Both the position numbers and the translations under genes were made by a program. A stretch of DNA of 39,685 nucleotides from Desulfomonilaceae bacterium (GTDB lineage Bacteria > Desulfobacterota > Desulfomonilia > Desulfomonilales > Desulfomonilaceae): positions 1-39,685 of the forward strand of contig JAVHLK010000043.1 in NCBI GenBank assembly GCA_031082285.1, read 5' to 3'. The notes below the pieces were generated by a model. The model had not been told where the DNA came from and did not search any database. It saw only the letters and a program-made list of their open reading frames with translations. Below are positions 1 to 39,685 of the stretch, one piece after another. Within the stretch, counting starts at the first letter, position 1. Each line of letters begins with the position of its first letter.

Positions 1-275
1 GGCTGGAGTTCCGTGCCCTCCGGAGCGCCCAAGTAGTGAATATTGGTCACCTCTCCGTCCGTCAGGGTCAGCGAAGGCTTGCCCGGAAAGATCCTTTCGT
101 GCCATTCTTCCACTCGAACTCGGTTCATGGACACTCCGCTGATCTGCCGGGCAATGTTCACGAGATTCGTTTCGAACACGGTCTTAGTACCCACGGAACC
201 GACCAGGATCGTCACATCCCTGGTCATCTTCTCAGTGACCGCCTGAACACGCAACAGGTCTTGATCCGTCAGCAT
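1..275 (-). CDS. AhpF-like N-terminal domain protein (3' part beyond window)
   Basis: Only the first ~91 codons are inside the window; the gene continues beyond position 1. The visible part resembles the N-terminal tandem thioredoxin-like region of AhpF-type flavin disulfide reductases. It has an amphipathic start, a 'VTILVGS' beta strand, a 'GKPSLTL' strand ending in the cis-proline region, and 'YLGAPEGTE', which matches the 'F/L-G-x-P-x-G-x-E' turn of AhpF. In that family the domain passes electrons to a peroxiredoxin. No CxxC is visible in the part present, as is true of the first AhpF sub-domain. The ATG at 273-275 is preceded by CAGGAG at good spacing. A stand-alone glutaredoxin-like protein is possible, because the FAD/NADH part cannot be seen. 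Confidence 0.6.
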   Translation of the reverse strand, partial: MLTDQDLLRVQAVTEKMTRDVTILVGSVGTKTVFETNLVNIARQISGVSMNRVRVEEWHERIFPGKPSLTLTDGEVTNIHYLGAPEGTELQ

Positions 276-392
276 GGATGACTCCTGAACGAAGGAATTG
301 GCTCACCGGAGGACACGGACATTCCGGGGGACTGCGAGGTACGCGGGTCCCGGAGCGACTCCTTGACGGCTCCCGTCCGCATCGGACCGACG

Positions 393-1175
393 CTACTTGA
401 TCTCGGAATAGTATTCTCCGGTAGGTCGAACATTCGAACCCTCAAATACTGAAAACTTAGCCAGACCCCACTTCTGAAGCCGAAAGCGTACCGACGTCCA
501 AAGAACTCCCAGTCCGTAGACTACGGAACGCCGAAAGTCGATCGACGACGCTTCGGGAAAATATCTCGTGGGGCAGGAGATTTCGCCGACTTTGAAGTCG
601 AAGTAGATGGCCTGGGCCAACATCTCGTTGTCAAAGACAAAGTCGTCGGAGTTCCGGTGCAGCGGGAGCGTCTCGAGCACTTTTCGCGAGAATGCCCGGT
701 AACCGGTATGAAACTCTGAAAGTTTCGATCCCAGCAACAGGTTCTCCGTAAACGTGAGGAACCGGTTTGAGAAATACTTGTAGGACGGCATTCCGCTCTT
801 CTTCGCCTTGCCGCCCAGTATTCGGGAACCGAGCACCACGTCGTATTCGCCGGAAACCACCATTGCCGCCATCGCGGTCACCAGTCTCGGACTGTACTGG
901 TAATCGGGGTGCAGCATCACGATGACGTCCGCTTCCGATTTCAGAGCTTCCGCGTAGCAGGTCTTCTGATTCCTCCCGTAACCGTAGTTTCTGTCGTGAA
1001 GAAAAGCGCGTATTCCAAGCTTGCCGGCCAGATCGACCGTTCCATCCGAGCTGAAGTCGTCCACGAGCAAGACGTCGTCCACCACATGGCGGTCCAACTC
1101 GGCTACAGTCTTCTCAAGTGTTTGCGCAGCGTTATACGCCGGTAACACTACAATGATCTTCCGGCCTTCAAGCAT
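393..1175 (-). CDS. Glycosyltransferase family 2, dolichol-phosphate-mannose-synthase-like
   Basis: A 260-residue GT-A fold protein. The nucleotide-sugar binding start is 'VVLPAYNAAQTL' (residues 9-20). 'VLLVDDFSSDGT' (35-46) is the first Asp cluster, and 'HPDYQYSP' (89-96) stands where the metal-binding DxD usually lies. This layout is typical of DPM1/polyprenyl-phosphate sugar transferases, which load a sugar onto a lipid carrier at the inner face of the cytoplasmic membrane. It has no C-terminal membrane helices, unlike GtrB/ArnC relatives, so it is probably soluble or peripheral. The shine-dalgarno before ATG 1173-1175 is weak (CGGGAT). It lies about 170 bases downstream of xdhC on the same strand, with no obvious functional link. 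It could supply lipid-linked sugar to the GT-C enzymes further along, but that is only an inference. Confidence 0.85.
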   Translation of the reverse strand: MLEGRKIIVVLPAYNAAQTLEKTVAELDRHVVDDVLLVDDFSSDGTVDLAGKLGIRAFLHDRNYGYGRNQKTCYAEALKSEADVIVMLHPDYQYSPRLVTAMAAMVVSGEYDVVLGSRILGGKAKKSGMPSYKYFSNRFLTFTENLLLGSKLSEFHTGYRAFSRKVLETLPLHRNSDDFVFDNEMLAQAIYFDFKVGEISCPTRYFPEASSIDFRRSVVYGLGVLWTSVRFRLQKWGLAKFSVFEGSNVRPTGEYYSEIK

Positions 1176-1347
1176 AGGCGATCCCGGAAAGCGTATTCAG
1201 GGCACTTCACGCGGACCGGTCCCGCCGGCGACCGTATGCCGGCCGACGGACAGGTCCGAAATACGATACCTGTCGAAACGGAGGCAAGAGAGGGCAACAC
1301 ACACCGGAAACAGATCCTTTGGAGCGAACGAGGTACCCGATCCGATA

Positions 1348-2430
1348 CTATCCTTCTCTTCCTTGGATCATATCCTTCCGGTTCCGCACTTGTATCATTT
1401 CCGCGACGATGGACACCCCGATCTCTTGAGGGGTCTCTCCGCCAATGGGGAGACCTATGGGCGAATGAACCCGTTGCAGGTCGTCCCGGGAAAAGCCTTC
1501 CATAAGGAGGGCTTGGTATATCAAAGCGGTCTTCCGCCTCGATCCGATCATTCCGACGTACCCGGCCCTTGTGCGAAGGGTCTTGCCGAGTACCGTCTTG
1601 TCGTGGGCATGGCCCCGGGTGACGATCACCGCATAACTGTCCTCATCGAGCTCGTCGGCGGCAAAAAAATCATCGAACGATTCGACCACAATGACCTCAT
1701 CGGCGTCGGGAATCTTTTCTCGATCGGCAAACTGCGCCCGATCGTCGACCACCACCACTCTGAAATCCACATAGGAGGCCAAATGAGCCACACAGACCCC
1801 CACATGCCCTGCGCCGAAGATATAGACCGTTCCACGGGGATGTATCCACTCAAGAAACACCGGGTATTCCCGGCCGGGAACATCGAGTAGTTGAGCCGGC
1901 TTCAGAAGACGCTCCGGAGGCTTCACTTCCAGAGCTTCGCCGTCACCTGGGAATCCGCCGGTACGGTTCCCGCGCTCGTCCAGCAGCAGGTGGGCCACGG
2001 TTCCCGATCGTTCGCCTCCGATGCCCATATCCACGCTCGTGAGAAGGTAACCCGTCCGTCTATTCCTCGTCATGTCCAGCAGACGACCGAACAGCTCACG
2101 AGCCGACGGGTCGGATGCCTCCACGAACTCCACCAGGACCTCCACCCGCCCGCCGCAGATCATCTGTGCCGATTGGTGAGCGTCATGCCCGGTGAAAGAA
2201 AACTGGGCGCGATGCGATTTTCTCTCCCCAAGCGCCTGAACTGCGAACTCCTGAACCGTGGCTTCAAGAAGTCCGCCGCCGATGGTTCCCACAATGGCGC
2301 CGTCTTTGCGAATCATGAACCTCGTTCCCACATGACGTGGAGAAGACCCTTCCACGGCGAGCATCGTTGCCAGGACGAAGTCCCGATTCTGTTCACACTC
2401 TTCCACCGCGGCTTTCCAGATGTCTCGCAT
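1348..2430 (-). CDS. xdhC: XdhC/CoxI family molybdoenzyme maturation factor
   Basis: A 360-residue protein with both XdhC domains. The N-terminal XdhC_CoxI block carries 'GSSPRHVGTRFMI' and 'GTIGGGLLE' (about residues 28-55). The C-terminal Rossmann domain carries 'YIFGAGHVG' at about residue 202, followed by 'VVVVDDR'. Members of this family bind and deliver sulfurated molybdenum cofactor to xanthine dehydrogenase or CO-dehydrogenase-type enzymes. No molybdoenzyme subunit is in the window, so its client is elsewhere. The ATG at 2428-2430 is preferred because AGGAAAGG lies just upstream. An upstream in-frame extension to 2529 would add 33 residues unlike the family. The divergent 4Fe-4S gene begins 280 bases away. 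Confidence 0.88.
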   Translation of the reverse strand: MRDIWKAAVEECEQNRDFVLATMLAVEGSSPRHVGTRFMIRKDGAIVGTIGGGLLEATVQEFAVQALGERKSHRAQFSFTGHDAHQSAQMICGGRVEVLVEFVEASDPSARELFGRLLDMTRNRRTGYLLTSVDMGIGGERSGTVAHLLLDERGNRTGGFPGDGEALEVKPPERLLKPAQLLDVPGREYPVFLEWIHPRGTVYIFGAGHVGVCVAHLASYVDFRVVVVDDRAQFADREKIPDADEVIVVESFDDFFAADELDEDSYAVIVTRGHAHDKTVLGKTLRTRAGYVGMIGSRRKTALIYQALLMEGFSRDDLQRVHSPIGLPIGGETPQEIGVSIVAEMIQVRNRKDMIQGREG

Positions 2431-2709
2431 GAATCCTTTCCTGCGGTTCTCTTCTTGCCGGTTCTCGGGCTCACGCCCGCACACCGCTCGATTGCAGATC
2501 AAACAGGAAAACGAGTTTACGTGCACCACAGGACGTTGTCAAGCACCGGACACGGTCACGGGATCACCCAGGCGTCCTCCGGGCACGGCAATGACGTGCC
2601 GCAGGACTTTTGCACCACGACGCGATATGATACCCTGGCCCTGCCCGAACGCTTACCGAGATCTTGCCTCGGGACCGCGTGTCCCGATACGCCTTGCAAG
2701 GAATGAACC

Positions 2710-3834
2710 ATGAATCCGAATCGCGTATACGAGAGCCTGGTGGACTGGCTCAGAAAATCCTGGTGGGATCTGCCGGAATCGGATGATTTGATCCCAATCA
2801 TCAGGTCCAGGTGCACCCCTCGGGAAGCCGAACTCATGATTGGAATGCCGTTTTCCGGCCGGAGCCTTGAGGACCTTTCCCAGGCCAAGGGTATCGATGC
2901 GCACGCGTTGGAAGCGGAATTGGCGGTTCTCTGTGCAAAGGGACTGGTGTTCCGGAGCACTCGAGGCACTTCGGTTCGTTACAGACTCAACGACTCGTAT
3001 TTCTCTCTGTTAAGGGCCCCGTTCTGGGCGGGTCGTGAAGACGATCCCGGGTCCGAGTTCGCCAACCGAATCAATCGATACTTTCGGACCGGGCTCTACG
3101 ACCAATATGCAGAGGTGCCTGAAAAGGGATTGCGGGTTCTGCCGATCAACAAGACCATTGAAGATCCTCGCCAAATCCTTCCCTACGAGGACGCGATCAA
3201 CTTCCTTGCCGGGCAACGGGAGATCTGCGTCGCGACATGCCCGTGCAGGCACCGAAAACACCTGGACCCGGAAGCGGAGAGCTGCACACATTCCACGGAG
3301 GTGTGTCTCCATTTCGGCAGTCTTGCCCGGTACATGGTGGACCACGACATGGGAAGGCCCATCGATGGGGATGAGGCACAAGAGATCCTCCGGGAGTGTG
3401 CGGAAGAAGGACTCGTGCACGCCATCTCGAACTGGGTTGACGGTGTGGACAGCATTTGCAATTGCTGCAGCTGTTGCTGTGTCTTCTTTGAGGCGTACCA
3501 CGTACTGAAGCACTCCAGGAGCCTCGATCCATCCAACTACGTCGTGCACGTCACCACTGAAACATGCCAAGGCTGCGGCTTGTGCGTGAAGCGATGTCCC
3601 ATGAATGCACTCACCTTGGAATCGACTCCCCAAGCTTGGAACAAGAAGGGCAAGGCAGCCGTGTTGGATGCCGATGCGTGCATCGGGTGCGGCGTGTGCG
3701 CGTACAAATGCCCGTCTGAGTCGCTGGTATTGCGACGACGCGAACGAATCGTCGATCCCCCTCAAAATCCGCGAGAGTACACCATGCGGTACCTGGCCTA
3801 TCGTGAAGAGGCGGAGCGCAAGAAAGATTCATGA
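2710..3834 (+). CDS. Winged-helix / 4Fe-4S ferredoxin-domain protein
   Basis: 374 residues. The N-terminal ~100 residues look like a helical winged-helix segment (a run around 'EAELMIGMPFSGRSLEDLSQ' and a following wing). A cysteine-rich centre follows: 'CPCRHRKH' near residue 177, more Cys near 190-200, and a striking 'CNCCSCCC' near 250. The C-terminus has two classical [4Fe-4S] sets, 'CQGCGLCVKRCP' (about 286-297) and 'CIGCGVCAYKCP' (about 324-335). Proteins of this shape are common in anaerobic Deltaproteobacteria. A redox role is clear from the clusters, but the partner is unknown. The gene stands alone and diverges from xdhC. The ATG 2710 follows AAGGAATGAACC. The helical N-terminus could be a sensor or DNA-binding part, or only a fold resemblance. 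Confidence 0.85.
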   Translation: MNPNRVYESLVDWLRKSWWDLPESDDLIPIIRSRCTPREAELMIGMPFSGRSLEDLSQAKGIDAHALEAELAVLCAKGLVFRSTRGTSVRYRLNDSYFSLLRAPFWAGREDDPGSEFANRINRYFRTGLYDQYAEVPEKGLRVLPINKTIEDPRQILPYEDAINFLAGQREICVATCPCRHRKHLDPEAESCTHSTEVCLHFGSLARYMVDHDMGRPIDGDEAQEILRECAEEGLVHAISNWVDGVDSICNCCSCCCVFFEAYHVLKHSRSLDPSNYVVHVTTETCQGCGLCVKRCPMNALTLESTPQAWNKKGKAAVLDADACIGCGVCAYKCPSESLVLRRRERIVDPPQNPREYTMRYLAYREEAERKKDS

Positions 3835-3920
3835 TTCAGATGCACCGACCGTCCCTGAGAATCCGCAGCACCACCGCGCGATCCCGATCCTGGTTGGGGG
3901 GTCAAGCAAAGAGATCTCGA

Positions 3921-3951
3921 AGCGTTTGGAAGGAAACGCTGCGGTCCTTTT
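3921..3951 (+). terminator. Hairpin between convergent genes, probable terminator
   Basis: AGCGTTT (3921-3927) and AAACGCT (3934-3940) form a perfect 7-bp stem with a 6-base loop. It is followed within ten bases by a short T run (CCTTTT). It lies between the stop of the 4Fe-4S gene (3834) and the stop of the opposite-strand gene (3959), where a terminator is expected. The T run is short, so efficiency is uncertain. Confidence 0.45.
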
Positions 3952-3958
3952 CATGAGG

Positions 3959-4237
3959 TCACTTGACCCTCTTGATCTCGACCTTGACCTTGTTGTTGGG
4001 ATTGGGACACTCCCACACCTGGGTGTCGGGATCAGGGAAAAACGGCACGGTACCGCCAAACTGTAGTGTCTTCACCCAGCCGGCAAGTTGCTGGTAGAAT
4101 AAGCCGCAAAAATCACCACATCTGTGGGTGCTCAGTTCGAATTCGTCTCCGATCTGCATCCCGATGGTGCAGTCCGACTTCTTGTCGATCACCTTTGCCA
4201 CAACCTTGTTTCCGATTGGCGGATACGATACGGACAT
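3959..4237 (-). CDS. TIGR04076-type small protein
   Basis: 92 residues starting 'MSVSYPPIGNKVVAKVIDKK'. The pattern matches the TIGR04076 family of ~90-residue proteins found in anaerobes: a short beta-rich domain, 'C-T-I-G-M-Q-x-G-D-E-F', a Cys pair in 'HRCGDFCG', and a C-terminal 'WECPNPNN-K-V'. The biochemical role of the family is not known to me; the conserved cysteines suggest metal binding or redox. The ATG at 4235-4237 is preceded by a strong GGAGG. An earlier in-frame ATG at 4354 would add 39 atypical residues. About 130 bases upstream lies an inverted repeat that may be a Crp/Fnr-type operator, and the next gene on the same strand is a Crp/Fnr regulator. Confidence 0.75.
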   Translation of the reverse strand: MSVSYPPIGNKVVAKVIDKKSDCTIGMQIGDEFELSTHRCGDFCGLFYQQLAGWVKTLQFGGTVPFFPDPDTQVWECPNPNNKVKVEIKRVK

Positions 4238-4239
4238 GT

Positions 4240-4576
4240 GTTCCTCCTTCCATTTGTTCAGGGCGTTCATTTCCTTGGTACGGCCGGTCCGACGTTGAGC
4301 GGGGAGTCGACCGCGTGCGTTTCCTTCCATGGTGCTTTCGAAAAGGATACGCAACCAAATGAAATGACGTTGTAGCCGAAGCTACAATTCAAAGAAAAAA
4401 ATCTCGAAGGAGAAAAAGTCCGCATCAGGATTCCATCATATGCCTCGCTCGCGGTGAGTTCCCGATGAGTAACGGATTCGCCGTTCTCAAGAGGAGGCGG
4501 AGCCTGGCAATGAGAAATACCGGCACGGAGGCCGGTGCTGCCCGGAGCCGTGCCCAGAGGCATCTTGAAGTCCCCC
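4240..4576. other. Intergenic region upstream of the TIGR04076-type gene
   Basis: No convincing gene is seen. The region holds the inverted repeat at 4370-4387 and an A-rich run at 4388-4400. It also holds a GC-rich palindrome (ACCGGC-N6-GCCGGT around 4519-4536) of the dispersed intergenic type. A 98-codon open frame on the minus strand has no family-like features. Confidence 0.5.
4370..4387. promoter_or_regulatory. Inverted repeat TTGTAGC-N4-GCTACAA, possible Crp/Fnr-type operator
   Basis: A perfect 7-bp inverted repeat. Its inner form TGTAG-N6-CTACA has the spacing of Crp/Fnr-family sites (TGTGA-N6-TCACA). It lies upstream of the TIGR04076-type gene and downstream of the Crp/Fnr gene. On the minus strand the loop reads TTCG closed by C-G, which would also give a very stable RNA tetraloop, so an RNA hairpin is the alternative. 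No long T run follows, which argues against a simple terminator. Confidence 0.4.
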
Positions 4577-5284
4577 CTATTCCTGAGCTACGAGAACCGG
4601 CACAATGAACCGGTTATCCTCCTTAACGACCTTTCCGACCTCCCGAAGTCTTTTCAAAGCTCTTGTGACGCTGACACGATGCGCGCCAACCAGATAGCTC
4701 AGTTCCTCGTGAGTCAACGGAAAAGCTATGGAGTAGCCCTTTGAGGTCTTCCGGCCGTGTTCCGATGCGATGGTGGACAGAATCCGGAATACGCGGTCTT
4801 CCAGATTGCCTGCCGAAGCGGTCTCCAACCGGGCATTCAAAGATTGTATCCTGCTGCTCATGTTCCCGATCAGCTTGAGTCCAAGGTCCGGATTGTCAAG
4901 GATCAAACGGTTGAAATCGCGCACGCGAAAACCGCAAGTCATGGTCTCTTCCATGGCCCACGCGGTGAGGGGATAGTTGACGCTATGGGAAAACGCCTCC
5001 TCACCCACCAGATCCCCTGCTTTCCGATAGTCCAGGGTGATTTCCGTTCCGTCCTCAAGGACCTTACTCAGGCGGATCCTGCCTGACTTGACCGCAAATA
5101 CCTCATGGACCGGGTCTCCCTGAACGAAGAGAGCCTCTCCCGGACAAAAGACCTTTCGTACGCCGATACTGCCGAATCTCTTGAAATCGCTATCGCCGAC
5201 CCCATGGAATACGCGAAGGTCTCTCAGGCACACGGAGGAAACCGAACTGTTCGGAGAGACAAACTCGTCACAGTCACACTTCAT
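4577..5284 (-). CDS. Crp/Fnr-family regulator with possible Fe-S or redox cysteines
   Basis: 235 residues. A cyclic-nucleotide-binding-like beta barrel (about 25-125, 'FVQGDPVHEVFAVKSGRIRL') is followed by a dimer helix and a Crp-type winged helix ('THEELSYLVGAHRVSVTRAL', 191-210). Cysteines at 3, 5 and 19 cluster before the barrel. Cys117 in 'EETMTCGFRVRDF' lines up with the fourth cluster ligand of E. coli FNR (Cys122, 'LETSMVCEIPFETL'). This suggests an oxygen- or NO-sensitive [4Fe-4S] or thiol switch, although the N-terminal spacing is C-x-C-x13-C rather than the FNR spacing. The recognition helix has 'SVTR' rather than FNR's 'E..SR', so the DNA site should differ from the FNR box. The start ATG 5282-5284 has a GAGG-like site upstream. 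It may control the downstream TIGR04076-type gene. Confidence 0.85.
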   Translation of the reverse strand: MKCDCDEFVSPNSSVSSVCLRDLRVFHGVGDSDFKRFGSIGVRKVFCPGEALFVQGDPVHEVFAVKSGRIRLSKVLEDGTEITLDYRKAGDLVGEEAFSHSVNYPLTAWAMEETMTCGFRVRDFNRLILDNPDLGLKLIGNMSSRIQSLNARLETASAGNLEDRVFRILSTIASEHGRKTSKGYSIAFPLTHEELSYLVGAHRVSVTRALKRLREVGKVVKEDNRFIVPVLVAQE

Positions 5285-5400
5285 TACTCAACCTCGCTGA
5301 TGTCGCCAACGTAACACAGTGCAGGTCAAAGCGCGCTTCACAACAGGCACCAAGTTCCGTCAAGACACGTTCCGCAAGGGTTAGTCGAGAAACAACCACT

Positions 5401-5649
5401 TCAAGGAAACTTTCAGAAGCTACCCCTAAAGCGGTTAGGCCAGTTCAAAAGGGGCAAACTCGCAACGGCTCCCTGAAACGCAGCGGCGACCGCTGGGTCG
5501 CATTGTTGGATGGGGACCCACGCGAGGCTGTCGTCGTCAACCCGAGCAAGATTCCCCCCAAGACGGCCGACAATCAGCCTGCAGAATTCTACATTACCGA
5601 GCAGAGCAAGAAAGCTGGAATCAAGGCTCGTTTTGAAAAGACTCTCTGA
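5401..5649 (+). pseudogene. Small reading frame without a clear start; probable relic of an accessory gene
   Basis: An open frame ending in TGA at 5647-5649 encodes a protein-like sequence: 'LKRSGDRWVALLDGDPREAV', then 'VVNPSKIPPKT', then 'AEFYITEQSKKAGIKARFEK'. The amphipathic pattern and amino-acid balance look like a genuine protein, and the opposite strand reads far less plausibly. The frame is open upstream to before 5300, but I find no in-frame ATG or GTG with a ribosome site, so the 5' end has probably been lost. It ends 13 bases before the start of the CARF-like fragment on the same strand, like an upstream member of a two-gene operon. I do not recognise the family. Confidence 0.45.
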
Positions 5650-5662
5650 TCTGGGGGTGATC

Positions 5663-5800
5663 GTGCTCCGCCAAATCCTGTGCACTGTTGGCACTTCGCT
5701 GTTGACCAACCGCGACGCCCGCCCTTGGGCCGGCTGGAATCCGCGGAATGGCGATCCCTTTCCAAAGCCCGGAACGATGAACAGTCGACTGAAGACATAG
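5663..5800 (+). pseudogene. Truncated CARF-domain protein (APE2256/Csx1-like N-terminus)
   Basis: Starting at GTG 5663, with GGGGG six bases upstream, the frame reads 'MLRQILCTVGTSLLTNRDAR' then 'PWAGWNPRNGDPFPKPG' and stops at 5798-5800. 'ILCTVGTSLLTN' is the characteristic first strand and ligand loop of CARF proteins of the APE2256 / Csx1 type, which sense cyclic oligoadenylate in type III CRISPR systems. Family members are several hundred residues long; this one stops after ~45. The next 27 bases lead straight into the 3' end of the AbiEii gene. The most likely history is deletion or replacement of the rest when the abiE cassette arrived. Identification rests on one motif stretch. Confidence 0.5.
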
Positions 5801-5827
5801 CCTGAAAGGACCGGTACATTCACATCC

Positions 5828-6670
5828 CTACCGGCAAAGATCAAGCAGCCGCGCGATAAATCCCACGACATCGGCCTGTATTTCGTCGTCGGAAGTGCCC
5901 AGGATGAACTCAGCGACTCGTCGAGGCCCGACTCCGTTGTGATCCTGAAAGTCCTCCTTCAAGAAGTTGATTGACCGTTGGACGACCGGGTCAGCGAGGA
6001 GCGGCTTGAGACGGGAGGCGACGTTCTCGATCGCTTTCCCGTAGTAGCGTACCAGGTAGTATAGATCATATGCGTCTTTGTTCTCTCCGCGGTTCCGGAA
6101 GGCGAGGGACTTGAGAACCACGTACGCTCCCGGTCCGCACACCCAGACGTCTCTCGTCGCCTGCTCTCCCAAGATGTTCCTGCCTGAAAGAGTGATCCGT
6201 TCACGGTCCAGGAAAGCCAGATGGAGCCCGGGCGTGATAAGTGCTGCGAAGTCCGTCTCGATGTTTCTCAGCCTACCACCTCGGTCGCCGGCGAGGCTCG
6301 GCTGGATCAAGAAGTCGATGGTAACCTTCGCCTGCTTTTCGATCTTCCAACGCTGTCTCGTGGGATTGCCATCCTCGTTGAAATCCTGCTCGAAGCCGGC
6401 ACTGCGCAGCCGCTCTGTCAGTGTGCGGTATCGCTCCTCGTCCAACAGTGCGAGACCAAGCCCGACATCCAGGTCCATGGTTCCCACATGCGCATCCGCC
6501 CCGGCGTGCAAGCTACCTTGCTCGATCAGTAGTGTTGGAACCAAGCCCCCGACAATGACCAGATCATCCATGAGGTCACCAAGCTTGGTGGCGACGTAGA
6601 GGCAGGTCGCCCGCACCAATTCGACTTGCTCGCTCCTGTAGCCCGCGCCGGTGGTGGGTTTGTCAGCCAT
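5828..6670 (-). CDS. AbiEii-type nucleotidyltransferase toxin
   Basis: 280 residues with the DNA polymerase beta-like nucleotidyltransferase layout of AbiEii/AbiGii toxins. It has 'VIVGGLVPTLL' (38-48) with the Gly-Gly loop, 'GTMDLDVGL' (63-71) with the two catalytic Asp (66 and 68), and a third acidic strand 'VTIDFL' (116-121). The C-terminal helical domain has 'ENKDAYDLYYLV' (196-207), a family signature. In the AbiE type IV system this protein stalls growth by nucleotide transfer and gives abortive infection of phage; the partner represses the operon. All core residues are present, so it looks intact. Its start overlaps the antitoxin stop by 8 bases (ATG 6668-6670), which implies translational coupling. 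Confidence 0.88.
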   Translation of the reverse strand: MADKPTTGAGYRSEQVELVRATCLYVATKLGDLMDDLVIVGGLVPTLLIEQGSLHAGADAHVGTMDLDVGLGLALLDEERYRTLTERLRSAGFEQDFNEDGNPTRQRWKIEKQAKVTIDFLIQPSLAGDRGGRLRNIETDFAALITPGLHLAFLDRERITLSGRNILGEQATRDVWVCGPGAYVVLKSLAFRNRGENKDAYDLYYLVRYYGKAIENVASRLKPLLADPVVQRSINFLKEDFQDHNGVGPRRVAEFILGTSDDEIQADVVGFIARLLDLCR

Positions 6671-7718
6671 CGGTTTTCCATCTCAAGTGCTCGGAGCGCA
6701 ACTTCTGCGCAGCCTCCTCCGCACGCTCCGTATGTGCTCCAAGGTCGAGATAGGCCTGAACCGGATGAACACAGCGAATTCCGCCGAGTTTCGTCGCGCC
6801 GTGAAACACACCCTCGTCGTTTGGAATGACCAGCCAAACGTTAGCTCCACGAGCCTCGCTTCGGAACGAGAGAGCCGACAGCAGCTCGGTTGATGGCTCT
6901 TCGGCCAGATACAGCGTCGCGAGGCGAAATCCGACAAAATGGTCTAGTAACCAGGCTGCAGCCAGACCGGTTGCGGCGTACGACACAGGACCATGATTGA
7001 GGACGTCCGCCAGTTGCCGCAACAATGCGTCCCCGGCCCGCGCTGCTACGTGGCCTCTAATCAAATGGTGCTTCGAGAAGTCGTAAGCCTCGCGCCAAGC
7101 ATCGAGCAGCAGGTCGGGGTCTCTCGGTCTGATGGTTCCGTTGTCGTCTCCAACGACCAACCCGTCATCTTCTAACCTACTAACGATTCTGCTTGTGTAC
7201 CCTTCGTCCATGCCGGTGGCCCGAGCAATCTCTCGCCGGCTCAAGGGTTGAGTGGCATGCATGAGCAACCACCTCGGGATGCGCGAGCTTTTGGGAGCAA
7301 ACACGGTGGACGGGCGTCCGCGTTGCTTATACCGATTGGGTTTGCCCTCGATGAGGACACGAAGTCCCGGGGCGAAGATTCGAGAATTACCGGACAGGTC
7401 CATCCAGGAGACTCCGGCATCCGCACACCGCCTCCGTCCGACCTCACCCATGAAGGGAACGGCCACTAAGGGGACGACAACCCCATCGATGCCTTTGGCG
7501 CGGTTGCGCACCTGTTCCATGGCAGCGGAGATCGCGGCCGAGCGGCCGGAGCCTTTCCATTCGACGACGAACACAAGAGATCCGGCCCGCAATACCCGAT
7601 CAGTGTGACTTATGGGATCGTCCGCATCCAGACAAACCTCAAGCCGGTCCACGTCGAGCAGCTCCGCGAGACGTTGGGAGATCATTTGCAGTGCTTGCCG
7701 TTCAGATGGCGCCTTCAT
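6663..7718 (-). CDS. AbiEi-family antitoxin / repressor with nuclease-like N-domain
   Basis: 351 residues. The C-terminal two-thirds hold a winged helix (about 148-190, 'LSRREIARATGMDEGYTSRI') and the AbiEi C-terminal domain. The first ~125 residues have the pattern 'LVFVVEWKGSG' (48-58) and 'AGVSWMDLSGN' (101-111), seen in the antitoxin subfamily whose N-terminus resembles a PD-(D/E)xK fold; Glu53-x-Lys55 would be the E-x-K. AbiEi proteins bind inverted repeats in their own promoter and repress toxin expression. The ATG at 7716-7718 lies directly beside a repeat copy and a predicted -10, so the transcript is probably leaderless. The toxin gene follows with an 8-base overlap. Confidence 0.85.
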   Translation of the reverse strand: MKAPSERQALQMISQRLAELLDVDRLEVCLDADDPISHTDRVLRAGSLVFVVEWKGSGRSAAISAAMEQVRNRAKGIDGVVVPLVAVPFMGEVGRRRCADAGVSWMDLSGNSRIFAPGLRVLIEGKPNRYKQRGRPSTVFAPKSSRIPRWLLMHATQPLSRREIARATGMDEGYTSRIVSRLEDDGLVVGDDNGTIRPRDPDLLLDAWREAYDFSKHHLIRGHVAARAGDALLRQLADVLNHGPVSYAATGLAAAWLLDHFVGFRLATLYLAEEPSTELLSALSFRSEARGANVWLVIPNDEGVFHGATKLGGIRCVHPVQAYLDLGAHTERAEEAAQKLRSEHLRWKTDG

Positions 7719-7774
7719 ACTTGACTAAATAAACCAATATGACCGTGACGTCAAGTAGCTGAGTCTAGTCAAGT
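7719..7774 (-). promoter_or_regulatory. abiE promoter with repeated ACTTGAC operator half-sites
   Basis: On the minus strand TTGACG (7749-7754) and TATTTA (7726-7731) are separated by exactly 17 bases. Half-sites surround them: ACTTGACTA (7774-7766), CTACTTGACG covering the -35, and TAGTCAAGT (7727-7719) between the -10 and the ATG. The first and last are a perfect 9-bp inverted pair. This fits autorepression by AbiEi. Transcription would start within a base or two of the ATG. Confidence 0.65.
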
Positions 7775-7798
7775 GCCTCCACGTTCAGTTGGGGGTTG

Positions 7799-7819
7799 GG
7801 GGTCAAGTCTGTGCTTGAC
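7799..7819. repeat. REP-like palindrome, copy 1
   Basis: The core is GTCAAG-N6-CTTGAC (7802-7819), preceded by a G run. The identical 21-base sequence recurs in the same orientation at 9211-9231, so the two copies flank the enolase-superfamily gene. Its arms share GTCAAGT with the abiE operator half-sites just downstream on the minus strand. Confidence 0.7.
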
Positions 7820-7925
7820 TCTTCTTAGGCAACGCCGGCTCGTGTCCACGTTCCTCCCCGGCCCCCCTTCGTCGACGGAACCAATCACGCTTCTCAAGCC
7901 GGCTCAACGACCGTAACGTGGACCA

Positions 7926-9188
7926 TCACGGATGCTCCGTCGAAGCCTTTCGGGCCTTTTCCTTTTTCACGCGATCGATCTCCAAGGACACCTTGATCCC
8001 CCGGTTTCGTATCGAGTACCAAATTAACCGCTTGCGATCCATGACAAAGAATCGTTTGCCGAACTTGCGGAGGGCTCCGGGGTCTATGGCAATCCCCAGC
8101 CCCGGAGCAGCGGGCGTATTGATCGTCCCCTTGTCGTGGACAAACGGGGCGGCAAGTATCCCGTCTCGCGCTTCCACGGTCCAGCCGGGTGGATTCAAAG
8201 GGTACTCCAGGTCCTTCTGGTCGGCAAAGCCGCTTGCAGCCATCAATTGCAGGTTGATCGCGAACCCGATGCCGTTGGTCCAGGTATGCGGACTGTACTG
8301 CAAGCCGTGTTCACGGCAAAGCTTCGCCACTTCGAAGGTCTGAGCGATTCCTCCGGCGAAGACGGCATCCGGTTGGAAGATATCGTAGCACCGCCACTGA
8401 ATCATTAGCCTGAGTTCTGCAAGACCCGAGGTGTGAAGCTCTCCACCCGAGATGGGCACCCGGCTGTATGCGGTCAGCTCGCTCAGGTCCGTATACGCGT
8501 CCATGGGCAAAGGTTCCTCAAGCCAAGAGATTCCCGCGTCCGCGCACGCGTCCGCGAACCGCTTCGCCCTCTCCAGGTCCCATAAAGGGGCGTCTCCGAT
8601 GACCGTGACTCTCCACCCCTGATTCGCATCCACGCCTATCTTCATCTTGTGGCCCAATGCCTTAGCCGTCTCGACCACGTGTCCGATGTCCACGGCCTCG
8701 TCGAAGTCGTGAACTCTCAGTTTGATGGAGCGAAAACCTTCTTCATACCTGGCCTCGGCCTCCTGTATCCGATCTGGGACCGTCTTCACTTCACCCGTGG
8801 ACGCGTAGAGCGTCACCTTGCACGGCTTACCGCCAAGAAGCTCGCAGACCGGCTTACCCTCGATCTTGCCCTTGATGTCCCAGAACGCCGGTTCAATCCA
8901 GTAATTCCGCCATCCGAGATACGAGACCTCACGCAGTCTCTGCTGAATAAGCGCGATGTCCGTGGCCTCCTCTCCGATCAAATACGGACCCAGGAGTTCT
9001 CCAATGCCGGCCCGCTCCCGGCCCATGGCCGGGCCCGCGCTGTAGCCCTCTACACCGTCGTCGGTGATCACTTTGATCAGGGTAAACCTGTTCTCGGTCT
9101 GGGGAAATCCGGGAATCCAACTGGGATAGAAGGTCGTCGGAAGGGGAATCGCCACGTGGTACAGTTCGATCCGTGTGATTTTGCTCAT
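7926..9188 (-). CDS. Mandelate racemase/muconate lactonizing enzyme family protein
   Basis: 420 residues with the enolase-superfamily capping domain (1-125) and TIM barrel. Expected metal ligands are Asp187 in 'KIGVDANQGW', Glu224 in 'WLEEPL' and Glu250 in 'SGGELHTSG'. The His-Asp pair is His301 in 'SPHTWTNG' and probably Asp274 in 'QPDAVFAGG'. The second-strand motif is K156-L-R158 rather than K-x-K, as in several acid-sugar dehydratase subgroups. It therefore likely abstracts the alpha proton of a carboxylate substrate using His301, giving a dehydratase or epimerase of a sugar acid. The substrate cannot be read from sequence. The ATG at 9186-9188 has a GAGGC upstream. A longer frame to 9275 would run through the repeat at 9211-9231 and is rejected. 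It has no transporter or regulator neighbour. Confidence 0.88.
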   Translation of the reverse strand: MSKITRIELYHVAIPLPTTFYPSWIPGFPQTENRFTLIKVITDDGVEGYSAGPAMGRERAGIGELLGPYLIGEEATDIALIQQRLREVSYLGWRNYWIEPAFWDIKGKIEGKPVCELLGGKPCKVTLYASTGEVKTVPDRIQEAEARYEEGFRSIKLRVHDFDEAVDIGHVVETAKALGHKMKIGVDANQGWRVTVIGDAPLWDLERAKRFADACADAGISWLEEPLPMDAYTDLSELTAYSRVPISGGELHTSGLAELRLMIQWRCYDIFQPDAVFAGGIAQTFEVAKLCREHGLQYSPHTWTNGIGFAINLQLMAASGFADQKDLEYPLNPPGWTVEARDGILAAPFVHDKGTINTPAAPGLGIAIDPGALRKFGKRFFVMDRKRLIWYSIRNRGIKVSLEIDRVKKEKARKASTEHP

Positions 9189-9210
9189 GTCTTGTGCCTC
9201 ACTGGGGAGT

Positions 9211-9231
9211 GGGGTCAAGTCTGTGCTTGAC
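9211..9231. repeat. REP-like palindrome, copy 2
   Basis: Identical over 21 bases to 7799-7819: GTCAAG (9214-9219), six-base loop, CTTGAC (9226-9231). It lies 22 bases upstream of the enolase-family start codon, between that gene and the 3' end of the phosphoesterase gene. Confidence 0.7.
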
Positions 9232-9279
9232 GCATTCGAATAAGAAGCATGAGCCGAGAGCGGACATGACACCAACGTG

Positions 9280-10578
9280 TCACTCGGTCGCGTCCGTTGT
9301 CGGATCCGTGAACGCCTTCACCGTGAGGTTGCGCGCATGGTCGAGTAGATTCCGCCAAACGCAATCGCTTTCGGCGGCGGCGCGGAGCTTCAGGTCCTGA
9401 CTCAGGTAACCCGGACTCACCTTTGTGAGGAGTTCCCGTTGCACCTGCTCGATCAGGTGCTGCAACGCAACAGGGTCGTCAGCCGTCTCGGAGCACAGTT
9501 TCAGAAAATCCGCCAGGAAGCCGTCCTCGTCCATGGCCGATTCGAGGTCGATCCAAGGCAAGGTCATGTCCCGAACGGATTCCGGAAAGACGGGCACGGG
9601 AAGAACAGAGAGCCGGTCGGACAGGATGTCCGACAGCTCGTCCCGGTTCTCCAATTCACGCATCACTTCCGGTGCTCCGCGGCCCACCAGGTTGAAACGT
9701 ACCACGATCGCTCGCACCGATTCGTCCCGGTCCGCAAGGTTGGAACTCCCCGCTTCCACGGCATCCATCACGTCCTCGACGGATTTGAACCCGGTCACAT
9801 CCACATGCACGGATTCCCACCGTACCGGTGCGACGGGAAGAAATTCGGTTCCAATCATGCCCCCGTGATTCACGGTCACCAGATCGCATCCGTGAGGTCC
9901 CGGTTCATTGATGTGCGCACCCTGAGAAGCCCCCGGATAGAGAACCAGAGGATTGCGACTGAGAACCGTCCGGGAGTGAACGTGCCCAAGACACCATACG
10001 TCCATCCCGGCGGCGCGTAGATCGTCCATGGTGCAAGGGGCATAGTTGCGGTGACCGCCCATGCCCGAAACATTGGCATGAACCAGTCCAATCGCCAGAT
10101 CCAGACCGGGGTCCCGTCGGAACTTGTTCACCAGGTTGTCTCTGACGACCGTCTTGGGAAAACTGACCCCGAACACCATGACTCCGTCCGTGTATTCCAC
10201 CGAGGACGGCCTGATGCCCTCAGGTTCCGTGCCGAAGAGGTGTTGGCCTGAAAGGTTTCGCAAAGACTCGGGAAATGTTGCAAGCGGATCGTGGTTTCCG
10301 AGCACGACAAAGACCGGAATGCCGGCTTCATGGAGGCGGTTGACTCCGTCCCGGTAATCGACTCGGGCTCGCACGCCCGGATTGGACGCGTCAAACACGT
10401 CCCCGGCCAACGTGACGAAGTCGACCTTACGGGCCACGGCCTCTCTCACGATCCTTTCCCAGGACTCGGAGTGCGCACGCCTGAAGATCCGACCAAGCTC
10501 CGGGGTAGTACGCTCGAGACCCGAAAACAGCCTGCCCAGGTGCAGATCCGCCGCATGGACAAATCTCAGCTCACCCAC
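9280..10578 (-). CDS. SbcD/YhaO-like metallophosphoesterase (DNA repair exonuclease)
   Basis: 432 residues. It starts 'MGELRFVHAADLHLG' with the D-x-H metal motif, followed by 'TLAGDVFD', 'VVLGNHDP', 'VHANVSG' and 'LGHVHSR'. These are the five calcineurin-like motifs in the Mre11/SbcD order. The C-terminal ~200 residues have a capping domain typical of YhaO. Such nucleases usually pair with an SMC-like ATPase (SbcC or YhaN) encoded next door. Here the next gene on the strand is an unrelated enolase-family enzyme and the upstream gene diverges, so it is an orphan in this window. GTG 10576-10578 is chosen because GGAGG sits six bases upstream. Frames extending to 10662 add an Arg-rich, non-family segment. 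Confidence 0.85.
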   Translation of the reverse strand: MGELRFVHAADLHLGRLFSGLERTTPELGRIFRRAHSESWERIVREAVARKVDFVTLAGDVFDASNPGVRARVDYRDGVNRLHEAGIPVFVVLGNHDPLATFPESLRNLSGQHLFGTEPEGIRPSSVEYTDGVMVFGVSFPKTVVRDNLVNKFRRDPGLDLAIGLVHANVSGMGGHRNYAPCTMDDLRAAGMDVWCLGHVHSRTVLSRNPLVLYPGASQGAHINEPGPHGCDLVTVNHGGMIGTEFLPVAPVRWESVHVDVTGFKSVEDVMDAVEAGSSNLADRDESVRAIVVRFNLVGRGAPEVMRELENRDELSDILSDRLSVLPVPVFPESVRDMTLPWIDLESAMDEDGFLADFLKLCSETADDPVALQHLIEQVQRELLTKVSPGYLSQDLKLRAAAESDCVWRNLLDHARNLTVKAFTDPTTDATE

Positions 10579-10741
10579 GATTTCGCCTCCGGCCCGGCGA
10601 CGAGCACATGCGTTTCTTTGTGTATACCTGCTTTCACGACCCTTCCATCGCCTCGCGCGCAACCCAAGGATTCATTCGTGACGAACCAATGTGCCTGTTG
10701 GTATACTGCATCTTAACCAAATACGAAATAGGGAGCAGGCT

Positions 10742-11836
10742 GTGATCCGAACGTGGTTAACGGTTCTGACGGTTGTCGTCCTCGCTGCGGCATTCTCTTG
10801 GGCCGGGAAGACAGACTTTGAAGATGCTCGGCCCGGGAGAACGCTCACCTTTCCACGGGACCACGGCAAGCATCCCGAGTTCCAAACGGAGTGGTGGTAC
10901 TTCACCGGAAACCTGACCTCGGACCGGCGAGAGTGGGGATTTCAACTCACGTTCTTTCGCCGCGGCATGGTCAAGGAGCCTGCCGAAAGGAAATCAGCGT
11001 GGGCCGTGAGAGACCTTTATCCCGCACATTTCGCTCTCACGGATGTGACCGGAAAGAAATTCCATCATGCCGAACTGCTTTCCCGCGAGGGCCCGGGCCT
11101 CGCACAGGCCGATCTTGCCGACTTGAACGTGAGGGTAAAGGATTGGAGCGCTCGACGGAAGGGCGACGAGATTCACGTCAAGGCACGCCAGGACGGCTAT
11201 GCTTTGGAACTCACGCTCAAGCCCCTCAAGCCCGTCGTCTTGCACGGAGACCGAGGTTACAGCCGCAAGGGCGATACGCACCGACAGGCTTCCTATTATT
11301 ACTCGTTCACGAGGCTCGAGGCTTCGGGAACCGTGACCTTCGACGGAACTTCGCACAAGGTGCGGGGATCGGCATGGATGGATCATGAATTCGGATCGTC
11401 ACTACTGCGGGAAGATCAGGCGGGCTGGGACTGGTTTAGTTTGCAGTTGGACGACGGATCGGAACTTATGGTGTTTCGTTTGAGAAAGCGTGACGGTTCC
11501 CATGAGCGACCGTTCGGGACTTTTGTCACGGACCGAGGCCATGCAGTGGACCTGGAAGGCCGGCGGATTACCGTCACGGCGGAACAAACCTGGACCAGTC
11601 CTCGCACGCACGCAACCTATCCGTCCAAATGGACAATAGAAATTCCTTCCAAGAAGATCACGCTTACTATTGTACCTCTGCTCCATGACCAGGAATTCAT
11701 CGCGGAACGCTCAACCGGCATCATCTATTGGGAAGGCGCGGTCAAGGCTCACGGGTCGCTCGATGGGCGTCCCGTTTCGGGCAAGGGATACGTCGAACTC
11801 ACCGGATACGCCCATGCCTTGGCCGGCCGATTGTGA
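10742..11836 (+). CDS. Secreted CrtC/AttH lipocalin-like protein (copy 1)
   Basis: 364 residues with a signal peptide ('RTWLTVLTVVVLAAAFSWA', residues 3-21). The mature part has the CrtC/AttH (lipocalin-like, two-barrel) signatures: 'FPRDHGKHPEFQTEWWYFTG', 'QASYYYSFTRLEASG', 'GSAWMDHEFGSS', 'GWDWFSLQL', 'YPSKW' and 'IIYWEGAV...GYVELTGY'. This fold includes carotenoid 1,2-hydratase and the AttH proteins found with lipoprotein-type ABC transporters, and binds hydrophobic ligands. An enzymatic role is not proven for AttH members. The GTG start at 10742 follows GGGAGCAGG. It diverges from the phosphoesterase gene. A paralogue without a signal peptide lies at 24291-25460. Confidence 0.85.
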   Translation: MIRTWLTVLTVVVLAAAFSWAGKTDFEDARPGRTLTFPRDHGKHPEFQTEWWYFTGNLTSDRREWGFQLTFFRRGMVKEPAERKSAWAVRDLYPAHFALTDVTGKKFHHAELLSREGPGLAQADLADLNVRVKDWSARRKGDEIHVKARQDGYALELTLKPLKPVVLHGDRGYSRKGDTHRQASYYYSFTRLEASGTVTFDGTSHKVRGSAWMDHEFGSSLLREDQAGWDWFSLQLDDGSELMVFRLRKRDGSHERPFGTFVTDRGHAVDLEGRRITVTAEQTWTSPRTHATYPSKWTIEIPSKKITLTIVPLLHDQEFIAERSTGIIYWEGAVKAHGSLDGRPVSGKGYVELTGYAHALAGRL

Positions 11837-11941
11837 CGGCCTGCTCGCCATTCCGAGCGTCAGCCTCCGTTCGTCCCGTTTTCTTGCCGGGCCGATGAAG
11901 TCTTATCGGGAGCCCGACTCCGCGTCGCGGGGACAATTTTG

Positions 11942-11970
11942 TTGATTTTTTTGTCTCTTTTTAGTATGAT
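11942..11970 (+). promoter_or_regulatory. Sigma-70-type promoter for the 12020 gene
   Basis: TTGATT (11942-11947), a 17-base T-rich spacer, and TATGAT (11965-11970), in an AT-rich island within GC-rich DNA. It lies about 50 bases before the ATG at 12020. Confidence 0.65.
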
Positions 11971-12019
11971 ATACCTGTTTTTTAATGTAATCTTTTAGTT
12001 ATCGTGCGTTCAGGTTGTC

Positions 12020-12886
12020 ATGTCTCACAACAGGATACCGAGATCAGTTTTCGCTTCTCTTGTCGCGGTCCTTTCCCTCATCGTCCTTACAACGACATCG
12101 GCGCAGGCTCAATCGTGGCTTACGATGGCCGGTCCGACTTCCCGGCTGCTTTCATCCATACCGCTCGTGGGCAACCTGCTCAATGCGGATTTCCCCGGTG
12201 CGGCCAATCCAGGGATGCCGCTGGTCTTTCCTCCCACGTTTCACGGAGAAGTCCGAGCCCGGGCGCTCTACCTTTACTCCCAGAAGCAGCGGTTCAGTAA
12301 CCCGGTGCTGGGGTTTTCCACGGACCTGCACACGGACCTGGGCTTCAACGATGAAGGCGCGTTGATCGAGGTAACGGCTCGGGCGCAAGCGGGTCGATAT
12401 TCGTTTCGGGCTCATTACGACGAGTGGCTGACGACGTTCAAGTCCGGCAACGGAAACTTGAGCTGGCCGAACTATAGGATGGGGCTCGATCTGGATCTTT
12501 ATCACACGCCCACCTTTCGTTTTGGAGCGAATTGCGACATCAATTGGGACCACCCGGTGCTCAACGCGGCGCCTCCCGGCATGACCGCGATACACGTGGA
12601 ATGGGACAGGCCGGCAACGGCGGGCGTCCACGCGGCGTATAATCCTTTTGGTCATGGGGGGCTTGCGTTGACGTGCGAAACCCGCGTGCGATGGCCCATC
12701 ACGGAGAACAGCAGAATCACCGAGTTCGAAGCATCGGGAGGATTGAAGGGCCCTGAAACCGTTACGGGCACTTCCGCGTTGCGCGGGGGGTGGCGTTACA
12801 CTACGATCGATCTTCGCAAGGACAAGGCCTTTGAATTGGATATCGTCTGGTCGGGAATCTTCCTGGAGTACGTCTATACCTACTGA
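12020..12886 (+). CDS. Secreted beta-rich envelope protein, unknown family (copy 1)
   Basis: 288 residues. Signal peptide 'VFASLVAVLSLIVLTTTSAQA' ends near residue 30. The mature protein alternates short amphipathic strands with turns and ends in aromatic residues ('FLEYVYTY'), as outer-membrane beta-barrels often do. I do not recognise a named family. A clear paralogue lies at 32845-33702. They share 'FPP...GE-R' near the mature N-terminus, 'GGLKGPE-V-G--ALR-GWR' near the C-terminus, and an aromatic end. Its promoter at 11942-11970 is strong. The neighbours are envelope genes, so a barrel, pore or surface scaffold role is plausible. A soluble periplasmic beta protein is the alternative. Confidence 0.8.
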   Translation: MSHNRIPRSVFASLVAVLSLIVLTTTSAQAQSWLTMAGPTSRLLSSIPLVGNLLNADFPGAANPGMPLVFPPTFHGEVRARALYLYSQKQRFSNPVLGFSTDLHTDLGFNDEGALIEVTARAQAGRYSFRAHYDEWLTTFKSGNGNLSWPNYRMGLDLDLYHTPTFRFGANCDINWDHPVLNAAPPGMTAIHVEWDRPATAGVHAAYNPFGHGGLALTCETRVRWPITENSRITEFEASGGLKGPETVTGTSALRGGWRYTTIDLRKDKAFELDIVWSGIFLEYVYTY

Positions 12887-12971
12887 GAAAAATCACTGGA
12901 GCAACCGGTTGATCGGGAATTATAGTGTCGCTCCTTGAATACTACGGACGCCTTGACGTTTGTCATTGCCG

Positions 12972-13024
12972 GTAGGGGTAGGCCCCAGTGCCTACCCTGG
13001 GCGGCCACAGGGGGCCGCCCCTAC
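12972..13024. repeat. GC-rich compound palindrome
   Basis: Outer arms are GTAGGGG (12972-12978) and CCCCTAC (13018-13024). An inner perfect stem is GGGCGGCC-N6-GGCCGCCC (12999-13020). The pattern matches the dispersed GC-rich intergenic repeats common in such genomes. It lies just after the 12020 gene and may also stabilise or end transcripts. Confidence 0.65.
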
Positions 13025-13035
13025 GGGAGGGCACG

Positions 13036-13111
13036 GCAATCTCGGCCATTCATGAAGCATCGAGATTGCTTTCCCGCGTTCTGCGCGGCACTGTGCTCCT
13101 CGCAATGACAC
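13036..13111. repeat. Dispersed repeat of the GAGATTGC...GCAATGACA type
   Basis: GCAATCTCG (13036-13044) and CGAGATTGC (13061-13069) form a perfect 9-bp inverted repeat. They are followed by CTCCTCGCAATGACA (13097-13111). Sequences of this kind recur between genes in many bacterial genomes. No coding potential is evident. The region 12887-13276 as a whole holds only such repeats. Confidence 0.6.
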
Positions 13112-13276
13112 GAGCGACCGGTGGGCGCGTTGAGAAACCGGGTTAGGATCACCGCGAAATTCAAGGCGCGTCACTACAGGACAATCCCTCCCTGCCTCCG
13201 GCAGCACCGGCGTCCCTGCGAAGCCATGGCAGGGGTAAGAACCGGCGCTTCTCATTTCGCCTATTGTCTCCTGCGA

Positions 13277-13516
13277 CTAAAACCCTTCAGCTTGAATATA
13301 GAAAGGCGGGACCCGCGCATTGAGGGGATCGCGGTTGGTCCGCGGGTCATACTTTGGATGATGGATCTTCGGAATTATCTTCGGCACCGGTCCGCGGTCC
13401 AGTCCGAGCTGGTTGCTGAGACCGTCCCATGCCCACCGCAACAGCCCGAAGCCGTGAGCCGTGGCCGGTTGAGCCATAACGACAATAACAAGTATAATGA
13501 GTATGCTGCGAATCAT
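13277..13516 (-). CDS. Small secreted protein, unknown
   Basis: 79 residues. A short hydrophobic signal 'RSILIILVIVVMAQPATA' ends in an AxA cleavage site, leaving a ~59-residue mature peptide. That peptide is rich in Pro, His and basic residues ('PKIIPKIHHPKYDP') and ends 'PPFYIQAEGF'. I do not recognise it. It has its own near-consensus promoter 30 bases upstream, so it is probably a real, well expressed gene. ATG 13514-13516 is chosen; GTG 13520-13522 would add two residues. No cysteines are present. A small envelope or extracellular peptide is likely. Confidence 0.65.
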   Translation of the reverse strand: MIRSILIILVIVVMAQPATAHGFGLLRWAWDGLSNQLGLDRGPVPKIIPKIHHPKYDPRTNRDPLNARVPPFYIQAEGF

Positions 13517-13544
13517 GATCACACCAGCTTCTCTTTTTTACGTA

Positions 13545-13573
13545 TTTATATTTGATTTTATTGATGATGTCAA
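13545..13573 (-). promoter_or_regulatory. Near-consensus sigma-70 promoter
   Basis: On the minus strand TTGACA (13573-13568), a 17-base spacer and TATAAA (13550-13545). It drives the small secreted protein gene starting at 13516. Confidence 0.75.
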
Positions 13574-13775
13574 GCAAATACGCAGAGACTTGCAGCCTTT
13601 CAAGGAGCCGGGACCGACAAGCGGGCAACCACACCGCCGGCCCTGACGCCCCGGCGCATGGGAACGCATGCGCCGAGCGTCGACATGTCATGTTCCGCGC
13701 GACGAGAATCGCGTGCAGCCGGGTTCCGATCATTGTCCGGTTTAGTTCCCCTTTCAGGTTCATGCCGGCAGACAA

Positions 13776-14072
13776 TCAGGGCTTGATCCTCTCGGCCAAG
13801 ACCGCCAGTGCTTTGGACAGCGCGGTCCTCGCTTCGGTGCCGGACTTATCGGCGACCTGCCCCACCGTACCGACCACTTCCCGCATCTTGGCCTTGGCCT
13901 CATCTGAAAACGGCCCGAGATTCTGTTCCACGGTCTGCAACGTCCTTTCCAGGGCACTTACGATGCCCTTGACGCTGCTCATGGGCCGTGCAGCCGTCGT
14001 CGCGGGTTTCCAGCCGCTCACCGGCTCGAATTTTCGCTTCAAGAGTTCGGACAGATCCGGCTTTTCACTCAT
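13776..14072 (-). CDS. Small helical protein, unknown
   Basis: 98 residues starting 'MSEKPDLSELLKRKFEPVSG'. From residue ~30 it is almost wholly predicted helix with heptad-like spacing ('VSALERTLQTVEQNLGPFSD', 'AKMREVVGTVGQVADKSG'), like small coiled-coil or amphipathic proteins. There is no signal peptide and no cysteine. GGGAGGG lies seven bases upstream of the ATG at 14070-14072, which decides the start. No family is recognised and there is no operon partner. A role in envelope or polyhydroxyalkanoate-granule-type packing could be imagined but is not supported. Confidence 0.65.
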   Translation of the reverse strand: MSEKPDLSELLKRKFEPVSGWKPATTAARPMSSVKGIVSALERTLQTVEQNLGPFSDEAKAKMREVVGTVGQVADKSGTEARTALSKALAVLAERIKP

Positions 14073-14433
14073 GGTAGTCCCTCCCTTCAGATTCGGTGAC
14101 CGGATGTTCATTGACCATTAACGATCACGGAGTCCTCCGGTCATAAGAACAATCTAATCAGTGGAAGTGGAAACTTCCAGTGGCAATTTCGTCATGACCG
14201 CGTTTTTGTCTCCTCGACGGTAAAGCCCGTCTTCACCGCTCAGGCCCACGAAGACTTAACGCTGCTGATAGAGCTTGACCGTATCGCCGCGCATAGTGTA
14301 ACCACAAACCAACGGCGCCGTCATCGGGAAATCGTGATTCCTCAGGCTCGCGGACCGTGAACTTCTGAGCAGTCAGGACTGCGGAGCACACTCGCCTCAC
14401 CTCATATTTCATGCGGGCGGGTCAGGACACCGT
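14073..14433. other. Intergenic region with a short hairpin
   Basis: No gene is seen. A perfect inverted repeat, TGGAAGT (14162-14168) and ACTTCCA (14173-14179), encloses GGAA. It lies between the divergent genes starting at 14072 and 14434 and could be an operator. The rest shows no clear structure. Confidence 0.5.
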
Positions 14434-16785
14434 ATGGAGATTCGAGATACTCATCACAACAAGTCCACGGGTCAAGCGCTTGCGTGGGTTTTCTTTTGCG
14501 CTGTCTGCGTGACGCTCGCGTTATCGCAATGGCATTTCACCGTGATCTCGGGTGAGAAGACAAACCTTTATTTCGGGATCCTTGCTTCCTTGGCTTTCCT
14601 GGCCGCCATGCTCACGGTGCGGCACGGTCGTGTCCGGGCAGGTTCCATCGAGATCGCGGTCTCATTGGCGCTGCTCGGGACCGCAATCGCGAGCGGTTTG
14701 CACAGTTCGATCCCGATGAGTTCGTCCTCGCGTGCATTTGTCCTCGCGTCCACGGGTCTCGGCGGTTTCTGGTGCGCAAGGATATTGCTCGACACCGCCT
14801 CGAGACAGAAGGCGTTCGTATGGTTGTGCATCGCCATACTCGCGGCTTTGATCGCTTTGAGTCTTATCGGTCAGGCCATATCCGGAACACCCGTCGCACT
14901 TTTCTCCATCCTTTACACGAATCCCCACCCTCTCGCGCACATGCTTCTGCTTCTGGTGTTCGCACCATTGGCCTTGATCGGCTCGAAACGCATACTGCAG
15001 GCAACCATCGGACTGATTCTTCTCGTTCTCACCGCCGTAGTGCTGTTCTTCTGCGCGACTGCCGGTGCCATCGCTTCCGCGGTCCTGCTCGCTCCGGTGG
15101 TTGTCGCAGTGGTAGTTTTTGCAGTGAAAGGGGCCCGCGCCGTGGGCCTTGCTCTCGTGTTGCTGGCTTTACTCGTTGCGGCCGCGGCTCACTTTGTACA
15201 TTACTCCGCGGCGGAAAACTTTTCCCACCCCAGGTATCAGGTCTACCGAGTCGAGTCCTATCCGTTCTCCTGGCATGTGGCCAAGAACCATCCATTGCTC
15301 GGGGTCGGACTCCGAGCTCCCCGGGAGCACCTGGTGGACGACTACGATCCGTGGCATCCGCACCTTACCAAGCAGGAGTTTCGTCGTCAGACGGCCGAGC
15401 TGGTGACGCCGGAAAACACCTTCTTGGCCCTCTTGACAGGCTGCGGGTTCCCGTTCACGTTGATCTACGTCGGCGCCCTCTCGTTCCTCCTGTTCCGATT
15501 GGTACGAAGTGTGGAGCGCCCGCCTCCGGACATGTATTTTCATCCGCTTGTCCTCCTGGTGGCCGTCACCGGCAGTCTGTTGCACTCCTTCACCACGGAC
15601 ACCATGCTCCACGCCCAGCTCTGCTGGTTTTTCCATGTTCTCGTAGGGCTCATACCGAAACCTTCGGAACAAACCACGGAACAGAAAACGAGGCGCTTGA
15701 GGGCCTTGGCCTTTCCGACGGCAGGAACGGTTGGTGCGGTGATCGTCGGCGTGATCGTTGGAACCCATCCCGCATTGGCCCCCGACAAGTTTGAATTCGC
15801 TCCGTACCTTGAAAGAATTCCCATAATCTCTGCATTCTCCGACGCGGACGAAAAGAACGCGGCCAAGGACCCCCCGGAGTCGACAGCCTCCCCTCCCCCT
15901 CCCGTCCTCCCGGGGGTACTCGTGATCGAGCTGCACAATCTCGATGTGGGGCGGGAGAAGTGGCGGATGGCCCTGATCGTGGACAATTCCGGGACCATGG
16001 CACGTCGGACCGAATCGTGGCCCGAGAGTCGATTAGACGCGGCACGAGAGCTTGTGAAGCACATCTCCGAGGTATTGCCGCCCCACTCCCGGATCGCGGT
16101 ACGGGCCTTCACCGATGAGATATCCCTGAAAATGGGGGCTCACGAGGTTCCCCTGACTGTCAGCAAACCGATCTACGGGTGGGCGGGAGCTCCATTCGAC
16201 GGCCTGGTCGAGCACGTCGGAAAGCTCATGCCTGTCCGCGGACAAGGGGACTTGTGCGCCGCGGTGGTGAGTTCGAGTAAGCGGGATTTTTTCGAGGGTC
16301 AAGAACTCGTCCCGAGGATTGTGCTTTTTACCGACGGTGAGGGAGGATGTCGGTCTTCGGCCGCGTCGAAGATTCTCGAGAGACAAAAAACGCACAAAAT
16401 CGGTCATGTGGATGTGATCGCGTTGGGGATGGAACCGCCAAACAGGGAGACGTTTGCCGAACTGTGTGGGGAAACCAAGGGGACTTTCCTGGACGTGGCG
16501 CTCCCTGCGGATGTGAAGGACCTGCCGGCACGATACGCGTCGGTTCTGCAGGCACCCAAGCCGGTGACCCTGGAAATCTCGGGGGAAGGCGGCGTAAAGA
16601 AGGCGGTTGTGGGAGAACCCATGAAATTGCCCCCGGGGCTTTACTCACTCTGGCTGCCGCGTGATTTGCCCGTTCCCCAATCCGAGAAGATGGTCGATAA
16701 TATTCAAGTCCGGGCGGAAAAGGTGACGACTCTCACTCTTTCAAGGAAAGACGGTCGATTGACCGTCGAATCCACAACTCGCTGA
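14434..16785 (+). CDS. O-antigen ligase/polymerase-like membrane protein fused to a von Willebrand A domain
   Basis: 783 residues in three parts. Residues ~15-470 carry about 12 membrane helices. The large periplasmic loop starts 'NHPLLGVGLRAPREHL' and returns at 'PENTFLALLTGCGFPF', which is the Wzy_C / O-antigen ligase signature. Residues ~508-690 are a VWA domain. The metal site starts 'MALIVDNSGTM' (DxSxT instead of the usual DxSxS) and continues with 'FTDGEGG' near residue 631. The last ~90 residues form a beta domain ('LPPGLYSLWLPRDLPV') resembling PEGA or carbohydrate-binding modules. The ligase half would transfer or polymerise lipid-linked glycan at the outer face of the inner membrane; the VWA half would sit in the periplasm and bind a partner. 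I know of no common family with this fusion. ATG 14434 follows AGGACACCGT. Confidence 0.82.
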   Translation: MEIRDTHHNKSTGQALAWVFFCAVCVTLALSQWHFTVISGEKTNLYFGILASLAFLAAMLTVRHGRVRAGSIEIAVSLALLGTAIASGLHSSIPMSSSSRAFVLASTGLGGFWCARILLDTASRQKAFVWLCIAILAALIALSLIGQAISGTPVALFSILYTNPHPLAHMLLLLVFAPLALIGSKRILQATIGLILLVLTAVVLFFCATAGAIASAVLLAPVVVAVVVFAVKGARAVGLALVLLALLVAAAAHFVHYSAAENFSHPRYQVYRVESYPFSWHVAKNHPLLGVGLRAPREHLVDDYDPWHPHLTKQEFRRQTAELVTPENTFLALLTGCGFPFTLIYVGALSFLLFRLVRSVERPPPDMYFHPLVLLVAVTGSLLHSFTTDTMLHAQLCWFFHVLVGLIPKPSEQTTEQKTRRLRALAFPTAGTVGAVIVGVIVGTHPALAPDKFEFAPYLERIPIISAFSDADEKNAAKDPPESTASPPPPVLPGVLVIELHNLDVGREKWRMALIVDNSGTMARRTESWPESRLDAARELVKHISEVLPPHSRIAVRAFTDEISLKMGAHEVPLTVSKPIYGWAGAPFDGLVEHVGKLMPVRGQGDLCAAVVSSSKRDFFEGQELVPRIVLFTDGEGGCRSSAASKILERQKTHKIGHVDVIALGMEPPNRETFAELCGETKGTFLDVALPADVKDLPARYASVLQAPKPVTLEISGEGGVKKAVVGEPMKLPPGLYSLWLPRDLPVPQSEKMVDNIQVRAEKVTTLTLSRKDGRLTVESTTR

Positions 16786-16792
16786 CATGGGC

Positions 16793-16822
16793 CTCGTCGA
16801 CGGGCCTATCGAGACGAGTTTC
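16793..16822 (+). terminator. Possible weak terminator
   Basis: CTCGTC and GACGAG (ends 16793 and 16818) form a stem with a bulge at the inner TCGA pair, followed by TTTC. It sits just after the ligase-VWA stop codon. The T run is poor. Confidence 0.25.
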
Positions 16823-16960
16823 GGGCCGTCGGCAGGCTGTAGCGGCGAGGATTTGACGGTGAACCGCCGGGCCTTTCATCGAGGCGTTAGGCCTGCAACG
16901 GCCGATCGCGCCGCCCCATTAACCTCGGATACCCGTTCCTGGAGACGGAGGGGCTGACTC

Positions 16961-18709
16961 GTGCCGTGGATCTCGTTTTCCGGCAGTCCGAAGATCGCGA
17001 AGACCGGGCGGACACCCCACGGTCGAGCGCGGTGGGTATGCGTAGCCGCTCTTCTCGGCATCTGGGCCGGGATCATCGTCATCATCAATCCGGTCGGGGA
17101 ATTCATGGTGAACGACGACTGGGCGTATGTCCGGTCGCTCGAGTCGCTCATGCATTCGGGAGGTCTGGAAACCACGGGGCACGGCCCCTTGCACGCTCCC
17201 GGCGGACCGGCACTCGTCACCCACCTTCTGTGGGGTCTCGCGTTCGTCAAGGCGGCCGGCTTTTCTCTCACCGTCTTGCGGGTATCGGTCCTCACGCTGG
17301 GAATCCTCGCATCCATCGTCCTGTTTCTCATGCTTCTTCGCTGCGGCGCATCGGCCGGCTTAAGTCTGCTGGGAACTTTGACCCTCGTGTTCAATCCTCT
17401 GTTTCTCTCCCAATGCTTCTCGTTCATGACCGACATTACCTTTACAGGTTTTGCCCTTGTGTCCGTGTTCTTCTTCCACCTTGGGGTCCAAAGGAGCAAC
17501 ACACGGATCGTTGCCCTGGGGTTGGCGTTTGCGCTTGCGGCAACGCTGACTCGTCAGTTGGGCCTCGTTCTCGCGGTCGGCTTTGTCGCGACATGCTTCA
17601 TGCATCCCAAGGGCACGGAGCTGGGACGATTCAAGATGGTCATCGCGGCATTGGGCATCGTCGTCGCACCTTGGATCGGCTACGAAGTCCTTCTGCATTG
17701 GCTGGGAAGCACGTCGATCCTCGAGCACAGCATGCTGCACAATGCCGTGATGTATGCATACTCAATGGATGCACGCCAATACGTAGAATTCTTGTCACGA
17801 CACATCCTCGTATCGACGCTCGGGTACGCGTGTGTTCTCATCTCACCCATATTGGCCGTACGATATGGCGGTCTATGGTCCTCCGGGAGGTTCCGACTGT
17901 GCGTCGCGACGCTCACGGCCGGCCTGGCCGCGTATCAACTGCTGCTGTGGTTCGGGATCGTAGATCCCCCGGTGATTATGAACGGTAACGTGATCTACGA
18001 TCTGGGTATCGGTCCGGTCGTCCTGAAGGACACGTACATCATGGGGATCGACCGATTCCCTACGCTGCCCAAGTCGGTGTACGCGGTAATCGTGTACTGG
18101 TCGGTGATTGCCGTGGGGGTGTTCATCGCTCTCGCGGCGGATTCGGTGCGAAACGCGATCCGACGCCAAGGATCGCCGGAGCGTCCTTCGAGCGATTTCT
18201 TGGCCGTCAACTGTCTGCTCACCGCGCTGGTCTATATGGCGATCGTCGTGCCTCTCGGCCCGTACGACCGTTACCTGATCCTGCCCTGTGCGCTCTTGAT
18301 CGTCTGGGTCGTTGCACGCATGCCGTCCCCCAAGAAAGTTCCGCTATCGCTGGGGAGCATCGTTCCGGTCGCGCTACCGCTCCTCTGTTTGATTATCTTC
18401 AGCGTCGCAGGGACTCGAGATTTTCTTGAGATGAAACGGAGCCTGTCCACTGCACATGACTATGTGTTGAACGTCATGAAGGTCAACCCATGCCATGTGG
18501 ACGGGGGGTTCGAGTTCAACGGATATCATTGTTACAGGAAGGGATTGCCGCATCAAACCGGGTTGAGTTGGTGGTGGGTGGAAGAGGAAAAGTATCTCAT
18601 TACTCTTGGCACATTGCCCGGTTATCGCGTGATCCGAACATTTCCGTTCCCGAGGGTGTGGGGACCCGACGGATCGGTGTTTCTCCTTGAACCGGTCATG
18701 GACCAATAA
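16961..18709 (+). CDS. GT-C-type membrane glycosyltransferase (GT39-like)
   Basis: 582 residues with about 11 hydrophobic spans. The first outside loop carries 'FMVNDDWAYVRS' (about residues 48-59). The Asp-Asp-Trp motif after helix 1 is the hallmark of GT39/PMT-like GT-C enzymes, which use polyprenyl-phosphate sugars at the periplasmic face of the membrane. The C-terminal ~90 residues form a soluble tail ('CHVDGGFEFNGYHCYRKG') with two cysteines. GTG 16961 is chosen because GGAGGGG lies eight bases upstream. It follows the ligase-VWA gene by ~175 bases in the same direction and ends tail-to-tail with a second GT-C-like gene. It probably acts on the same glycan. Confidence 0.82.
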   Translation: MPWISFSGSPKIAKTGRTPHGRARWVCVAALLGIWAGIIVIINPVGEFMVNDDWAYVRSLESLMHSGGLETTGHGPLHAPGGPALVTHLLWGLAFVKAAGFSLTVLRVSVLTLGILASIVLFLMLLRCGASAGLSLLGTLTLVFNPLFLSQCFSFMTDITFTGFALVSVFFFHLGVQRSNTRIVALGLAFALAATLTRQLGLVLAVGFVATCFMHPKGTELGRFKMVIAALGIVVAPWIGYEVLLHWLGSTSILEHSMLHNAVMYAYSMDARQYVEFLSRHILVSTLGYACVLISPILAVRYGGLWSSGRFRLCVATLTAGLAAYQLLLWFGIVDPPVIMNGNVIYDLGIGPVVLKDTYIMGIDRFPTLPKSVYAVIVYWSVIAVGVFIALAADSVRNAIRRQGSPERPSSDFLAVNCLLTALVYMAIVVPLGPYDRYLILPCALLIVWVVARMPSPKKVPLSLGSIVPVALPLLCLIIFSVAGTRDFLEMKRSLSTAHDYVLNVMKVNPCHVDGGFEFNGYHCYRKGLPHQTGLSWWWVEEEKYLITLGTLPGYRVIRTFPFPRVWGPDGSVFLLEPVMDQ

Positions 18710-18745
18710 TGCACATCGACCGGACAGACGAGACCGGGAAGCCGG

Positions 18746-20482
18746 CTACCTCATAGCAGGACCGTTCCTTCGGTTCAGGGCGCGTCGAACGGTTGCGTCA
18801 GAGGGCGCAAGCTTCAATGCTCGTTCCAGGTGATCGACGGCCTTGTCGTGCCTACCGCGACTGAGGAGCATGAGCCCCAGTTCCTTGTGGGCAAAGGCCA
18901 AACTCGGATCCAATTCGATGGCCTTCTCGAACAAGCGCTCGGCTTCCTTTGGGTGTCCCGAGTTTGCCCATGCAAACGCGAGCGTCGCCGCGATGGCGGC
19001 CTGATCCGGCGCGAGATTTCGGGCATGTTGCAAGTATCCGAGTGCTTCCGCATATCTGCCTTCCGCGCACAAGGCCCATCCAAGATTCGAATAGGCCTGT
19101 GCCGCGGATCGTGTCTCCATACCTTCGGAGAGACGCGGAAATTGTTCCACCGTGTCCGTCCAGAACCAAACCCGGTCGGCCCAGATGAGCGCCTTATTGT
19201 TCGTTGCGAGCCCCAGGAACACGGCCAACCCGATGGCCGACGTGCAGATCGCCGCACTCGCCAATCTTCTCACCCGAGGTTGCTTCAGCGAATCAAGCAG
19301 AATCCGAACCAAGTCGGCTGAAATGAGGAGGACGCCGAACATGGGGAAAACCGCGCGGTATCCAAAGAAGGCGTATTGCGGCGCAAGGAACGGTTCGACC
19401 ATGAAGTTTACGACCAGGAAAAGGATCCCCACGCCGCTCAGGGGGCTGCGCCTCATGAGTATCCCTCCCGCGGCGGTCAACCCAAGGGCCGCGGTCATCC
19501 AGAGGAACGTTGCGGGTGGATCGACGAGTGAACGGGCAATGACCTGGGGGCTTATAAGCTGGACCTTGCTGGGAAACGGAGCAAGAATCAGCGAAATGTA
19601 GGAGAACAACACCCGGGTCTGGGTCAGGAAGACGCGTTCCAGAGTTGTACCGCTTTCCTGGTAATAGGCTGTGAGTGTGCCGAGTATCCCGGCGGTTGCG
19701 TTGATATCGCCGTGGGGATGCTGCAGGAGGGAATGAGCCCCGACCAAGGCGCCCGTAATCGCGGCGAATACGGCCGCCCTGATGCACCGATTTCTCCAGG
19801 GATCGCGAAAAAAGGCCGACTCGAAGATGATGAGTATGACGGGAATTGTGACGCCGATCTCCTTGCTGAACAGCGCACAGGCGAAGAAAAGCAGACTGAG
19901 TCCGTAACGGAGATTGCGGTGTTCGAGCCTACCGGATCGAGCCGATACGTACGCACTCAGGGACGCCAAAGAGAACAGGCAGGCCATGAGAGTCATCCTT
20001 TGCCACACGTACAAGGTGACGAAAACTTGCAAAGGGTGAACCAAATAGACCAGTCCCAGAGTAACGGAAAGGACTTTCTTCTCAGTGGGACTTCCTCGGT
20101 TCCAAACACCGGGAATCGTGAGAATCCTGAACAGGAGGACTGCCGCGACAACTGCCACGGCTGCCAGGATGGCCGTGTTGACTCCGCGATAGTACCCGGA
20201 CTGCGTGCCAACGGCCAGGTAATTCACATAGAAGCTTAGGGTCGCGAGCGGGCGTTGGGGAAACACATGTAACGCGGAACGGAGTCCCTGGTCGAAAAAG
20301 TGCCTTCTTGCCTCGAGCTTGGCCGCACTGTCGTAGTAAAAGGGGGTGTCGAATCCGTCGTGGTAAATTATCAGTCCTGCGATCAGAAAGACCACGTACG
20401 TGATGAGCGCGGTACTCACGCCGAACCTTGCCCCGCTCCCTGTCCCGTAGTCCGAATCCGCCTTACATGTGCCGCACGTCAA
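18746..20482 (-). CDS. Multi-spanning GT-C-like protein with C-terminal TPR repeats
   Basis: 578 residues from the chosen start. After a short N-terminus comes a membrane region of about 10 helices with 'DTPFYYDSAAKL' in the first outside loop, the position of the acidic GT-C motif. Residues ~455-575 form at least three TPRs ('AYSNLGWALCAEGRYAEALG', 'AATLAFAWANSGHPKEAERL', 'AHKELGLMLLSRGRHDKAVD'). This is the layout of bacterial TMTC/PMT-like proteins, thought to be sugar transferases. TTG 20480-20482 is chosen because AAGGAG lies eight bases upstream. GTG 20417-20419 and a longer frame from TTG 20563 are also possible. It converges on the GT39-like gene, with 36 bases between stops. Confidence 0.78.
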   Translation of the reverse strand: MTCGTCKADSDYGTGSGARFGVSTALITYVVFLIAGLIIYHDGFDTPFYYDSAAKLEARRHFFDQGLRSALHVFPQRPLATLSFYVNYLAVGTQSGYYRGVNTAILAAVAVVAAVLLFRILTIPGVWNRGSPTEKKVLSVTLGLVYLVHPLQVFVTLYVWQRMTLMACLFSLASLSAYVSARSGRLEHRNLRYGLSLLFFACALFSKEIGVTIPVILIIFESAFFRDPWRNRCIRAAVFAAITGALVGAHSLLQHPHGDINATAGILGTLTAYYQESGTTLERVFLTQTRVLFSYISLILAPFPSKVQLISPQVIARSLVDPPATFLWMTAALGLTAAGGILMRRSPLSGVGILFLVVNFMVEPFLAPQYAFFGYRAVFPMFGVLLISADLVRILLDSLKQPRVRRLASAAICTSAIGLAVFLGLATNNKALIWADRVWFWTDTVEQFPRLSEGMETRSAAQAYSNLGWALCAEGRYAEALGYLQHARNLAPDQAAIAATLAFAWANSGHPKEAERLFEKAIELDPSLAFAHKELGLMLLSRGRHDKAVDHLERALKLAPSDATVRRALNRRNGPAMR

Positions 20483-20873
20483 GCGTCGTGCTCCTTGTGT
20501 CCCGGAATGGCCTTGTGTCGCACACTCGTACCGCTGAACCCTTATTGATGAGACCGCAGACAACCAGAGAGATCAATCCTATCACAGTTACCGAGAAAAA
20601 TTTCAGCACGGTTCCGATCTCCGGAAAAGACCGCGATGCCTTTGATTGAGACGGTCGCCGGGCCGAGCAAACTTTTTTGTTGAAATCGCGTATCCGTGGT
20701 AGTACTCTCTACCCAGGGGATGAGCGGGGAGTTCATGCCCCACGGATCATAACCGCGTCTCTTTTCTCGGTAACACGACAAACCGAGCAAAGGCAATCGA
20801 ACAGCGGAGAATACCCGAGATCAATTCTTCAGCCTCAACAGAGAGTGCAACATCGAACAGGGAGGGTTGCCTG
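20483..20873. other. Divergent promoter region
   Basis: It lies between the TMTC-like gene (minus) and the mini-lipoprotein gene (plus). A short inverted repeat GGTAG-N6-CTACC lies at about 20698-20713. No convincing -35/-10 pair with good spacing is seen, and no riboswitch class is recognised. Confidence 0.4.
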
Positions 20874-21005
20874 ATGAAAGGAAAGATGGAATCGAAGATT
20901 CCCGTTGACAGGTTCTTCTGGTATGCGTTGTTGCTCGTGCCGGCATTGACGCTGCTCATGATGGCATGCGGCGGAGGCGGAGGCGGAGGCGGAGGCGGAT
21001 CGTGA
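20874..21005 (+). CDS. 43-residue lipoprotein-like peptide with a poly-glycine tail
   Basis: An easily missed gene. ATG 20874 is preceded by a strong GGAGGG seven bases upstream. The product begins 'MKGKMESKIPVDRFFWYALL', then a hydrophobic stretch 'LVPALTLLMMAC', then ten glycines and a final Ser. The basic N-terminus, hydrophobic core and 'MMAC' resemble a lipoprotein signal with Cys32 as the lipidated residue, although Met at -3 is less usual than Leu. The mature peptide would be only C-(G)10-S. It precedes the HEAT-repeat membrane gene and lies 5 kb from a variant lgt. Short lipoproteins ending in poly-Gly exist in some Gram-negatives with no known role. A membrane microprotein is the alternative. 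Confidence 0.65.
   Translation: MKGKMESKIPVDRFFWYALLLVPALTLLMMACGGGGGGGGGGS
20970..20999 (+). repeat. Five perfect GGCGGA repeats
   Basis: A 30-base microsatellite of five GGCGGA units, encoding the ten glycines of the mini-lipoprotein. The 6-base unit keeps the frame, so slippage would change the tail length by two glycines at a time. Confidence 0.9.
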
Positions 21006-21247
21006 CGGCCCGCACCGTCATTTGAACGAGTCATCGGCGACAATTCGGCAGCTTCGTCCAAACCGTAGTACGGCATCGTTCAGGTGTGGGTTTGCCTACG
21101 TTTAGTCCAATCCCCGTTACCGTTCCGGGCGCAGGCCTGAAATCGGAACGAAAGATTGTTCCGCGTGCTGAAGGACCGTCGCATATGGCCGCGCTTCGCA
21201 ACGACATGGTGACGGCCTTCCGGGGCTAGGCGAGGGACCCATCGACC

Positions 21248-22567
21248 GTGGAAGAAAGAAAGCAGGATGCCGAGAGAATTCGCACTTCACAGAATCAAGA
21301 GCAGGATGCCGAATCGCGGAGAACAACAGAGGGCTTGAAGTACCTCGCACTCATCGCGGGCCTTGTCATAATTCCGACCATCGTAGCATTGCCGCTGATA
21401 GATCGACTGATCGCCCTATACGCGGAAAAATCCGACCGCGTTCAAATCCCCCCGAACATCAAAGCCATGGGATCTGACGATCTTATGGCACTTCTCTCGT
21501 CTCGGAACGTGACGGCCGTTGCCTACGCGGTTCAGGAACTGGGAAACCGGCGGACGGAATCCGCGGTGCTGCAGTTGATCGATCGGCTCGACAATAATGA
21601 CTCGCTCCAGGTTCCCGGAATGGAGGCGTCGACGTCCGTCGCGCACCTTGCGATCATTGCGCTCGCTTCCATTACTCGGCATCGGATCGAGCTTCATCCC
21701 GGCAACATCGCACTCCTAAGTCCGCTCATGGAGTCGGCAAACGGGGGCACTTCCGCGGAACGTGCAGGCGCGATCGCGGTCCTTGGAAGGGTTCGTGAAC
21801 CCCTTGCGGTCCCTCTCTTATCAAAGCTCGTGGAACACGGTGACGATCGGGTCCGTGATGCGGCTGCACGGGCCTTGGAAACATTACGTTTGCCCCCACG
21901 AAACAATTTGGTAGCCGAGGTTCTTCACCGGGACGAGGCCGTATATCTAGCGGGACTATGCATTGTAATCCTGGTGAGTCTGGGAACGACCGCCATCTGG
22001 GTGCGGCGCAGGATCCCCGCGAAATCCGTCCTGTTGTTTTGCATGCCCGTCGTCCTGGTCGTGTGGATCACGCTCCTGGCCGGTATTGAATTCTCCGTGA
22101 GCATCGCCGTGGACAAGACGATTGATCGGGCGGTTCAAACGGGGAATTTCCTGTCCCTGAAGGCCATGCTGTACGATGAGTTCGACCCGTACCCCGGAGA
22201 TTCGTATGTGGCCCGATACCTTGTTGAGAAAGGAAACGATCGGGTCGTCTATTGTCTCACTCAATTGCCCTCGTCCGGCCCTGACGACGACAAGAATTAC
22301 AAGGAGTTTCTCGCCAAGAGAATAGATTGGATCCTTTCACGGATCGTTTCACTCAAGATCGCCGATGGATCCCTCGAAGAGTTGTTGGAAAGCGAGAAAC
22401 CGAGCGTGAGAGCTACGATTGTGGATGCATTGGGAAAACTGGGAGTGAAGGACGAAGCGATCTCAGAGGTCCTGAAACGTCTGACTCTCGATCCCCATGA
22501 AGCGGTCCGCGCGACCGCGCGCAAGGCCCTGGGTGCGGTCAAGCAACACCCGGCACGGCAGAGGTGA
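21248..22567 (+). CDS. Membrane HEAT-repeat protein
   Basis: 439 residues. A charged N-terminus is followed by a membrane helix ('LKYLALIAGLVIIPTIVALP', about 30-49). A first block of HEAT-like repeats (about 75-220) follows, e.g. 'AYAVQELGNRRTESAVLQLI' and 'ERAGAIAVLGRVREPLAVPL'. Then come two membrane helices around 230-290, and a second HEAT block at the C-terminus ('VRATIVDALGKLGVKDEAIS', 'VRATARKALGAV'). HEAT solenoids bind proteins; the two blocks probably face the same side of the membrane or opposite sides depending on topology, which I cannot fix. GTG 21248 has a weak GAGGG site 11 bases upstream. It lies in line with the mini-lipoprotein and the condensation-type enzyme, suggesting an operon. 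Confidence 0.75.
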   Translation: MEERKQDAERIRTSQNQEQDAESRRTTEGLKYLALIAGLVIIPTIVALPLIDRLIALYAEKSDRVQIPPNIKAMGSDDLMALLSSRNVTAVAYAVQELGNRRTESAVLQLIDRLDNNDSLQVPGMEASTSVAHLAIIALASITRHRIELHPGNIALLSPLMESANGGTSAERAGAIAVLGRVREPLAVPLLSKLVEHGDDRVRDAAARALETLRLPPRNNLVAEVLHRDEAVYLAGLCIVILVSLGTTAIWVRRRIPAKSVLLFCMPVVLVVWITLLAGIEFSVSIAVDKTIDRAVQTGNFLSLKAMLYDEFDPYPGDSYVARYLVEKGNDRVVYCLTQLPSSGPDDDKNYKEFLAKRIDWILSRIVSLKIADGSLEELLESEKPSVRATIVDALGKLGVKDEAISEVLKRLTLDPHEAVRATARKALGAVKQHPARQR

Positions 22568-22570
22568 ACC

Positions 22571-22747
22571 ATGCCCCGATACGGAACCGGAATCCGTCCG
22601 CCGACGCACCGTGGATGCTCATGGTGCGTTCCAAGAGTGCACGCACGGTATGCAGGAGTGCGCATGGGCGACGCGGGCGAGGGAGAGTCGGCACATGATG
22701 CCCGGCGAGTCGACCGAACCGAAGAAGAGGCACGGTTCGTAAGTTGA
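22571..22747 (+). CDS. Possible 58-residue protein with a CxxC motif
   Basis: ATG 22571 lies three bases after the HEAT-gene stop, and AGAGGTG across that stop would serve as its ribosome site, a typical coupled start. The product is Arg-rich with 'CSWC' at residues 16-19 and an acidic tail. No family is recognised and the composition is not strongly protein-like, so it may be fortuitous. The rest of the gap to 22850 holds no other candidate. Confidence 0.3.
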   Translation: MPRYGTGIRPPTHRGCSWCVPRVHARYAGVRMGDAGEGESAHDARRVDRTEEEARFVS

Positions 22748-22849
22748 GTTTCTGCGCGCGATATATCGAGATCCGTGGTTACGGATGAAATGTATTTCGT
22801 TCCTACGCCCCTCGTACGAAGATTCGGTCAAGTGTGAGGCATTGAATTC

Positions 22850-24250
22850 ATGGAAATGGAGTATTCCAGGCTCGACCCTCCGTCGGAGACCTTGGCTCTT
22901 ACTACTCGAAAGAACACCAAGAATCTCATTCTCGCAACAATCGATCTGAGGGGACGGATCGATCCGGGAGTCATGACCCGGGCCATTGGAAGCATCGGCC
23001 GCGATTACCCATTGTTGAGGGCTTGCCTGAAGGAGGTAAGAGAGCACGGCCGTTACTATCTCGAGTGGGACTTTCGCCCGGAGTTGGAGATCCCGTTGAT
23101 TCTCCACGACGCGACCGACGCGGACCGGGAAGCAAACAGCCTCGACTTGGTGCTGAGATGTTTGGAACCCTATCTCGACCGGGAACGGAACCTGCTCGGC
23201 GAACAGCCGGCTGAATTGCATCTGATCGGTGTTGCGCGCGATCGGCACCTACTCGCGTCGGTTGTCCATCACGCAGCGTGTGATGCAGCGATCGCATCGG
23301 AAGTGGGCAAGCACTTGATGATCAAATACCATACCTTGGCCACGGGTCGCGAGCCGACTACGGACTGTCGGTCCCACGCGGTTTCGACCGCCGGCAAGCG
23401 CACGATTCGCGGCAAGAAGACCGTATGGAAAGACTACCCGGCCACGTGCCGTCAAGCATGGATACCGTTCGGGATCAAGCCCTCGCTTCCCCAAGGAAGT
23501 GGAAATCCACTCGATCTTCGCGAGCACCACGTGAAGAGGGTGTTGTCCGAAGAAGAGAGCGAGCGCGTGGCTCGTAAATCGTCGACAAGACGCGTGTGGC
23601 TCATAGACGATGTAGTGGCGTGTACTGCAACGGCCGTCGACCATTGGAATGCGGCCCGTGACGTACGGCCGTCGACCGTTACCGCTGCCGTGACGGTGAA
23701 CATGAGAGGCAGGTTCGGTGCTCCGGACTCTTCGAATGCCGACAGTGTGCTCTATTTCCGGACCGATCCCGATGAGCGCCGAAACCGGCACTCGCTTGCC
23801 CGATCGATTAGTCTGTCGAGGATCAATTATTTTCGCAACCACCTGGACGTCAAGTACTACAAGGGCATCAACAAGATCAATAACTCATTGAGACTATTCC
23901 CGTTTCCTACCAGGAGCAGGATTCTTCACGGGATCCTGGAGAGACACCGGACATCGTTTACTGTGGTGGCAATGGGCGTAGTTTGGCCGACGGTGAGGAA
24001 CGGCAAGGCGAGCACGGATTCATGCCTGGTACAAGCCGGGGACCTGAGCATTTCCGAGGTGCATGGACTGGGCTATAAGCTGCTCTCAAGCACGCGTTTG
24101 ATAATCGCTGTCTATTTTTTCAGACGGAAACTCAATCTGGTGCTCTCCGCCGCAGCATGTCATTTCACGAGGGAAGAGGCCGACGAGTTCCTGGATCTGA
24201 TCGTCAACCACCTGCTTCAGACCGGTCAGAGAGTCGACTCCGACCTGTAA
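22850..24250 (+). CDS. Condensation-domain-type acyltransferase
   Basis: 466 residues. 'VVHHAACDAA' at 138-147 gives the H-H-x3-D catalytic motif (His140, His141, Asp145) of the condensation / PapA / WS-DGAT / alcohol acetyltransferase fold. The preceding 'IGRDYPLLRACL' (50-61) matches the typical 'H/Y-P-x-L-R' helix, and 'VTAAVTVNMRGRFG' the second-lobe strand. These enzymes move an acyl group from CoA or a carrier protein to an alcohol or amine. With no carrier protein or NRPS modules nearby, a stand-alone O-acyltransferase for a glycolipid or polysaccharide is the best reading. The final Gly of HHxxxDG is Ala here. It follows the HEAT gene and is convergent with the second CrtC/AttH gene. 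Confidence 0.8.
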   Translation: MEMEYSRLDPPSETLALTTRKNTKNLILATIDLRGRIDPGVMTRAIGSIGRDYPLLRACLKEVREHGRYYLEWDFRPELEIPLILHDATDADREANSLDLVLRCLEPYLDRERNLLGEQPAELHLIGVARDRHLLASVVHHAACDAAIASEVGKHLMIKYHTLATGREPTTDCRSHAVSTAGKRTIRGKKTVWKDYPATCRQAWIPFGIKPSLPQGSGNPLDLREHHVKRVLSEEESERVARKSSTRRVWLIDDVVACTATAVDHWNAARDVRPSTVTAAVTVNMRGRFGAPDSSNADSVLYFRTDPDERRNRHSLARSISLSRINYFRNHLDVKYYKGINKINNSLRLFPFPTRSRILHGILERHRTSFTVVAMGVVWPTVRNGKASTDSCLVQAGDLSISEVHGLGYKLLSSTRLIIAVYFFRRKLNLVLSAAACHFTREEADEFLDLIVNHLLQTGQRVDSDL

Positions 24251-24290
24251 GCATCCACAACAAGGGCTTGGCTTGGACCATAGGCATACA

Positions 24291-25460
24291 CTAGAATTTG
24301 CCGCCTGCCGGTTCGCAGTATCCCACCAGTTCAACGTGGCCCCTTCCGGTGACGGCCCGGTCGTCCATGGTTCCGGAAATATCGACGGGTCCTTCCCAGT
24401 AATTTATCGTCGTCGATGTGCCTGAAATCAATTCATGTTCTCGGATACGCGCGCGTATCGTGAACCGAGAGTCGATGGAATTTACGGCGACCGTCCACTG
24501 CACGGGATAACAAGCCCCCGTCAATGGGCTCTCCCACTGGTCGGTGATCGCAACGTGAAAATCGTCGAAACCGAGAAGCCGGCTCGTGCCGTCAGGCCGT
24601 ATCAACGTGCCCGTCGAGGTTCGAGAAATCGTGCCGTCCAGTTCTCTTATGAGACTGAGCATAATTTCCACCTTGTTGTCGAACGTCAGGCCAAACCAAT
24701 CCCAACCCCTTAATGATTTTGGGAACATGGAGGTCCCGAACTCCCTGTCCATCCAGCTCGTTCCCGTTACCCGAAGTTCGGTACCCCGCCATTTCAAGGT
24801 ACCGGACGTCTCTAAAGACGTCAGAGAATAGTGATAGGAGGCTTGGCCCGCGTCTTGTCCCTTCCTGGCCAACCCGTTGAGGCCGTGGACGACCGGAGGT
24901 TTCAGCGGCACAAGGTTCAGTGCAATGGCAGAGCCTTGTCGCTCGGCAATCGCACGAATGGATCCGGAGTCTTCTTCAAGAATCCAGCTCTTCAACCGTA
25001 CACTTAAACAGTCGTCACGCGCGTGTGCGATGTTGAACAGGGAACTCCCGCCACTCTGAAAGAACACGAAACGCCGTTCCTTGATGTTGGTGATCGCGAG
25101 GTGCCCCACGTACCCATCGACGTTGATGCGTCGGCAATTCTGCCGCTCCAGCATTTCTGCAACGCTGCGTTGGAACGTCTTGAGTCTTCGTATGGACCTG
25201 CTGCACGTTCCCAAAGACAAGACGGCAAGATCCCTCCACCGCTCAAGGGCTCGCCGAAAGATCGTGAACTGATAACCCCATTCAGAACCGTCCTCGGAAC
25301 GGAGCTGTCCTGAGAGGTACCACCACTCGGTCCGGTACTCCGAGTGCCTCCCATGATCCCTCGGAAACGTCAGGATACGCACTTCATCGGCACGAAGAAG
25401 ATCTCGAGTACTGGTGCGATCGGATATGTGTAATGTTGTCTTGGATGATTTGGACATCAT
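24291..25460 (-). CDS. CrtC/AttH lipocalin-like protein without signal peptide (copy 2)
   Basis: 389 residues sharing all signatures of the copy at 10742: 'TFPRDHGRHSEYRTEWWYLSG', 'QASYHYSLTSLETSG', 'GTSWMDREFGTS', 'GWDWFGLTF', 'YPVQW' and 'INYWEGPV...GHVELVGY'. Unlike copy 1 it has no hydrophobic signal; the first ~30 residues are polar ('SKSSKTTLHISDRTSTRDLL'). It should therefore be cytoplasmic or need another route. It has an extra ~30-residue basic segment near 75-110. It converges on the acyltransferase gene with ~40 bases between stops, so the pair may act on the same hydrophobic product. The start is uncertain among TTG 25469, ATG 25460 and ATG 25457. Confidence 0.8.
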   Translation of the reverse strand: MMSKSSKTTLHISDRTSTRDLLRADEVRILTFPRDHGRHSEYRTEWWYLSGQLRSEDGSEWGYQFTIFRRALERWRDLAVLSLGTCSRSIRRLKTFQRSVAEMLERQNCRRINVDGYVGHLAITNIKERRFVFFQSGGSSLFNIAHARDDCLSVRLKSWILEEDSGSIRAIAERQGSAIALNLVPLKPPVVHGLNGLARKGQDAGQASYHYSLTSLETSGTLKWRGTELRVTGTSWMDREFGTSMFPKSLRGWDWFGLTFDNKVEIMLSLIRELDGTISRTSTGTLIRPDGTSRLLGFDDFHVAITDQWESPLTGACYPVQWTVAVNSIDSRFTIRARIREHELISGTSTTINYWEGPVDISGTMDDRAVTGRGHVELVGYCEPAGGKF

Positions 25461-26124
25461 ACGGCCCAATTGACACCCCCCATACCGCCGTTCGGAGGTC
25501 GGATTACGTACCCGGGAGAATGTTTCCTCATTCTCAGGCGACCTTCTTCATCGAGTTCACACCTCGTATGCATGTATCTGTATTAATGTTCGTTTTCTTG
25601 TCGTACCGCGAAGATTTCCTCGAGAACCGGCTCCTGGATTTTGGTTTGGTTGTACCCAGTACCGGGAAACCAGAAGCAACTTATGGCCCCCCTGCGTCGT
25701 ACGAAGGTACTTGCGAGGCCGAAGGTCGTACGTGGCGCCGGCGCCTGCAATCGCCATTTGGTTGCGGTTCTAACCGCTCTGTGGTACCCCCTTGTCGCAA
25801 CAAGTGCCGAGCCTTGCCTCCCTCCCGCCATGTTGTCCGTCGCCGAGACAACGTCCACCACAGTCCCCCGAAAAGGTCGCTCAGAAACGATGCCGGTACC
25901 CGGTGTATCTCATGAGGGACATGAGCCGTTATCACGATACCACATTCTCGCTCGCAATGCATCATCGTACGTTTTCACGTTTCCTTTCCGTCCGCCGGGA
26001 TAACCCGTTGACCAGGCCCGACCGGCCGGGTAGTATGCATCGGCAGAGAAATGCCCGAGGACAATGACGGATATTGGGGGCGGGTTGATGCACCGCGTCC
26101 GCCTCACCTTCCAGGTGTGCCCAT
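25461..26124. other. Long intergenic region, no gene recognised
   Basis: 664 bases between divergent genes. Open frames on both strands are Arg/Pro-rich with no ribosome sites or family features. One perfect hairpin is present, GAGAATG (25516-25522) and CATTCTC (25529-25535), 56 bases upstream of the CrtC/AttH copy-2 start. The remainder shows nothing I can support. Confidence 0.45.
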
Positions 26125-26937
26125 ATGGACTATTGCTGTTTGAACTGCCCCATTATCGATCCCGTTCTCATCCGATTAGGCCCGTTGGCGATCAGCTGGT
26201 ACGGTCTCATGTACGGCGCGGCCGCGATCTCGTGGCTCTTGATCACCAGGTCCGAGATCCTGAGAAGACGCGGTCCGATTCCGGTTCAAGCACTTCCGGA
26301 GCTTTTCGTCCACGGTTTGGTGGGTGCCGTAATTGGAGGCCGACTCGGATACGTTCTCCTGTACAACCTTCCTTACTTCTTTGAAAAGCCATGGGAAATC
26401 TTTGCGTTTTGGTACGGCGGCATGAGCATCCACGGAGGATTCGTCGGAATGGGAATCGGAGGACTTGTCTTTCTCCACCGACACTCCGTGCCCATAGAAG
26501 AGCTTGCCGATGTCACATTTCTCGGAATCGCGCCCGGTTTAATGCTCATCAAGATCGCGAATTTCATCAATTGCGAGTCATTCGGCACCGCGACCACGCT
26601 GCCGTGGGGAACAGTCTTCCCGGATGGAGGACCGCTGCCCCGTCATCCGGTTCAGTTGTACGAGGCGGTGCTGCAAGGGCCGATTCTTTTCGCAATATTG
26701 TGGCTCGTCCGTTCACGATCTCACCAACCGGGGGACGTGTGCAATTTTTTCCTCATGGGGTACGGGGCGTTTCGCTTTCTCACGGACTACGTGCGAGAAC
26801 CGGATCCCTATTTCGGCATCGTCATGGGATGGCTCTCCATGGGCCAGATTCTGTCGCTGTGTACCATAGCCGTCGGTCTCGTCTGTCACGTGATCGGGAG
26901 ACGAAAGTCCAAAACTCACGGGACTTCCATGACCTGA
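26125..26937 (+). CDS. lgt: Prolipoprotein diacylglyceryl transferase, variant
   Basis: 270 residues with seven predicted membrane helices. Lgt transfers diacylglycerol from phosphatidylglycerol to the lipobox cysteine of preprolipoproteins. Motifs fall at the E. coli positions: Tyr26 ('ISWYGLMY'), His103 ('GGMSIHGG'), Asn146, Glu151 and Gly154 ('ANFINCESFG'), 'RHPVQLYEA' near 173-181, and 'VREPDP' at 223-228 for the essential C-terminal Arg. Two positions differ: Lys143 replaces the essential Arg, and Cys150 replaces Gly of 'NFINGE'. The N-terminus also carries three cysteines ('DYCCLNCP'). It is therefore either a functional variant or a divergent second Lgt. It lies alone, convergent with a secreted TPR gene. 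AGGTGTG precedes the ATG. Confidence 0.88.
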   Translation: MDYCCLNCPIIDPVLIRLGPLAISWYGLMYGAAAISWLLITRSEILRRRGPIPVQALPELFVHGLVGAVIGGRLGYVLLYNLPYFFEKPWEIFAFWYGGMSIHGGFVGMGIGGLVFLHRHSVPIEELADVTFLGIAPGLMLIKIANFINCESFGTATTLPWGTVFPDGGPLPRHPVQLYEAVLQGPILFAILWLVRSRSHQPGDVCNFFLMGYGAFRFLTDYVREPDPYFGIVMGWLSMGQILSLCTIAVGLVCHVIGRRKSKTHGTSMT

Positions 26938-26997
26938 TTCCAAGACGAGTAGACGCGATTCTTCCTGCAAGAGCAACATCTTGACACGAGCAGCGGC

Positions 26998-27035
26998 GAG
27001 GGCGGTCTACAAGCGGCCGCGGCCCTCAACTTTTC
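26998..27035 (+). terminator. Possible lgt terminator
   Basis: GAGGGC (26998-27003) and GCCCTC (27022-27027) can pair around a GC-rich loop, followed by AACTTTT. It lies between convergent genes ending at 26937 and 27119. Confidence 0.35.
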
Positions 27036-27118
27036 GCACGGCCTTTTCCTGCTGCAGCGGTACGTGAGAACCACGCGGCTCCCAAGCTCATGCTCGTCGG
27101 TCCGGTCTACCGCGGCTC

Positions 27119-28357
27119 CTATTGGGGGCGCACCATAAAACTCACGGGAACGGTCGGGCCGTTGACGATCTTAAGCAGGCCGACCACCTTGCCGGTTCCG
27201 TATACGGTTCCCTGGAACGAGTGTCCCTCGGGACTGCGGCCCCTCACGATTTTACCGTCGAACGTTCCGTCAAACGGGAACGATAGGCTGTCGGTCAAAG
27301 GAGAATCAAAGGTCAGGACCCCTGAAATGACGTCGCCGACCTGGTTGATGTCAAGTCCAACCTGGACGCCTTGGTACTCGGAGTTCCATCGACCCGACAA
27401 GACGATCGGATCCTCGCCCGTGGGCGCGTCCGGCGACTCATCGGGAACGTCGGCGCCGGGAGTGTCCCCTTCTTCTTCAAGAACCGCCGGCTCCCCCGGA
27501 GTAACCGTGTCCGACTCCTTCGGGTCGCCATAACCGTCCCTATCGTGCTCATCGACATCCGGTACGCGTGCACTGCGGGTTGGGCCGGAGGCTTCGCCCG
27601 CATCGGCCGGCGGATTCGGTTCATTCCCGTGACCGATGGACTCATTGATCGGCGGCTCCTCTGCATCGGCCCGTGAGGGCAGAGCCGCGATCCAGGCTTC
27701 GATTCGGTCCTTCCATTTGGGGTCCCCCAACCCCTGGAGGGCCCTGTTCAGCTCACGCCGGGCTTCGGCCGCGCGTCCTGAAAGCATGAGTGCCACGCCC
27801 AGGTTGAGAACAGCATCATTGTTGTCGGGTTCCAGATCCAGCACCTTCCGAAATTCGCGCACCGCGGACTCGTGGCGTTCCAGTGCCGTGTACACAACGC
27901 CTAACCCGAAGTGAGACGCCGCGTACGAGGGGTCGAGTTCCACCGCCTTACGAAATTGGGGCAACGCCTTGTCGTGTTGTGATGCCAGATTGTACCACGT
28001 TCCCCGCTTGGTATACCCCCACGGATCCCGAGGCTTCAACTGAATGTAACGATCCACGTCGGCAGACGCTTTGTCGCGCCTCCCCAACTGTTCATAGGCT
28101 TGAGACCGATATTTGAACGCTTCCGCCTTCCCCCCCTTGGCGATTGCCGATGTGAGAAGCCGAACCGCGCGGTGGTTGTCGCCCCGTTCAACTGCAGCCT
28201 TGCCCAGTTGCGTGTAGAAAGCATCCCCCTCCTTGAGCGGTTCCGGTCGAGAAGAGGTCGCTGATTCCGCACCCACGGTCCCACACTGCCCAACGATCCA
28301 TACCGAACAAACAACGATCGCCGCCAGTGGGAGGATTTTCTCGATATGACGCCACAC
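27119..28357 (-). CDS. Secreted TPR protein with C-terminal beta domain
   Basis: 412 residues. A signal sequence ('ILPLAAIVVCSVWIVGQCGT') is followed by about four TPRs (residues ~45-215, e.g. 'YAASHFGLGVVYTALERHES'). Next comes a ~90-residue acidic, Pro-rich low-complexity linker (about 225-315). The last ~95 residues are a beta-rich domain starting 'VLSGRWNSEYQGVQVGLDIN' and ending 'GPTVPVSFMVRPQ'; I do not recognise this domain. TPRs suggest a periplasmic scaffold for export or assembly. A Cys within the signal region ('GQC') makes a lipoprotein possible but the lipobox is poor. GTG 28355-28357 has GGGAGAAG upstream. The neighbouring Wza-like gene diverges from it. Confidence 0.78.
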   Translation of the reverse strand: MWRHIEKILPLAAIVVCSVWIVGQCGTVGAESATSSRPEPLKEGDAFYTQLGKAAVERGDNHRAVRLLTSAIAKGGKAEAFKYRSQAYEQLGRRDKASADVDRYIQLKPRDPWGYTKRGTWYNLASQHDKALPQFRKAVELDPSYAASHFGLGVVYTALERHESAVREFRKVLDLEPDNNDAVLNLGVALMLSGRAAEARRELNRALQGLGDPKWKDRIEAWIAALPSRADAEEPPINESIGHGNEPNPPADAGEASGPTRSARVPDVDEHDRDGYGDPKESDTVTPGEPAVLEEEGDTPGADVPDESPDAPTGEDPIVLSGRWNSEYQGVQVGLDINQVGDVISGVLTFDSPLTDSLSFPFDGTFDGKIVRGRSPEGHSFQGTVYGTGKVVGLLKIVNGPTVPVSFMVRPQ

Positions 28358-28846
28358 CGCGATGCTTCTCCCTGCAATTGAAATACCCCTGGTAGGGTGC
28401 CGCGCACTTCATCCGTCACTGTCCAATCATCGCCGGAGCTCGGCTCGTATTCAAGAAAAAACGCGAACGCGTCGGCAAATTGTTCCCCACACTGATGGGG
28501 GCGCCCAAAGGCCCGGAATAAACCTTGACAGTTCGACTCCCAATGCACTAGATTGAGATTTCATTTGTCTGTACCTGGCTGAGCCGAATCCTAAGCTTTT
28601 TCCGGAGGATCGACGAGCGACGAGGGGTTCGTTCGTGTCCGCGCCTGCCGGGGGACAAAGGAAGTATTCGGGGGCTGCTTATTGTGATGGGCCACGACAT
28701 CCGGCACATCTTTGCGACAACCGAAATCACGACACTTTTTCGCGAGGGGGATAACGCGGGTCGGCTCGGTTGTTTCCACTTGATGTCTTGATTCTGATGT
28801 GATACACAGCGGATATGAACAGGGCCTCAAGTAGTTTGGTAGGTTT
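28358..28846. other. Intergenic region upstream of the export gene
   Basis: 489 bases between divergent genes with no gene recognised. A possible promoter for the Wza-like gene is TTGATG-N17-TACACA ending near 28806. Its -10 is weak. Confidence 0.35.
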
Positions 28847-29935
28847 ATGGTAATCCCAACAAGAACTCGACCATTCTCTACTCTTCTTGTCCGCGCCCTT
28901 GCGGTAGGGATCTTGTGCGCCTTGGTCTCCGGATGCATCGGGTTGGTCCCCTCGCCCTTTCGGCCGTCTCCGGGACCGCAAAAAACCCCTCATCTGAATG
29001 ACTTGGCTGAAGCCTTTGACATCGTTTGCCGAAACTATCGCCTCGGTCCCAACGACTTGCTTCGCGTGCTCTATCAGACCGAGTGGTCCGTTCCTCCCGG
29101 CAGTTTCAGACTTGACACTCTGGATGAGATCAGTATCGAATTCATTCTCGATCCTGCGCTCAATGTGCAGAGAGTCATTAATCCGGACGGTATGATCACG
29201 CTTCCCGGCATCGGAGACGTTCAGGCCGCGGGGCTCACTCGCGAGGAGCTTGCCAACCGCATCGAAAAGGCGTATTTGGACGCCAACATCTTCAGTCGAG
29301 ACGAAACCGAGGAAGTCAAGAAATACCAACTTGTTACGGTAACCGTCAATAAGTTTTATCAGAAAGTTGGCAGGTTGGTGGAATCGTTGACCACTCTGGT
29401 GGGGGGACAGCAGGCGAGAGTGACCGTGAATCCCGACGGCACAATTGATATGCCTCTGCTCAAGGACCGGATTCTTGCCGCCGGTCACACGGTTCGGGAC
29501 GTTGAGGATTCGGTCAACAGGTTGTACAGATCCGGTCCACTTCAGCATGTGGTGTGCTCCGTCGCGCTCGAGGAGGCGAAGTCCCGGAAGGTCTACATCC
29601 TCGGGCAGGTCAACAACCCGGGAGCGTACGAAATCCAGCAGCCCATTACCGCGATCCACGCGATTGCATTGGCCGGCGGGCATATCACCGACACGGCCGA
29701 TCTCACCAGTGTTATGCTCATTTCCAAGAATATCCACGGCAAACCAATCGGAAGAAGATTGGATTTGAAACGGATATTCGACATCGGGGACATGGGATCA
29801 GCGATCCTCGTGAAGCCGTACGACGTGTTGTACGTGCCCAAGACATATATTCGAGACGTACGCGTCTTCATGGAACAGTATGTAGCAACGGTCGGGGAAT
29901 TTGCCCAATTGGTCGATCGTTTGACCGGGAATTGA
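28847..29935 (+). CDS. Wza-like polysaccharide export lipoprotein
   Basis: 362 residues. The signal peptide ends in a good lipobox, 'LVSGC' with Cys30. The polysaccharide-export (PES) region appears twice: 'NYRLGPNDLLRVLYQ...VINPDGMITLPGIGDVQAAG' followed by a strand 'QLVTVTVNKF', then 'VTVNPDGTIDMPLLKDRILAAG' followed by 'HVVCSVALEEAKSR'. A single SLBB domain follows ('KVYILGQVNNPGAYEI', near residue 248). Wza-type proteins form the outer-membrane channel for capsular or exopolysaccharide. This protein ends with 'VDRLTGN' and lacks an obvious amphipathic barrel helix, so the outer-membrane pore may be made by another protein. Two BY-kinases and a CpsB-type phosphatase lie downstream, which supports the export role. 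Confidence 0.88.
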   Translation: MVIPTRTRPFSTLLVRALAVGILCALVSGCIGLVPSPFRPSPGPQKTPHLNDLAEAFDIVCRNYRLGPNDLLRVLYQTEWSVPPGSFRLDTLDEISIEFILDPALNVQRVINPDGMITLPGIGDVQAAGLTREELANRIEKAYLDANIFSRDETEEVKKYQLVTVTVNKFYQKVGRLVESLTTLVGGQQARVTVNPDGTIDMPLLKDRILAAGHTVRDVEDSVNRLYRSGPLQHVVCSVALEEAKSRKVYILGQVNNPGAYEIQQPITAIHAIALAGGHITDTADLTSVMLISKNIHGKPIGRRLDLKRIFDIGDMGSAILVKPYDVLYVPKTYIRDVRVFMEQYVATVGEFAQLVDRLTGN

Positions 29936-30331
29936 CCAACGATCATCAGGTATACGTCACCTAAACACTATCTTACCGAGGTACCCCACGCATTCGCTCG
30001 CCGCCGGATTTACCCAATCGTCTACGAAGCTCGTAAGCAATGAACCGAAGCACGCCTGATCGACAGGGGGCATTGCAAACCATCCAGTCCGCCGTGAAAC
30101 CCTGCGACACGTCATGCCGCGGAATTCTCTTGCCCGAATCATCTGCCGGGATCCCTCACATGACGATACCTCTTGAGAACAGGTCAATTATCCTGTAATC
30201 CAAAAGGAGCGGTCCATTCAGTCGATCGTTGATTCGTCCGAGCGGCTCGTGACTATTGAGGGGATTATCGATCGTGGCGTGCCGAGACTCACGTGTGTGA
30301 CCGGTGTTCATTCTGTGCACGGGGGATAAGG
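29936..30331. other. Intergenic region
   Basis: No gene is seen between the Wza-like gene and the next lipoprotein gene. AAAAGGAG at ~30200 has no open frame of length following it. No repeat or terminator is recognised. Confidence 0.4.
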
Positions 30332-30961
30332 TTGACCAACTCGGGAAAGATAGTCCCTGGAATCTTCCGGATCGCGGGATCTCTCCTCTGGTTCCTTGTA
30401 CTGGTTCTCTGGCTCTCGGCTTCGAGCTGCGTCGTAAACCGCACCACTACGGTAAGCCCATCGGAACCGCCGTCCGAAGCTTCGGCTCCCAAGAAGCCGG
30501 CGAACGAGCTGGGCGACGTGAAGAGAGAAAGGATCGGGGAAGAAGCCGCTCCGGCCAAGACAACTCCGGAGACTTCGAAACCCCCACCAAAGAAGAAGCA
30601 TATGGACGAGGCCGATCTGGACCGAATGCTGCGAACAGCCGCGGATGAACTGGCTTCGCAACTGGGTCGGATCGAAGCCATGAAACTCTGCCATGTCGAA
30701 AAGGAAAACGAGTGGTGGGTGGTCTTCTATCAGGATATCGGTCCGGTGATTGATGTCAGAAATTATATCTGGAACTGGGAAGAACAGAGATTCAGGCCAT
30801 ACCTCGTGGTGAAACGATTCCCTAAGAACGAACTCCAGGACAAGGTCAACCGGCTCGAGCATGGGAGAAAATGCGTCGTTCTTAAGAGCCCGAAAGGAGC
30901 GTCCACAGACAAGCGCAAGAAACGCACGCGGCAGCGCAACGATTCTCAAGAAAAACGCTGA
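30332..30961 (+). CDS. Lipoprotein of unknown family
   Basis: 209 residues from TTG 30332, chosen because GGGGG lies six bases upstream; GTG 30293 would add 13 residues with three Cys. The signal 'SLLWFLVLVLWLSASSC' ends in a plausible lipobox (A-S-S-C). A Thr/Ser/Pro/Lys-rich linker follows (about 35-90, with 'KPPPKKKH'). Next is a folded ~90-residue domain: a helix 'EADLDRMLRTAADELASQL', a strand pair 'NEWWVVFYQDIGPVIDVRNY', and a second 'RFRPYLVVKRFPKNELQDKV'. The C-terminus is very basic. The domain is not one I recognise. It converges on another unknown secreted gene, 17 bases away, inside the export locus. Confidence 0.7.
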   Translation: MTNSGKIVPGIFRIAGSLLWFLVLVLWLSASSCVVNRTTTVSPSEPPSEASAPKKPANELGDVKRERIGEEAAPAKTTPETSKPPPKKKHMDEADLDRMLRTAADELASQLGRIEAMKLCHVEKENEWWVVFYQDIGPVIDVRNYIWNWEEQRFRPYLVVKRFPKNELQDKVNRLEHGRKCVVLKSPKGASTDKRKKRTRQRNDSQEKR

Positions 30962-30978
30962 AGGTTCATTCCGAGGCG

Positions 30979-31584
30979 TTATCTTTGCAGTCGCTTGAGC
31001 AGCGAGTGCGAGCTCTTGCTGCGCGAGCATCTTGTTTTCAAGGCCCGCCTCACGTCCCTCAACTTATCTGATACGTCTCGAAGCTTCGCTTCCTCCTCAT
31101 CCGTCGGCTTGGACAACATGCTCTTTTGGCGTCTTTCAAGTTCTCGTTTACTGACCAGAAGGGGGAAGAGCATCTTCTTCAGGTCGATGCAGCTCACGTC
31201 GGCATATCGTCCATCGTCTGATTTTGCACCGCTCAGACCGCTCTCCGGCAACTTCGATTCTCCGGCCGGGCAGTTCTCAGCCATCAGTTGCAGATCTTGC
31301 AGCTTTTTTTTGGCCTGACCGATCTTGAACTTGAGGACCTCTGCGAGCTTGAAGTCCCGGTCGTCATAGGATTCCTGCAAGGCCGACACGTACTCGTTCA
31401 GCCGCTGTGACTCCTGCCGCAACTCTTTGCGCGCGGCATCGCACATATCTTGTGCCCCGGCACGATCCCCGACGATGCCGGACAAGGCAATACACAACCA
31501 GACGAGAACGCTGCCGAGGAACCAACCGCGGCCCGCGGCGCACGCGCCTCGGGGTCGTCTGTAAATGTCGGTGAAGCGCATCAT
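30979..31584 (-). CDS. Secreted coiled-coil protein, unknown
   Basis: 201 residues. The signal region ('WFLGSVLVWLCIALSGIVGD', residues ~21-40) follows an Arg-rich start and ends before 'RAGAQDMCDAA'. The mature part is mostly helical with heptads ('ARKELRQESQRLNEYVSALQ' and 'KLAEVLKFKIGQAKKKLQDL'). It has four cysteines (in 'MCDAA', 'ENCPAG', 'VSCIDL' and 'TRCSRS') that could form two disulfides, and a basic end. ATG 31582-31584 has CAGGGA upstream; the next codon is also ATG. No family is recognised. It lies between a CpsB-type gene upstream and an unknown lipoprotein gene facing it. Confidence 0.7.
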   Translation of the reverse strand: MMRFTDIYRRPRGACAAGRGWFLGSVLVWLCIALSGIVGDRAGAQDMCDAARKELRQESQRLNEYVSALQESYDDRDFKLAEVLKFKIGQAKKKLQDLQLMAENCPAGESKLPESGLSGAKSDDGRYADVSCIDLKKMLFPLLVSKRELERRQKSMLSKPTDEEEAKLRDVSDKLRDVRRALKTRCSRSKSSHSLLKRLQR

Positions 31585-31703
31585 CTTCGGATCCCTGGAA
31601 CCCCATTGCCCTGAGCCTATCACACAATAATTCCGGTCGCCAAGTCCGAAAGCCCTTTCCGGACGTCAATCCCGTCGGAACATCCTCGGGAAACCGGTCT
31701 CGT

Positions 31704-32480
31704 TCACCATAGCCTCCACCATCGCCTCGGGTTTTGCGGCTCCCACTGGGCCGACAATGGTTCCCCCTCGATGACGGCCCGAGGAAAATCCGTCACCATC
31801 CATGCCGCCCTTTCCTCACCGATAATACTTGAGGCGATATTCACCGCCGGCGAAAGGACCGGCGGTCGCGACAGGGCATTGTGTGCGTCCGAGGCCATCA
31901 AGTGAGCCAGGTTGTTTTCCAGGAGTATCTTTGCGGTCTTTGCGGAGTCGGAACCGTTGCCCTCCATAATGCTTGCCGCGGTGATCTGACACAGGATCGT
32001 GAACGGATCGAACAGATTCAGGAGCTTGTACAAGTATTCCGGCCGCGCCTGAATGCCGATATTCTGTTCCGGATGAGCAAGGATCAATCGGTACCCGGAC
32101 TGCACCAGTTGATGAACAAGGTTCTCAAACCCGACCGGTATGTGAGCGGGGTGAAATTCCACGAGCACATAGGTACGGTCGTTCAACGGCAAGATCTCCC
32201 CGTTGAGCAGACGATGCGGCAATTCCGCGGAAACCCGTACCTCCATCCCCGGGAGCACCATGAGATCGATGCCTTCCTCGGCCAGTCGATCGTTGAGTTC
32301 CGCAACCGCGGTCCTGATCGTGTCCGGATCCGTGACGAATTTCCCGTCGTACGCATGGGGCGTCGCCACAACCACGTCAATACCGTCCTCCGCGGCCATG
32401 CGGCACATTCTCAATGTCTCATCGAGATTTTCCGCACCGTCGTCCAATGCGGGCAGGAGGTGATTGTGAACGTCAATCAC
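31704..32480 (-). CDS. CpsB/YwqE-type PHP-domain tyrosine phosphatase
   Basis: 258 residues. PHP metal motifs are in order: 'VIDVHNHLLPALDDG' (H-x-H at the N-terminus), 'VVATPHAYDG', 'GMEVRV', 'LILAHPEQN' and 'LMASDAHN'. These manganese-dependent enzymes remove phosphate from the tyrosine tail of BY-kinases and so reset polysaccharide chain export. Two BY-kinases with Tyr-rich tails lie ~1.6 and 4.5 kb away, so the partner is evident. GTG 32478-32480 is chosen because GGAG lies eight bases upstream and the length then matches the family (~255). ATG 32534 would add 18 residues. It is on the opposite strand from the kinases. Confidence 0.88.
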   Translation of the reverse strand: MIDVHNHLLPALDDGAENLDETLRMCRMAAEDGIDVVVATPHAYDGKFVTDPDTIRTAVAELNDRLAEEGIDLMVLPGMEVRVSAELPHRLLNGEILPLNDRTYVLVEFHPAHIPVGFENLVHQLVQSGYRLILAHPEQNIGIQARPEYLYKLLNLFDPFTILCQITAASIMEGNGSDSAKTAKILLENNLAHLMASDAHNALSRPPVLSPAVNIASSIIGEERAAWMVTDFPRAVIEGEPLSAQWEPQNPRRWWRLW

Positions 32481-32844
32481 GCCGGTGACTCCATCGCGGC
32501 CGTTGCAGCCGGCATGGCTCGGGTTCGCACGCATTCATGAACCACATCAACGGATTGTACGAACCACGTGTCATGGCGGAAGGAATCGAACCGGACATGA
32601 ACGCGAGATCTGCACATTGCGTCAACATGGACAAACAGCGGACCTCTTCAGAACAATTTTTCCAACGGCCCACGGGAACGTGTGGGCCCTGACGACCTTG
32701 TCCCCGGCAGACCGCCGCGGCCCCCTACGTGAACAGCATGAGCAGTACGTATCTCCGGTCGGGTGTCTGCCGGTCGGCATTCGGAAAACCTGCGGAACGA
32801 CACGGGGCGGTCGCCCCGAAGCCGGTACTGGAGCGCTCTCGAGG
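32481..32844. other. Intergenic region
   Basis: No gene is supported. Long plus-strand frames crossing it are antisense to the phosphatase and the beta-rich protein. No repeats or hairpins of note are seen. Confidence 0.4.
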
Positions 32845-33702
32845 TCAATAATAGTACACCAGTTGACCGAACCATCCGCTCAGGTGCGCATCGAATCTCG
32901 TATCCACGACCACGCCTTGAAACAATTGCTTGTCGTGAAAATCCAGGTTGGTGGACCGCCAACCGAATCGCAGGGCCGCGGATCCGAGCACGCTCTCCGG
33001 CCCTTTCAGCCCCCCGGCAAGTTCGAGATCCGTAACGCTCGTCCCCAGGAGCGGCCAGCGCGCCGTCACCTCAAACACCCCCGATACCCCGTAAACGCTC
33101 ATAACCGGGGCATACATTGCGTGAACCCCCCAGGTGAGCGCCGAATCCCCTTCGATCTTCTTACCCCCTGCATCTGTCTGCAATGCCTCGGTGAATATCG
33201 GCCGGTACAGGTCAAGGTCTATGTTCGCGCCGACCCGTGCGCCGTAGAACGAGAAGAAGTCCACGTCTCCCCCGATGCGTATTCCCGAGTATTCCAACCG
33301 GGCCTCCGCCGTGTGCATCTGCGGGATATTCCTGAATCGCGTGCGCCCGACAAACTCGCGCGGTTCATAGTGACCTCGTACGGAAAATCTCCCTATGCCG
33401 AACCGCAACATGGCATCGATAAAGAGGTAATCCCTTGTCATATTGAATTGGTTTATGAGGCTCCAGTCAATCCCCAGTGAGGGTATGCCGTTGCTTCCGC
33501 TCGCAATCCCCATCCATATGGGCGTCACCCGTGCCTCACCCTGAAGACCCGGCGGAAAAATAAAGGGCGACCCCGGATCGGCAATCCCGAAGAGATCTTG
33601 AGCCCTCGCGCACGGCAAGCTCGACACTACGAGCAAACCCACAAGCGCAGCGAGCGTCACGCGCTTGCACACATGGCGGCGGGTTTGTTCACTTCCAACC
33701 AT
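32845..33702 (-). CDS. Secreted beta-rich envelope protein, unknown family (copy 2)
   Basis: 285 residues. The signal peptide ('RVTLAALVGLLVVSSLPCARA') is followed by a mature protein starting 'QDLFGIADPGSPFIFPPGLQ'. Repeated amphipathic strands and an aromatic end ('WFGQLVYYY') suggest an outer-membrane beta-barrel. It is paralogous to the 12020 gene: both have 'PG-P--FPP---GE-R', 'GGLKGPE-V-G--ALR-GWR' and closing aromatics at similar spacing. ATG 33700-33702 follows GAAGGGGG. It has its own promoter with tandem palindromes (33742-33794). It stands head-to-head with the first BY-kinase gene, so it may be an outer-membrane partner of the export machinery. Confidence 0.82.
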   Translation of the reverse strand: MVGSEQTRRHVCKRVTLAALVGLLVVSSLPCARAQDLFGIADPGSPFIFPPGLQGEARVTPIWMGIASGSNGIPSLGIDWSLINQFNMTRDYLFIDAMLRFGIGRFSVRGHYEPREFVGRTRFRNIPQMHTAEARLEYSGIRIGGDVDFFSFYGARVGANIDLDLYRPIFTEALQTDAGGKKIEGDSALTWGVHAMYAPVMSVYGVSGVFEVTARWPLLGTSVTDLELAGGLKGPESVLGSAALRFGWRSTNLDFHDKQLFQGVVVDTRFDAHLSGWFGQLVYYY

Positions 33703-33741
33703 AAAACCCCCTTCTCTGTCGAGTCAGGAAGCAAAGAGTCA

Positions 33742-33794
33742 TTATTAGCGGCCACTTACCGGCCGGTCAAGTACGTACCTGTCCGGCCGGTCAA
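33742..33794 (-). promoter_or_regulatory. Promoter with tandem ACCGGCCGG operator-like repeats
   Basis: On the minus strand TTGACC (33770-33765), 17 bases, TAATAA (33747-33742). TTGACCGGCCGG occurs twice as a direct repeat (33794-33783 and 33770-33759), 24 bases apart, so both lie on one helix face. Each holds the palindrome CCGGCCGG, and GTACGTAC lies between them. It serves the gene starting at 33702. Confidence 0.6.
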
Positions 33795-33920
33795 TGTGTC
33801 GACTACGATGACGAGTCCAACTTTCATGTTGCGCTTTCCTACCGTGTGCCCATTAAAACCCCTCTATTGAAACGAGTCAACAAAATTCTCGCGGTTGCCT
33901 GAGAAAGCGGAGAATCAAAC

Positions 33921-33949
33921 TTGACATCTTGCCTTAAAGGGCGTAGCCT
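33921..33949 (+). promoter_or_regulatory. Possible promoter for the first BY-kinase
   Basis: TTGACA (33921-33926), 17 bases, TAGCCT (33944-33949). The -35 is perfect, the -10 poor. It lies ~170 bases before the kinase start; the region 33795-34116 is otherwise AT-rich with no gene. Confidence 0.4.
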
Positions 33950-34116
33950 CATATATGACCTAAAAAAGCAATGGGCTGTTCTATCGTGTCGGTTTCACTC
34001 CAGGAACCGCGGTGTTTCGGTGCACGTGAGTTCATGCTTCGGAAAGAACACCCACCCCTAACTAACTAATCTTGTTATTAATTGTGGGTTGGGGGGATCA
34101 TTACGAGATCAACGCC

Positions 34117-36432
34117 ATGAGCGATCGAGAACTTGAGTGGCAACGGCATCCCACTCGTCATCTTGCAGGGGATGGGCAGATGGGCGCTCCCGGCTTTCGG
34201 GAAGACCGGTATCGGTTCGCTTCGCGACCGCTCGACGATCCCTTGAACGACAACGTACAGTCCATCAGGGACTACCTCGACATCGTGCTTCGCCACAGGC
34301 GACTTGTCGTGTTGGTCTTCTTGTGTGCACTCGTCGGTTCGATTGTGTACGCTCTTGCGAAAACCCCGATCTTCACATCCTCCGCCACGATCGAGCTGGA
34401 GCAGCAGCAAACGGATCGCGGCGGCAAAGAGAGCATGTATGAGGATCGAGTCTACAGTGACTACATGGCCTATTTCCTCACCCAGAAGGAAATCCTGACG
34501 TCCCGGCATCTGGCGGAGGCCGTTGTTGACCGAATGGATCTGGGCAATCGTGAAGAATTCGCGAAGAGTTCACCGTCATTGATTGGATGGGTGCGGCACA
34601 CCGTAACCGGGTGGGTATCGGACCTCATGGGGACGGATGACCGCGTTCCGGTCGAAGATCCGGCCCTTGCCAAGAAGAACGCGCTGAGCAACGCGGTGCT
34701 CGCCCGCTTGTCGGTGAAGCCGGTTAAGAAGAGCAACCTGATGGCGGTCGAAGTTGAGGACGCGGATCCGAAATTGGCACAAGAGATGCTCAAGACCCTT
34801 CTCGATCTCTATTTCGAGCAGAACCTCGATAACCGGAAGAAACAGAGCCTACAGGCGGCTGGATGGCTGAAAGAGGAAGTAATCAAGTCGGAAGACAAGC
34901 TGAGAGAAGCTCAAGCCAAACTGGTGGACTTCACGATAGACCATGGGATCGTAGACTCGGCCGATGGAGGACTCTCACAGGTACTCAGCGTGGTGAACAA
35001 GACCATGGAAGGTCATGTCAGGTCTCAGGAGATGCTTGCCAAGATTCAATCCTTACGGATGAGAGGAGTATCGGAACAAGGGAGTCTGCTTCCGGAAGGG
35101 ATGAAGGACGAATACATCGGAAAGCTCAAGCAGGAGCTTGCGATCATGGAGTCCGAGTATTCGCAGATGAAGGGAGTGTATTCTTCCAATTATCCTAAAA
35201 TGAAAATGTTGGAGAAGAAGATACGGTTTCTGCGCGATCGCATCGGAGAAATCGAACAGGGCCTTGTCTCATCGGCTTTGGACTCGGCACAGACCGAAGA
35301 AAGGCTCTTGGAGCAGAGTTATCAGTCGGCACGGGCCGAGGCGGATCGGGTGAAGTCCCTGGAGGCCCAGTATAGTCTTCTCAAGAAAGACGTGGACACC
35401 AACACGGAGTTCCACAAGATCCTGCTGCAGGAATATAAGCGGACGGACATACGGGCCCGTACCATCAGCAATAATGTGAGGATCGTCGATCCTCCCGATC
35501 GCCCGATGAGTCCTTCCAAGCCCAAGAAAACGTTGATCGTTCTCATTGGGGCAATGCTCGGGTTGATGGGAGGCCTGGGCATGGCATTTGTACTCAGTGC
35601 CATGGACCAAACAATCTATACGCCTCAAGAGATCGAGGAGAGGCTCAACGTACACAAGCTGGGAATCGTTCCCGATGTGGACAAGCTGCGCCTTATCCGG
35701 GGCTCGAATGGTACGGATGAGAATATCGACTTCGTTGCATACCGTCATCCCAAGTCCCCGATGTCGGATGCCATACGAAATCTCGAAACATCGATCTTTC
35801 TCTCCAACGTGGACCGCGCGGTCCATTCCATCGCGGTCTCCAGTGCGTCTCCCGGGGAAGGAAAAACCACCGTGGCCATCTCCCTGGCAACGGTCCTTGC
35901 CTCGGATCCCAAGAACAAGATCGTCATCGTCGACGCGGACCTGCGAAAGCCTCGTATTCACAGAGCATTTGGACTGAGCGAAAAGAAGAGCGGACTTTCC
36001 GACCTGCTTGACGGCAGTGTGACCAACATCTCAAAGGTGTGTCACAGTACCAACATCCCGCGAGTATTTTGTGTCACCGCCGGCACGATGCCGCGTGATC
36101 CCGTGTCCCTCTTGCGGTCCGACGATGCCCAAAGGATCGCCGACCTCCTGAAGGAGCGTTATACCTATGTGATCTACGACACCCCGCCGGTTCTGGGGTT
36201 TGCCGATACGCCTCTTGTCTGTCGATTTGTTGACGGATTGATCATGGTCGCACGCCAGGGACTGGCGCGGCGGGATGAGTTGAAGGAAGCCCTCCAGGTG
36301 ATACGATCCATGGATGATAACAAGCTTCTCGGCGTGGTCATGAACAAGGTGAGCGCCGGGTGGGGATACGGCTACGGGTACCGGTACGGCGGGCATTATT
36401 ACTACCGGAATTACAAGTACTATTCGGGGTGA
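34117..36432 (+). CDS. Wzc-type polysaccharide co-polymerase / BY-kinase (copy 1)
   Basis: 771 residues. A Wzz domain begins near 45. Membrane helix 1 is at ~62-82 and helix 2 at ~473-495, with a long coiled-coil periplasmic region between ('KSLEAQYSLLKKDVDTN' near its end). The cytoplasmic kinase has Walker A 'SASPGEGKTT' (~577), A' 'VIVDADLRKP' (~603) and B 'YVIYDTPP' (~685). It ends in the tyrosine cluster 'RYGGHYYYRNYKYYSG'. BY-kinases control chain length and export by cyclic autophosphorylation of this tail; a CpsB-type phosphatase is nearby. ATG 34117 is chosen because the sequence just before it is shared with the second copy, whose in-frame start is the matching ATG. Confidence 0.9.
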   Translation: MSDRELEWQRHPTRHLAGDGQMGAPGFREDRYRFASRPLDDPLNDNVQSIRDYLDIVLRHRRLVVLVFLCALVGSIVYALAKTPIFTSSATIELEQQQTDRGGKESMYEDRVYSDYMAYFLTQKEILTSRHLAEAVVDRMDLGNREEFAKSSPSLIGWVRHTVTGWVSDLMGTDDRVPVEDPALAKKNALSNAVLARLSVKPVKKSNLMAVEVEDADPKLAQEMLKTLLDLYFEQNLDNRKKQSLQAAGWLKEEVIKSEDKLREAQAKLVDFTIDHGIVDSADGGLSQVLSVVNKTMEGHVRSQEMLAKIQSLRMRGVSEQGSLLPEGMKDEYIGKLKQELAIMESEYSQMKGVYSSNYPKMKMLEKKIRFLRDRIGEIEQGLVSSALDSAQTEERLLEQSYQSARAEADRVKSLEAQYSLLKKDVDTNTEFHKILLQEYKRTDIRARTISNNVRIVDPPDRPMSPSKPKKTLIVLIGAMLGLMGGLGMAFVLSAMDQTIYTPQEIEERLNVHKLGIVPDVDKLRLIRGSNGTDENIDFVAYRHPKSPMSDAIRNLETSIFLSNVDRAVHSIAVSSASPGEGKTTVAISLATVLASDPKNKIVIVDADLRKPRIHRAFGLSEKKSGLSDLLDGSVTNISKVCHSTNIPRVFCVTAGTMPRDPVSLLRSDDAQRIADLLKERYTYVIYDTPPVLGFADTPLVCRFVDGLIMVARQGLARRDELKEALQVIRSMDDNKLLGVVMNKVSAGWGYGYGYRYGGHYYYRNYKYYSG

Positions 36433-36648
36433 AGACGGAAGAGAAGAAGAAGATTTACCACAAAGACACAAAACCGTCTGAACTATGATTTTGTTGATTT
36501 CTTGATTACATGATTCCGGTCAGGGTACTACGGCACCTCTCGGCGGCTGTCATCATAGTGTTCATTTGATCATTTCAATCTCAGTTCTTATTGGTGCCTT
36601 GGTGGTGAGATTTACTCTTCCCTCTTTCTTCGGTAGCGCCGGCTCGTA
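36421..36648 (+). repeat. 3' flanking repeat, copy A
   Basis: From the last codons of kinase 1 to 'TCTTCGGTAGCG', this segment matches 39262-39575 after kinase 2. Shared blocks include GAAGACGGAAGA, GAAGAAGATTTACCAC, GATTTCTTGATTACAT, CTCTCGGCGGCTGTCATCA and GCCTTGGTGGTG. Copy A lacks ~80 bases present in copy B. No gene is seen in 36433-36954. Confidence 0.8.
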
Positions 36649-36954
36649 ACATCCTACGGTCTCTGCCTGTGATCCTAAGAAGCCGACACGATGGTCGTTT
36701 CCGGACGTCCCCCTGTCTTGGTAGTATGTTTTTCCCGCGTGCAGCCCTCCTTACGGACCACGCTTGACTTCGCGACACAAACCGCGTACTATGAGCTATC
36801 CTCCGGGAAATATGAGGTTGTTCGGACGCATGTGACGAACCGACCGTGGATACATGTGGCACGACGTCATCATCTCGGAGACAACGTTTACGAGTAACCA
36901 AGGACTGCTGACCACATCTGTGGGCTGGGGGAGATCAGTAATGACATCAATGCC

Positions 36955-39273
36955 ATGAGCGATTTTGATCGGAAGCGTCAACTCCAGCCCTACGCGGGTC
37001 GAGATGTCCCGGAAAATCGGCAAGCCGGTTTCGTCGGCGTTCCGCCGGCCCGGGATCGGCTCGCGCCGCCTCCCCTCGACGATCCCCTGAACGACAACGT
37101 GCAATCACTCAGGGACTACCTGGAAATCGCACTGCGATACAAATGGCTTGTCCTTGCGGTGTTCGCGTGCACCTTCCTCGCTTCCATTCTATACGCGTTC
37201 ACGAAAACCCCGATCTTCACCGCCTCGGCCACGCTCGTGGTGGAACAGCAACACGCCGGCCCCACCAAAGAGTCCGTGTACGGGAATCAGGCGTTCACCG
37301 ACTACATGGCCTACTTCCTCACCCAAAAAGAGATACTGACGTCACGTCACCTTGCCGAAGCGGTTGCCGAACGCATGGACTTAGCCTCACGCCCGGAGTT
37401 CAACAGCGATTCGCCGTCATTGACCGGGTTGCTCCGACAAACGCTTTCGCGATGGGTATTGCCCCTTTCTGCGCAGAAGGTTGATGCCGAAGCCGCGGAC
37501 GCGGACCTCGCCCGGAAGAACGCGCTGCGTAATGCGGTTCTCGCCCGTGTGTCCGTGCAACCGGTCAAGAAGAGCAACCTCATGGCCGTTATGGTGGAGG
37601 ATGCGGATCCCAAGTTGGCTCAAGAGATGCTCGGAACGCTCCTTGATCTCTACGTGGAACAGAACTTGGAGACAAGGAAGAAGAAGAGCTTGGAAGCGGC
37701 GGGCTGGCTCAAGAAGGAAGTGATCGAGTCCGAGAAGAAGCAGCGAGAGGCCCAGGTGAAGTTGGTGGAATTCACCATCGACCACGGCATCGTGGACTCC
37801 GCGGACGGCGGGCTGACCCAGGTCCTCAGCCTGGTCAACAGGACCATGGAAGGTCGTGTCAAGTCGCACGAGACGCGGGCCAAGATTCAAGCCTTACGAA
37901 ACGAAGGGTCGTCGGAAAAGGGGAGTTTGCTGCCGGAAGGGATGAAGGACGAATACATCGGAAAGCTCAAGCAGGAGCTTGCCATGATGGAATCCGAGTA
38001 TTCGCAGCAGAAGGGAGTGTACGCGGCCGATTACCCGAAGATGAAGATGTTGGCCAAGAAGATAGGGTTTCTTCGGGACCGTGTTGCACAAATCGAGGAC
38101 GACCTGGTCGCGTCCGCGTTGGGCTCCGCGGAGACCGCGGAAAAGCTCCTGGAGGAGAGTTACGCGTCGGCACGGGCCGAGGCGGATCGCGTCAAGTCAT
38201 TGGAGGCTCAGTACACGCTGCTCAGGAAGGACGTGGATACCAACTCGGAGTTTCACAAGATCCTCCTGGAGGAATACAAGCGCACGGAAATACGGGCCAG
38301 GACGATCAGCAACAATGTCCGGGTGGTCGATCCGCCCAACCGCCCGTTGTACCCTTCCAAGCCCAAGAAACAATTGATCGTGCTCATCGGCGCGATGCTC
38401 GGCTTGATGGGCGGCCTGGGTGCGGCGTTTGTCCTGAGTTCTCTGGATCAGCGGATTCACAGCCCGCTTGAGATCGAGCAGCGCCTTCAGGTGAACCGAC
38501 TGGGGATCGTTCCCGACGTGAATACGTTGCCGGCTGCGATGGGCGGGCGAAACGGCAACGCGGCCGTTGATTTTGTCGCGTACCGGCACCCCAAATCCCC
38601 CATGTCGGATGCCATCAGGAACCTGGAGACGTCCATATTCCTCTCCAATGTGGACCGCGACGTCCATTCCATCGCGGTCTCCAGCGCGGCTCCCGGGGAA
38701 GGAAAGACCACCGTGGCCATCTCCCTCGCAACGGTCCTGTCTTCCGACCCGAAGAAAAAGATCGTCATCGTGGACGCGGATCTGAGGAAACCCCGTCTTC
38801 ATCGCGCGTTCGGTCTGAGCGAGAGAAGCTCCGGGCTCGTGAACCTGCTCGAAGGCAAGGTGACCAACCTGGCAAAGGTGTGCCACCGCACAAGCATCCC
38901 GAGGGTATTCTGCGTCACCTCCGGCCCGATCCCGCGAGATCCCGTGGCTCTTCTGAAGTCCGGCAAGATCCAACGGATCGCGGCCCTTCTCAAGGACCAC
39001 TTCAGCTACGTGATCTTCGACACCGCGCCGATCGTCGGTTTTGCCGACACCCCGCTTATCTATCGGGTCGTCGACGGATTGATCATGGTGGCACGGCAAG
39101 GGCAGGCACGGCGGGACGAGCTCAAAGAAGCGCTGCAGGTCGTCCGGTCAATGGACGAAAACAAGCTCCTCGGCGTGGTCATGAACAAGGTGAGCGCCGG
39201 GTGGGGCTACGGCTATGGTTACCGCTACGGCGGAAATTATTACTACCGAAATTACAAATACTATTCGGGGTGA
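36955..39273 (+). CDS. Wzc-type polysaccharide co-polymerase / BY-kinase (copy 2)
   Basis: 772 residues and collinear with copy 1, with the same Wzz, coiled-coil, Walker A ('SAAPGEGKTT'), A' ('VIVDADLRKP') and B ('YVIFDTAPIVGF') motifs. The tyrosine tail is nearly the same ('RYGGNYYYRNYKYYSG'). The first ~40 residues and the region around 'SQKVDAEAADAD' (~170-185) differ most. A block at 37941-37981 is base-for-base the same as 35101-35141, while third positions elsewhere differ. This fits an old tandem duplication with later conversion. The Walker B 'DTAP' in place of 'DTPP' is a small difference in the kinase centre. Both copies keep all catalytic residues, so two active kinases or hetero-octamers are possible. 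Confidence 0.9.
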   Translation: MSDFDRKRQLQPYAGRDVPENRQAGFVGVPPARDRLAPPPLDDPLNDNVQSLRDYLEIALRYKWLVLAVFACTFLASILYAFTKTPIFTASATLVVEQQHAGPTKESVYGNQAFTDYMAYFLTQKEILTSRHLAEAVAERMDLASRPEFNSDSPSLTGLLRQTLSRWVLPLSAQKVDAEAADADLARKNALRNAVLARVSVQPVKKSNLMAVMVEDADPKLAQEMLGTLLDLYVEQNLETRKKKSLEAAGWLKKEVIESEKKQREAQVKLVEFTIDHGIVDSADGGLTQVLSLVNRTMEGRVKSHETRAKIQALRNEGSSEKGSLLPEGMKDEYIGKLKQELAMMESEYSQQKGVYAADYPKMKMLAKKIGFLRDRVAQIEDDLVASALGSAETAEKLLEESYASARAEADRVKSLEAQYTLLRKDVDTNSEFHKILLEEYKRTEIRARTISNNVRVVDPPNRPLYPSKPKKQLIVLIGAMLGLMGGLGAAFVLSSLDQRIHSPLEIEQRLQVNRLGIVPDVNTLPAAMGGRNGNAAVDFVAYRHPKSPMSDAIRNLETSIFLSNVDRDVHSIAVSSAAPGEGKTTVAISLATVLSSDPKKKIVIVDADLRKPRLHRAFGLSERSSGLVNLLEGKVTNLAKVCHRTSIPRVFCVTSGPIPRDPVALLKSGKIQRIAALLKDHFSYVIFDTAPIVGFADTPLIYRVVDGLIMVARQGQARRDELKEALQVVRSMDENKLLGVVMNKVSAGWGYGYGYRYGGNYYYRNYKYYSG

Positions 39274-39575
39274 AGACGGAAGAAAAGAAGAAGATTTACC
39301 ACCAAGACACAAAGACACAAAGAAGAACAAATCCAATTAAGAAGCCAAGAAGACGCAGGGTACGGGGAGGGAAGAAGATTTACCACCAAGCCACAAAAAA
39401 CGTCTGAACCATGATTTTGCTGATTTCTTGATTACATAATTCCGGTCGGGGTATTACGGCCCCTCTCGGCGGCTGTCATCATAGTCTTCATTTGATCGTT
39501 TCAATCACAGTCCTGCTTGGTGTCTTGGTGCCTTGGTGGTGTGATTTCTTCTTCGCTCTTTCTTCGGTAGCGTCG
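39262..39575 (+). repeat. 3' flanking repeat, copy B, with inverted CTTGGTG/CACCAAG ends
   Basis: The duplicate of 36421-36648 with an extra ~80-base insertion. In it GAAGAAGATTTACCACCAAG occurs twice (~39283 and ~39371). TTACCACCAAGACACAAAG on the left and CTTGGTGCCTTGGTGGT on the right are near inverted repeats, as in small non-autonomous elements. No open frame is present. Confidence 0.75.
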
Positions 39576-39619
39576 GTCCCGCGTTCCGCGCGGCATGCCT
39601 GGTACGCCCGACGCGGGCA

Positions 39620-39685
39620 TCAGTAATCATAGTCCTCATTAAATCATTCAATCACAGTCCTTCTTGGTGCCTTGGTGCCTTGGTG
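39620..39685 (+). repeat. Third, partial copy of the CTTGGTG element, cut by window end
   Basis: Resembles 39472-39541: AATCATAGTCCTCATT, then ATCACAGTCCTTCTTGGTGC, then CTTGGTGCCTTGGTG to the last base. It continues beyond the window. Confidence 0.7.

Follow-up and report, generated by a model that had tools for sequence, protein, structure and literature searches.

The window considered here (the whole analysed stretch of 39,685 nucleotides, a contig of the genome of a Desulfomonilaceae bacterium, related to the dehalogenating Desulfomonile) contains a gene of 783 codons that joins, in a single unbroken frame opened by ATG, a Wzy_C-type membrane enzyme, a von Willebrand A (VWA) domain and a C-terminal beta domain (Table 1). 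The codon bias of this frame is of the coding type, with GC contents of 0.62/0.45/0.69 at the three codon positions. A domain search of the product, as proposed in an earlier note on this DNA, yielded Pfam Wzy_C over residues 196-345 (E 9.3e-11, 42.2 bits vs. a cut-off of 31.7) and a partial VWA_2 match over residues 512-567 (E 3.5e-5, 24.8 bits, slightly under the 27-bit cut-off), while the NCBIfam search named no family. The three-part architecture which that note had read from the sequence alone is thereby borne out by Pfam and by the predicted structures described below. Its remark that no described family is known to have this combination also holds for the sources covered: the literature searched contains no description of Wzy_C combined with VWA, nor is there such an NCBIfam family, and the fusion is apparently undescribed so far, as judged by these texts and libraries.

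Table 1. Features of the fused gene and of its neighbors in the window.
Feature	Position	Strand	Evidence
Fused gene: Wzy_C-type membrane enzyme, periplasmic VWA and beta domain, 783 aa	14434..16785	+	Single frame; fused homologues in 6 further genomes of the order
WaaL/Wzy_C-like membrane core, residues 11-412, ~12 helices, predicted N and C ends cytoplasmic	14464..15669	+	Pfam Wzy_C; 7tpg match; helices and positive-inside charges
Conserved periplasmic-loop region: R272, E274, R297, E327-N328...G338 in place of ligase HX10G	15247..15447	+	25-row alignment and residue table
Extra predicted transmembrane helix, residues ~424-442, taking the chain to the periplasm	15703..15759	+	Hydropathy; AF2 helix 415-444; missing from most Wzy-only relatives
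Low-confidence linker, residues 459-488	15808..15897	+	pLDDT < 50
VWA domain, residues 506-710	15949..16563	+	AF2 model and PDB matches, Z ~19-21; profile match to TFB4/Bat/Rpn10 VWA chains
MIDAS-like DNSGT, D517-T521 (D517, S519, T521)	15982..15996	+	Alignment table
MIDAS Thr position = Gly605; conserved Cys608 next	16246..16257	+	Alignment table
TDG Asp D634 (FTDGEG) and conserved Cys639	16333..16350	+	Alignment table
C-terminal beta domain, residues 711-783	16564..16782	+	Seven predicted strands, pLDDT mostly ~88-96
HEAT-repeat membrane protein, candidate partner	21248..22567	+	Pfam HEAT; three hydrophobic segments; within the order, clear homologues confined to genomes with the fusion
Condensation-domain (PapA-like) acyltransferase homologue	22850..24250	+	Weak Pfam/NCBIfam matches; synteny
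Lgt homologue	26125..26937	+	Pfam LGT E 6e-63; TIGR00544 above cut-off; synteny
TPR protein, signal peptide-like N-terminus, candidate partner	27119..28357	-	Pfam TPR; conserved beside fusion; N-terminal hydrophobic segment
Wza-type polysaccharide export (OPX) protein	28847..29935	+	Poly_export and SLBB
CpsB/CapC capsular phosphatase homologue	31704..32534	-	Pfam E 3e-50
Wzz/GNVR co-polymerases (two), each ending in a kinase-like ATPase domain	34072-36432 and 36955-39273	+	Pfam Wzz, GNVR, AAA

Gene neighborhood

The fusion lies in an exopolysaccharide (EPS)-type neighborhood, in which the first of the two Wzz/GNVR proteins matches the polysaccharide tyrosine autokinase domain (TIGR01007). The Wzx/Wzz/OPX setting of a Wzy pathway is represented in the window by the Wzz/GNVR and Wza components, a Wzx-type flippase being found only in the fusion cluster of a relative (G009); neither a glycosyltransferase set nor Wzx was found in the 39.7 kb contig, and the EPS pathway is incomplete there. 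Several relatives of the polymerase part that lack VWA (Wzy-only proteins) adjoin initiating sugar transferases. In the window genome and in the group of G005, G006, G008 and G009, the fusion travels with the HEAT, TPR, Condensation-type acyltransferase, Lgt, CrtC-type lipocalin and Wzz genes. The acyltransferase gene is widespread, unlike the HEAT gene, which tracks the fusion, and the neighborhood of the fusion in G014 differs, so that the proposed partners do not accompany it everywhere. In G014, sensor and regulator genes are found near the fusion; they recur in G013, in a different orientation, near a Wzy-only gene.

Directly downstream of the fusion is a GT-C/PMT-like membrane glycosyltransferase (16961-18709, +), relatives of which lie near Wzy-only genes at two loci (L044 and L045), and two CrtC/AttH-type lipocalin proteins (10691-11836, +; 24291-25469, -), one with and one without a signal-like N-terminus, flank the cluster. 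Upstream of the fusion, 13776-14111 (-) is probably a genuine small gene of 111 aa, with a minus-strand GC3 of the coding type and a weak apolipoprotein-like helical match. At 5828-7718 (-), an AbiEi-like antitoxin/regulator (6663-7718) adjoins a weak AbiEii-like nucleotidyltransferase (5828-6670), possibly forming a type IV toxin-antitoxin pair. The genes at 12020-12886 (+) and 32845-33702 (-) encode paralogous predicted outer-membrane proteins (32% identity), of which several genomes of the order have multiple copies; their suggested co-occurrence with the fusion did not hold, as genomes lacking it have them too, and they were rejected as a fusion marker. No plasmid match and no Rfam match was obtained.

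Distribution and origin of the fusion

A search for homologues of the same architecture recovered the full fusion as one stop-free frame in 7 of the 18 genomes of the order Desulfomonilales (window genome included), spread over three genera, the homologues being 29-36% identical to the window product in the alignment. The earlier note had allowed for a sequencing frameshift merging two genes, and the window genome is indeed a draft assembly (314 contigs, contamination estimated at 4.18%). Nevertheless, a joining of two genes by assembly or frameshift artefact now has a practically negligible probability and may be regarded as refuted, because independent homologues in six other genomes, from two further genera, carry the same fusion in one frame. 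The Wzy_C/VWA fusion is therefore genuine and conserved.

Both halves also exist separately. A stand-alone VWA protein turned up in 17 of the order's 18 genomes, the exception being the incomplete genome G003, where the fusion alone was matched. This protein opens with a short N-terminal stretch and a single hydrophobic helix, which a long linker rich in Pro and Ser connects to the VWA and beta module. The window genome combines all three forms: besides the fusion, it has a pair of Wzy-only genes and a single gene for a stand-alone VWA. One of these Wzy-only paralogues (L002:1342-2784, C242) has an extra C-terminal helix and a short periplasmic tail with no VWA, and is possibly an intermediate or a decayed fusion; a search for decayed VWA remnants beside Wzy-only genes gave no credible match at E up to 1. 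At the loci examined, stand-alone VWA genes do not lie in EPS clusters. They are divergently paired with a gene for a secreted thioredoxin-like Pro-rich protein in six of seven loci (L079:11574-13232, L072:11798-13213 and similar), this protein having CxxC in four of six cases and missing it in two genomes of one genus.

The distribution survey sampled the phylum rather than all bacteria: across the 395 genomes sampled, strong scores for the VWA module are confined to the family of the window, and members of the Wzy subfamily come from two families, the extended (fusion) frames from that same family alone. VWA matches elsewhere in the phylum (30-50 bits) were set aside, these being ordinary secreted proteins with a VWA and no polymerase part. 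Named Wzy-only relatives extend to records from Myxococcota, Desulfobacteraceae and Kiritimatiellota, and no relative with a VWA was found outside the order. Fusions form one clade in the tree of the Wzy part (support 89/86) and lie on one side of a branch in the tree of the VWA part (73/97); a single fusion event is the simplest reading and is favored by these trees, which are not decisive.

Membrane core and catalytic residues

The product belongs to the Wzy_C/O-antigen ligase superfamily (PF04932) by both its significant profile match and its WaaL-like membrane fold. The full-length AF2 model (pLDDT 83), built like the other model on a shallow alignment, comprises a helical membrane part, a disordered linker, the VWA and beta strands to the end, its pTM of 0.60 meaning that the arrangement between domains is not reliably predicted. 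Residues 11-412 of this model match WaaL 7tpg with Z 24.8 and rmsd 4.5 over 362 residues. Helices and charge distribution suggest a core of 12 helices with both ends inside, the C-terminal end being followed by KPSEQTTEQKTRR and then by a 13th helix near residues 424-442; this topology predicts a periplasmic VWA, in line with the earlier note. In the 25-row alignment, most Wzy-only relatives end just before the position of the 13th helix. This helix may perhaps derive from the stand-alone VWA protein, since the latter also has an inside-to-outside anchor of its own.

RX10G motifs have been described for Pseudomonas aeruginosa Wzy; the fusion product has only chance-like occurrences (R100, R420, R423), all outside the main periplasmic loop. 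WaaL-type ligases have an HX10G motif, and P. aeruginosa Wzy-beta depends on its His (PMC4815439). In our alignment the position of this histidine (327) is occupied by Glu, Asp or Gln in 25 of 25 relatives, with the remainder of the motif kept, and R272 and E274 are invariant; the product thus lacks the histidine expected of a WaaL-type O-antigen ligase. A fourth Wzy_C protein of the window genome does have a His with Gly eleven residues on (HX10G). Replacement of the ligase His, together with EPS export neighbors, favors polymerization over ligation to lipid A-core, so that the core would be an exopolysaccharide polymerase rather than an LPS ligase. The original wording, "glycan ligase or polymerase", would be narrowed to its second half on these two grounds, the first being unlikely.

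The VWA domain and its metal site

As the sequence match to VWA alone is weak, structures were predicted. The model of residues 493-783 (pLDDT 88, pTM 0.79) matches the VWA domains of Rpn10, TFIIH subunits, BatB and VWF A2 with Z 18.6-20.8 and rmsd ~2.1-2.5 over ~167-180 residues, from Rpn10 (Z 20.8, rmsd 2.1 over 175 residues) to VWF A2 (Z 18.6). By this modeling, residues 506-710 are a genuine VWA fold, and the suspicion that residues 508-690 might hold none is dispelled (Z up to ~21).

A canonical MIDAS has five metal ligands, arranged as DxSxS ... T ... D. The metal site proposed in the earlier note (DNSGT...FTDGEG) is there as far as the motif residues D517-T521 and D634 are concerned, and it is incomplete, with four of the five ligands kept and Gly605 at the Thr position. 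Fusions in general retain D517, S519, S/T521 and D634, with Gly or Asn in place of Thr; stand-alone VWAs usually keep the Thr and have mostly lost the Asp and the third Ser, only the G012 protein having all five ligands. The claim of metal-dependent partner binding did not fare well: with one ligand of five gone in the window protein and the TDG Asp lost in most stand-alone paralogues, such binding is unproven, and for most of these paralogues unlikely to judge by their residues. For the fusion, a metal-dependent tether is a reasonable guess, neither proved nor excluded. Cys608 and Cys639, which adjoin the Thr and Asp loops, are both present in 17 of 18 rows, and the remaining row (the G014 fusion) has neither, which suggests that they probably form a disulfide across the MIDAS loops.

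Proposed role and alternatives

The fusion product is best filed as a variant of the Wzy_C-type polymerases. We lean, with somewhat better than even confidence, towards a Wzy polymerase of a Wzx/Wzy-type EPS pathway with a built-in periplasmic VWA docking module. The inner-membrane Wzy_C core would join lipid-linked repeat units on the periplasmic face; the gene for a membrane-anchored periplasmic VWA protein would have been duplicated and joined to the C-terminus of the polymerase; the additional membrane helix, which may be the former anchor of the VWA protein, would set the VWA beside the periplasmic active loop; and through the VWA the polymerase would be held to a second envelope protein encoded in that cluster. 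Tethering of a glycan enzyme to a partner via VWA is plausible. The leading candidate partners would be the membrane HEAT and secreted TPR proteins, which could face the VWA because of their three hydrophobic segments and signal peptide-like start, respectively. Another candidate is the Wzz ring, since enterobacterial Wzy and Wzz form a complex (PMC10030265). Against the proposed polymerase with a docking module stands the acceptor-side residue, which differs from that of characterized WaaL and Wzy-beta (PMC4815439). The incomplete pathway of the contig, the deviating G014 neighborhood, the unreliably predicted domain arrangement and the position of stand-alone VWA genes away from EPS clusters at the loci examined also count against it.

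A core acting as a ligase or O-oligosaccharyltransferase, which would move finished glycan to a lipid or protein acceptor recruited by the VWA, could appeal to WaaL as the nearest solved structure, to the Lgt, lipid-type acyltransferase and lipocalin neighbors as hints of a lipid acceptor, and to the protein-binding habit of VWA domains; we consider it unlikely in view of the HX10G His replacement in every relative and of the secreted-EPS neighborhood (Wza, Wzz/kinase, CpsB/CapC, with Wzx in a relative). A regulatory or redox-sensing role of the VWA in place of tethering, with a disulfide across the MIDAS loops replacing the metal and switching the polymerase, is distinctly improbable: the joint retention and loss of the two cysteines and the thioredoxin-like gene beside the free VWA paralogue would fit, but no such gene lies beside the fusion, the G014 fusion lacks both Cys, and a structural disulfide is simpler. 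Binding of the polymer itself by a lectin-like VWA, acting in processivity or chain length, would suit a periplasmic domain beside the active loop; with no carbohydrate-binding family found in the fusion product (Pfam, NCBIfam) and Wzz chain-length proteins already present, we regard it as very improbable.

Returning to the polymerase with a docking module, it bears on the question of what keeps Wzy polymerases attached to the co-polymerase and to the export machinery. A natural covalent fusion of which both halves also occur separately is a Rosetta-stone clue, predicting that the free VWA protein of the order touches free Wzy polymerases, and the VWA part provides a soluble bait domain for partner finding. 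The fusion also marks out a Wzy_C subfamily in which Glu stands where ligases have their histidine. A bolder and rather doubtful extension is that the polymerase is directly controlled by a periplasmic VWA switch, which would sense or grip the export machinery (or its redox state, via the disulfide-laced MIDAS loops) and couple chain extension to secretion; in that case, a general adaptor role in the envelope, with docking to Wzy-only polymerases in the other genomes, would fall to the free VWA paralogue. A link of the fusion to the Desulfomonile 'collar' (PMC7773648) would be speculation.

Comparison with known systems

BatA/BatB aerotolerance proteins belong to MoxR-linked systems, and Bat operons include TPR partners. 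They resemble the fusion in being membrane-anchored bacterial VWA proteins (structural match Z ~19-20) and differ in not being fused to a glycan enzyme; no MoxR was seen among the genes scanned. The O-antigen ligase WaaL (7tpg) shares the membrane fold over residues 11-412 and the Wzy_C domain, whereas the fusion has no HX10G His, no LPS context, and an extra helix with VWA and beta domains. Wzy polymerases with Wzy_C, such as P. aeruginosa Wzy-beta (PMC4815439), share this domain and a Wzx/Wzz/Wza-type gene setting; the essential His of Wzy-beta is Glu in the fusion, and a VWA is not present in the described members compared. Finally, the stand-alone VWA proteins of Desulfomonilales (such as G000 C33, L004) have a homologous VWA and beta module (~31% identity), likewise predicted to be periplasmic, but differ by their own N-terminal anchor, long linker, more often retained MIDAS Thr, mostly lost Asp and thioredoxin-like neighbor.
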